Assembly: GCA_028554795.2 (NCBI GenBank)
Contig: CM068838.1
Coordinates: 127,438,428 to 127,502,427 of the forward strand
Length of the DNA: 64,000 bases
Reading direction: 5' to 3'
Source of the DNA: Sinohyriopsis cumingii
Lineage: Eukaryota > Mollusca > Bivalvia > Unionida > Unionidae
Shown here: piece by piece, positions 1 through 64,000 of the stretch
How positions within the stretch are numbered: the first letter of the stretch is position 1
Layout of the letters: every line of letters starts with the position of its first letter
The notes under the pieces: model-generated
What the model was told of the DNA's origin: nothing
Seen by the model: only the letters and a program-made list of their open reading frames with translations
The model's database searches: none
Made by a program: the position numbers and the translations under genes

Positions 1-2
<2 letters not shown>

Positions 3-37
<35 letters not shown>
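3..37. repeat. (AG)n microsatellite
   Basis: Uninterrupted AG dinucleotide run at the window edge; its left end is cut off. Confidence 0.95.
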
Positions 38-39
<2 letters not shown>

Positions 40-1079
40 AGACTTCTTGCTCAGATCTTTATACAAATTTTAAAACTGCGTAATCATAAACGTCGTTAAA
101 CGTCTATTAATATCGTTAATTGTACATATTTCCTTCAGGGCTGATACAAAGCTAGTTACAATGCTTTATAATATGAAGACATGGATCAGTTTAATTTTCT
201 CCGTTTTCATCGAAACTTTACGGACTTTTTGCCCCTGTTGGATTTAGAGACCTAGTATCCATTTGCTTTATATTGACAAACGTCGTAGGTGGCATACGTA
301 TTGTACGCACACATTTCTTGTTTTATATAACATTTCAATTAAGTGAATTATATCTATTCATAAATGAGTAATATAAAATTATGCAGGCCATAATTACAGG
401 CTGAGAATAGTGTGGGTTTGGTAATATTGGAGTGGTGAGTGATTCAACGATAAATTAATTTTGTGTTTCTCTTTTTCACTTAATTTTCACTGACGCAATT
501 CCTTAAGCTTGTTAAACTTTAGTTATTTTTCATATCTGAGTTTTACTTCTGAAGTATTTTAAATCTGTAATTAGCTTGTCACCTCTTTCTTCCAATGACG
601 TGTTTGATATGACTATTATTTAAGGTCAATGGTATGCCTTTTTCAACACACATTAGATACCAGGTTTGGTTGGACAGAGCCCGCTGTAAAATATTTTGCC
701 TTACAGACTTTTATGGTCAAGAAGCTATCAATAAAGTGAGCAGTTTGCGAACATATGCTCATTACACTGGTTTACAATTGTTTTAGAAATCGTCTGCTTC
801 AGAGATAAAATGTACTCTTTATTATGGATTTTGATCTGCCGAATTCAAAGATAACAATTAAGACGACTGATAACCTACTGTTTCCAAGATGTTTAAGATT
901 TTACATTTTACGTCTATGTATATTGTGTAGCGTTTTAATCGTAAATTACAAACCTAGTTTTTTTTCATGTGTTTATGGTTGCTTTACATGATAATATCTC
1001 ACTTGTTCTGTTTATGTAACGCTTAAAGAAAGCAAAAGGGCTATATAATTTAATTTATTATGAAACAAAGGGCGAAAAA
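38..1079. other. AT-rich noncoding stretch
   Basis: I see no coding region, SINE or tandem repeat here. Stops are dense in all frames and no family motif was recognised. Confidence 0.5.
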
Positions 1080-2612
1080 TGTTTATGCATAGATAAGTAC
1101 ATAATTTAGTCCTTATTTAGTATCTACTCGGCGCTTCTCTGTTTGTCTCTTGTATTTATTAAACGGAGCATTTATTGTCACTGTCCAGCAATAGTCTGCA
1201 AGCATAAATGGGCTCTTATATGCCCTGATAACGTTTCTCCATTGTTGCAATGTCCTGGTGAAATCGCTTGCCGTGCTCGTCGCTCACTGTTCAGCAGTTC
1301 GGTGGAAAAAGTCTAGATTCGAGTGCAAAAATGTATCTTTAGTGACGTGTTGTAACCAAGGCTTTTGCGTACCTTGATGAGGTTTCTACAAACTCCCTGT
1401 AGTTGTCTGCCTTGTTGTTGCCGAGAAACTTTGTCGCCACTAACAGGAAGGCTTTCCATGCCGTTTTTTCCTTGCCACTCAAAGCACGGTCAAATGCATC
1501 ATCTCGAAGAAGTTCACGAATCTGAGAAACTACAAAGATACCTTCGTTTATCTTTGCGTCACTTAACCTTGGAAAGTTTCCACGAAAGTATTTGAAAACA
1601 GCTTGTGTTTTGTCAATGGTCTTGACAAAGTTCTTCATCAGTTCCAGCATGATGTGAAAAGGTGGTAACACAGTCTTCCTTGATTCAACAAGTGGTCGGT
1701 ACGGAACACTTTTCCTCCCAGGTTCCAATGACATTCGGAGTGGCCAATCTCTCTTGATGTCGTAGGAATCTCTTGCACGACTATCCCATTCGCAGAGAAA
1801 ACGGGAGTACTTTGTGTATCCAGTCTGCAGACCAAGCAAGAGAGCGAGAACCTTCAAATCGCCACAAACCTGCCACTAATGTTGATCATAGTTTATGCAC
1901 CTCAAAAAAGCTGTTGAACGTTTTCATACGCTTCCATCATGTGGACTGCATGACCAGCTGCAGCTGATGGCAAATCATTGCCATTATACAGCAAAACAGA
2001 TTTAAGTCTAGTCTTTCATGAATCATTCAACAGTTTCCACTCATCTGGATCATGAACGATGTTTATCGGCTACCATCACACCATTGATGTTGCAGGCTAC
2101 AAGATCACCTTCCATGAAGAATGGGACAACATCTTTTTGGCGGTCACGGAACATGGACACTCTAAAATCGCCTACCAGGAGATTTCACGACTGTAATCTG
2201 TAGCACATCAGCTCTGCCTTACTCTTGGATAGCTCCAAGTCCCTGAAAAAGGTCATTCAGTTCACCTTGTGTTATGAAGTATGGTTCAGAGGAGGAGGAT
2301 GGGAGAAAATGTGTCATGTGACATTGATGGTTCAGGACTAGAAGTTTCATTCTCTTCCTCTTCTGACTCAAGTGAGAACACCATGGAGTACTGGGCGTAT
2401 AGCTAGCTGATGGAGTGTTTGGACAATGCACAGCCAACTGCTTCTTCTTTGACACACTTTTCCCAACTAGAGGCACCATGCAGAAATAACAATTGCTGAT
2501 GTGATCTGTTGTCTCTCTCCAAATCATTGGCACTGCGAAAGGCATAGATTTTCTTGTCCTGTTCAACCACAGGTGAAGATTTGTTGCACTAGTGTTGCAA
2601 CATATATGTGGT
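1080..2612 (-). pseudogene. Decayed copy of a widespread uncharacterised animal protein, repeat-associated
   Basis: Read on the minus strand, the pieces follow the order of a protein family I recall from many invertebrate genomes, usually multicopy and without known function. Seen from the N-terminal side: SMPFAVPMIW and HISNCYFC (about 2540-2480), GELNDL (about 2250), FRDRQKD and a GDLVACN piece (about 2160-2080), AGHAVHMMEAYENV (about 1960), GDLKVLALLLGLQTGYTKY and CEWDSRARD (about 1860-1770), LPPFHIMLELMKNFVK (about 1660-1620), the FPRLSDAKINEGIFV segment, and SDEHGKRFHQDIATMEKRYQG (about 1290-1220). The longest open part, 172 codons, spans 1339-1857. A stop replaces a codon just upstream of it (TAG in the INYDQH-WQVCGD stretch), and several frame changes break the rest. 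It directly abuts the retrotransposon remnant to its right. Function is unknown; the copy is dead. Confidence 0.7.
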
Positions 2613-2634
2613 ACCCATCCCTTGTCCTGATCTC

Positions 2635-5330
2635 ATTTTAAATGATCGACTGAAATTTGGAGCTAAATGAACTGGTGCACTCTTAAGTATGACATTTAAC
2701 TTATCAAAATCCTCCTCACATTTGTCGGACCAGTAAAACATAATTTTCATACTCGATAAATTTTTCAGTGGTTCAGCAGTGCTGAAGCAAACTGGAACGA
2801 AATTTTCTATCAGATCCAGCCATACCTAAAATCGTATCCGTTGTGTTTTTTAACTGATAGGCACAGTGAATTCAGAGATAGCCTTGATCTTAGCAGCTAT
2901 AGGTTTAAAGTGTCCATGTTCCACGATAAGTCCTACAATTGTAACAACAGCACGGAAACCCCCACTTATGGATAAATTTAGAAGTTTGCATCAGTGAGTT
3001 TATCAAAGAATTTCCGAATCGTCTCCAAGTGGACCGCTCCGGTGGCCTAGTTGGAGCGTCCGCCTCGGATGCGAGAGGTCGTAGGTTCGACCCCCGGCCG
3101 AGTCATACCAAAGACTTACAAAAATGGTACTACCAGCTGCCTCGCTTGGTGCTCAGCATTAAGAGGTTCGTGTTAGGAATGGTCGGCCTGGTGTCAGGAT
3201 AATGTGACTGTGTGGGACATCATGCTACAGGACTGAGGCATGATGCCCCAGTGCTAGACATCACTATAAACTGCCACATTGCAGACATCATAGCGATATG
3301 ACTGAAAAATTGTTAAAGCTACGTTAAAAATCCAAAACACATCACATCACAACAAGTGATCTTTCCACGTGCCCTTGTAGATGATGGCATCATCGATGCA
3401 AGCATCACGAATATCTAGATGACATGTAATCATGTTCATTAAACGTTGAAAAGTTCAAGGCGAACCTTTTATCCCAAACAGCATCACCTTATACTGATAA
3501 AGTATGTCAAGAATACCAAAATTTTCTTTTGTCCTTTCTGTCCATGGAATTCGCCAGAATCTTACAGAAGTTAAAATTTCGGTTATATATTTATTATTTT
3601 ATAATTTTGTCAATGCAGTCAAAGATTCTTGGCAATGGAAATGAAAGTTTTGTCACATGATTCACTTTCCGATAGTCACTTCACATGTGGAAAGTATTAT
3701 CTGACTTCGGTACAGGAATGAATGGTGAGCAGTCAATTATGTTAGGTTCTATGAAATAATTTTTCAGCAAATACTAAATTTCTTTTTAAAACATTCCTGT
3801 TTGAGAGTGTTCACCCTGTACTGATGCTGCTTCACAGTTGAGGAGTCTACAATTTCAACGTTATGGAAACAACTCATGTTCAAGAAATAGCTGCGTTAAT
3901 TCATTCTAGCTCTTTTGTTGCAGATGTGAAAGTTTTGGTCCAGATTATTCACAATTTCTGAATTCTGATGATTTCTTAAACTAAAGTCATTACAGTCTGA
4001 TTACATTCTATAGCTTAAATTCCCACTGTGTGGACCAAAATGACCGCACGATTAATTTTGCTATCTCTATCTACATACTCCTTTGGCATATTTATATGAC
4101 AAGGTCGATTTTACCGCCTCCCATGTGTATTAATAAAATGATTTAAATCACTCACTCACTTTTCAACTGTGAAAGGACCATAAAACTTAGCCTGAAAAGG
4201 ATTTTAAGGTAAGGGCAAGAGAGAAAGAATTATATCACCAGGCATAAAACTTCTTTCCTTTGTATTTTTATCATACCTTAATTTCATTTTTGGAATGAAT
4301 AGCGTGCAGATTAGTTCCAGCAACTTCACATGCCTTTGACAACCTATATTTAAAATTAGAAAGAGTCGACAAGGCTCATTTTTGTATCTTCGATTAAAAC
4401 AAGTTTGTCATTTAAACTTTTAAATTGTCCACGGACGATTTATTCAAAAACTAGTTCAAAGTGACTAAATCATAAAGACTCCTGAACTGATTACCTAACG
4501 GCAAACAACGGCAAAAGTGAACACTTTCGTCCCAATCCTTTTCAGTATGAAAATAATATATCCGATTTATATTTATCACAGTTTGATAAACTCTTTCTAA
4601 AACCCTTTGAATTTTAGAGTGATAGGCAGAAGACTTGAATTGCTGGAAGACTAATTCACACACAGCTTGCTGGAAAATTCTAGACATAAAATTTGACCCT
4701 TGATCAGAATGGATAGATTTGGGCAGGCCAAACTGAGTAAAACAAAACTTTATCAAAGCTTTTACTATGGTGTTAGTTTTAAGATTCTTTAAAGGAATTG
4801 CATATGTGAATCTTGTAGAAAGAGACATTACGGTCAACAAGTACTGGTTGCCAGACTTGATCTTGTGTAAGGAACCGACACATTCTACCAATATTCTCCT
4901 AAATGATTTGTCAAATGCAATAATAGGTCACATATGACCCTTTAGGTATCTTCCTCTACAGTATTTACAAACATCACTTAATGTTAGGCCAATAGAATGA
5001 TTCAAAATCTAGCGATACAACAAACAAAATAAATGATCCCTATATAAATATCATATGATTATCCAAAGGAGTTTTATGGGTCAGACTAAAATTACTTGAC
5101 TATATGACTTTGGAACAATAACTTGATAGTTCACTGACAATTCGTCACCAGCAAGTATATCAGGTAGTCTCCAATTTCTCATAGGGAGCCCATGTTTTAC
5201 AAATACCTAACGGGTACTGGTATGGCTTCAGTTTCGCTAATAGCCTTCTGAAACAAACTGAGATCTCAGGATCTTGAACAATTCTGACAATGCAAAGTTA
5301 ACGTAGAAAAATAATGAACATAATAATGTC
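2635..5330 (-). pseudogene. pol: GMR1-like Ty3-type retrotransposon pol, copy D (decayed)
   Basis: Minus-strand remnant of the same element family as the copies at 35-64 kb. In element orientation, integrase comes first: zinc-finger remnant (DVCKYC, about 4985-4965, with most of the following linker deleted), then a core with an open 146-codon piece at 4451-4891 that keeps SDQGSNFMS and FGLPKSIHSD. RT-related sequence follows at about 3780-2770; a stretch matching the LYQYKVMPF and KGSP region of the other copies lies near 3490-3440. An RNase H start matching the other copies ends near 2640. Protease and gag are not found. Many stops and frameshifts are present, and a SINE (3032-3352) splits the RT region with a 6-bp target duplication. 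The integrase-before-RT order agrees with the other three copies. Confidence 0.75.
3032..3352 (+). mobile_element. tRNA-derived SINE, family 1, full length, inside copy D
   Basis: Starts GACCGCTCCGGTGGCCTAG and shows a Pol III A-box (TGGCCTAGTTGG, one base more than usual) and a B-box (GGTTCGACCCC), followed by a body shared with the other family 1 copies and the tail AAAGCTACGTTAAAAATCC. It is flanked by CAAGTG at 3026-3031 and 3353-3358. Removing it restores continuity with the matching pol region of the other copies, so this is a target-site duplication. Confidence 0.85.
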
Positions 5331-5334
5331 CTCT

Positions 5335-5720
5335 ACTTTACCTCAGTTCACAATTAACATTTTTTAAAAATAACCTATCATCTAATGGAAATGTTCATTC
5401 TGGTAGATTCCAAATGTTTGAAAGATAAAATCTTTGTTATAATTAGAAGGTCTGTTACTAAAATTATAATATAACATGAGATAAACAACCGGTGTATCCG
5501 CGATTTCGTGATGAATTTTAAATGTTCTAGACTGAGATGGAGATAAACATGTTGTTTACAAAACCAAAATCAATGATTCAGGTCAGAGCAAATAAACTTG
5601 ATTTTTGACAAGGTCAAGTCTAAAATACAATTATCTGTTGGCTATAATGAATACAAAACTAACAAACAATGCAAATAAAATTTACAAAAAACTAAACATC
5701 TTTAAAATGCAAAAAAAAGA
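5335..5720 (-). mobile_element. LTR-like remnant of the GMR1-like family, inverted
   Basis: The reverse complement aligns by eye with the first 400 bases or so of the LTR at 63371-64000, including TTTGTTAGTTTT, the GACCTTG/CTCTGACCTGA stretch, and CATTAGATGATAGGTTATTTTTAAAAAATGTTAATTGTGA. It joins directly to the middle of pol copy D, so the rest of the LTR, the leader, any gag and the protease are missing. Confidence 0.5.
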
Positions 5721-6588
5721 AAAGAATTTGCATCATATACGAACAGAAAATGCGTGCATATAATTAATATATGCAAACAATATGGAGGGTAACCTCCGCC
5801 ATAAAATCATGATTCCCTTATGCTTCTCAGTATGCTGGCATCTCGTGTATTGCCATCAAGGTTCCAGCTTCAAGATCAAGATCACTATTCTTGTGTTTTT
5901 ATTCTTTCTATGCATTTGCCTGTAATGCCTTTGCGATCGAGTTGTAAAGCCAGGCTATTTTGCATGTGTGCCCAGCAATTTTGCAGTACTGTCTTAAAAC
6001 CAATAGTCAGATTTGTCATCTTACCATGATAGGTAAAGAACATGCATTGCAGGGTAACTATTAACAAAGGGCGTAATGGACGATGCTATAAATAAAAAAT
6101 GTTGGTTCCTTATTTCGGATAAAATTATAACTATGTATTTTCTCCTCTCCAGATCATCGGAAAGTGAAGACAATGAAAGGTTCGATCTCTGCAGCTGCCT
6201 TCATCAATGTACGTGTTGATGCTGTAAACAATAAATACTTTTGTGAATAAACTTCTGATTTGATTTTCGTTTTAAACGTGTTTTAGTGAAATAATATTAC
6301 AAGGCAATGAGGTCGTACTGTTCTATCAGCTCCCGTTGAATTTATATTTGAACAGCGTAGTAAATAGTAAACGACAGCACCAAAAATCAATCGCATGATA
6401 ACATGTTGTAAACAAAGCAGATATACTGGTAAAGAGATAATATTCCAGCTTAGTTATTCATTGTTTTTCTCTTCATTTATACTACACTAGTATTATTCAT
6501 TCTCTCTCTCTCTCTCTCTTGCACACCCACATGTGCTCTGTTGGACTTTAATATATTAAAAATCGTGTTAATTTGCCTTTCAAATAGT

Positions 6589-6590
<2 letters not shown>

Positions 6591-6671
<81 letters not shown>

Positions 6672-6675
6672 AAGA
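6591..6675. repeat. (TA)n followed by (GA)n microsatellite
   Basis: About 70 bases of perfect TA followed by a short GA run; a CT run lies nearby at 6501-6519. Confidence 0.95.
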
Positions 6676-8091
6676 GAACTATAAATATACAACAGGTAGA
6701 ACGGAAAGTGCTATCCCTGGATTCCATTAGAAGATTGCTTGATTATAGTAGGCAGAATTAATATTTTAATACAAATAATACTATCATACAGGTTTGAGAA
6801 TTTTTAATTCGTACTCTACGAAGATTCGAATCCTGGTTCGCGGGTAACCGGCAAATATCGCCTTGCCTGCCCACACGAGCCCATATTCCTTCACGACTAA
6901 GCACACATCACCAAAATATGATGTTAGTCAATCGGTCTTAAATATGCACACAATCGCAAGACGACCTAGTAATTAATTGTCGTGATAAGTTTAGCACCAT
7001 AGTAATAATAAATGACGATTATATTTAAGAAGTAGAAAGACAATTAAAAGATGAAAAATATTAAACAAAAATTTCCTATAATCCTTCTGAAGAAATAAAA
7101 GAAAAAAAATAAGCAAATGTAATAATCAACTCTCTATACACATTGGCTCCATATATGATGAACTAGATATCTTCTCCTCCAAAAATACGCACACTTCAGT
7201 TTTATATTTTACCCGAAATAAATAAAACTGTTGATAAGTCACTACCTTGAGGATCTCCAGGTGGACCATATCCCGTTGGAAGCATACATATCACATCATC
7301 TCTGTATACATTTCATGGTACATCTTGAAACAGTTCTTGAGGTTTTTGTCCATTTCCTGACAAAATATAAAAAGGAATCAAAAGTTTACAACACTATTAT
7401 TTTAATATGGGTCAAGGAAGTAACAATTAAAATTGTATCACAAATCTATAGAGTTTTTCGTTTACAATGCAAGATGAAACGATTGAATGGAAAGTTTATT
7501 CAACGAGTGGTATATTAAAGATACAGCGTACGTACTATACATGTATTTATTTATATCACATCCAAAGCACATATTTGCCCTTTGAAATGAGTTAAGACTG
7601 ATTACGTGGAGTTGTGTATTGACCGAGTGAATCCCTGCTGAGTATCAGCTGCAAAACGGAATTATGTACCTTTGTGGCCATTCACAATCACCTTTGCAAG
7701 TTGTTTCCTTTTTTGAGTTTCTATTTTAATTCATATAGATTAAATCAATATAAGAATAAAGAAAGTGGAGCACTAAAAACACATGGTTAGTTTTTTTGAA
7801 CACTGAACGCTCAGTCATTCACGTACTGGCGCATGGAAATTAGTGTTGAATATAATAAACTAAGAGAAATGACGAACAGGAGGTAATTAAAATATTTTAA
7901 TGTATTTACAGTTGATCTAAGTCATTATTGTGCTTTAATTAACATTACTAACGACCATAAGTCTCTCTCTCTGGTCAGTTTGACTTAACTCTACTGTCAT
8001 TCATATGTCCAGACACATTGTCAAACGACTGAAGCGAAAATCCTGTACGCTCGTCAGTTCATGGATTTTTCTCAGAATCTTGCCACGATAG

Positions 8092-8126
<35 letters not shown>
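8092..8126. repeat. (AG)n microsatellite
   Basis: AG run with one AAG interruption. Confidence 0.9.
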
Positions 8127-9696
8127 CAGAGGTGGCAGCCTTTGGACATTTTCATATTTAATTATAATAATCGATTTTTAGAACATTACAATATGTTTAA
8201 GAAACATGAAACAGCAACAAAGCATGAAATACATTACAGTATGTGTGTCTGGTAACCTACAAATTTACCGAATAGTGTCGACAGAATATGGCAACTTTAT
8301 ATCATTGATTACATAAACAGTGTAGATAAATTCCAAGGAAAATGTACACATACCACTACGTCGAACCATACTTTTGTAGGTTACTTGATGTAAGTTCCAT
8401 TTCAATGTTTTCATCCAGCCCAAATTCGTTTCCTCTCTCACTCCTGATGTCTGAGTATTTTGTCCCTTATACATGAGAGGGGATGGGGGAACGGAAAGCA
8501 GAAAGGATTGCGATGAAATTGTGCATCATATTGAATTGATATAGAAAACAGAGATTATTTATACTTTTTAAAGTTATCTTAACACGGCACTAATGATTAA
8601 TGAGTGGAAATTCGTCATTGATCTCTAGGTCTAGAATCGACAGTTGCAAGAATGTTTATTTATGCATACTATTGCGCCATGGGCGGATCACAATTTGATA
8701 TTCAACATCATTCAAGCTTTACTATGCACCTGGGTGCAAGGTTGACAGCCTGGGTCGATCCTCAATCTAATCTGATTGTGCACGTCTTTTCAAGGTTTTT
8801 TTCTATGTTTACATTCTTTCAACAACACAGATATTATCATGTCAAGTTGAAATTCAATGCCATTTGCTATAGTTTATTTGATGTATATGGGTTCAGGCAT
8901 AGAAACTTCGTCAAGATAAAATGCTATGGTGTATAACTGTCTATTTACAATGCAAACTACACAATTGCCTAGTTATTTAATATACAAATTTCAAACTTTC
9001 GGGGAAATAAAACCAATAATACGGTACGATATTTAAAGAAACAATTAACATCAACACCCCCACCACCACCTCGCACCCTCCACCCCCACCCCCCCCCAAA
9101 AAATAATCTAGAGTCGATTCCTGATTACAGTAATATGAATATACAGCTTAAAAGATAAGTACATTAAGCAAAACTGACGTGAAAATGTGGTGTTCTAAGT
9201 GGTGGGTATGCCTCAGTAACGATGTCGGTGATAAAGTCATGGGGGGAGGGGGCATCGCGTACTGGAACAAATATATTTATTTGAAATAATCTGTCTTACT
9301 GTAACTGTATTTATTATTACCATCCATTCTGGAAACCCATTTGATATATAATAAGAAACCAATGCTAGTTCACTCATCGTCTTCATAATAAATGTATCAA
9401 AACTGATATCCTGGGTCATTAACTTACCGTGTCGTATATGTCGACCGAGTGCCGCACACTGTATTACAGGTAATGTTCTGTCTGTCTGTTTATCTCTCAT
9501 AAAACTGATAGAAATATATCATTTTTTTATTAGTCATCATCATTAGGAAGATTTGTGCTACAATTATTATTAATATTAACTTAGCTTTTTGCCTAAACAA
9601 AACTGCTTTAGTCGCTGACATTTTAATCATTTTCAATTCCTCTCTATATACAGTATCAACATTAGGAAGGTATTAATATGCAAAGTGCATTCAATA

Positions 9697-9698
<2 letters not shown>

Positions 9699-9728
<30 letters not shown>
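9699..9728. repeat. Poly-T tract
   Basis: Thirty consecutive T residues. It could be the poly-A tail of a minus-strand retroposed copy, but no identifiable body lies to its right. Confidence 0.9.
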
Positions 9729-9729
<1 letters not shown>

Positions 9730-10090
9730 TGAAAAATGCTAAACAGATACATAAAATGTCTTTTCTGGCAATAATACAACAGAAAGTCAGAAATAAACGT
9801 ATACATGCGCAAAACGTTTTAATTGAAGATGAAAATAGGTGACAGACGCAATCAACCGAGCGTAATGGAAATATATACATTATTTCTACATTGATTCAAA
9901 AGAAAAATCAAGTTTTACAAGTTGTATCATTTACTGTACGCACATTGCGTTCAATGCGCAATTTAGGAGATGCATTTTTGGGCATTATCACTGATTGGAG
10001 CATTGTAACCTACATATCCATAATCCACGAACATAGGTTTCACAACGGAAAACATTTTTCAGTAATAGCGCTACGATGTATGAAGTATGG

Positions 10091-10253
10091 CAGTTTATAG
10101 TGATGTCTAGCACTGTAGCATCATGCCGCAGACATGTAGCACGGTGTCCCACCTAGTCACATTATCCTGACACTAGGGTGACCAGTCCAAACACTAGCAT
10201 CGAACCCTGGACCTCCCGCATCCGAGGTGGATGTTCTAACCACTTAGGCGAAC
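10091..10253 (-). mobile_element. SINE family 1, internally deleted
   Basis: The reverse complement carries the tRNA-like head (CGCCTAAGTGGTTAGAAC, then a degraded B-box) and then jumps to the CTGGTCACCCTAGTGTCAGG segment, omitting the GAGTCATACCAAAGACTTAC region. The distal ATGATGC and ATCACTATAAACTG parts are present. Confidence 0.8.
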
Positions 10254-10747
10254 GAAGCTGTCCTTTAATAAAAGCAGTCACATACATATTTAAGGAAGAG
10301 AGAGGAGAATATTTTGTTTGAATAAGTTTCGTCTGGATTTGGGCATCAGCCGAAAATGACTGTTATATTACCTACCTCTTTGTTTTTGACCATCATTTCT
10401 CAGTCACTACTGGTGGTATTATTTTTAAATTGACAGTGCTACCCATCTCATTTAATACTACACCCTTACAAAAAAGGAGGGTAATCGTGACTAATATTTC
10501 ATATCTTTTACTAGCGTTTTTTTTCTTTCACTTTAAAGAACCCGGATGTAATCCCTCACCCACCAACATCCCAGTTCAGGCGAGTTGCCATGGAGTGTCA
10601 ACCTCCTCGTCTCCCTCTCTCCCGCATCACCTGAAAGGTGGAAGATAGTGTGTATCATGGCACGATGGGCAGTCATTTCATACAGCCCTTGCTTTCAATA
10701 CACAAAACATAATCTGCAGACACTGCACATATATATTTACAAATATA

Positions 10748-11014
10748 TGGGAGGTCGTGGGTTCGATTCCCTGTCGAGTCATACCAAAGACTTACAAAAA
10801 TTGTACTAACAGTTGCCTTGCTTGGCGTTCAGCATTAGGAGGTTAGTGTTAGGATTGCTTGGCCTGGTGTCAGTATAATGTGACTGGGTGGGACGTCATG
10901 CTGCATGTCTGTGGCATGATGTCCCAGTTCTAGACATCACTATAAACTGCCACACTGCAGGCATCGAAGCGATATGACTGAATTTTTTTAAAGCTACGTT
11001 AAAAATCCAAATCA

Positions 11015-11016
<2 letters not shown>
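10748..11016 (+). mobile_element. SINE family 1, 5'-truncated
   Basis: Begins at GGGAGGTCGTGGGTTCGATT (B-box) and continues through the shared body to AAAGCTACGTTAAAAATCC. The A-box part is missing. It runs straight into a (CA)n tract. Confidence 0.85.

Positions 11017-11063
<47 letters not shown>
11017..11063. repeat. (CA)n microsatellite at a SINE tail
   Basis: CA run starting right after the SINE tail; several family 1 copies end the same way. Confidence 0.95.
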
Positions 11064-11069
<6 letters not shown>

Positions 11070-12662
11070 GAAAACACACCCACTGTATAATTCGTGTCCA
11101 TGTCATCAAGGCGTTTGCAAAGTATGTGTTGTAATCGAGGTCAATACATTACCAGTTGACAGTGAACAAACACCCGACAGTCTATGAATAAATAATAATG
11201 CTGCGCTGAGCAAACAACTATTAAGGTTTGTGTACAATACACCACGTATTATGGGCACCATGACTTAACTTGAGCACAAGAGAAACTATCCAAAAGGTAT
11301 AAATCAAACTACAACACATTTCAACGAGATTCTGTAAATGAACAGCGGAGCTCATGTCCAGACGTCTTCACAGAGTAGTGGTCAGTTATTCAAACCCTAG
11401 TGGTCACTGATGTTAAGGGTAAGTAACTCAAGTTTGCAACGATATGTTGGGGTGGGGGGCGACAATACAAACATGAATATGAGTGTTCTGGACTTAGAAA
11501 ACAATAACATATAAAAGCTCTTAAAAATGTCAGGTCAAAAAGGGGGTCACACTGAAACTGTCCAGCCCAAGATGGCTGGAGAGCAGATTGGTGTCAACAC
11601 AAAAATGTTTTGGGTGGGTGGCGTCAAGACAAAAATGAATGGCAAAAATGGATACGAATGTTCTGGACATATTACATTTTTGTTGAAGTTTTGAAATATA
11701 AAGAACATTGTTTCTATACGTGGCATTTAGAGCAGTAAGTTTCCTCTCTGCATGTACAATACTACAATCGTGGTACTTTTATCAGTTAGTAAGAAATACA
11801 GTGTATATTTTCTGTTTTGCTCATTTGATTTCATACGGCATACACGTTACAATGATACCTGTGTAACTTTACATTCGTTGCCTTTATGTTTTTCCATGCT
11901 TCAGTAAATACAATTCAAAAGGCCTTGTCCTCAGTATATACAAATACATCCGTGGAAGGTGAACTTTCGGTCTATGGCAAAACCAGTGTACGAATTATAG
12001 ACGCTGACAAATGGCTAGTGAGCCTGATTTGGTTTTATAAGATAGTTGATATTTCGAATATGAAACAATACCATATTGCATATTTCTAATATAATACAAA
12101 TAGTGACAGATTGATATACCTAATTATAATCCTGGGTGAATTATGCACAAAAGTAGTATAATTGTGGGCATTTTGCCCCACTGGCTCTCCCCCCCCCCCC
12201 GGTCACTGCCATCTGTCTCTGCCTCTGTCCCATAAATCCCTTTACCTATATACGACCCATGCCACTACTGCGTGTTTAGTAGCCACGAAACTCACGCATG
12301 TGGCCAGTCAGATAGGTAAAGAAGCAAACCTTATATTTACCAATAAAGGCTCCATGAAGTCTCACTTCCCTGTAACACATCAATAAATTCATATCCCGAA
12401 ACACGTTACCAACACGTATAATCATTAACTAACTTACTGAAAATATCTATTGAGAAAGGAAGTTGTAATAAACGTAAATTTTCTCTGTTTACTAAGCAAT
12501 GTTCTGTTGACGTGAATGTATCGTTTTTTGCAATAGTTGCTTTTGTCGTCAATTATTATCACTAGTCAATCATGTCGGCTCTACATTTGCATTAAAAAAT
12601 GCGTTTGCCTTTTCGACAATGTCTTCATAGAATTATCCTTTTTCGTTCCATCCGTTTATTAC
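11064..12662. other. Noncoding stretch
   Basis: No gene recognised. Two imperfect copies of a segment ending GAATGTTCTGGAC or GAGTGTTCTGGAC lie near 11450-11495 and 11615-11668, and a short poly-C run near 12190. Open frames at 11886-12089 and 12162-12386 show no motif. Confidence 0.45.
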
Positions 12663-12815
12663 CAGGATCGCGGTGTTGATACCCACCTTGGCCCAAGTCG
12701 ACCATCTCGATGTGTCCTTGGGAATGGTACTTAGTACTTATTTCATTTCCTCGGAATGATATAGCACCTATCGTGTTAAACGTGCCGTTAAAGCCCACAA
12801 AAACAAAAACAAATC
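12663..12815 (+). mobile_element. Probable 3' part of a third SINE type
   Basis: Contains GTGTCCTTGGGAATGGTAC, then a TTAAACGTGCCGTTAAAGCCC end and an (AAAAAC)n tail. This layout is typical of invertebrate SINE 3' halves. The head is missing or too diverged to see. Confidence 0.5.
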
Positions 12816-15800
12816 ATTAGTTGTCATGTTGTAAAGTTTATTGTTTTTATTCAATTTCCTTTTCATTACCTCTGATTAATTGTGTTCATTATTTCAACTG
12901 CACGATAAAATGTACAACAAGCTAGCTTGCTGAGTGCACCATCGGGTCGCTTTGAACGAACGACCTTGATTTTGTGATGGAAGAAAAACGTTAAGAGTTC
13001 CTAGGTACACCGTCATTCTTGTAAGCCCTCCATATATTGGCGTCCAATTCCAGTTCCCAGAAGACATTTCAATTAAAGATGGTTTCTAAACTTTCTAAGA
13101 TGTCAATGATGCTTTTGAGTAAAGTTATTCCATTCCAACACATCTCTTTTAATGCAGAACTATTAGTTTTTTTATTCCTTTACTATTTATTTTGACTTTA
13201 CATTGAATTGAAACACGCGTATTGTAAATAGCAATAAGGTAATGTAAGTATATTATCAAACAAGCATATCTACTTGTCGTCTGCTGAAAATGTCACACTA
13301 CAGAGAATCTTTAATCGGTAATGATTTATTATTGAATATAAGAAATGAATTGAATAATGTACTGCTTTTGCAAGCCTTGGCAAGCAAAAAACAAGATATT
13401 ATTAAAAGAATTTCATAAATGTAATATTAAATCATTTGTTATGTGTTTTAATTTATATCTGATTTAATTGTTTCTCAATTTTAAAATCTTTCAATTTTTT
13501 AATTTCATTATATGTCAAAATAATGTAGTTATGTTTACTAGGACCTCATACTTTTTCCAGAAAGTAGTTTAACCTTGACTGTTTATTTTTGTGAACACAT
13601 AAGTCGGACCTGTTTCCTGACATTAATTCAAAATTAGTAACAGTCACGTCAACAGGATTTTAAATTTATTTGTATTGCTGGAATAATAAGAGGCTGTATT
13701 GAATACGTGACCCGAGACATGTAAATATTGAAGTTAACAACATTTTATTTAATTTTAGTCTTAGAGTAAAATGATTGGATCTTGTCAGGGCCGTGCTGCG
13801 AGTACATGATGTAAACATGATCACGTTGCCCTTTGCCGGGCATCTGTCTTTGCGCGATATTAAAATTTTAAACCATTGCTTCGAGTGGGAGATCTCAGTC
13901 GGGCTTCTAAACAATGAGACGTAAAGGTGTTTATTTTAGTGTTCATTTTGGGAATTACACTTTAATGTTTATTCAATATTTTTGGATTCTAAAGGATTAA
14001 TTCTTTTTTTTCTTCTCTGGAAATATTTTGAGCGCTCATACAGAATTCTTGAATAAAGACATTTCTTAAATTTTTTATAAGGATTTCCAAAACCGAAGTG
14101 ATATTTCTTGTGTTTCTACAAAGAACTGTAGAAAACTACACTATACAGGATACAACATACGTCATCGCCTTTCGTCTTGGATTCTTCGTCGGGAGTCGAA
14201 CTTGAAATCATTAGAACATTTCAATATTAGGACCTCTAAAATTTTATTCGTGGATTATTCTTGGATTATTTTTGGATTTGATTCTTGAAACCGTAAGTTC
14301 TTATTTTTTTAAAGTTTTACAGTATTTTTCCAAGGAAATGAATAACTTATTATATTTTTCAAAGCTTGTTGTTTTTACTCTTTCTTGTGTTACATTTTAT
14401 CCGAGCCTAAACACGTAACATTAGACATTCACCATTTGAGATCATGTTTTGTCACATAGTTGTTTTTCTTGTTGCGAAAATAGACTGAAAGAAGAATCAA
14501 TAATTTCGGACATTCTAACTCTGTGGATGTACATTTCATGTGTTACACGTAAAAAATAGTCGTAAAATTTTTGTCTGTTTTTTGTACTATTATAACCAAT
14601 AAAAGTTAAAAACAAATTATCTTTACAAATTATAATTAAAAGTAATTGCCGTTCAGAATGAATAGAACAAATGACTCAGTGAGAATAGTTTCGCAACGAA
14701 GAAAATGTATGGAGGTTCCGTGTATGTCATAGTTTGATTCAATGAGGTAAGACGATTAATGTAAACATTGTTGATACATAACGCTAGCGATTTTTATTGC
14801 TGCAAATTGTTGGATATTTATGTGCAAGGATTATTTCTGGATGAGAAAATTCCATATTTAAAGTAATGTATTTGTGACCAGATAATTGTATTAGTTGATT
14901 TGGAACATGATACAGTGGGAATTGTATCACGTAGTTACACATTAGATAGGTTGAGCAATTTTACCCAAGGTTAATTAAGTTGAGATGACCGGTTTATGTT
15001 TATATTCTTATGTGAAAATAGTTGAGTTTATTTGCTTCTAGAAGTTGATAAAATATGGCATGATGAACCCCAGTGGGGTAAATTCGACATATTCAGAAAG
15101 ACGTGACCTTTTCTCTCAATTCCCTTCAGTCAGTCGATTCAAAAATTGTCCGCCGAAACATGTATAGTATTAATAAAAGAAAAAGTTCCATCAGGCGGGG
15201 TAAAGAAATTTTCACACGACTGCAGCCAAGCAGTAAAGAGAATATTGCGCAGGAATTTTATGGGCTTATTTGTATCAATCAGTACAAAAAAAAGACTGAT
15301 ACAAGAATACAAGGGCTAATAAAATAAAAATAAAAAAAGAAATCAGGTCAGAATGGTTGCAAAGAAAAACACCTTTTGTTGGTGTTGTTTACGCGTTAGT
15401 AGATGTATATCCAGGTTGAAGTCATATAAAAATATCGGTAATAAGTGTTCTTGTAAAATTCAGTATGTTATTAATTGCTGGAATCAAATGGATCTCTCAT
15501 TATTCTTTTCATAATCAAATATGTATTATACACATTTAAAAATAAATTAAAATTATATTCTGATGTAAGCGATAACCATGTTGGGTCAGTAAAGAAGTTT
15601 TTGTAACTTTGTATACAATCATAATTAAACGTTATTTCTAAAACCCGAAATAGCATGTTAAATGACCACCATTTCTTCTTCAAAATGAAATGTGCAAGGT
15701 ATTGCTGGTGAAAACAACTTTTATTGAACACATGAAAGTAGTTAAACATGAAGTTAGAATCGTAGACATAAGAGTCTTTTTTAAAATTATTATTATTTAT

Positions 15801-16136
15801 TCTGATATCCACTTCTTCGAAGTTCCAAACTACTTGTAGTTGATTTAGGATGTTAGCCGAAACCATGGTAAGCCCCAGATTATACTTTACAAAGATTGTC
15901 TGATTGACTTTACCCTGATTACACCCGATCCATACACTTTACAATGAATACACCCATACTACACTAGTTTTTTTCGACTCTGTAAACAAACTTTGATGGT
16001 TCACGCAGTGTAGCCGTAAGTGATTATGTTGATACAATTTTGCACAAATCCTATTATCTTTAATACAAACGCTGTCGACGATGTATAAATGTGGAGGCGT
16101 ACATCTTAACCGAAGCTAACTTTCTCTTCTTTTTTC
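12816..16136. other. AT-rich noncoding stretch, probably partly intron of the downstream gene
   Basis: No SINE, tandem array or coding motif recognised over about 3.3 kb. Open frames at 13666-13914 minus, 15103-15327 plus and 15471-15866 minus (131 codons, AT-driven composition) look like chance. The right end is the 3' part of an intron, judged from the splice acceptor at 16137-16138; exon 1 was not located. Confidence 0.45.
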
Positions 16137-16138
16137 AG
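16118..16138 (+). promoter_or_regulatory. 3' splice acceptor before the glycosyltransferase-like CDS
   Basis: The pyrimidine-rich run CTTTCTCTTCTTTTTTCAG ends at 16138, 22 bases before the ATG. The reading frame is open from the acceptor to the ATG, so either a 5'-UTR exon or a short upstream coding exon is possible. Confidence 0.65.
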
Positions 16139-16160
16139 GTCGCCTCTGGAACATTCAGAT

Positions 16161-17168
16161 ATGATCAAGAACAGAACATATAACTGTCTTATATCATCCA
16201 GTGTGGTGTTTATTTGTCTTATGGTGTACTATACAAATTACTTTCTGAAAACCTCCAAACACTTTTATTCCATCCATCAATCGGATAACTATTTGATCGA
16301 CAATTCCTTCAAAAGGTTTACATCCATTTATGGGTCTACCGTGGCAAATAACATGTCCTTGCTTACCTTGTTTACGTCGTGGCTTGATCGGCCAGATAAA
16401 TATGTGGTGCAAAATAGGACTGTCGAAAATTGGATGTCTTTCTGGCCTTTAGTTCATCCTGTCATTTTCACTAACGATAGTACGTTAGGTAACAAATGTC
16501 TTCATCGGGGATGGAGCGTGCTTCCTCTTAGACGAACAGGTGCAGCAGGAGTACCAGTTGTGAAATATATGTACCTGGACGCCATGAAATATTTTAATTC
16601 TACGTTCTACGCATTTTCCAATAGTGATATTCTCTTCAACGATGGTCTAATTAAGACCTTATTGACTGTCAAGCGACTCGGACAGGTTTATAATAATTTT
16701 ATTTTGGCCGGTCGCAGAACCAATATTGACTACAAGCTAGCATATAATGCTTCAGACTGGAGAAACCTTACCATAGTATCAAAGAAAGGGCATCTTTCCG
16801 GACCTAAATCCTCAGACTATTTCATTACAACTAAAGGTTATCCATGGAACGATATGGAAGAAATAGTAATCGGTCGACCACGGGTGGATATCTGGATAAT
16901 TCAGTCGTCTAGATTAAATGGCATCCTTGTCATCAACGCAACGCCAACTATACTAGCCCTACATCAAACAACAGAAACTGGCAACTTGGAGGGAGCCTCA
17001 AAACCAAACCATTTCTATAACGTTCTGCTTCTGCAAAAATTGAGGAAAATGGCGATACGTTATGAACTAGGACAGCCTAGTTGTGGAGAATTTGTTACAG
17101 AATTTACAATTGCGGGTGATGTACGTCTTGTTAGACAAAATGTATCAAATGAATGCAAGCTTCTGTAA
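16161..17168 (+). CDS. Type II membrane protein, probable glycosyltransferase-like
   Basis: The longest open frame in the window: 335 residues, one exon. A short N-terminus precedes one hydrophobic segment (about residues 9-29, CLISSSVVFICLMVYYTN...), then a long C-terminal domain with eight N-glycosylation sequons (N64, N85, N105, N146, N196, N202, N259, N327), as expected for a Golgi or ER lumenal domain. The motif YAFSNSDILF (150-159) resembles the DxD-type NADI or NGDILF motif of nucleotide-sugar transferase-like proteins; GAAGVPVVKYMYLDAM (128-142) precedes it as in those families, and SSDYF (217-221), GYPW (226-229) and the GRPRVD segment (238-243) fit a substrate-binding region. Donor and acceptor are unknown. 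A good splice acceptor 22 bases upstream suggests a 5'-UTR intron. A possible poly(A) signal, ATTAAA, lies at 17598-17603. No frameshift or internal stop. The assignment to a transferase rests on motif pattern only. Confidence 0.8.
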   Translation: MIKNRTYNCLISSSVVFICLMVYYTNYFLKTSKHFYSIHQSDNYLIDNSFKRFTSIYGSTVANNMSLLTLFTSWLDRPDKYVVQNRTVENWMSFWPLVHPVIFTNDSTLGNKCLHRGWSVLPLRRTGAAGVPVVKYMYLDAMKYFNSTFYAFSNSDILFNDGLIKTLLTVKRLGQVYNNFILAGRRTNIDYKLAYNASDWRNLTIVSKKGHLSGPKSSDYFITTKGYPWNDMEEIVIGRPRVDIWIIQSSRLNGILVINATPTILALHQTTETGNLEGASKPNHFYNVLLLQKLRKMAIRYELGQPSCGEFVTEFTIAGDVRLVRQNVSNECKLL

Positions 17169-17668
17169 TGTGACAATAGATGTAATATTGCTAAACGTTT
17201 CTTCTCATGCGATTATTATGTAATTTAAAGCAATGCTAATCTATATAGTACGAGACCTCCAACTACCCAAAAAAAAAACCAACACACACACACAACAGTC
17301 GTCACTCATTTCTAAACAAGGCCTTTGTGTGTTACAAATTACTGAAAATAATGCAACTTTGTTTGCCATCCAACTATGTAATATTTATATTGCTCAGTCT
17401 GTATGTATCTCTGCCAATGCAACAGTTTATTGCATCTCCCGTGTTCAGATGTGCCTTTTGTTGCTCACAATTATTCAGTCTTAATATTTTTTTTCTCATT
17501 TTCTGTTAATCCACCCATGCGTTATTCGCACTTTCGTGTCCAAAGTAAAACTCCCAAGTCATTTAAGAGATATATTTTTCGGTTTATTTTTTCTCTTATT
17601 AAAACCAATCTTTAGATTACCTGTTGAGTCTCAGCATACAAACTTATACTTCATTTTACTTCTGACCC

Positions 17669-17829
17669 GCTAGCGTGGGTACGTGGGAAAGCCTGCCAGT
17701 AGCTTCTCGTGGGTCGGTGGTTCTTCCCTGGGTTTTCCAGGGTTCTTCCTCCACCAGTTATACTGGCCGCCATGTATAGCCTATGTTGTGCTGAAAAATG
17801 GCGTTAAACTCTAGAACAACAACAACAAC
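17669..17829 (+). mobile_element. SINE family 2, 5'-truncated
   Basis: Shares the body of the copies at 19919 and 49474: GCCAGTAGCTTCTCGTGGG, TTTTCCAGGGTTCTTCCTCC, TACTGGCCGCCATGTATAGCC, then GCTGAAAAATGGCGTTAAAC and an (AAC)n tail. The tRNA-like head is missing. Confidence 0.85.
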
Positions 17830-18661
17830 CTTCTGACCCGTCAAGAACATCTCAGGGTGATCTGCCAGTTAGTCAGTCAGGGTTGTTTCAGGTAATACGG
17901 TGTCCTTTCATGACACAAATTCGGATACCATCGACCAATAGTAGAAATGTCTAACCTTTGCGAACATATTGTGTTCTGAATTTTTTTTGGTTTTTTGGTT
18001 TTTTTCCTTCGCAAGAATTTGAAGACTTAACTACCAGATACATAACTAACAGCTTGTGTCGTACAGTTAACGGAATTAATAAGAAGTTAAGTGAACATGC
18101 GGTACAGGAAATTGTTTAGATCCTATGACTGTTTGATATAACATATCTGTAGTTATAGTAAATGTATCCGATATCCTGGAACAGGATATTTTGGAAATAT
18201 TCTCAGATCTTCCGACTCATAAAGCAAATTGCCATCTTCAGGTTTATAAAACACTATATTTATGGGGTTTTTTTTATAAATCACTGGGAAAACTCTGTTT
18301 CCCAATAATAAGGAAACATGCAATCGTTGCTTTTAAGAAAGGACAACAAGAATGATCCTACGAATTAAGTGTCACTAAAACTCATTAATAGTCCATGGAA
18401 TATTATGAAAATGTCCAGATTCAAATACTTAAACTATTATCTTTATTACAGTCATTTATTTTATCAGCACCGTTCAGGAATCCTACCATGTCATTCTTCT
18501 ACACACCGACTTATTGATATGTATCTTCAGATTTTTGTAGCTTTTGACAAGAATGTAAATATGAGTATGGTTTTTTTGCAATATCTCATTGACTATCAAA
18601 GAGTTTTGACATCGTTGTCTTTAGTACAAACTAAGAACTTATAGAATTAGACATCCACTTT
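17830..18661. other. Noncoding or very diverged transposon sequence
   Basis: No convincing feature. The open frame at 18369-18644 sits just before the LINE RT fragment and may contain upstream RT sequence (VAFDKNVN resembles an FDKA-type motif), but this is weak. Confidence 0.3.
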
Positions 18662-19020
18662 CGAATGGTGTCTGAGAGGGAACAATGTGTGCGGCTAAAC
18701 TCCTGTCAATCGGGATTTCAGCCACTTTATGCAGTTGTTATACAAGGGTCAATCTTATAGCCATTGCTGTTCCATGTATAGACATGGGATAATACTGATA
18801 ATTCTTTAGTTATCTGCCAGGTTATCAGCAGATAATACCCCTTTGTCTTATGCGTCCAAAACTTCTGATGAAATTAAAAGTGATTAAAAACGAACTTGAA
18901 GTTTCTTTATCTAATACATGTAATCTTTAATCCAAAAAACCGATGCGATAGTATTTGCTACTAAATTATCAGATGCCCTCCCAAAATCTAGGTTTTCAAA
19001 GCTAAACACTGAGCTTTACA
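18662..19020 (+). pseudogene. Non-LTR retrotransposon (LINE) reverse-transcriptase fragment
   Basis: One frame reads EREQCVRLNSCQSGFQPLYA followed by a QGSIL-stop-PLLF signature, the QGSILGPLLF motif of LINE RTs with one stop. About 90 bases later a frame reads LSADNTPLSYASKTSDEIKS, matching the YADDT region with the second D changed to N, then a TDAIVFATK piece like the KT.xxxF segment. Stops and frameshifts break it throughout; the rest of the element and its ends were not found. Confidence 0.7.
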
Positions 19021-19355
19021 CGATGTCATAAACATGTCAGTGTAATAATTAGTAGTCAAGAAAATATAGTCATCATATACGACGTTAATGGTCATCACTT
19101 ACACTAATTCCACTTTTGGAAACGAAAATAATCTCGTTCAAGATAGCTTGGTAGTCCATTGCTTGACTATGAGACATTTGTATATATAAACGGCCGCAGC
19201 AAGTTTTCAGTTCACAATTATTATTTGCTAGTGTGCAGGCTTTGCTGTAAAATCAATGCACAATCTCTATATATCGTATAGTTACGATTAAATATGTAGT
19301 CTTGGCAGATAATCCTGCTGCGTATGTTTCTTTTATTATCGCTATCAGCCACTAG

Positions 19356-19394
<39 letters not shown>

Positions 19395-19850
19395 ATCTTC
19401 GTTTCCACAACCATTTCAGACTTGACTAGTACGAAAAGTGGGGCTGTTTGAACATATTCATTACCCAACGGGCACACCGTCAACCGTGCTAGACACTAAC
19501 CCTCTTGATTAACAAGCATGTATGGGTCACTTTGGGGATAACTAGGTAATTAGGGTAATTAAGGTAGGATGCGTTAACAGGTGTTATCGGACCCTTATCG
19601 TAACGAATGGGGCATAAGCGGCAGTTTTGTATTACTATGGGGTTCCTCCAAATGAAGCAAGCTGTTTGATCAGAATTTTGGACCACACAGGGTCCGCTTA
19701 TCCCAATTGTGGATTTCATCCATAAAGTCCTGCAACACTTACTGAATATGTAACATCGAAATCAACACTAAATGCGGCCAACAAATTCAGTTTATGATTT
19801 TAAGACCCCATGTGTCACATTTACATAAATATCAATGATGGATGGATGTC
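19021..19850. other. Noncoding stretch
   Basis: No gene recognised. It contains the CT microsatellite at 19357-19392 and a 76-codon minus-strand open frame (19489-19719) with no known motif. Confidence 0.4.
19357..19392. repeat. (CT)n microsatellite
   Basis: Perfect CT run. Confidence 0.95.
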
Positions 19851-20210
19851 ATACATACATACATACATACATACATACATACATACATACATACATACAT
19901 GCATACATACATACAATGAGGGCCCCGAGTGGCCGAGTGGTCTAAAGCGCTTTCCGTTACGGATCACTGCCATCTCACCTCTGTCTGCGTGGGTTCGAGT
20001 CTCGGATTCGGCTAATGTGGGTATGTGAGAAAGCTTGCCAGTAGCTTCTCGTGGGGCGGTGGTTCCTTCCAGGGTTTTCCCGGGTTCTTCCTCCACCATT
20101 AATACTGGCCGAAAAAATGTGTGCTGAAAAATGGCGTTAAACCCTACAACAACAACAACAGCATACATACATACATACATACATACATACATACATACAT
20201 ACATACATAC
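19851..20210. repeat. (CATA)n tetranucleotide array split by a SINE
   Basis: CATA repeats at 19851-19915 and 20162-20210 flank the SINE at 19919-20160. The most economical reading is a SINE insertion into one array. Open frames here (plus and minus) are artefacts of the repeat. Confidence 0.85.
19919..20160 (+). mobile_element. SINE family 2, near full length
   Basis: The head GGCCCCGAGTGGCCGAGTGG looks like a tRNA-Leu/Ser 5' half with an A-box (TGGCCGAGTGG); the B-box is GGGTTCGAGTCTC. Then comes the conserved body GCCAGTAGCTTCTCGTGG and TTTTCCCGGGTTCTTCCTCC, the GCGTTAAACCC end and (AAC)n. Compared with the copy at 49474, about 15 bases are missing after ACTGGCCG. Confidence 0.9.
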
Positions 20211-20654
20211 AAAGATGGATGTTTGGATGTATACTGAATCAACTGAATTCATCACGCTGGTTCATAAAGATGCACAGAAGATGTTATACGCATTCTCCGA
20301 TATATTTCCTGAAATTGACTGGATGAAGTTCCAGATACAATTTCTTCTGTATTAAATGATTATTAAATTGTTATATGTATAAATTTCCTGGCTTGATAAA
20401 TTTAGGACATGGAGAGAAAAGCATATCACATGACTGAATATGAAATCCATTATATCGGTGTCTATGTTCACAACATTTTAACTCATCACTTCTTGTATCA
20501 AATAACAGCACTCAACTATCTGTCGTAGACGATAATTGATGAACACAGCGTACATGAGTAAATCTTGGATTCCAATCATTTACAGAATCCTAAGAAGCAT
20601 TCAATATTTAAATCAACATTGAAGAGAGGACTCTGAAAGATAAAATTCTTAAAG

Positions 20655-21830
20655 ATGTCTAAGAGCAAATCATATACAGCCGATATTAAACTCTCTCTTG
20701 TTAAATCTGTAAAAGTAATGACAACAGAGCAGCAGGCAGAGAATTTTCAGTTAATGAAAAGTCTGTTTGTCAGTGGAAAGCAGAAGAAGCGGAAACTGAG
20801 AAATTAAATCCTTCCAAAAGAGCATGATGAGAAAAGAAAGCTAAGTGGCCAAATTTAGACGAAAACCTGGCAAAGTGGGTTAGGCACAGAGAGATAACTA
20901 ACGTGCGGTATCAGCGGTAGACATGAAATTCAAGGCTCGATATGTGGCTGTGGAGATGATTTCGCCGAGGCGCAGGTAACTGTGTTTACAAAGTTATGAG
21001 ACGAAATAACCTTTTAGTTCGAGCACGTGCAATTGTTAGACAACGGCTTCCTGACGAATGGGAGAAGACGATGGATGTTTTCAAAGATTATGTCCATTAA
21101 GAAATTAACCAGCTATACCCGAAGCCAAATGACATCATTAACATGTCCATCGATATACCCACAGATCGGTCTGTTGCTGCAAATGAAGCTAAGACGGTTG
21201 GTGTAGCAGCCACATGTAATGAGCGCACCTGGTTTACAGTCGTATTGGCTGGCACTCAGGGCAGTTGGTGAGAAATTAAAACCCATGGTAATTTTTAAGA
21301 TAGTGACAATGGCTCGAGACAAATCACCAACCGATGTTTAAATGGTCAATAACAAAAAGGGCTGGATGAAAACTGAGGTGATGAAGAGGTGGACAGACAG
21401 CTACATTCGTGCATGAAACACCGGGTTTTCAAATCCAAAATATTTGATGTTTTGTGAAGCCATGGCTGCTCATAAAGTAAATGTAGATTCAAAAATATAT
21501 CAATGCCGTGAGAGCACCTATCTCCGTAATTCCAAGTGGGCTGGCCTGCAAGTTGCAACCGCTTGACGCAGCTGGCAACCACCCATTCGAGTGCTTCATC
21601 CTTGTGGAGTGGGACGATTGGATGACCAATGGGGAGCACACCTTTTTTCCGGCAGGTCGGCAACGCCGTGTAACTTAAGATTAAGTTTGCAAATACGCAT
21701 TGGCAGACTGGGCAAGAATAACACCGTCTACTATTGGTAATGGAGTCTTTAAATGTGAAATTCTTTCGGAAGTCGACTCGTCTAGCTCTGAATCCAACTA
21801 AGACAGCGAATCAGACGCAGCATCACAAGC
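20655..21830 (+). pseudogene. pogo/Tigger-type transposase, decayed
   Basis: DDE transposase of the Tc1/mariner superfamily, pogo branch, which would cut and paste its own element. Seen: an N-terminal MSKSKSYTADIKLSLVKSV start of the DNA-binding domain, a RRNNLLVRARAIVRQRLP linker (about 20998-21050), a region like the usual NMDETP segment with INMSIDIPTD in place of the catalytic D context (about 21138-21167), EAKTVGVAATCNERTWFTVVLAGTQG (about 21187-21265), and a C-terminal part with FFRQVGN (about 21640) and an acidic SSSSESN tail. Stops (for example after CLNGQ) and frameshifts abolish function. Terminal inverted repeats were not identified. Confidence 0.7.
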
Positions 21831-22495
<665 letters not shown>

Positions 22496-22789
22496 AATTT
22501 TAATGCGACGGAAGAACATTTTAAGTTCAATATCATATCAGATTTGTTATAGGTTTATTTCCAGATGCCTTGCTCACACGGGCAGCCGCCAAAATGATCC
22601 AAAACGGGCCCAACGTTATGCTAATGCCGTTACAGCCCATGATAGTAACACGTATAATGTGTACTGGTGCAGAGGAAAGTTAATTGAAATTTCTACAAGA
22701 AAAAACACTGCTTTAAAGACGCAGGATGTCGGTTAAGCAATCTGGAACAAGCTGATACTAATCCGTTCATTTTGAGATCGGGGTCAACC

Positions 22790-23165
22790 CATACCCTTGG
22801 TGTTAATGCCAGTCCTGTTTCCCAAGTCCAACTTTCCTGGAACAATCATTCCTTGAGGATTGTGCCGTAGAAACAAATTTAGTATGCAAAACAAAATGAC
22901 CAGATCAGAAATGGCACAGGGCTTCAGTTGTGGGGAGTTAAAGCAGTTCTCTGCCTTTATATTTTAATGGGAGTGAAACATTTTCCTTAAGACGGGCTAT
23001 ATTGAAACTGATCCATGGAAAGGAATCAATGGATTCAAAGGCGTAATGTCTGTGAACAGATTTGCCAATCTGCGTCAGTATGTCCATTTACATGATACTA
23101 CCATCGAAATGCAACATGGCATGGCAGGGTATGACCTACTACTGTACAAGCTGTTTCCTAGCACA
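22790..23165 (+). pseudogene. piggyBac-type transposase fragment
   Basis: Pieces in several frames follow the piggyBac DDE domain: FPKSNFPG, then ETNL with an acidic lead (like E.TNLYA), LQLWGVKA, FIFNGSETF (the usual F.alLllMGi region), ETDPWKGINGFKGVMSVNRFANLRQYVHLHDT (the YW..D...MS.NRF..I.R.LHF.D region), and AGYDLLLYKLFP (the D.LYK..P segment). Frameshifts occur between most of these. No terminal repeats or downstream catalytic part were seen. Confidence 0.55.
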
Positions 23166-23524
23166 TTTAATCATTATAATAAAGGTTCTTATCATTCCTT
23201 GATATGCTTTATTTTCAAGAATTTTGTAATCATGTCTCTTCATATGTTTGAACTTATGCAGAAACCTATGCTACACAATTTCAAACATACATTGTGAATT
23301 TAATCAAGCTTTACATTGTTTGATGTGAAACATTCATGATGTCCTTATTGTTATGATCTTGATCTATACATATTAGATTTACAACGGAGCTATGAAAATA
23401 ATTTCTTATGATATACATTATTACATATCGTTCGCTGCTATTGCACTTGTTAATCATCCACATTGTATCGTACATATTCATACTCATTTACTGTCAGAAA
23501 TAAACATCCAAAGGGAAGGAAATA

Positions 23525-23750
23525 AGCACTGAGGCATCATGCTGCAAACATGTAGCATCATGTCCCACCCAGTCACATTATCCTGACTCCAGGCCGACCA
23601 GTCCTAACATTAATCTCTTAATGCTGAGCGCCAGTGAGGCTGCAGTTAGTACCATTTTTATAAGTCTTTATATTGAATCGCAGGGGTTTGAACCCGTGAC
23701 CTCCAGCAATCGAGGCGAATGCTCTAACCACCTAGGCCACCTGAGTGGTC
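23525..23750 (-). mobile_element. SINE family 1, 3'-truncated
   Basis: The reverse complement begins GACCACTCAGGTGGCCTAGG with A- and B-box remnants and continues to ATGATGCCTCAGTGC. The distal third is missing. Confidence 0.85.
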
Positions 23751-23924
23751 TAATTGTTGTTTGAAGGCCATTTTTAGTGCTATTGAAGGTATTTCTAAAA
23801 GACATTACATCAGGCTAATTAAAGTATAGTCATGAATTTTGTTGTTATAATTGCTATATCATTATTTGTCATAGTAACAGATTGCAAAGTGTATAATATG
23901 TTATTCGTCAGTCGTGTAGGATAT

Positions 23925-24110
23925 GTTTCACCAGCTTACAGGAAACATAATTCCTTGAGTCATTTGAACGGCTGGAAACTGATTTAGGAGAACATGTTAA
24001 AGTGGTGGAGTGTTTGCAGAATCATTGGAAACAAATTGGTAGAATGTGGGCTAACCACAGGAACAAGTTTTACCATGAAGATAGTGACAGAAACAATCGA
24101 ACAGGCAGGT
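23925..24110 (+). pseudogene. Short coding-like fragment resembling a SWIM/MULE-associated region
   Basis: One frame reads LETDLGEHVKVVECLQNHWK, then QIGRMWANHRNKFYHEDSD and RNNRTGR. The W....MW...R......NNR pattern is like the segment before SWIM zinc fingers in MULE-related and ZSWIM proteins (usually TNNR.ES). It is short and isolated, so this is only a suggestion. Confidence 0.3.
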
Positions 24111-24384
24111 GTGTTTTATTAAAATTTACAAGTTATGGTTAAAAATAAAGACAACAAGTGTTGTAAAGTGATTAAACATTACGCACAGCAACCACGTGGT
24201 GGAGCAACTAAAAGGTTTCAATCAACAGTTTGCCTCCAGGTTCGCTAGAGTGAATATTAATTTATGAAGAAATTGGAAACAGGACACAAATCCTTGACCT
24301 TAAAATGTAATGCCCAATGTCCATTATGGATGTTGTTGATGGAGCCAAGTATTTAGTGTACACTGGAGCCAAGTATTTAGTATA

Positions 24385-24970
24385 CTCTGTATTATATATA
24401 ACACTGTATGATATATAACACTGTACTATATACGACATTGTATTATATATGACTATACTATATATGAGACCGCTCCGGTGGTCTAGTGGTTAGAGCTTCC
24501 GCCTCGGATATGGGACATCGTGGGTTCGATCTCCGGCCGAGTCATACCAAAGACTTACAAAAATGGTACTAACAGATGCCCTTGCTTGGCGCTAAGCATT
24601 AAGAGGTTAGTGTTAGGACTGGTCGGTCTGGTGTCAGGATAATGTGACTGGGTGGGACATCATGCTACATGTATGCGGCATGATGCCCCAGAGCTAGACA
24701 TCACTATGAACTGCCACATTGCTGACATCGTAGCGAGATGACAATAAAATTTAAAATCTACGTTAAAAAACGCCGAATCACATAACATCTACTATATATG
24801 ACACTGTACTATACATGACACTGCTATATATGAAACTGTATTATATATGACACTACTACATATGACACTGTCCTATATATGACACCACTATATACGACAC
24901 TGTACTATATATGACACTACTATATATGACACTATACTATATATGACACTGTACTATGTATGACACTGTT
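24385..24970. repeat. Short-period minisatellite, ACTATATATGACACTGT type
   Basis: Repeats of about 17-22 bases built from CTATATATGACACTGTA variants, interrupted by the SINE at 24468-24790. At least 15 imperfect units are visible, mostly to the right of the SINE. Confidence 0.85.
24468..24790 (+). mobile_element. SINE family 1, full length, inside a minisatellite
   Basis: GACCGCTCCGGTGGTCTAGT head, A-box TGGTCTAGTGG, B-box GGGTTCGATCTC, shared body and tail. ACTATATATGA stands on both sides (24457-24467 and 24791-24801), consistent with a target duplication, although the flanking repeat itself could give the same match. Confidence 0.85.
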
Positions 24971-25957
24971 TACACGATAATTGTATATAAGAAAGAACAA
25001 GCTTTGTACCGAATTAAAAGTACTTCCATTCAGCAGATTTGGAGATTTACAACAAAAGGTATCACATTTATCTTATGCTAAAACACGTGGAACACGTGAG
25101 AGGGGGAAAGAGGAATTTGTAATGATATTATTTTCTTTTATTTCTGCTTCTGCTAAGTCCACTATATATTTATTGCATATTCAAACACAGAATTTAATGG
25201 GCTATTGAGCATAGTAAGCATTATATATGTCTGTTTGTGAGATGCAGCAATTTCAATATTTTTGTTCAAGTGTATGAGGTGTTTAAGAGCATGTAATTAA
25301 AATGTAAATTCAAGAATACATTTAAAATAAATGATTTTCATATTTCAGGCTCTTTCTGCAAATGAAGTACTAATTTCTTTTGGGAAATAGATACCGTCGT
25401 TTGGATGATGTGGAAAGTAGAAAGCTATTTTAGGGTCATGAACAAACACGAATCTACTGGAAAGTATTCATCAGTACAGGAATGTAGAGAAGCTGCTTAC
25501 TGTATGTAAGCAAAGGGAGTCAATGAAATAATTGTTCCATTGCGAGGACCAGTGTTTAAATATACAAGGTACCATCTGAGTTCACCGATGGGAAATAATT
25601 ATAAGTCTGCCCATCTGAGTGTAGCTGTTCCAGCCCCTGTGGTGAATGAGCATTTTATAGCAAACACTTGCAGGTTCTTGGAGCCTCTACATATATTAAA
25701 TTTAACACTATAGCAGTTCTGATGCAAAACCTTGCAGAATTGTTACAAGCACATGAGGACTATACTGGTGGATTTGGTGATAAATAATGTAATGTCTACA
25801 GGTTTTATGTATCCTGACCATCAATCACTTGTATCTGTGTAGCAAACAGCTATTATACTAATTGTCCATGCTTCTTAGAATTGGCAACATCTTTGAGAGT
25901 ACCATTCCACATCAACAAATACAGAATGTCTGCATGAAAGAGTCAGCAATATTTCCA
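24971..25957. other. Unassigned stretch with one coding-like piece
   Basis: Around 25470-25700 one frame gives YSSVQECREAAYCM, a stop, then AKGVNEIIVPLRGPVFKYTR, YHLSSPMGNNYKSAHLSVAV and PAPVVNEHF. It reads like old protein sequence, but I do not recognise the family. Confidence 0.3.
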
Positions 25958-26398
25958 TCCTGATGAATATGAGGTCTTATTGTTGCAATATGTCTATGAA
26001 GATGACGATGAGGTCCTGTTAGCAAATATACCTATCCTGATGATGAGGCCCTATTTTTGCAATATGTCTATCTTGATAATGATGAGATCCTGTTGCAATA
26101 TGTCTATCTTGTTGATGATGAGGTCATATTGTTGTAATATGTCTATCATGTTGAAAACGAGGTTCTTTTATTGCAATATGTATATCCTGATGATGATGCA
26201 ATCCTGTTGCAGTATATCTAACTGCATGACGATGAGGTCCTTTTGTTGCAATATATCTATCTTGTTGATTACGCAATCCTGTTGCAATATGCCTGTCTTG
26301 ATGATGATTATGTCCTGTTAACAATACGTCTAACTAGATGATGATACAATCCTGTTTGCAGTATGTCTATCCTGATGATAATGAGGTTCTGTTGTTGC
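25958..26398. repeat. Minisatellite, unit about 40 bp (GATGAGGTCCTGTTGCAATATGTCTATC type)
   Basis: About ten or eleven imperfect units of 36-45 bases. The core TTGTTGCAATATGTCTATC and GATGATGAGGTCCT recur. Because units differ in length by non-multiples of three, the 113-codon open frame through it is probably incidental. Confidence 0.85.
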
Positions 26399-26599
26399 AG
26401 AGAAGGGTCATATTTTGTTGAGTCTTGAAATCAGTGGTCTGTGGAAACAACAACAATGCGCACCTCATAACAAATATTGAATTCTTAGAAGTATCATTAT
26501 CTTGGCAATATGACTTGATCAAAATGCAAATAACAACTTCTGAATTTCACATAAGTCACTGATATTTCCAATGGATAATTAAAGTTTGCATTATGAACT

Positions 26600-26800
26600 T
26601 CATGTTGTCATCTTTAAAGACTGTCAAAGCCACTTTCAGTCTATGACTTAGTTGCTTGTCCTCCATGAGTTCCATTGCTACATCCTTGGTAAGGTCATTG
26701 TCTCACCATCACACAGGTTTGACATCATGGTACGCTTTGTTTTCATCTGTGGTTGGGGTATTGGTATCCAAGGGGGTAGCCTGGAATCGTCTCTCTAAAT
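26600..26800 (-). pseudogene. Exon-like fragment, unassigned
   Basis: On the minus strand TTTTATTTTATTGTAG is followed by a frame reading DLERRFQATPLDTNTPTTDE and NKAYHDVKPV, two stops, then NDLTKDVAMELMEDKQLSHR and LKVALTV. This resembles a decayed exon behind a splice acceptor. I recognise no family. Confidence 0.25.
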
Positions 26801-27149
26801 CTACAATAAAATAAAAGGTTTTACATATTTTACATTGTCGAGATGTATGCCTCTTAAGTGATTAAATGGGAAATTAAATAACCTTTCACTGAAAGGTACA
26901 ACCTTTGTGCATTATAGAGCTGAAAGTGGGATGCAATTTTTTCCTGGTTTGAAACGTGTGAAATTCTTTTTTAAGTTATGTATATCAAATCTACGAAAAA
27001 GTCTTTTGACTCTTTTAATGGCCCAAGCATACACTGAAAAATGTGCTAAAGACTGTAAATCCTAAAAATAACATGAACTTTGTTAATTACTATAGTCTTA
27101 AACTATATAACAGAAAAGAGCAAATCTGACAAGTTTTGTAAAATTCTCT

Positions 27150-27930
27150 AGAATACAAAGAGACATTTTTAAAAGAACATATAGTATTGTGGATTAAATC
27201 TCAAATAGTCCAATAAGTTCTATCACATGTCCAAATGATTGAAGTTCCAATTGAATTCCAGTGGTATTCCAAATAAATTCTAATATTGAATGTGTTGATG
27301 TACCTCTAGTCTTGAATGTGCCAATGGCCTGGAATGTGGTAATGTGCTAACAGTCTTTGAAGTATCACACTAATATAGTCCAAAATGTCCTTGTCAGCAG
27401 TAACAACAATTCCAAACTAATATTATAGTCCAAGAATATATTTGGAGCACTTCTCTAATTCCAGTGAATAATTATTTGAATAAACAAACAAATCCAGCAA
27501 AAATAAAAACTGAACCCATCGATAAGACTGATTCTGCTTAGATATTAAAGCAAGAATGTGTAATTTTTCAAGTAGACAAAATTATATAAAAAACTGAGAC
27601 ACAATAACACAGTAACAGAGCCTGAATATAAGTATGTTTGCTTCCTAAAACATTCAAAGTTGTCAACAAATTTAAGAATTTAAAGTGAAAAACTAAAATC
27701 CTTTTTCAGATAGAAGTAAACATGTTTACTTCCATTGATAAGAATCTTAATATTTAATCTATACTCAGGAAATATTAGCAATGTATTGTTTACAAAATAA
27801 ATGTCACTGGTCCGGTGCACCATAAATTTGATTTTGGACAAAGGTCAGGTACAACATATTGATATACATAAGATATAATCATGGACAAAATCCGACAAAC
27901 AATACAAATTAAATGTACATGACAACTTGC
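27150..27930 (-). mobile_element. Diverged inverted LTR of the GMR1-like family
   Basis: The reverse complement resembles the start of the LTR at 63371-64000: TTTAATTTGTATTGTTTGTCGG, the TGTACCTGACCTTTGTCCAAAATC stretch (CAGGACCTGACCTTCTCCAAAACC in the array), and TAAATATTAAGATTCTTATCAATGG. Similarity is patchy and the left limit is uncertain. Confidence 0.4.
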
Positions 27931-27978
27931 AATTAGAAACAAGAGAATTTGGTAGAAAAGATACTTGGATTATTGAGA

Positions 27979-28192
27979 TTATTTGAATTTTTTTGTATTA
28001 TAGGAGATTATGTGAATCTCACAGTACATAATATTATTTGAAACATATTTGAATTCCTTGAGATCATTTGAATCTTAATTGTATTCCATACGCGAGATTG
28101 TGAATCTCTTACATTGCATGATATTTGAAAAGTATTTGCAGTCCATTAGGTTATTTGAATATCACTTTCCATACGTTAGATTACATGAACCA
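27979..28192. repeat. Short tandem repeat of about 85-90 bp with dyads
   Basis: About 2.4 units of GAGAT-A/C-ATTTGAAT ... CAT ... GATATTTGAA. Two units contain imperfect palindromes, GAGATTATGTGAATCTC (28005-28021) and GAGATTGTGAATCTC (28095-28109). Confidence 0.5.
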
Positions 28193-28344
28193 TATTTTCG
28201 CTTTCCAATTTGTGAATGTTTGTGCTGAGTGATTGGATCAATCGGATGTTGAGAGCGTGAGGAAATCGGTTACAATCCGACCTATCTGTAACAAGACATA
28301 TTAGAAAACGTTCTTATATTTCAAAATGATTGATTCACCCTATG

Positions 28345-29050
28345 ATCTCTCCAAGCACACCCTACGATTGTTCCAGCTCACCCTATGATCTATCCAAGCT
28401 TACCCTACGATTACTCCAGCTCATTGGAATGCTTTGGCGTGACTTATATATGAGAGTGATGCATTTTTTTCATTGACGCGTTAAGTACCACCTCAACCAG
28501 TTGTGTGTATCCAGATCTAGCGAACACAACAAGCTAAATGTATCAACAGATCAGGAAAATAACTTTACTTTTGGCCAACAGCCTTGGAAGGGGAGGAACC
28601 GTCCCAGTTGAATGGTACACAGAATAGAGGGCACATGCCAGAGTTGCCCTTTTATTTATTAATTATTTCGGTTTTAAAAGCGGTTCAGTTCTGTCAAATA
28701 TTCTCTACTGAGAGAGTTAAAATATCATCATGTACATCTTGAACAGATCACTACCTTTGATAAGTACTGAAATTATTTCAAATGGAACTGCTTACCTTTT
28801 ATCATACAAAGCTCTTATCAAGTGTTCTTTTGATCTGTCAGAAGTGAAGTTTGTTATGCGATTAATATGTTCATGTAACTGGGTTGGTATGGTACTGTCA
28901 TTTGAATATCACAGCATGACTCACCGTTTACGTAATCGGATAAAAATAGGTTCGAACTATATAAACAGGCTTCGCTATTGGAGTTGGATATACGAAAACG
29001 AAACTGTTACAATAGTAGAATTCTGTATCGTACATACATTGTGATTTTCA
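28345..29050 (+). mobile_element. LTR-like region of unit 1, 5'-truncated
   Basis: Similarity to the LTR-like regions at 39.25 and 51.65 kb starts near the CCCTACGATTACTCCAG stretch; the left half of the LTR is absent. A local duplication of about 40 bases (CACCCTATGATC...TCCAGCT twice) lies at the start. It contains the conserved TATA promoter. The right limit is not resolved because homology continues into the leader. Confidence 0.6.
28917..28965 (+). promoter_or_regulatory. Candidate LTR promoter, unit 1: TGACTCA and TATATAAA
   Basis: TGACTCA (AP-1-like) at 28917-28923, TACGTAAT shortly after, and TATATAAA at 28958-28965. All are kept in the three units. Initiation would be expected about 30 bases downstream, near 28990. 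Confidence 0.5.
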
Positions 29051-29779
29051 TGTTCAGGGTACATAATTCACATAATGTCAAGGAAAATATATTAAGCTAA
29101 AAAGAGTATTTTACACATAGGTAGATGTGAAATTTGATTCATGCCCATTACATCTAAGGTGTGTAGTAAATTTGAAAGGTTCGTGACCTTCATATACAAA
29201 CATATTTGGCAGGTATTCCTTGAAGGAAACTAGCCATCCACACGTCCGCCTATCCTCCAACCAATCCACTCATATACCTATCTTCCAACCTACCTACCTA
29301 CCTACCTACATATGTTCTTTACTGGACTGATTACATGGACGGGTCATGCAAGGGGGTGAGGGTGGAAGCCGTCGCAATATCCACCATCCCTTCAAAAGTA
29401 AAAAAGGAACCAAAACAAAAGCTGACAGTTTTTTTAAAATTATTACATTCAAACACTTTAAATTCAGGAGCTCCCGGAGCTTTGCCCCCCCCCCCCCCCC
29501 CCCGGGCCTACCCCAACCCCTACTGGAGATCCCGTCATACATACTCTTTATCTAATTTGCTTGTGTCCGTTAAATATACTTCTGGATCATCCATTGCATT
29601 GATATCTTTCAGAAGGATATATTGCTCGTTTGATAGGTTAATTGATGCTCTGGATTAGTTTTGTTTTACGGAATAGCAACACAGTTAGGCTATTTAGTAC
29701 AGAGTCTATATTCTCTGTGTTAATGATAATCCAACAAACGGCTGAGTCCAGATCCGGATTATGCTATTGCAGATCTGGG
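29051..29779 (+). other. Leader region between LTR and SINE, unit 1
   Basis: No open gag-like frame. A candidate splice donor CATAG|GTAGATG at 29121 is conserved at 39979 and 52376. CCTA repeats at 29291-29309 recur in the other units, and a 19-base poly-C run at 29485-29503 is specific to this unit. Confidence 0.45.
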
Positions 29780-30083
29780 GACCGCTCCGGTAGCCTAGTG
29801 GTTAGAGAGTCCGCCTTGAGTACGGGAGCTTTCAGGTTTGCGCCGGCCGAGTCATACCAAAAACGTATACAAATGGTACAAAAAGCTGCCTTTCTTGGCG
29901 CTCATCATTAAGAGTCTAGCGTTAGGGCTGGTCAGCCTGGTGTCAGGATCATGTTACGTGCTGAGATATGATGCTACATTGTCTGTGGCATGATGCCCCA
30001 GTGCTCGATATCATCATGAACTGTCACACTGCAGACATCGGAACAATAAAACTAAACAATTGTTAAAACTACGTAAAAAATCC

Positions 30084-30086
<3 letters not shown>
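29780..30086 (+). mobile_element. SINE family 1, leader copy of unit 1
   Basis: ACCGCTCCGGTAGCCTAGTGG head with A-box; the B-box is damaged. Shared body and tail, followed by (AG)n at 30087-30115. It occupies the same place as the SINEs at 40635 and 53038. Confidence 0.9.
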
Positions 30087-30118
<32 letters not shown>

Positions 30119-30205
30119 TTTTTTTTTTCTATTAAGTTCCTATGGCGTTGATGTATTATTATGTCTGGTAGAATTTCATTGCCGTATTTGATATTTTCAT
30201 TTTAG

Positions 30206-30457
30206 GTCAGAAGAGTAAAAAGGATGATTGGAGAACACGCAGCCTCATTGTTGTGTATAGTTGTGTTCATTGGAGTCTGACTTTTAGTGGTCTTTGTTGC
30301 TAAAGTGCGCGTCTGGAAACCAATATTTCATAAAACCTTCAAGAATGATCCCAGGCAAGCAGTTAATGATACCCAAGAAGTAGGACTGGCTGCCACGAGT
30401 TCCGAAATCGAATCTTTTGGGCATACTCTTCCAGAGGCGGTGACAGCTTCAGTTTAA
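30206..30457 (+). pseudogene. Single-pass membrane peptide exon, unit 1 (stop at codon 19)
   Basis: Same length (77 codons plus stop from ATG 30224) as the open copies in units 2 and 3 and without indels, but codon 19, TGT for Cys in the others, is TGA here (30278-30280), inside the membrane segment. The acceptor TTCATTTTAG ends at 30205; the frame is open from there to the ATG. The downstream half still encodes the basic juxtamembrane part (KVRVWKPIFHK) and the conserved GHTLPEAVTASV end. It is the most diverged of the three. Probably not functional unless the TGA is read through or edited, for which there is no sign. Confidence 0.7.
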
Positions 30458-30995
30458 CGGTATGATCACACCAATATGACGAATGCATTTTATGTTTAAT
30501 TTATATTTAATTAATTGGAAACTGTACATTGATGTTTTGGAATAATGTTCCAGGGATTATATCCCACTTACGAAACAAATAGTGTATTTTAGCATTCCCC
30601 ATTTTCGCTAGCTAAGGTTCCAATAACCTTATCTACACCTTGGCGTAAGAAGCAGACATTTCTGTGCTTTGGATCTGTGAATTTCATTGAATGGGGCGGC
30701 AAGAAACCGCATCCAATCAAAATTAAGCTGTTCAAATTTGAACATTGTTCCTATGTGATCGACACAAAGTAAGCACGGAACGTGAATTGACTAATAAATT
30801 AGCAATTTTGCAATGCCTGTACGTGTTGCACAAGTACCTTTCACTCAAATACACTTGTAATAGCTTCTCTCTGGTAGTCATACTTTCGATATGAAACTTA
30901 CAAAAGTATTCGTTTTAGGTCAATTGCCCTCACCGTTTTCGGCCGATGTACAATGCATCACGATATTAGTTACTTGACATAACATAGTAAGGGAG

Positions 30996-31171
30996 GCATT
31001 AAGAGGTTAGTGTCAGGAATGGTTGGCCTGGTGTCAGGATAATGTGACTAGGTGTGACATGATGCCACATGTATATGAATTGATGCCCTAGTGCTAGGCA
31101 TCACTACAAACTGCCACGCTGCAGATATGGTAGAGATATTGCTAAAATCATTAAAGCTACATGAAAATAAT
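30996..31171 (+). mobile_element. SINE family 1, second copy of unit 1, 5' part deleted
   Basis: Begins in the body at GCATTAAGAGGTTAGTGTC. In units 2 and 3 the full head and about 800 bases of preceding sequence are present, so a deletion in unit 1 removed them. Confidence 0.85.

Positions 31172-31236
<65 letters not shown>
31172..31236. repeat. (CA)n then (TA)n microsatellite
   Basis: CA run directly at the SINE tail followed by a TA run. Confidence 0.95.
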
Positions 31237-31239
<3 letters not shown>

Positions 31240-32110
31240 ATTAGGTATAATAGATTTTAAAAAACCAAGACGATGAATCAAAGGAGGAGGAACATTAAAG
31301 TGGTATTATTTGTTATCAAAGAAAACATAAGATGAAGATATTGGGTAATTTCGTCCTGATAATCATATACTTTACTTTATTTTATGTATAATTCCATTGG
31401 GTCAATATAATTTTTCGTTTATTCAAATCCATTAAATCATTGAATATATCTTTGATAATCTTAAAGGGCTTCTCGGACTTAAAATGCTGTTTACTTATAA
31501 TGGTAATCGCTTAAAGAATCGAGGATTAAATTTAATATTTGTTATCTTCCACTTTTAAAGAGGAATTCGTAACAGCTGAGAGTTCTGGAATAAAGCAAAT
31601 AACAATTATGGCGAATGGTATTCTTTGATATAAACGCTAATGATGCCTGGGAAAAAGAAATAAGATACTTGGAATGCTGAAACGTTTTGCAACTAAACGC
31701 CAAATACTCCTTTTCATTTTAATCACATCACTTTACAAAATAGTATATATTTTTCTGAAATATATAGTTTCTAGTATAAAGATTAATAAGGAAAATCTCA
31801 AATAAGATTCCCGAAGTATATTCTCAAAGTTAGCAAAAATACTTCGAAAGCTGCTGTATTCGATAATTAGATGGCAAAAATGAAAAGTATTGCCAACTCA
31901 TGTCATAAAATGGTAACAGTTTGGATATGATAAATCAGTTCAGTTAACAAAGCTAGTCTTGCTCCATCTATTCTTAATGACGGTTGTTGTACATATATGT
32001 TAGATACCATTATTTTCTACATATACAACGTATACATACAACAACTTTCATTAAAAATAAGCGAAGGCGATAGGCCCATACATTCAAAACAACACAGCTA
32101 GATTAACAAT
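31237..32110 (+). other. Unit-specific noncoding segment
   Basis: AT-rich sequence also present at about 43515-44382 and 55875-56782. No coding frame persists across the three copies. Confidence 0.5.
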
Positions 32111-32121
32111 TACATGGAGCA

Positions 32122-32430
32122 CGGTGGCCTATTGGTTAGAGCGTCCGCACCGGATGCGGGAGGTCGTGGTTCGAACACCAAATGAGTCATACCAAAGACT
32201 TTTAAAAATGGTACTTACAACTGCCTCTCTTGGTGCTCAGCTTTAAGAGGTTAGTGCTAGGACTGGTCGGTCTGGTGTCAGGAAAATGTGACTGGATGGG
32301 ACATCATGCTACATATCAGCACCATGATGCCCCAGTGCAAGATATCACTTGTAACTCTCACACTGCAGACATCGTAGCGATATGACTTTAAAATTATTAA
32401 AACTACGTTAAAAGAAACTAAACCACAAAC
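32122..32430 (+). mobile_element. SINE family 1, third copy of unit 1
   Basis: Flanked by TACATGGAGCA (32111-32121) and TACATGGATCA (32431-32441). The left flank in units 2 and 3 reads TACATGGATCA, so this is an 11-bp target duplication with one later change. Same site as the SINEs at 44394 and 56794. Confidence 0.9.
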
Positions 32431-32879
32431 TACATGGATCAAGGCTGGATTTGATAACTAAATTGATTTATTACAAACCAATCATAATACTGTCATGGAC
32501 AAATTATTAATGAGAGACTAGATGGTTTTATATATTTAATCAGCCTAAAATAGTTTTTTTTTTTAAATTTTAAATATTTTTCCTCTATTCATCTTTAAAC
32601 TTTAAATAGTTATGGATTTTGTTTGGTTTTAAATTTCAAACTGACTAATTCTTTTTTTAATTTTATTCTTGTATTAATCTATAAACTTGAAATTATTGGC
32701 TATAAAATCGAAGATCAAAGATAAAAAAAAATTGGTTCTTTAGCCTTTAGCTTGTAAATCACTATTAGATTTTCATTCAAAATCTTTCGTGAAGAATTTG
32801 GTTTTGCAAATAATTTTGTAATGCTGTCTTATTTTCATAAGCTTCTTGGCAGATTCATTGTGCTACTAGCATTTTCTAC

Positions 32880-34205
32880 TGTTCTTCCACATACTGCATT
32901 ACTCGTAAGATTAAAAAGAAAGGCCTCATAGTAAATTTTCCATTGTTTATCAATACGCTGCATTAATCCTAAGACTGAAAAGAATAGCCTCATGATAAAG
33001 TTTCCATTGTTTATCTTTATACTGCCCTAATAGTAAGATTAAAAACAAAGGCCTCATAGTAAGTTTTCCATTGTTTATCAATACGCTGCATTAATCGTAA
33101 GACTGAAAAGAACGGCCACGTGGTAAATACTATATTGTTTATCTATATGCTGCCGTAATCGTAAGACTGAAAAGAATGGCTTCATGTTTTTGTTTTTTTT
33201 TTACTATTGTTTATCTATATGCTGCCTTAATTCTAAGACTGACAATAATGGCCACGTGGTAAAGTTGCATTGTCTTTATACTGCTTTACTCGTAAGACTG
33301 AAATGAATGGCCACTAGGTAAATTTTCTATTGTTTGTCTATATACTGCTTTACTCGTAAGACTGAAATGAATGGCCACGATGTAAATTTTCCATTGCTTG
33401 TCTATATACTGCCTTAATCTTAAGACTGAAAGTAATGGCCAGACAGTACATTTTCTATTGTTTATCTTTTTGCATCCATAGTTATAAGACTGACAAGAAA
33501 GGCCACTTGGTAAATTTCCTTTTTGTATATTACTGTAAACGTAAGACTGAAAATAATGCCACGTGGTAAATTTTATATTGTTTATCTATCTGCTGCCTTA
33601 ATTCCAAGACTGAAAAGAATGGTCACATTGAACATTTTCCATTCTTGTCTATATAATGCCTTAAACATAAGTCTGAAATAAATGGCAACGTGGTAAATTT
33701 TTCCATTGTTTGTCTATATATTGCCGTAAACGTAAGACTGAAAAGAATGACCTCATAGTAAATTTCCGGTTATTCATCTATCTACTGCCTTAAATGTGAG
33801 ACTGAAATGAATGGCCACGTGGTAATTTTTCCATTGTTTATCTCAATACTGCGTAATCGTAAGACTGAAAAGAATGTCCTTATGGTAAATTTTCCATTGT
33901 TTATCGATATACTGTCTTAAATGTGAGACTGAAATGAATGGCCACGTGGTAATTTTTCCATTGTTTATCTCAATACTGCGTAATCGTAAGACTGAAAAGA
34001 ATGTCCTTATGGTAAATTTTCCATTGTTTATCGATATACTGTCTTAAACGTAAGACTGAAATGAATGGCCACGTGGTAATTTTTCCATTGTTTATCTCAA
34101 TACTGCGTAATCGTAAGACTGAAAATTATGACCTCATAGTAAATTTTCCATTGTTTTTCTATACACACTATCATACGTAAGATTGAATGGAATAGCCACA
34201 TAGTA
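32880..34205. repeat. 64-bp minisatellite, array of unit 1 (about 20 monomers)
   Basis: Monomers follow the pattern GTAAGACTGAAAAGAATGGC, CACGTGGTAAATTTTCCATT, GTTTATCTATATACTGCCTT, AATC. Many carry GGCCACGTGG (E-box CACGTG), others CCTCATGG or CCTCATAG at the same place. From about 33792 to 34110 there is a higher-order dimer with a 127-bp period (starts near 33792, 33919 and 34046). Confidence 0.9.
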
Positions 34206-35459
34206 GCAACTTTCAATTTTATGTTATGTTTTATGAACCGTTTCATCCAGGATATTTCCTTTACTTTTTACTTTTTGTTACTTGTAAAATTCATTTTACA
34301 TATAATTAAAGTATGATCTACTTTTTCTTATTCATCAAATTCAACTTTCGTTTCACTTCTACTAATCACTTTCTAAAACTCCAAATTATTTATATACCAC
34401 CTATTTGTAGTGTTTCCTAAAAAAAGACAGCGTATCAATATATGTCCAGTTTCAATTATTAACCGACATATTTTGATCTGCATTTTCATGAGAAAGATGG
34501 TAATAAAATATCATGGGTTGTTTCTAAATATCAGGAACATCCCAACTAACGTTAAATACATTTGCCTTAATGGCTTTTACATTTAATGTTTTCAAATTTA
34601 TTTATACGTGACAGATAGTTGATGACTTTGGTTTAATTTTATGATCTTTTGTCATATTTACTGTGTATTAAAATTGGTTAACCAGTCTTTTTATTTCATA
34701 AGTTGTTTCATCCAAGATTTTAATAAAATGTTATAACTCGAATTTGCAGGAATTGACCGCTCTTTCTACAATTTGATTGGATGTAAACGAAAACGTGATA
34801 CAAATCTGGAACTTTTGCACCTCGATACATTTTGCGGACTACTTTTGGATCCTTGTTTCTATGTCATTTTATGTGAAGTGTTATCTATATCAACGCCTTA
34901 CACCATATTAATAGCAATAATCCCCACATACCCACCCCTGTGATTTCCTATCAAAATGTACTAACCTCGGATTAAAATCTCCCATTAGAAGATCAAACAA
35001 TGTAATTGCACAGACCTATCTGCACGTCAATTCTCTCTCCTTTCCCAAAGAAGTCATATTTCAGGCTTTACAAGCCAATATTCAGAATTTATTGCATTTC
35101 GCAGCTGATAAATGTCAGTGTCATGTGACGAGCAGATGATCTCACTAAAATGTACACGAGTTGGCTTTTGAAAGATCGAAATGCCGATAAATCAAGAACA
35201 GCGACTGATATAACAACACGTGGTTTAAATTGCATCAGCCATTTCATAAAATTACACAACTGATCATAACAAGCTCCTTAGATAACTGTTGTGACCCACT
35301 CTAATGCTCTACCATATATTACTACATAACACTCGACTATTCTTGGTCAACGAAGACGAGGCTATATATTCTGTCGTGGTGAAGAGACTACTGAAATAAA
35401 GCCTCGAGCCACTTAAAAGTGAAATCTGCTGATATGATGACAGAAGGAACGTAAATTGG
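34206..35459 (+). other. Noncoding segment between minisatellite and pol
   Basis: Matching segments lie at about 46216-47389 and 58633-59919. No gag or nucleocapsid zinc-knuckle motif (CCHC) was seen. The end, GATATGATGACAGAAGGAACG (about 35434-35454), is nearly identical in all units. Confidence 0.5.
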
Positions 35460-38400
35460 AATTATAAGGATTAGATGATCACGGTTTGGTATTTATCTAT
35501 GTGTCAATTCATGTCGAAGGGTTCTATATCATTCATGAGTGATTCGGCCAATCCAATCCCTATTGCAATTTTAAGGGACACAGGGGATTCTCAGTGTCTT
35601 TTATTATCAGGTACTTTACCTTTTTATGAGAAGCCTTCTTGTAATGAGAGTGTCCATATTCAGGAAGCAGAGTGCAGTTTTGTCTGTGGTCCTCTCCATT
35701 GTGTACATTTGTCACCACACTTAGTCTCAGGACCCGTGACAATTGCAACAGACACAACTTTACCCATTCAGGGCATTCATTTAATACTAGGCAATGATCT
35801 AGCTGGAGATTAGATTGTGGTTCATACTCTTGCAACTGACAAGCCTTGTTTGGATCGTATTGAAAAAGAAATGCCTGATTTATACCCAGGTTGTGCAGTT
35901 ATTAGAGCTATGGCAAAGAAAGATCTTGAGAATGATATTGAATAAAGTATTCTTTAGCTGAGATATGTATTGGTCGGACTTTTGATAAGGTCATTTTTAC
36001 TTCTGGTTTGGATCAGTTAAAGGCTATTGATGACAGTGATCCTCTTTCTACTACCCATTCTCTGTATTATTATCAGGGTGACAAACGGCAATCCCTTTTC
36101 CTCCAACAGGAAAAACAGCCATGAGATCTCATGTCAGTTTCAAAGGGTCATTAGTGAAACAGAAATCATATAAGTACCTGTTTCTTATTTCGTTGAACAT
36201 TGGACTTTTGTAAGAAAATGGAGACCACCTGGGGTACCCACAGGTGACAAGTGGTCAGTGAACGATCCAATTGTAGTTCCAAAATCGTAGACAGATTTTT
36301 CGTAGTCTATCCATTGAACTCCTTTATCTGATGATGCAGGGATTATTAAGACGTATCACATGATCTTCAAGAACTTCTATTAGCCAAAAATTAAAAGAGA
36401 ATTTTGTAAATAGTGCAGATCTTATCACACTTGTCAAATGGAAGGAAAACCCAATCAAAAGATACACCAGACTCATCTGCAACCTATTACTGTATTTGAC
36501 GAACCAGATAACAGAATACTGGTAGATTGTGTCGGTCCCTACCTTAGACCAAGTCAGGTAACCAATATTTGTTGCTATACTGTTTGAGTCAACAAGATTC
36601 CCAGAGGCATTTCCTTTGAGTAATATTAAACGAGATCGTTAGTAAAAGCTTTGTTAAAGTGTTATACTCAGTTTGGCCTTCCTGCGTCTTCCAATATGAC
36701 CAAAGGTCAAATTTTATGTCTGGAATATTCCTGGAAGATAAGAGAGATAGAAAGAAGGATAAACAAAAGCTTACTTTGGAGCTACACCATCGTCTCCCGT
36801 AGACGGACGGATGCCAAGTACTATGTACGACATAGGCATCCAACAATTCAAGTATTATGCCTATCACCCTGAGAGGCGAGGGGCTTTAAAAACAGTTTCA
36901 TCAAACTTTCAACAATATGATTCTGTCATATTGATTTGATACAGGTAATTATGAAGAAAGCGTTCATTTACTATTGCTTTCTGTTAGGGAATAGTTCAAG
37001 GAAATCTTTATTATTCAGTCCGACTGAACTATTGTTTTGTGCGTGGACCGTTGACGTTGTTAAAAAAGAAACTTCTTTCTAATGAAGATGCGGAGATAAA
37101 TCTTCTCGATTATGTTTCCAATTTTAAGTATAAGTTGTCAAAGGATTGTGATGTCGCACAAACAAAGCTGAACTGTACTCAGTCAAATATGAAATTAAGC
37201 TAAGATAAAGGATAGAGATTTCAGCCTGGCAATGGAGTCCTGGCTTTCTTGCCCGTACCACTAAATCCTCTTCAGGCTAAGTATTATAATCCTTACACAG
37301 TTGTAAAGAAATTAAATGATTTAAATTATATAATAAATATTCATAGGAGGCTCAAAACAAAAACAAATTTACCATATAAATATGTTAAAGGAGTATCCTT
37401 ATAAGCATAGCTAGGTTAATGAAACAATTCGTTTAGTTGTACCTGTCCGACATACTAAGGATAAAAGCGATGGAATGCAATCGGACTGTTTTAATGATTT
37501 GACCAGAAACTTTCACAACTGCAGCAACAAGAAAAGAATGAACTAAAGTAGTGATTGCTTGAATATAAGCACTTATTTCCAGATGTTCATAAAAGAACAA
37601 ATAAAATCTACCATGACATCTGTGAAAGTACACCCGTATAGGATGAACCCTCTCAAGCAGGAATGTTTGAAAAAAGTAATTCAGTAGTTGCTAGAGAATG
37701 AATTCATAGAAACAAGTGCACGTGACTGAAGTTTCCCAAATATAAATGTTCCTAAAACACATAATACTTTCCGCATGAAGACTGATTACACAAAGGTGAG
37801 CAGTTTGAATAAAATTGATTCATTTTCATGACCAAGAGTCGATGACTGCATCGATAAACTTGAAAATGCAAAGTATGTCACAAACTTTGACCTTCTGAAA
37901 GGATTTTGGTAAATTCCACTGCCGGAAAGAGCAAAAGAAATTTCAGCATTCGTGATTCACAAAATACTTTATCAATATAAAGTAATGCCGCTTGATATGA
38001 AAGGTTCGCCTAGTACTTTTCAACGTTTAATGAACATTGATTACATCTGGTCTAGACAATCATGATGCTTACATCGATGATGTCATCATCTACAACGACA
38101 CATAGAAAGATCATTTAGAGATAATTCGGAAATTTGTTGACATATTTAATGGTGCAAATTTGACAATTCATTTATCGAAAAGTGTGTTTCGCTTTGCTTG
38201 TGATACATTTCTTGAACATGTAGTGAGAATAGGACAAGTTAAACCTTTAGCTACTAAGGAGAAGGCTATCTCTGAATTCCCTGTGCCTGTCAGTAAAATG
38301 CAGCTGCTGCGTTTTATGGGTATGGCTGGATGTTATTGGAAATTGTGTTCCAATTTTGTCGTAATGCCTGAGTTCCTGACAAGTTTATTGAGCAAAGAAA

Positions 38401-38640
38401 CCAAAGGTTTCATTGGTCTGAAAAATGTCAGGATACTTATGATAAGTTAAAGGCCATACTTAAGAGTGCACCAGTTTGTATAGTTCCTGATTTCAGTCAT
38501 TCACTTAACTTGTCAGTTGATGCAAGTGATGTTTGTGTTGGAGCAGTTTTGATTCAAGATGACATAAATGATGTAGATTATCCGTGTGTTATTGCTTGAA
38601 GAGATTAAATAAGCATCAGAGAAATTATTAAACAATGTTA
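35460..38640 (+). pseudogene. pol: GMR1-like retrotransposon pol, copy A (protease, integrase, RT, partial RNase H)
   Basis: Order seen: aspartic protease with LRDTG (DTG at 35577-35585) and a LILGNDLAGD end (about 35785-35812); integrase zinc finger with C-RSYHTCQ (about 36400-36435) and core with LVDCVGP (about 36520); integrase C-terminal part to about 37400; RT from about 37620, with FDLLKGFW (about 37886) and YIDD (38070-38081); start of RNase H with VDASDV (about 38516). The protein would be the polyprotein that copies and inserts the element. Here integrase precedes RT, unlike standard Ty3 elements. Stops and frameshifts occur in every domain, and a deletion near 38635-38680 removed most of RNase H, the polypurine tract and the LTR start. 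Not functional. Confidence 0.85.
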
Positions 38641-38677
38641 CCACGTGTTTTTTGACTTCTAGTAAAAATAAACCTAT

Positions 38678-39900
38678 GTAACATTGTATGCAGGATCTGA
38701 CCTTCTCCAAAACCGAGTCCTTTTATGATAGAACTGATTGACCTATTTATGTCATTGCATGTAAGGAACTAACACGTAGCTAAATTGTTCTCTCTGTGTA
38801 TGGGCTTGTTATCAAAATCTTTATTAATCGAAGAAGTTAATATGTTTATTAGAATTAGAGGTTTGGAATTTTCTAAGTGAATTTTACAGGTTATGGTTTT
38901 GATTTTGTTAGCATCGGTATCATACTAGAAGGCTATTTTCCATTAGGTAATATTTATTTTAAGAAAATGCTAATTGTCACCTGAGGTCAAACAGAGAACT
39001 ATATAATCTTGTAATTGTAAGGACTGGGTCATTCGTGCTTTAACATCTAGCACTTTCAAGTTGTATTATGTTGTGACCAGTAGCACTGAATTTTATCTTC
39101 TTCAAATTATTGAATTCGAGTGATTATTTTCTGTGCAAATACAAAAGTGATCTGATAAAGTTCTTGGATAGAAACATTCACCGGAATTTATACTGAATTC
39201 AAACCTTGAATTACTGTTATTCAACAAAACACTGTTGACACATCTACACTCTCTCCACGGTTACCCTACGATTACTCCAATTCATTCATTTTGAACGTTG
39301 TCGCATGCCATACATGTATGTACTTTTCCATTGACGCATTAAGTGCCACCTCAACCCGTTATGTGTATCCAGATCTAGCGAACACGACAAGCTAAATATA
39401 TCAGCAGATCAGGAAAAGAACTTCATTTTGGGTCAACAGCCTTAGAAGAGGAGGAACCGTCCGAGTTGAATGGTACACAGCATATAGGACACATGCAAGA
39501 GTTGCCATTTTATTTATTAATTATTTCGATTTTAATAGCGGTTCAGTTCTGTCAAATATTATCTACTGAGAGAGTTTAAACAGCATTTAACAAAGCACTG
39601 CCTTTGGTAAGTACTGACATTATTTCAAATGGAACTGCTTACATTTTATCATTCAAAGCTCTTATCAAGTGTTCTTTTCATCTGTCTAGAAGTGAAGTTT
39701 GTAATGCGATTAATATGTGCATGTAACTTGGTTGGTATGGTACTGACATTTGAATATCACAGCATGACTCACTCACCGTATACGTAATCGGATAAAAATA
39801 GGTTCGAACTATATAAACAGGCTTCGCTATTTCATTTGGATATACTGAAATGAAACTGTTACACTAGTAGGATAGTAGTATTCTGTATCAAACATATATT
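38678..39900 (+). mobile_element. LTR-like region between units 1 and 2, 5'-truncated
   Basis: Starts inside the LTR at TGTAACATTGTATGCAGGAT, about 75 bases after the LTR start seen in the other copies, and continues to the TATA region. It serves both as 3' LTR of unit 1 and 5' LTR of unit 2. The right end is unresolved. Confidence 0.65.
39765..39817 (+). promoter_or_regulatory. Candidate LTR promoter, unit 2
   Basis: TGACTCA at 39765-39771, TACGTAATC, and TATATAAA at 39810-39817, as in units 1 and 3. Candidate splice donor ATAG|GTAGATG at 39979. Confidence 0.5.
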
Positions 39901-40634
39901 GTGCTTTTAATGTTCAGGGTACATAATTTATATAATGTGAAGGAAAATATTAAGCTAAAAAGTGTATTTTACATATAGGTAGATGTGAAATTTGATTCAT
40001 ACCCATTGCATCTAAGGTATGTACTAAATTTGAAAGGTTCGTGACCTTCATATACAAACATATTTGGCAGGTATTCCATGAAGGAATATATCCATTCACA
40101 CGTCCTTCTATCCTCCAACCAATCCACACAAATACCTATCTACCAACCAACCTACCTACCTACCTACCTACCTACATAGGTTCTTTACTGGACTGATTAC
40201 ATGGACGGGTCATGCAAGGCGGTGAAGGTGGAACCCGTCGCGATATCCACCTCACCCCCGTCCAAAGTAAAAGAAAGGAACCAACACAAAGACTGACATA
40301 TTTTTAAACTTATTACATAGAAACAATTAGATTTCAGGAATTCCTGAAGCTTTGCCTGCCGTCCCACCCCCACTCTATTGGAGATCCCGTCATACATACA
40401 CTTTATCTAATTTGCTTTTGTCCCTTAAATATACTTCCGGATCATCCATTGCATATATATCTTTCAGAAGGGTATATTGCTCGTTTGTTTGGTGATAGTT
40501 TAATTGATGGCTTGGATTAGTTTTGATTTACGGAACAGCAGCACAATTAGGCTATTTAATACAGAGTCTATATTCTCTGTGTTGAAGATGAAACTGCAGA
40601 ATCAAGATCCGGATTATGCAATTGCAGATCTGGG

Positions 40635-40942
40635 GACCAATCCGGTAGCCTAGTGGTCAGAGCGTCCGCCTCGAATGCTGGAGCTCGTAGGTTCGCGCCC
40701 GGGTCGAGTCATACCAAAATCTTATACAGATGGTACAGAAAGCTGCAGTGATTGGAGCTCATCATTAAGAGGTTACCGTTAGGACAGGTCGGCCTGGTGT
40801 CCAGATAATATTACTTGGTGGGTCATAATGCTACATTGTCTATGGCATGATGCCCCTGTGCAGGACATCACCACAAACTGTCACACTGCAGACATCGGAG
40901 CGATATGACTAAACGAAGTGTCAAAACTGCGTCAGAAATCCA
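40635..40942 (+). mobile_element. SINE family 1, leader copy of unit 2
   Basis: GACCAATCCGGTAGCCTAGT head, damaged B-box GGTTCGCGCCC, shared body, tail to AAATCCAACACACA. Cognate of 29780 and 53038. Confidence 0.9.
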
Positions 40943-41220
40943 ACACACACACATATACACAGAGATCTATGTCCATGACGTTTTCAGCTGGATCTGAAAC
41001 GCTAGACTATGTAATGGTATTCATCCAGTTTACTTGTTCCCTTTGCTGGTGATATGAGACTGTTGATAGCATATAGTGGATGCCATATGCATTTACGCGT
41101 TTTTATTTCTGGTAGATCTTCATTACCGTATTTGTACTATTAACATTCCGTGGCGTTAACGTCTTATTTTGTCTGGTAGAACTTCATTGCCGTACCTGAT
41201 TAATATTATTTTCATTTTAG

Positions 41221-41472
41221 GACACAAGAGTAAAAAGGATGATTGGAGAACACGTAGCCTCTTTGTTGTGCATAGTTGTGTTCATTGCAGTCTGTGTTTT
41301 AGCGGCCTTTGTTGCTAAAGTGCGCGTCTGGAAACTAAGATTTCATAAAAGATTCGAGAAAGATCACAGGCAAGCAGTGAGTGATACCCAAGAGGAAGGA
41401 ATGGCTACCACAGGTTCCGAAATCGAATCGCTTGGGCATACTCTTCCAGAGGCGGTGACAGCTTCAGTTTAA
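41221..41472 (+). CDS. Exon for a 77-residue single-pass membrane peptide, unit 2
   Basis: ATG at 41239, stop TAA at 41470-41472; the exon probably begins at 41221 after the acceptor ATTTTCATTTTAG, and the frame is open for six codons upstream (DTRVKR), so this may be the last exon of a longer protein. Residues 7-27 (ASLLCIVVFIAVCVLAAFVAK) form one membrane helix, followed by a strongly basic stretch (KVRVWKLRFHKRF, 27-39), which predicts an outside N-terminus and a cytosolic C-terminal tail of about 47 residues. This is like the end of a type I receptor. No known domain was recognised. An AATAAA lies at 41601-41606, 129 bases after the stop. It sits between the LTR promoter and pol, where gag would be expected. 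Between this copy and unit 3 there are ten replacement changes and one silent change. Expression and function are unknown. Confidence 0.5.
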   Translation, partial: DTRVKRMIGEHVASLLCIVVFIAVCVLAAFVAKVRVWKLRFHKRFEKDHRQAVSDTQEEGMATTGSEIESLGHTLPEAVTASV

Positions 41473-42808
41473 CGGTATGATCACACCAATATGACGTATG
41501 CATTTTATATTTAATGATTTATATTTAATTAACTGGAAACTGTGCATTGATGTTTTGGAATAATGTTCCAGGCATTATATGCATTATATCCCACTTACGA
41601 AATAAATGGTATATTTCAACATAACCCAATCTTCGCTACCTTGAGGTGCCGATAACAATATATATACCTTGTCGTAACAAACAGACATTGTTGTGCTTTG
41701 GGTCTGTGAATTTCATTGAATGCGGCGGCAAGAAACCGCATCCAATGAAAATCAAGTTGTTCAAATTTGAACATTGTTCCTATGTGATCGACACAAGGGG
41801 AGCACATAACTTGAATGGACTAATAAATAAGCAATTTTCCAGTGCCTGTCCGTGTTTGCACAAGTACCTCTCACTCAAATACACTTGTAATGGCTTCTCT
41901 CTGGTACAGTCATACTTTCGATGTTAAATTTACAAAAGCATCCGTTTTAGGTTAATTTCCTCCACCGTTTCGGCCGATGTACAATGCATCACGAGATTGT
42001 TTAGTTGGCATTACATAATAAGGTAGGCAACTCATGAAATCCAATAGATGTCGTTGTAGTACGTAAATGTATTGCACTCATTGTTTATCTTGACCATTGT
42101 GAAAGATTGTTCAAGTGATCACGAAAATGGGGACGTGTTTCGACTGTTCGTGCGCTATGCTCGCAGTATGAGATCAAAGTAGTTCAGTTTCAAGGTCACT
42201 TGTGAGGTAGGATGGTTATCTTTTACCATATTTCTACAGTGGAAAACACAATCATACACGTATATGAATGTGCTAAATTTGTTGTCTCGTCTTTTAAAAA
42301 TGATATTGTTCCATTGCGACCCAACGGAGATATTGTTTTCTTGATTGTAAATGAGGTTATCTAGGTTGACCTGGAGATAATTTCTTCGCGATATCAGTTA
42401 CAACATTTTTCGACGGGACTTTTAAAAATCGTATATTTATGGTAAACAATAAACGTGTATTATTATAATTAATTTACACTTCACACAGCAGTGTTATAGC
42501 TAGTTTGCCGATTTGTCAGAATGAGGTACAAAGCAGCGAGGAAATATTATACTTTTATACCTGTCCAATGAGTTGGTAACCCACGTTATGGAAAATTTTA
42601 ACTCTCCAACAGAGAAAATCAGGACACATTCTGAAGAACACATTAACATTGGATGGAAAATGAAAGATGACTTCTTCAGTGACCGCTCCTGCTCCGTGAC
42701 TCTACTGCCTTGTGACTCTACTTTTGTACCTACCTACATCCATTCATGCACCTGTAACAATATACATGGATACATGGTACATACTATTTTATCTGTTTAT
42801 CTGGATAG
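41473..42808 (+). other. Sequence downstream of the membrane ORF, unit 2
   Basis: AATAAA at 41601-41606 would end a short transcript. A 93-codon open frame (41646-41927) is broken by a 1-base deletion in unit 3 and by changes in unit 1, so I do not call it. The segment is about 97-98 percent identical to unit 3. Confidence 0.5.
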
Positions 42809-43101
42809 AACCTGTGGCCTAAGTGGTTAGAGCGTCCGCCTCGGATTCGGGAGCTCGTGGGTTCGAGCCCAGGCCGAGTCATACCGAAGACTTAGAAAAA
42901 TGCTACTTGCAGCTGCCTCGCCAGGTGCCCAGCATTAAGAGGTTAGTGTCAGGCCTGGTTGGCCTGTTGCCAGGATAATGTGACTGTGTGGGACATGATG
43001 CCACATGAATGCGGATTGATGCCCTAATTCTAGGCATCACTATAAAATGCCACGATGCAGATACCGTAGAGATATTACTAAAATCATTAAAGCTACATTG
43101 A
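42809..43101 (+). mobile_element. SINE family 1, second copy of unit 2
   Basis: GAACCTGTGGCCTAAGTGG head, intact B-box GGGTTCGAGCCC, shared body and tail. It ends in (CA)n at 43102-43147. Confidence 0.9.
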
Positions 43102-43147
43102 ACACACACACACACACACACACAGACACACACACACACACACACAC
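43102..43147. repeat. (CA)n microsatellite at a SINE tail
   Basis: CA run with one GACA interruption. Confidence 0.95.
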
Positions 43148-43467
43148 GCTGTTTCACCGGCAGGTAGTTATGATTTCAGTGGTTGTAAAGAAAAGGAAAT
43201 AGTGATTATTAAAAATCAGAAAATGTGTCAATCTTGCGATTCAGATGTTGCTTATATTTACCTGTAATGATTATATTATATAAGGTTGCTATCTTACAAG
43301 AAAACGTGCTTATGTGAAAAATATATTATTTAGATATAATTTTTTAAAAAAATGTTAGAAACAATTAGCTTTTAATTATTTTGCAAAGATTTTAAAACAC
43401 AATGACCGTATGCCATAATATAACAAAAAGCGAGAGTATATTTAAAATGATACTCATTGTATTAGGC

Positions 43468-43469
<2 letters not shown>

Positions 43470-43513
<44 letters not shown>
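43470..43513. repeat. (AT)n microsatellite
   Basis: AT run; a longer one stands at the cognate place in unit 3 (55810-55874). Confidence 0.95.
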
Positions 43514-43514
<1 letters not shown>

Positions 43515-44393
43515 CATGAACTTAAATCAAAGGAGGAGGAACATTAAAGTGGTATTATTTGTTCTCAAAGAAACCGTAAGATGAAGGTATTGCGTAATTT
43601 TGTATTGATAATCATATACCTTACGTTGCTTTTGCATAATTCCATTGGTTCAATATAATTTTTCATTTATTCAAATTCATTAAAATATTGAATATATCTT
43701 CGATAATCTTAAAGGGCTTGTCAGAAATACAATGCTGTTTACTTATAACGGTAATCGCTTAAAGAAACGAGTATTACATTTAATAGTTGTTATCTTCCAG
43801 TTTTCAAGAGGAATTCGTAACAGCTGAGGGTTCTGGAATACACCAAAGAACAATTATGGTGAATGGTATTCTTTGATATAAATGCTAATGATGTCTGGAA
43901 AAGGAAATAAGATATTTGGATTGTTTAAACTTTTTGCAACTAAACGCCAATGTACAGATGTTAAAACACTCCTTTTCATTTTTAATATAATCAATTTACA
44001 AAATGTTATATATTTTTCTAGAAATATGTAGTTATTAGTATATAGATTAATTAGGCAAACATCAAATTAGTTTCCCGAAGTATATTCTCCAAGTTAGCAA
44101 ATATACTTCGAAAGCTGCTGTATCCGGAGAATTATATGGCAAAAATGTGTTTAAGTATTGCAAATTCATGTCACAGATGGGTAACAGTTTGGATGTGATA
44201 AATCAGTACATTTAACAACGCCAGTCTTACTCCATGTATTCTTAATGAATGTTGTTGTACACGTACGTTATACATATACCATGATTTTCTACATATAGAA
44301 CGTATACATACAATAACTTTCATTAAAAATAAGCGAAGGCGATAGGCCCATACATTCAAAACAACACACCTAGATTTACAATTACATGGATCA

Positions 44394-44692
44394 CAGTGGC
44401 CTAGTGGTTACAGCGTCCGCACCGGATGCGGGAGGTCGTGGGTTTGAACACCGGCCCAGTCATACCAAAGACTTTTAAAAATGGTACTAACAGATGCCTC
44501 GCTTGGCGCTCAGCATTAAGCGCTTAGTGGTAGCACTGGTCGGCCTGGTGTATCACTGGGTGGGACGTCGTGCTATATGTCTTGGGTCATGATGCCCCAG
44601 TGATAGATATCACTTTAAACTACCACTGCAGACATCGTAGCGCTATGACTTTAAAATTATTAAAGCTACGTTAAAATAATTTAAACCACAAA
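44394..44692 (+). mobile_element. SINE family 1, third copy of unit 2
   Basis: CAGTGGCCTAGTGGTTACAGC head after TACATGGATCA (44383-44393). Shared body and tail; the right-hand target duplication has decayed (CACATGAATTA). Confidence 0.9.
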
Positions 44693-45079
44693 GCACATGA
44701 ATTAAGGATGGTTTTGTTAACTGAACTGATATATCACAAACCAATCATAATACTGTCATGGGCAAATTATTAATGAGAGAATATATGACACCATCTAGTC
44801 ACTTTTATATATTTAATCAGCCTAATATAGTTTTTTTTTTAAAATTCAGACTAATTCTTTTATAATATTTTTCCTCTATTCATCTTTAAACTTTAAAATA
44901 TTTGCTATAAAGTCGAAAATCAATGAGAGAAAAATAGGTTCTTTAGTCTTTAGCTTGTTAATCACTATTAGATTTTCATTCAAAATCTTCCGTGATTAAT
45001 TTGGTTTTGCAAATAATTTTGTTATGCTGTCTTGTTATCATCAGCGTCTTTGCAGATACATTGTGCTACTAGCATTTTC

Positions 45080-46215
45080 TATTGTTCTTCCATATATTGC
45101 ATTACTCGTAAGACTGAAAAGAACGGCCACATGGTAAATTTTCCATTGTGTATCGTTATACTGCCCTAATAGAAAGATTGAAAAGAAAGGCCTCATAGTA
45201 AATATTCCATTGTTTATCAATACGCTGCATTAATTGTAAGATTGGAAAGAATGGCCTCATGGTAAATTTTCCAATGTTTATCTTTATACTGCCCTAATAG
45301 TAAGAATGAACGAAAGGCCTCATAGTAAATTTTCCATTGTTTATCAATACGCTGCATTAATCTGGAAAGAATGGCCTCATGTTAAATTGTTCAGTGTTGA
45401 TATATATACGCTGCCTTAATTCTACGACTGACAAGAATGGCCAAGTGGTAAATTTGTATTGTTTATCAATATGCTGCCTTAATCGTAAGACTGAAAAGAA
45501 TTGCCACGTGGTAAATTTTCCATTGTTTGTCTATATAATGCCTTAAACGTAAGACTAAAATGAATGGCCACGTGGTAAATATTCCATTCTTTGTCTATAT
45601 ACTATCTTAATCGTAAGACTGAAAAAGATGACCTCATGGTAAATTTTCCATTGTTTATCTATCTACAGCCTTAATCGTAATACTGAAAAGAATGACCTCA
45701 TGATACATTTTCCATGGTTTATCTATCTACTGCCTTAAACATGAGGCTCAAATCAATTGCTACGTGGTAAATTTTCCATTGTTTATCTATCTACTGCCTT
45801 AATCGTAATACTGAAAAGAATGACCTCTTGATACATTTTCCATTGTTTATCTATCTACTGCCTTACATGTAAGACTGAAAAAAATGACCTCTTGATAAAT
45901 TTTCTCTTGTTTATCTATCTACTGCCTTAAACATGTGGCTGAAATCAATTGCTACGTGGTAAATTTTCCATTGTTTATCTATCTACAGCCTTAATCGTAA
46001 TACTGAAAAGAATGACCTCATGATAAATTTTCCATGGTTTATCTATCTACTGCCTTAAACGTAAGGCTGAAATGAATTGCCAGGTGTTAAATTTTCCATT
46101 GTTTATCGATCTACTGTCTTAAAAGTCCGACTGAAAAAAATGACCACCTGGTTAATTTCCCATTGTTATTTATACACACCATTGTACATAAGATTGAATG
46201 GAATAGCCATATAGT
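45080..46215. repeat. 64-bp minisatellite, array of unit 2 (about 17 monomers)
   Basis: Same monomer as in unit 1. CACGTGG or CTACGTGG alternates with CCTCATGG or CCTCTTGA in the variable spot. Confidence 0.9.
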
Positions 46216-47389
46216 ATCAACTTATGTTTTATGAACCGTTTTAACCAGGATATTTCGTTTAAGTTTTCTTTCGGCGTAATTTCATTACTAGTAAAATTAA
46301 TTTTACACATAATTTAACTTTGATCTACTTGTTCTCATTCATCAAATTCAACTTACATTCATTTGTCACACTCAAAGAATCAATTTAGAAAACTCTAAAA
46401 CATTTATATACCACCCATTTTTAGTGTTTCCTCAAATACACGCGTATCAATATTTGTCCAGTTTCAATTTGTAACTGATATATTTTGAACTGCTTTTTCA
46501 TGAGAAAGATGGTAATACAATACAATGGGCTGTTTCTAAATAGTTGGAACATGCCAACTAAAATAAAATACATTTGTTACTAAATAAAATCACGACCATT
46601 AGCAACGCATTTACATTACATGTTTCCAAATTTATTTATATGTGACATATAGTTAATGCCTTATGTGTAGACTTATCTTCTTTTGTCACATCTTTTGGTT
46701 CCTTGTCTCCAGGTCATGTATGTGAAGATTTATCTATATCAACGCCTTATACCATATTAATAGCAACAACCTCCCGCCTACCCAGCCCTGTGATTGCCTA
46801 TGACAATTTACAAACCTCAGATTAAAATCGCCTATTAGAACTTAAAACAATATAATTGCAGAGAGCTTCCCGCACTCGAATACACTTTTCTTTGCCAAAG
46901 AAGGCATATGGCAAGCTTTACAAGCAAATATTAAGAATTTATTGCATTTCGCTTCGATAACACTTTCCAGCAGCTGTTAAATGTCAGTGTCAAGTGACGA
47001 GCAGAGGATCACACTAAATGTACACGAGTTGGCTTTTGAAAGATTGAAATGATGAGAAACAAGAACAGCGAATGATATAAAAACACGTGGTTTAAATAGC
47101 ATCAACCATTTTTTTAAATTATAAAAACAAAATGATCATGACAAGCTCCTTAGATAACTGCCATGACCCATTCTAATGCTTTCTAATGCTCTACGATATA
47201 TTACTTCATAAAATCAAGTACTCTTGGTAAACGAAGATGAGGCTGTGTATTATGTCGTGGTTATGAGGCTACTGAAAGAAAGCTTCGAGCTACCTAAAAG
47301 TGAAATCCGCTGATATGATGACAGAAGGAACGTAAATTGGAATTACAATCATTAGATGATCATGGTTGGGTATTTATCGATGTGTCAAT
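46216..47389 (+). other. Noncoding segment between minisatellite and pol, unit 2
   Basis: Cognate of 34206-35459; AT-rich, no gag-like frame. Confidence 0.5.
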
Positions 47390-50300
47390 TCATATCGAAG
47401 GGTTCTATACCACTCATGGGTGATTCGGCCAATCCAATCCCTACTCAAGTTTTAAGGGACTCATGAGCTTCTCAGAGTCTTTTATTATCAGGTACTTTGC
47501 CTTTTTCTGAGAATTCGTCTTCTAATTCAGGAAGTAGTGTGTAGCTTTGTCAGTGTTCCTCTCCATTGTGTAAATTTATCCTCAGACTTAGTCTCAGGAC
47601 TTGTGATAATTGGAACAGTCCCTTCTTTACCCATTCATGGATTCATTTAATATTAGGCAATGATCTAGCTGGAGATAAGATTGAGGATAATACACTTGCA
47701 ACTCACAAGCCTTGTTTGGATCAGAAGGCTGATCGTATTGGAAATGAAAGGCCTCATTTATACCCAGGTTGTGCAGTTATTATAGATATGGTAACGAATG
47801 CTCTTGAGAATGATATTGAATAAAGTATTCTTTAGCTGAGATATGTATTGGTCGGACTTTTAATAAGGTCATTTGCACTTCTCGTTTGGATTAATTAGAG
47901 GATATTTACCATAGTAATCCTCTTTCTACTACCCTTTATCTTTATTCTTATCAGGGTGACAAACGACAATCACTTGTCATCAAACAGGAAAAACAACCCT
48001 TAGATCTTTTGTTAGTTTCAAAGTGGCATTAGTGAAAGAGAATCCATAGAGGTACCCGTTTGTTATTTCGTTGGCAATTGGATTCTTACAAGAAAATGGA
48101 GACCACCTGAGGCACCCGCTGGTGATGAGTGGTCGTGGTCAGTGAACTATCAAATTGTAGTTCCAAAAAACGTTCAGACAGGCAATTCTTAGTCTAGCCC
48201 ATGAACTCCTTTGGCTGATCATTTAGGGATTAATAAGACTTATCACAAGATCTTGAAGAACTTCTATTAGCCAAAAATTAAAAAATCTGTAAATACTACA
48301 GATCTTATCACACTTGACAAATGGAAGGAAAACCCAGCCAGAAGATACCTCAGGCTTATCTGCAACCAATTCCTGCATTTGACGAACCGTTTAACAGAAT
48401 AATGGTAGAATGTCTCGGTCCCTTACCTACGATCAAGTGAGGTAACCAATATTTGCTGAACACAATGTTTGAGTCAACAAGATTCCCAAAGGCAATTCCT
48501 TTGAGAAATGTTCAAAAGAAAACGTTAGTAAAAGCTTTCATAACGTGTTATACTCAAGTTGGCCTTCTTATATCGGTAAAACATGATCAAAGGTCAAATT
48601 ATATGTCTGGAATATTCCAGCAAGTTATGCACAAAATAAGCATCCAACAATTCATGTCTTCTGCCTATCAACCTGAGAGTGGAGGGGCTTTAAAAACAAT
48701 TTCATCAAACTTTCAACAATATGATTCGGTCATATTGTTTTGATACAGGTAATTATGAAGAAAGCGTTCATTTACTATTGCTTTCTGTTAGGGAATCAGT
48801 GCAAGGAAATCTTTATTATTCGGTCGCACTGAACTAGTTTTTGTGCGTGGACCGTTGAAGTTGTTTAAAGAGAAATTTCATTCTAATGAAGATGCCGAGA
48901 TTAATATCTTTTCGATAATGTTTCCAAATTTAAGTACAAGTTGTCAAAGGATTTTAAGGTCGCACAAACTACGCAGCACTGTACTCAGTCAAATATGAGC
49001 TTAATGTATGATACAAATATAAAGGAAAGGAGTTTTAAACATGGTGATAGAGTACTGGCTGTCTTACCAGTACCACAAAATCCTCTTCATGGTAAGCATT
49101 ATGGGCCTTACACAGTTGGAAAAAAGTACATGATTCAAATTAAATCATAAATACTCCTGGGAGGCCCAAAACAAAAACAAATGTACCATATAAATATGTC
49201 AAAAGAGTAGGCTGATAGAGATAGCCAGGTTAAGCATCCAATTCGTTTAGTTGTACCTGTCCCACACACTAAGGATAAAAGCGACGGTATGCAATCGGAC
49301 TCAGTTTACTTTGGGGTAACAAATCTTCGGAATGCAGCAAGTTTTAATCATCAGACCAGAAACGTTCACATCTGCAGCAACAAGAAAAGAATGAACTAAA
49401 GCAGTGATTACTTCAATATAAGCGCTTATTTCCGGATGTTCATACAAGAAAAAATAAAATCTACCGTGACCTTAGGGGCCCCGAGTGGCCGAGTGGTCTA
49501 AAGCGCTCTCCGTTATGGATCACTGCCATCGCACCTCTGTCTGAGTGGGTTCGAGTCTAGGATTCGGCCAATGTGGTTATGTGAGAAAACTTACCAGTAG
49601 CTTCTCGTGAGTCGGTGGTTCTTCCTGGGGTTTTCCCGGGTTATTCCTCCACCATTAATACTGGCCGCCATGAATAGCCTATCGTGTGCTGAAAATGGCG
49701 TTAATCCCAACAACAACAACAACAACTACCGTGACCTTGAAATTATAAAATTCACACCTGTGAAAGAACACCCGTACATGATGAATCCATTCAAGCAGGA
49801 ATGTTTGAAAAAAGAAATTCAGAATTTGCTAGAGAATGATTTCATAGAAACGAGTAAAAGTGACTGCAGTTCCGCATGTATACTTGTTCCTAAAACAGAT
49901 AATACTTTCCGCTGCACATTGATTATAAATAGATGAAAAGTTTTATTAAAATAGATTCATTTCCATTACGAGGAATCGATAAAATTTGAAATGCAAAGTA
50001 TGTCAACACATTTGACCTTCTGAAAGGATTTTGGCAAATTACATTCACGGAAAGGGTAAAGTAAATTTCGGCATTCGTGACTCCAGATGGACTTTATCAA
50101 TATAAAGTGATGCCGTTTGTGATGAAAGGTTCGCCTAGAACGTTTCAACGTTTAATGAATATTGATTACATCAGGTCTAGACAATCGAGATGCTTACATC
50201 GATGATGTCGTCATCTACAAAGACACATTGAAAGACCATTTAGCGACAATTCGGAAATTTTTTGACAGATTTAATGGTGGAAGTTAGACAATTAATTTAT

Positions 50301-50850
50301 TAGAAAGTGTGTTTTGCTTTGTTTGTGATGCATTTCTAGGACATATAGTGGGAATATGACAAGTTAAACCTATAGATGCTAAGGAGAAAGCTATCCCTGA
50401 ACACTATCAGAAATTTTGTTCCAATTTTGTCATAATTGCTGAGTTCCTGACAAATTTACTGAGCTAAGAAACCAAAAGTTTGATTGGTCTGAAAAATATC
50501 AGGAGGCTTTTGATAAGTTAAAGGCCATACTTAAGAGTGCACCAGTTCGTACAGCTCCTACTTTCAGTCATTGCTTGAAGAAATTAAAAATGCAGCAGAG
50601 AAATTATTCCACAATAGAGAAGGAATGTTATCTTTGATTCTAGCATTACAAGTCTTTGAAGTCTACATTAGTTCAGCTCCTTCTCCGATTATTGTGATCT
50701 GTGATCACAAGCCCCTTAATTTCATCAGCAGGATGAAAAAGAAATCAGAGATCATTAAGGTGGAGTTTGATGTTGCAGGATTATAATGTTGAAATTAGGC
50801 ACATGAAAGGGAAAGACAATTTAATCGCAGATGCACATTCACGTGTATAG
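47390..50850 (+). pseudogene. pol: GMR1-like retrotransposon pol, copy B
   Basis: Protease region at about 47400-47700 with the DTG codons destroyed (GACTCATGA near 47458) but HLILGNDLAGDK kept (47646-47681). Integrase zinc-finger region about 48220-48330, core about 48380-48745 with an open piece at 48453-48743; a TGA just upstream (TCAAGTGAGG) is shared with copy C. Integrase C-terminal part to about 49200. RT from about 49740, with an open NPFKQECLKKEIQNLLENDF start, and YIDD at 50195-50206. RNase H from about 50500 with EKECYLLILAL-like sequence, ICDHKPLNFI (about 50697-50726), and the terminal KGKDNLIADAHSRV followed directly by TAG (50848-50850). That RNase H ends the reading frame confirms that no integrase follows it. 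A SINE (49474-49726) and many frameshifts break the copy. Confidence 0.85.
49474..49726 (+). mobile_element. SINE family 2, full length, inserted in pol copy B
   Basis: GGGGCCCCGAGTGGCCGAGTG head, B-box GGGTTCGAGTCTA, conserved body, CATGAATAGCCTAT, GGCGTTAATCCC and (AAC)n. Flanked by a perfect 12-bp duplication TACCGTGACCTT (49462-49473 and 49727-49738). Copies A and C have no insert at this site, so it landed after the units duplicated. Confidence 0.95.
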
Positions 50851-50982
50851 AAATATATTTTTTCATGTATACTTTGTGACATACATAAGATTGCGTCTTA
50901 TGTAATTTATATTTACCAGATGTTTTTTTTTTACTTTTAATAAAAAGAAAACTTTATTGCACAACTCTTTCTTTTTCTTCAT

Positions 50983-50991
50983 GCGGGGAAG
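50983..50991 (+). other. Polypurine tract before the LTR, unit 2
   Basis: GCGGGGAAG right before TGCTATGTATATT, about 130 bases after the RNase H stop: the usual start site for plus-strand DNA synthesis in LTR elements. Confidence 0.6.
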
Positions 50992-52310
50992 TGCTATGTA
51001 TATTAATTTAATTGTTTGTTTGTTAGTTTTACTTTGTTTTAAGTTTCATTACATGCTACTGTAATGTAGCATTGTATGCAGGATCTGACCTTCTCCAAAA
51101 CCGAGTTCTTTTCTGCTAGACCTGATAAAACTTTTTGTCATTGCATGTAAGGAACTAACACGTAGCTAAATTGTTCTCTCTGTATATGGACGTAATATCA
51201 AAATCTTTATTAATCAAAAAAGGTAATATGTTTATATGAATTAGGGCTTTGGAATTTTCTAAGTGAATTTTACAGGTCATGATTTTGATTTGGTTAGCAT
51301 CGGTATCACACCAGAAGGCTATTTTCCATTAGGTAATATTTGTTTTAAGAAAATGTTAATTGTCACCTGAGATCAAACAGAAAACTATATAATATTGTAA
51401 TTGCGAGGACTGGGTCGTTCGTACTTTAACATCTAGCACGTTCGATTTGTATTGTGTTGTGATGAGTTGCACTGAATTTTATCTTCTTCAAATTATTGAA
51501 TTCGAGTGATTATTTTCTCTGCAATGACATAAGTGATGTGATAAAGTTCTTGGATAGAAACATATACTGGAATTTATACTGAACTCAAACCTTGAATTAC
51601 TGTTATTCAACAAAACACTGTTGACATATCTACACTCTCTCCAAACTTACGCTATGATTGCTCCAGTTCATTCATTTTGAACGCTTGCTCATGCCATACA
51701 TAAGACTGATTTATTTTTCCATTGACGCATTAAGTACCACCTCAACCAGTTGTGTGTATCCAGATCTAGCGAACGTGACAAGCTAAATGTATCAACAGAT
51801 CAGGAAAAGAACTTCATTTTGGGTCAACAGCCTTAGAAGAGGAGGAACCGTCTGAGTTGAATGGTACACAGAATAGAGGGCACATGCCAGAGTTGCCGTT
51901 TAAATTATTAATTCTTTTGTTTTTAAAAGCGGTTATGTCAAATATTCTCTACGGAGAGAGTTGAAATAGCACCATTTACATCTTTAACAGAGCACTACCT
52001 TTGATATGTACTGAAATTATTTCAAATACAAATACTTACCTTTAATCATTTAAAGCTCTTATCAAGTGTTCTTTTGATCTGTTTATAAGAGTAATTTGTT
52101 ATGCGATTAAGATATGCAAGTAACGGGGTTGGTATGGTACTGTCATTTGAATATCACAGCATGACTCACTCACCGTATACGTAATCGGATAAAAATAGGT
52201 CCGAACTATATAAACAGGCTTCGCTATCTGAGTTGGATATACTGAAATGAAACTGTTATACTAGTAGAATAGCAGAATTCTGTATCAAACATATAGTGTG
52301 ATTTTCATGT
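50992..52310 (+). mobile_element. LTR-like region between units 2 and 3
   Basis: Starts TGCTATGTATATT after the polypurine tract. It is collinear with 38678-39900 and 63371-64000 and carries the conserved TATA region. The 3' limit was not resolved: no clear CA end with an adjoining primer-binding site could be picked by eye. Confidence 0.65.
52162..52214 (+). promoter_or_regulatory. Candidate LTR promoter, unit 3
   Basis: TGACTCA at 52162-52168 and TATATAAA at 52207-52214; candidate donor CATAG|GTAGATG at 52376. Confidence 0.5.
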
Positions 52311-53037
52311 TCAGGGTACATAATTGATATACTGTCAAGGAAAATATTAAGCTAAAAAGTGTATTTTACACATAGGTAGATGTGAAATTTGATTCATGCC
52401 CATTACATCTAAGGAGTGTAGTAAATTTGAAAGGTTTGTGACCTTCATATACGAACATATTTGGCAGGTATTCCATGAAGGAATCTCTCCATCCAAACGT
52501 CCGTTTATCCTCCAACCAATCCACACCTATACCAATCTACCAACCTACCTACCTACCTACCTACCTCCCTATATAGGTTGTTTACTCGACTGATTACATG
52601 GACGTGTCATGCAAGGGGGTGAGGGTGGAAGCCGTAGCGATATCAACCACGCCCTCCAAAGAAAGAGAAAGGATCCCCAAAAAAGCAGAGTTTTTTTTTA
52701 AATTATTACAATGAAACACTAACAATTCAGGAGCTCCTGGAGGTTTGCTCCCCGATCCCACACCCACCCCTACTGGAGATACCGTCATACATATTATTTA
52801 TCTAATTTGCTTATGTCCCTTAAATATACTTCCGGATCATCCATTCTATTGATATCTTTCAGAAGGATATATTGCTTGTTTGTTAGATGATAGGTTAATT
52901 GATGCTCTGGATTAGTTTTGTGTTTTATGGAATAGCAACAAAATTAGGCTATTTAGTACAGAGTCTATATTCTCTGTGTTAATGATAATCCAAGAAACTG
53001 CAGAGTCCAGATCCGATTATGCTATTGCAGATATAGG

Positions 53038-53348
53038 GACCGCTCCGGTAGCGTAGTGGTCAGAGCGTCTGCCTCGAATGCTGGAGCTCGTAGGTTCGCG
53101 TCCTGGGAGAGTAATACCCAAATCTTATACCGATGGTACAGAAAGCTGCCTTTCTTGGCGCTCATCATTAAGAGGTTAGAGTAAGGACTGGTCGGCATGG
53201 TGTCAGGATAATGTTACTTGATGGGTAATGATGCTACATTGTCTGTGACATGATGATCCTGTGCAAGACATCGCCATAAACTTTCACACTGCAGACGTCG
53301 GAGCGATATGACAAAAAAATATTTGTCAAAACTGCGTCAGAAATCCAA
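53038..53348 (+). mobile_element. SINE family 1, leader copy of unit 3
   Basis: GACCGCTCCGGTAGCGTAGT head, damaged B-box, shared body and tail; cognate of 29780 and 40635. Confidence 0.9.
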
Positions 53349-53664
53349 CACACACACATACACACACAGATATATGTCCATGACGTTTTCAGCTGGATCT
53401 GAAATGCGCGACTATGGACTGAAACACGCGACTATGTAATGGTATTCACCCCGTTTAGTTGTTCTCTTTGCTGGTGATATGAGTATGTGGATAGCATATA
53501 GTGGATGCCATATGCATTTACTTGTTTTTATGTCTGGTAGATCTTCGTCACCCTTTTTTGACTATTAACATTTTATGGTGTTGACATATTATTATGTCTG
53601 GTAAAACTTCATTGCCCTATCTGATTAATACTATTTTCATTTCAGGACACAAGAGTAAAAAAGG

Positions 53665-53898
53665 ATGGTTGGAGAACACGTAGCCTCTTTGTTGTGCATA
53701 GTTGTGTTCATTGCAGTCTGTGTTTTAGCGGTCTTTGTTGCTAAAGTGCGCGTCCGGAAACCAAGATTTCATAAAACATTTGAGAAAGATCACAGGCAAG
53801 CAGTGAATGATATCCAAGAGGTAGGAATGGCTACCGCAAGTTCCGAAATCGAATCGCTTGGGCATACTCTTCCAGAGGCGGTGACAGCTTCAGTTTAA
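53665..53898 (+). CDS. Exon for a 77-residue single-pass membrane peptide, unit 3
   Basis: Open from ATG 53665 to TAA 53896-53898, same length as units 1 and 2. The acceptor ATTTTCATTTCAG ends at 53645. One extra A in the AAAAAA run before the ATG puts the upstream six codons out of frame with the ORF, so here translation would have to start at this ATG (or the upstream exon join differs). Membrane helix at residues 7-27, basic stretch after it (KVRVRKPRFHK), conserved SEIESLGHTLPEAVTASV end. Differences from unit 2: I2V, A23V, W31R, L33P, R38T, S48N, T50I, E53V, T58A, G59S, and one silent change at codon 39. AATAAA at 54027-54032. Unknown family; expression not shown. Confidence 0.5.
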   Translation: MVGEHVASLLCIVVFIAVCVLAVFVAKVRVRKPRFHKTFEKDHRQAVNDIQEVGMATASSEIESLGHTLPEAVTASV

Positions 53899-55205
53899 CG
53901 GAATGATCACACCAATATGACGTATGTATTTTATATTTAATGATTTATATTTAATTAACTGGAAACTATGCATTGATGTTTTGGAATAATGTTCCAGGCA
54001 TTATATGCATTATATCCCACTTACGAAATAAATGGTATATTTCAACATAACCCAATCTTCGCTACCTTGAGGTGCCGATAACAATATATATACCTTGTCG
54101 TAACAAGCAGACATTGTTGTGCTTTGGGTCTGTGAATTTCATTGAATGCGGCGGCAAGAAACCGCATCCAATGAAATCAAGTTGTTCAAATTTGAACATT
54201 GTTCCTATGTGATCGACACAAGGGGAGCACAGAACTTGAATGGACTAATAAATAAGCAATTTTCCAGTGCCTGTCCGTGTTTGCACAAGTACCTCTCACT
54301 CAAATACACTTGTAATGGCTTCTCTCTGGTACAGTCATACTTTCAATGTTAAATTTACAAAAAGCATCCGTTTTAGGTTAATTTCCTCCACCGTTTCGGC
54401 CGATGTACAATGCATCACGAGATTGTTTCGTTGGCATTACATAATAAGGTAGGCAACTCATGAAATCCAATAGATGTCGTTGTAGTACGTAAATATATTG
54501 CACTCATTGTTTATCTTGACCATTGTAAAAGATTGTTCAAGTGATGACGAAAATGGGGAAGTGTTTCGATTGTTCGTGCGCTATGCTCGCAGTATGAGAT
54601 CAAAGTAGTTCACTTACAGTTTCAAGGTCTCTTGTGAGGTAGGATAGAGTTATCTTTTACCATATTTCTACAGTGGAAAACACAATCATACACGAATATG
54701 AATGTGCTAAATTTGTTGTCTCGTCTTTTAAAAATGATATTGTTCCCTTGCATCCCAACGGGGAGATATCGTTTTCTTGATTGTAAATGAGGTTATCTAG
54801 GTTGACCTGGAGATAATTTCTTCGCGATATCACTTACAAATGTTTTCGACGGGACTGTTAAAAATCGTATATTTATGGCAAACAATAAACGTGTATTATT
54901 ATAATTAATTTACACTTCACACAGCTGTTATAATTAGTTTGCCGATTAGTCAGAATACCTGTGCAATGAGATGGTAACCCACGTTATGGAAAATCTTACC
55001 ACTCCAACAGAGAAAATTAGGACACATTCTGAAGAACGCATTAACATTGGATGGAAAATTAAAGATGACTTCTTCAGTGACTGCTCCTGCTCCGTGACTT
55101 TACTGCCTTGTGACTCTACTTTTGTACCTACCTACATCCATTCATGCACCTGCTACAATATACATGGATACATGGTACATACTATTTTATCTGATTATCT
55201 GGACA
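53899..55205 (+). other. Sequence downstream of the membrane ORF, unit 3
   Basis: Nearly identical to 41473-42808. No conserved coding frame. Confidence 0.5.
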
Positions 55206-55508
55206 GAACCGGTGGCCTAAGTGGTTAGAGCGTCCGCCTCGGATTCGGGAGCTCGTGGGTTCGAGCCCAGGCCGAGTCATACCGAAGACTTATAAAAATG
55301 CTACTTGCAGCTGCCTCGCTAGGTGCCCAGCATTAAGAGGTTAGTGTCAAGACTGGTTGGCCTGTTGCCAGGATAATGTGACTATATGGGACATGATGCC
55401 ACATGTATGCGGATTGATGCCCTAATGCTAGGTATCACTATAAAATGCCACGCTGCAGATTCCGTAGAAATATTACTAATTAAAATCGTTAAAGCTACAT
55501 TAAACACT
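55206..55508 (+). mobile_element. SINE family 1, second copy of unit 3
   Basis: GAACCGGTGGCCTAAGTGG head, B-box GGGTTCGAGCCC, shared body, short CA tail. Confidence 0.9.
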
Positions 55509-55807
55509 CATACACACACACACGCTGTTTCACGGGAAGGTATTTATGATTCCAACGGTTGTAAGGAGAAGGAAATATTGATCATTAAAATTCAGAAACT
55601 GTGTCAATATTGCGATTCAGATCTTGCTTATATTTATCTGTAATGATTATATTTTTAAGGATGCTATCTTACAAGAAAACGTACTTACGTGAAAAATGTA
55701 TTATATAGATATAAATTTAAAAAATGTCAGAACAATTAGTTTTTAATTATTTTGTAAAGATTTTAAAACACAATGAACGTATACCATTATATAATGAAAA
55801 GCGATAG

Positions 55808-55809
<2 letters not shown>

Positions 55810-55874
<65 letters not shown>
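55810..55874. repeat. (AT)n microsatellite
   Basis: Perfect TA run; cognate of 43470-43513. Confidence 0.95.
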
Positions 55875-55877
<3 letters not shown>

Positions 55878-56793
55878 ATACTCATGGTATTAGGTATAAT
55901 AGATAATACGAAAAACATGAACATAAATCAATGGAAAAGGAACATTAAAGTGGTATTATTTGTTCTCAAAGAAAACAAAAGATGAAGGTATTGCGTAATT
56001 TCGTCCTGATAATCATATACTTTACGTTATTTTATGTATAATTCCACTGGGTCAATACACTTTTTCATTTATTGAAATCCATTAAATTATTGAATATATC
56101 TTCGATAATCTTAAAGGGCTTGTCAGAATTAAAATGCTGTTTACTCATAATGGTAATGGCTTAAAGAAACGAGGATTTAATTTAATATTTGTTATCTTCC
56201 AGTTTTAAAGAGGAATTCGTAACAGCTGAGGGACCTGGAATAAAGCAAAGAACAATTATGATGAATGGTATTCTTTGATACAAATGCTAATGATATCTGG
56301 AAAAGGAAATAAGATGTTGGATTGTTTAAACGTTTTGCAACTAAACGGCAATGTACAGATGTTAAAATACTCCTTTTCATTTTTAATTACATCACTTTAC
56401 AAAATGTTATTTATTGTTTTAGAAATATGTAGTGATTAGTATATAGATTAATTAGGAAAAGCTCAGATTAGTTTCCCGAAGTATAATGTCCAAGTTAGCA
56501 AGCATACTTCGAAAGCTGCTGTAATCGGAGAATTAGATGGCAAAAATGTGTTACGTACTGCAAATTCATGTCATAGAATGGTAACGGTTTGGATGTGATA
56601 AATCAGTTCAGTTAACAAAGCCAGTCTTGCTCCATGTATTCTTAATGAATGTTATTGTACATATACAATGTATATATACCATGATTTTCTACATATACAA
56701 CATCTACATACAGCAACTTTCATAAAGAATAAGCGAAGGCGATATTCCCATACATTCAAAACAACACAGCTAGATTTATAATTACATGGATCA

Positions 56794-57102
56794 CAGTGGC
56801 CTAGTGCTTAGAGCGTCCGCACCTGATGCGGGAGGTCGTGGGTTCGAACACCGACCGAGTCATACCAAAGACTTATAAAAATGGTACTAACAGCTGCCTC
56901 ACTTGACGCTCATCATTAAGCGGTTAGTGTTAGGACTGGTCAACCTGGTTTCAGGATAACGTGACTAGGTGGGACATCATGCTACATGCCTGGGGCATGA
57001 TGCCCCAGTGATATGTATCACTTTAAACTGCCACACTGCAGAGATCGTAGCGATATGACTTTAAAATTATTAAAGATACGTTAAAATAATCTAAACCATA
57101 AT
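56794..57102 (+). mobile_element. SINE family 1, third copy of unit 3
   Basis: CAGTGGCCTAGTGCTTAGAGC head after TACATGGATCA (56783-56793); B-box GGGTTCGAACACC; the right flank CACATCGATCA is a decayed duplicate. Confidence 0.9.
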
Positions 57103-57499
57103 CCACATCGATCAAGGCTGGATTTGTTAACTAAATTGATATATCACAAACCAGTCATAATACTGTCATGGGCAAATTATTAATGAGAGAATATATGACA
57201 CCATCTAATCCGTTTTATAGATTTATTCAGCCTAATATAGTTTTTTGTTTTTTTAAATTTTAAACTGACTAATTCTTTTATAATATTTTTCCTCTATTCA
57301 TCTACAAACTTTACAATCTTTGCTATAAAGTGAAAAATCAAAGAGAGAGAAATTGGTTATTTATTCTTTAGCTTGTTAATCACAATTAGATTTTCATTCA
57401 AAATCTTTCGTGAAGAATTTGGTTTTCCAAATAATTTTGTTATGCTGTCTTATTGTCATAAAGGTCTTTGCAGATACATTGTGCTACTAGCATTTTCTA

Positions 57500-58632
57500 T
57501 TGTTCTTCCACATACGGCATTACTCGTAAGATCGCAAAGAATGGCCACATAGTACCTTTTCCATTGTTTATCAATAGGTTACATTAATCGTAAGAATGAA
57601 AAGAATCTCCACGTGGTAAATTTTCCAATGTTTATCTTTATACTGCCATAATAGTAAGATTTGACGAAAGGCCTCATAGTAAATTTTCCATTGTTTATCA
57701 ATAAACTGCATTAATCGTAACAATGAAAACAACAGCCTCATGGTAAATTTTTCATTGTTTATTTATATTGTGCCTTAATTCTAAGACTGACAAGAATGGC
57801 CACGTGCTAAATTTTCCATTGTTGATATATTGCTTTACTCGTAAAACTGGAATGAATCGCCACGTGGTAAAGTTTCTATTGTTTATCTATATACTGCCTT
57901 ACACGTAAGACTGAAAAGAATGGCCTCATGGTAAATTTTTCATTGTTTATCTATTTGCTGCCTTAATTCTACGACTCACAAGAATGGCCACATGGTAAAT
58001 TTTCATTGTTTATATACTGTTTTACTAGTAAGACTGAAAAGAATAATCACGTGGCAAATTTTCCATTGCTTTTCTATATACTGCCCTAATCGTAAGACTG
58101 AAAATAATGGCCAGATAAAATTATATATTGTTTATCTATCTGCTGTCTTAATTCTTAGACTGAAAAGAATGGTCTCATTGTAAATGTTTCATTGTTTGTT
58201 TATATAATGCCTTAAACGTAAGTCTGAAATAAATGGTAACGTGGTAAAGTTTTCATTGTTTGTCTATATAATGCCTTAAACGTAAGACTGAAATGAATGG
58301 CCACGTGGTAAATATTCCATTGTTTGTCTATATACTGCCTTAATCGTAAGACTGAAAAGAATGACCTCATGGTAAATTTTACATTGTTTATATATATACT
58401 GTCTTAAAAGAAAGACTGAAAAAATTACCACATGTTAAATTTTCCACCGTTTATCTCTAAACTGCCGTAATCGTAAGACTGAAAAGAATGACCTCATAGT
58501 AAATTTTACATTGTTTATCTACATACTGTCTTAAAAGTAAGGCTGAACAAATTACCACGTGGTTAATTTCCCAATATTGTTCTATACACACTAGTATACA
58601 TAAGATTGAATGGAATAGCCACATAGCATCAA
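57500..58632. repeat. 64-bp minisatellite, array of unit 3 (about 17 monomers)
   Basis: Same monomer and same CACGTGG versus CCTCATGG variation as in units 1 and 2. Confidence 0.9.
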
Positions 58633-59919
58633 CTTTCAATTTTAGTTTATGTTTTTTGAACGTTTTAACCAGGATATTTCGTTAAAGTTTTACTTTCGGC
58701 GTAATTTTATTACTGGTAAAATTAATTTTACAAATAATTTAAGAATGACCTACTTTTTCAAATTCGTTGATTTGTCACTCTCAAATAATCAATTTCTAAA
58801 ACTCTAAAACATTTAGATACCACCCATCTTTAGTGTTTCTTCAAATAAACGCGTATCAATATTTGTCCAGTTTCAATTTGTAACTGATATATTTTGATCT
58901 GCATTTTCATTAGAAAGATCGTAATACAATAGAATGGGCTGTTTCTAAATAGTTGGAACCTGCCAACTAATATAAAATACATTTGTTACTAAATAAAATC
59001 ACGACCATTAGCAATGCTTTTACATTTCAAGTTTCCAAATTTATTTACATGTGACATATAGACATATGGTTGATGTCTTGTGTTTAATGTTATCTTCTTT
59101 TGTCATACTTGCTGTGTATTAAAATTGGTTAACTAGTCTATTCATTTCATATGTTGTTTCGTCCAAGATATTTTTTAAAAAATGTTATAAATCGAATAAT
59201 ATGAATTTACCGCGCCTTCTATAATTTCATTGGTTGTAAATGATAACTTTTTAACATCGATAACTTTTTAAATATCGATATATTTTGTGGACTTCTTTTG
59301 GTTCCTTGTCTCCAGGTAATTGTGTGTGAAGATTTATCTATATCAACGCCTTTTACCATATTAATAGCAGTAACAACCCACCTATCCAGCCCTGTGATTT
59401 CCTATGAAATTTTACAAACCTCAGATTAAAATCACCAATTACAAGTTAAAACAATATAATTACAGAGAGCTTCCCGCACTCCAATACATTTTCCTTTTGC
59501 CAAAAACGCCATATGGTAAGCTTTACAAGCCAATATTCAGAATTTATTGCATTTCGCTTTGATAACATGTTCCAGCAGAGTTCAATGCCACACTAAATGT
59601 ACATGAGTTGGTTTTTGAAAGATCAAGATGCGGAGAAACAAGAACAGCGAATGATATTACAACACGTGGTTTAAATAGCATCAACCATTTCTTGAAATTT
59701 AAAAAAATAATCATAACAAGCTCCTTAGATAACTGCCATGACCCACTCTAATGCTCTACGATATATTGCTGCATAAACTCGACTACCCTTGGTCAACGAA
59801 GATGAGGCAATGTATTTTGTCGTGGTTTAGAGGCTACTGAAGGAAAACTTCGAGCTACCGAAACGTGAAATCTGCTGATATGATGACAGAAGGAACGTAA
59901 ATTGGAATTATAAGGATTA
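58633..59919 (+). other. Noncoding segment between minisatellite and pol, unit 3
   Basis: Cognate of 34206-35459 and 46216-47389; no gag-like frame. Confidence 0.5.
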
Positions 59920-62900
59920 GATGATCATGGTTGGGTATTTATCGATGTGTCAATCCATATCGAAGGGTTCTATATCACTCATGGGTGATTCGGCCGATCC
60001 AATCCCTATTAAAGTTTTACGGGACACAGGAGCTTCTCAGTCTTTTATTATCAGGTGCTTTGCCTATTTCTGAGAATTCTTCTTCTAATGAGGGTGTTCT
60101 TAAACAGGACGTCGAGTGTAGTAAATTTGTCATCAGACTTAGTCTCAGTACCTGTGATAATTGCAACAGTCCATTCCTTGCCCATTTATGGCATTCATTT
60201 AATAATAGGCAATGCTCTAGCTGGAAATAAGATTGTGGTTAATACACTTGCAAATGACAAGTCTTGATTGGATCCGAAGGCTGGTCGTATTGGAAATGAA
60301 AGGCCACATTTATACCCAGGATGTGCAGTTATTATAGATATGGCAAAGAAAGCTCTTGAGAATGATTGTGATCAAGAAGTATTCCTTTAGCTGACAAAAT
60401 TATTAGTCGGGCTTTTAATAGGGTCATTTTCACTTTTTTTGGATGAATTAAATGGTATTGGTCAGTGATCCTCTTTCTACTACCCATACTCTTTATACTT
60501 ATCAGGGTGACAAGCGAGAATCACTTGTCATCAAACAGGAAGAGAATCATGAAATCTCTTGTTTGTTTTAAAGAGCCAGTAGTGAAATAGAAGGCACAGA
60601 ACTACATGATTGTTTTACCATTAAAAATTGGATTCTTATAAGAAACTGGAGACCACCTGAGGCAGCCGCTGGTGACGAGTGGTCAGTGAACTATCAAATT
60701 GTAGTTCCAAAATCGTACAGACAGAAAATTCTTAGTCTAACCCATGAACTCCTTTGGCTGATAATGTAGGGATTAATTAGACTTATCACAAGATCTTGAA
60801 GAACTTGTATTACCCAAAAATTACAAGTGATGTTTGTAAATACTGCAGATCTTATCACACTTGACAAATGGATGGGAAACCCAATCAGAAGATACCTCAG
60901 GCTTATCTGCAACCTATTCCTGCATTTCACAAACCGTTTAACAGAATAATGGTAGAATGTCTCGGTCCCTTACCTACGATCAAGTGAGGTAACCAATATT
61001 TGCTGAACACAATGTTTGAGTCAACAAGATTCCCAAAGGCAATTCCTTTGAGAAATATTCAAACGAAAACGTTAGTAAAAGCTTTCATAAAGTGTTATAC
61101 TCAATTTGGCTTTCTTATATCTGTAAAATATGATCAAAGGTCAAATTATATGTCTGGAATATTCCAGCAAGTTATGCACAAAATAAGCATCCAACAATTC
61201 AAGTCTTCTGCCTATCAACTTGAGAGTCGAGGGTCTTTAAAAACAATTTCATCAAACTTTAAAAAATATGACTCGGTCATATTGTTTTGATACAGGTAAT
61301 TATGAAGGAATCAGTTCAAGGAAATCTTTATTATTCAGTCGCACTGAACTAGTTTTTTGTGCGTGGACCGTTGAAGTTGTTAAAAGAGAAACTTCATTCT
61401 AATGAAGATGCCAAGATTAATCTTCTCGATTATGTTTCCAAATTTAAGTATAAGTGGTCAAATATTGTGAGGTTGCACAAACTATTCTGCACTGTACTCA
61501 ATCAAATATGAAATTAAGGTATGATAAAAAGTTATAAAGGAAAGCAGTCATCAGACCCGTGAGAGAGTTCTGGCTCTCTTGCCCGTACCACAAAATCCTC
61601 TTTATGAGAAGTATTATGGTTCTTACACAGTTGAAAAGAAAGTTAATTATTTAAATTATGTCATAAATGCTCCTGGGAGGCCCAAAACAAAAACAAATGT
61701 ACCATATAAATATGTTAAAGGCGTATGTTGATATAGATAGCCAGGTTAATGATGCAATTATTTATTTGTACCTGTCCCACACCCTAAGGATAAAAGCGAT
61801 GGAATGTAATCGAACTCTGTTTACTTTGGAGTAACAAATCTTCGGAATAGATAGAGGTTTACTAATCTGGACCAGAAACTTTCACATCTGCAGCAACAAG
61901 AAAAGAATGAATTAAAGCAGTGATTCATTGGATATGAGCACTTATTTCCAGATGTTCAACAAAGAGCAAATAAAATCAACCACGACATTGAAATTGTAAA
62001 TTTCACACCTGTGAAAGTACACCCGTACAAGATGAATCCTCTCAAGCAGGAATGTTTGCCAAAGAAATTCAGTATTTGCTGGATAATGATTTCATAGAAA
62101 CAAGTAAAAGTGACGGGAGTTCCCCAAGTCTAATTGTTCTTAAAGCAGACAAAACTTTCCACATTTCAATTCATTATAGAAAGGTGAGCAGTTTGAATAA
62201 ATCGATTCATTTTAAACACCAGGAATCGATGACTGCATCGATAAAATTGAAAATGCAAAGTATGTCACAAAATTTGACCTTCTGAAATAATTTTGGCAAA
62301 TTCCACTGTCGGAAAGGGTAAAGGAAATTTCGTCATTCGTGACTCCAGATGGACTTTATCAATATAAAGTGATGCCGTTTCTGATGAAAGGTTCGCCTAG
62401 TACTTTTCAACGTTTAATGAACATTGATTACATATGGTCTAGACAATCGAGATGCTTACATCGATGATGTCCTCACCTACAACGACACATATAAAGATCA
62501 TTTAGAGACAATTCGGAAATGTTTTGACAGATTTAATGGTGCAAATTTGACAATTAATTTATCGAAAGGTGTGTTTTGCTTTGGTTGTGATACATTTCTA
62601 AGACATATAGTGAGAATATGACAAGTTGAACCTATAGATGCTAAGGAGAAGGCTATCCCTGAATTCCCTGTGCCTATATTTTGGGTATTACTGGATACTA
62701 TCGGAAATGTTCCACTTTTATTCATAATTGCTGAGCTCCTGACAAATGTGTTGAGCAAAGAAACCAAAGGTTTCTTTGGTCTGAAAAATGTAAGGAGGCT
62801 TTTGATAGGTTAAAGGCCATACGTAAAAGTGCACCAGTTCGTACAGCTCCTACTTTCACTCAATCGTTTAAATTGTCTGTTGACGCAAGTGATGTTGGGG

Positions 62901-63235
62901 CTGGAGCAGTATTGATTCAAGAGGACATAAATGGTATAGATCATCCAGTGTGTTATTGCTAGAATAAATTAAAAAAGCAGCAGATAAATTATTCCACAAT
63001 CGAGAAGAAATGTTTGGCTTTGATATTATCATTACAGCACTTTGAAGTCTACATTAGTTCAGCTCCTTCTCCGATTATTGTGATTTGTGATCACAACCCC
63101 CATACATTCATCAGCAAGATAAAAAAGAAATTAGAGATCATTAAGCTAGAGACTGATGTTGCAGTAATATAATGTTGACATTAGGCACATCAAGGGAAAA
63201 GACAATTTAATCGCAGATGCACATTCACGTGTATA
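59920..63235 (+). pseudogene. pol: GMR1-like retrotransposon pol, copy C
   Basis: Protease with an intact DTGASQ (DTG at 60023-60031), frame broken soon after. Integrase zinc-finger region about 60770-60900 (CKYCRSYHT), core with an open piece at 61000-61290, preceded by the same TGA as in copy B. Integrase C-terminal part about 61340-61720, including VPYKYVKGV near 61700. RT from about 62030 with an open 77-codon start (62052-62285), FDLL then a stop in place of a glycine or lysine codon, and YIDD at 62457-62468. RNase H about 62850-63230 with VDASDVGAGAVLIQ (about 62879-62920), FEVYISSAPSPIIVICDH and the DNLIADAHSRV end. It is the least interrupted copy around the catalytic motifs but still has many stops and frameshifts. 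Confidence 0.85.
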
Positions 63236-63361
63236 TAAATATATTGTTTCATAAATACTTTGTAACATTCATAAGATTGCGTCTTATGTATTTTTTTGTT
63301 GCCACATCTTTCCTTCTAGTAAAAAGAAAACTTTATTGCATAACTCTTTCTTTTTCTTTAT

Positions 63362-63370
63362 GCGCGGAAG
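63362..63370 (+). other. Polypurine tract before the LTR, unit 3
   Basis: GCGCGGAAG, one purine lost relative to unit 2, directly before the LTR start. Confidence 0.5.
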
Positions 63371-64000
63371 TACTATATATATTAATTTAATTGTTTGTTT
63401 GTTAGTTTTACTTTGTTTTAAATTTCACTACATGCTGTTGTAGTGTAACATTGTATGCAGGACCTGACCTTCTCCAAAACCGAGTTCTTTTGTGCTGGAC
63501 CTGATTGACCTTTTTATATCATTTTATGTTAAGAAGTAACACATAGCTAAATTATTCTCTCTTGTGTATGCACGTAATATCAGAATCTTTATTAATAGAA
63601 GCAGTTAATATGTTTCTTTGGGTCCGGATTTTGTAATTTCCTAAGTGAGTTTTACAGGTTATGGTTTTGATTTGTTAAAATCATGATTATACAAGAAATT
63701 TATTTTCCATTGGGTAATTTGTTTTAGAAAATGCTAATTGTGACCTGATTTCAAGCATATAAATATATAATCTTGTAGATGATAGGACTGGGTCACTCGT
63801 GCTTTAAGATCTAGCACTTTCAAGCTGTATTATGTTGTGATCAGTTGCACTGAATTTTAATTTCTTCAAATTACTGATTTCGTGTCATTATTTTCTCTGG
63901 AAAGGCAAAAGTGCTCTGATAAAATTCTTGGATAGAAATATTCACTTGAATTTAAATTGAATTCAAACCTGGAATTACTTTTAGTCATTAATAGACTGTT
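63371..64000 (+). mobile_element. LTR-like region after unit 3, cut by window end
   Basis: TACTATATATATT (TG changed to TA) and onward sequence collinear with 50992-51610. The window ends just before the position of the next unit junction, so a fourth unit or a closing LTR may follow. Confidence 0.65.

Follow-up and report, generated by a model that had tools for sequence, protein, structure and literature searches.

The maize element Bs1 is reportedly a case of gene capture by an LTR retrotransposon. Such capture in plants has been reviewed more broadly (PMC13317346). A second relevant group is the Gmr1 clade of Ty3 retrotransposons, in which the integrase lies upstream of the reverse transcriptase (PMC8220671, PMC6238403); the portions of these two papers that we used do not mention a membrane-peptide exon. 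Finally, there is a general class of pseudogenized terminal exons that have been spread by segmental tandem duplication and are marked by clustered copies, stops, frameshifts, and neutral drift of the protein reading. Our literature search returned nothing specific to an exon that replaces gag, and we make no claim that it is absent from print.

The locus described here shares features with each of these systems. It contains a membrane-peptide exon in several clustered copies that have stops, a frameshift, and neutral protein-level drift, as in the general class of pseudogenized terminal exons, to which we tentatively assign it. It differs from that class in that a retroelement fragment lies inside each unit examined, and in that the exon and its 3′ flank diverge more slowly than the sequence upstream. 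The retroelement resembles Gmr1-type Ty3 elements, as far as they are covered by the portions of the papers cited above, in the order of integrase, reverse transcriptase, and RNase H on one strand, in its Ty3-type Pfam matches for reverse transcriptase and RNase H, and in an LTR-like segment that occurs once per unit. Unlike those elements, it has broken frames and no recognizable gag. As in gene capture by LTR retrotransposons, a coding segment that does not look like part of the element lies between LTR-like sequence and pol; the difference is that the exon is found at one stretch, with no sign that exon and element have moved together. On balance, we lean slightly toward the view that the segment is a decayed terminal exon, carried along with the element fragment by the same segmental duplications. 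If so, the locus offers a caution: duplication of a block can lodge an exon foreign to the element between LTR-like sequence and pol, where it mimics a new retroelement gene.

The window (the whole stretch of DNA analysed, 64,000 nucleotides, C15:127438428-127502427) holds a tandem array that extends from about 28.4 kb to its right end, with spacings of 10.9-12.6 kb. Unit 1 starts at 28389 (equivalent to 39250 of unit 2), unit 2 at 38677, unit 3 at 51064, and a fourth unit at 63444. From 28.4 kb onward, identity in aligned 250-column segments is 74-99%, mostly 80-95%, as taken from segments with more than about 40 shared bases. Each of units 1-3 carries pol remnants 3′ of the exon. The exon and the features around it are as follows.

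41221..41472, plus strand: terminal-exon-like segment of unit 2, with the acceptor AG at 41219-41220, ATG at 41239, 77 codons, and TAA at 41470-41472
30206..30457, plus strand: exon of unit 1 (copy L003), whose frame meets a TGA within the helix (codon 19) and whose polyadenylation signal reads AACAAA instead of AATAAA
53646..53898, plus strand: exon of unit 3 (copy L002), open from the ATG, with a +1 insertion between acceptor and ATG
41601..41606, plus strand: AATAAA of unit 2, read from the sequence
39979..39984, plus strand: weak donor-like GTAGAT, common to units 1-3
39810..39817, plus strand: TATA-like TATATAAA, identical across units 1-3, of putative function
40634..40953, plus strand: short dispersed repeat in the supposed intron, in the same place in copies L004, L006, and L007

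The preliminary description placed a 77-codon ORF in every unit, behind a good splice acceptor and ahead of AATAAA. Unit 2 agrees with this on all points, whereas the ORF of unit 1 is interrupted by its TGA and has lost the AATAAA, and that of unit 3 is thrown out of frame if the acceptor is used. The acceptor of unit 2 (...TTTTAG/GA, 18 bases before the ATG) ranks among the best 40 of the 6762 AG sites (0.6%) by our own crude score, computed over the AG and GT sites of the window. The TAG in it doubles as the in-frame stop before the ORF, which makes the precise match of ORF and acceptor partly automatic. The single membrane helix with a basic flank was also borne out in unit 2, where the Kyte-Doolittle mean over 19 residues peaks at 3.07 (one strong helix) and basic residues follow on the C-terminal side. 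Acceptor, helix, basic flank, stop, and AATAAA thus occur in the proper order in unit 2, and the likeness to the last exon of a single-pass membrane protein stands; in unit 1 the series is not intact. The donor proposed near 39979 is indeed the same in units 1-3, but it is weak, falling only within the best 5.7% of 7201 GT sites. Donor-like sites at 40017 and 39607 score higher, yet units 1 and 3 do not preserve them.

Searches with the 77-codon peptide yielded only sub-threshold Pfam matches (best E 0.054), no relative in a PDB sequence search, no tblastn match in phage records, and no further match in the window beyond the array units. Rfam and ARAGORN found nothing over the window. We considered a retroviral-type envelope gene, which is a large glycoprotein ORF downstream of pol, and rejected it because the ORF has only 77 codons and lies upstream of pol. 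A short ATG frame in unit 2 (39494-39575) has a hydrophobic run and looks like a signal peptide, and is altered in units 1 and 3. As an upstream signal-peptide exon, the frame from ATG 39494 was set aside: it meets an early stop, and in a three-unit alignment of 39.3-40.2 kb only unit 2 has the donor-like site that follows it.

The repeat in the supposed intron belongs to a dispersed family of about 300 bp, which we take to be SINE-like from its stretches resembling A and B boxes; Rfam gave no match for the copy at 40600-40980. Copies lie at 3031-3351, 10749-11057, 24468-24789, 29780-30085, 32122-32413, 40634-40953, 42811-43124, 44396-44676, 53037-53364, 55201-55522, 56796-57098, and elsewhere in the window.

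We searched the genome (2.90 Gb in 1138 contigs) with 150 nt of the exon and obtained seven matches, a lower bound by the definition of the search. All seven are on C15 (150.9 Mb), between 127.468 and 127.627 Mb, a stretch of about 160 kb. Copies L001, L002, and L003 are the exons of units 2, 3, and 1, respectively, and L004-L007 lie outside the window. An in-frame stop is present in four of the seven (L003, L004, L005, and L007), the last three having one stop in the tail in common. The remaining three (L001, L002, and L006) are open from the ATG, and only L001 and L006 are open all the way from acceptor to stop, so that five of the seven carry a stop or a frameshift. The majority sequence over the seven copies is open. 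In copies L004, L006, and L007, similarity to the window begins at about 39.9 kb and ends at about 42.05 kb (near 42053), some 0.6 kb past the ORF. Their remaining 826-828 bp have no match, which means that the surroundings differ between copies. The intron repeat is common to these three and is therefore older than the duplications that produced them. Beyond the window, L005 matches L004 at 99.9% identity over 3150 bp and L007 at 99.6% over 2903 bp, and the exon copies L004, L005, and L007 are spaced 42.6-42.7 kb apart; this spacing and near-identity point to a younger, larger duplication there.

Divergence among the seven copies changes near the acceptor. Tree lengths are 0.295 for the exon, 0.272 for the 3′ flank, and 0.483 for 1021 ungapped columns 5′ of the acceptor, which puts the rate in the exon and 3′ flank at about 0.6 times that of the upstream sequence. 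The pair L001-L004 illustrates the step, with identities of 0.897 in the exon, 0.881 in the 3′ flank, and 0.796 upstream. Such a step is in keeping with either a genuine terminal exon and its UTR or a tract of gene conversion. The slow divergence itself could likewise stem from conversion, or from constraint on the last exon and UTR of a transcript. Between units 2 and 3, 41193-42930 and 53618-55328 are 94-99% identical, compared with mostly 82-92% around them, which suggests a gene conversion tract. Indels are also unevenly distributed: 11 events occur in 510 columns of the 3′ flank and none in 233 columns of the ORF in the exon, where about 5 would be expected from the flank (Poisson P ~0.007, by hand arithmetic).

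The codon pattern shows no sign of protein-level selection. Neutral simulations gave a stop in a mean of 2.6-3.2 of seven copies when run on the trees of the 3′ flank and the exon, and in 3.7-4.2 with the upstream tree; four were observed. Of the codons that differ, summed over pairs, a fraction of 0.751 encodes another amino acid, against 0.75-0.80 in simulation (P 0.13-0.50). The upstream rate points in the opposite direction: simulated on it, 0 of 500 runs at each of three settings had amino-acid changes as few as observed, so that the observed number is too low by this measure. The dN/dS ratio, likewise a contrary hint, is 0.35-0.90 in 16 of the 18 pairs for which it is defined, and 1.13 and 3.14 in the other two; these pairs are not independent. 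Between L001 and L006, both open from acceptor to stop, there are 15 nonsynonymous and 5 synonymous changes (dN/dS 0.89).

On the plus strand, the units contain, in order, protease-like, integrase, reverse transcriptase, and RNase H sequences in broken frames. The integrase is upstream of the reverse transcriptase, with both matching below the Pfam cut-offs. These remnants, and a second copy on the opposite strand, are as follows.

59921..60070, plus strand: protease-like ORF fragment of unit 3 (...LRDTGASQS...), found by eye in the translations and missed by a motif pattern; its counterpart in unit 1 is at 35475-35810
48441..48740, plus strand: integrase core fragment of unit 2 (PF00665, below the Pfam cut-off); in unit 3 at 60988-61287
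62291..62618, plus strand: unit 3 reverse transcriptase, in fragments that fall in two frames (PF00078, below the Pfam cut-off)
62735..63169, plus strand: RNase H of unit 3 in two frames (PF17919/PF17917); in unit 2 at 50443-50783, and the N-terminal half in unit 1 at 38372-38596
2634..5272, minus strand: second, diverged pol copy (integrase and the start of RNase H) in Gmr1 order, without the exon and without the protease region

The motif in the first fragment is presumably that of a protease. Judged from sequence, the neighboring pol is a decayed Gmr1-type Ty3 element. We listed 220 ORFs of at least 58 aa outside the minisatellites and scanned 109 of them with Pfam; at E 0.01, only retroelement domains were found. 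The absence of gag noted earlier was confirmed in that no gag family appeared among these 109 of the 220 listed ORFs and no CCHC motif in the stretches searched, scans that a decayed gag could escape. The minus-strand pol copy is 67-72% alike to the array pol. Only about 45 bp separate its LTR-like segment from pol, and the exon is missing together with the 7 kb around it. The copy begins at the equivalent of 47998, past the protease region, and is probably internally deleted. Since the protease region is missing too, the absence of the exon here says little about what an intact element contains. At about 2631, within RNase H, this copy is joined to open frames at 2222-2632 and 1342-1875 (minus strand), neither of which has a Pfam match at E 0.01.

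We compared the region upstream of the minus-strand pol with the array and found LTR-like segments in both. Their positions, with those of a minisatellite in the array, are as follows.

38898..39010, plus strand: LTR-like segment, 71% identical over 115 columns (E 5e-12) to the region upstream of the minus-strand copy
51310..51396 (E 8e-10) and 63666..63774 (E 2e-5), plus strand: further array copies of the LTR-like segment
5317..5430, minus strand: LTR-like segment directly upstream of the minus-strand pol; a second match is at 5578-5696 (E 4e-5)
45074..46174, plus strand: 64-bp minisatellite between exon and pol in unit 2; in unit 1 at 32891-34163 and in unit 3 at 57492-58573

The stretch 5696-5317 matches array sequence downstream of pol in two pieces, at 63386-63504 and 63666-63774. 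The LTR-like segment is thus downstream of pol in the array and upstream of pol in the minus-strand copy; an LTR would be expected to flank pol in this way, and the proposal of an LTR has support to that extent. No other direct-repeat pair that could serve as an LTR candidate was seen inside a unit. The segment starts units 2, 3, and 4 and so brackets units 2 and 3, as might be seen in an element array sharing LTRs. The claim that the exon lies between LTR and pol accordingly holds in outline for units 2 and 3, which have the LTR-like segment before the exon and pol after it, but not for unit 1, which lacks the left segment. The TATA-like sequence lies about 800 bp past the part of the LTR-like segment that can be demonstrated by comparison. 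From the exon to the protease there is a gap of about 6 kb that holds dispersed repeats and the minisatellite, for which a 127-bp higher-order period is reported in all three units.

These observations can be accommodated by a model in which a gene encoding a single-pass membrane protein once ended in this exon, which comprised the helix, basic stop-transfer, short cytoplasmic tail, and 3′ UTR. Segmental tandem duplications within a single chromosome-size contig would then have copied the exon and its surroundings, with the units in the window carrying a broken Gmr1-type Ty3 element along, and the protein reading would since have drifted under no detectable selection. Where a copy keeps the ORF open, this would be because it has gathered too few changes to disrupt it. 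We infer that the ancestral exon was coding and came from a host gene, whose upstream exons have disappeared or are to be found elsewhere; the element would be only a passenger. This reading is supported by the confinement of seven copies to 160 kb, the stop or frameshift in five of them, and the neutral stops and codon changes. We also count in its favor the similar tree lengths of exon and 3′ flank, the high-ranking acceptor, the open majority sequence, and the differing surroundings of L004, L006, and L007. Counted against it are the slower divergence relative to the upstream sequence, the shortage of amino-acid changes on the upstream rate, the lack of indels in the ORF, and dN/dS values mostly below 1, as well as the lack of any signal peptide, ectodomain, or other exon recognized by Pfam among the 109 of 220 listed ORFs. 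Chance survival had been among the initial suggestions, and survival by chance of a once-coding exon is the form of it that fits best.

A simpler possibility is that the segment was never an exon and is a chance ORF with a hydrophobic run in noncoding DNA of the duplicated unit, which we regard as rather unlikely. Its length is ordinary for the window, where 73 stop-to-stop ORFs reach 77 aa (34-53 in 10 Markov windows). The combination of helix and basic flank, with thresholds set after the target had been seen, occurs in 3 of 98 ORFs of at least 70 aa, two of which are this exon (units 2 and 3), and 0-2 times (mean 0.4) in each of ten random 64-kb Markov windows. The absence of an above-cut-off Pfam match or PDB relative, the neutral stops and codon changes, and the partly automatic fit to the acceptor are likewise as expected of a chance ORF; the rank of that acceptor, the correct order of the features behind it, the absence of indels in the ORF, and the conservation step near the acceptor are harder to reconcile with it. 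The last two observations would suit a gene family that is small but still living, or a last exon that is transcribed and has a role independent of the protein, in which a few copies (L001 and L006, open from acceptor to stop) still work. Yet those very copies differ from one another with a dN/dS near 0.9, and no upstream coding exon was recognized, which makes this improbable.

Another possibility is that the segment is expressed from the LTR through splicing, as either an accessory gene belonging to the retroelement or an exon captured from the host; this also appears unlikely. The LTR-like brackets on units 2 and 3, the position of the exon before pol, the unrecognizable gag, the good acceptor, and the shared donor are all consistent with this explanation. 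Against it, the genome search confines the exon to the one 160-kb stretch, and most copies are broken, one by a frameshift, which weighs against a working accessory gene. Moreover, L004, L006, and L007 part from the window soon after the ORF, the exon and protease are separated by some 6 kb of repeats and minisatellite, and the minus-strand copy lacks the exon, a weak point since its protease region is missing as well. In the most elaborate version, a promoter adjacent to the LTR in a Gmr1-type array sharing LTRs would drive an mRNA spliced from 39979 to 41220, and a captured last exon that replaced gag would still make a tiny single-pass membrane protein from L001 and L006. We consider this very improbable; if true, an LTR element would have traded its capsid gene for a membrane peptide.

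To the left of the array, a 352-residue open frame at 16110-17165 (plus strand) has no Pfam match at E 0.01. Its N-terminal hydrophobic stretch prompts the guess that it may be a host gene that lacks introns and encodes a type II membrane protein. Single-sequence structure prediction for 338 of its residues (16152-17165) gave no usable model (mean pLDDT 33).
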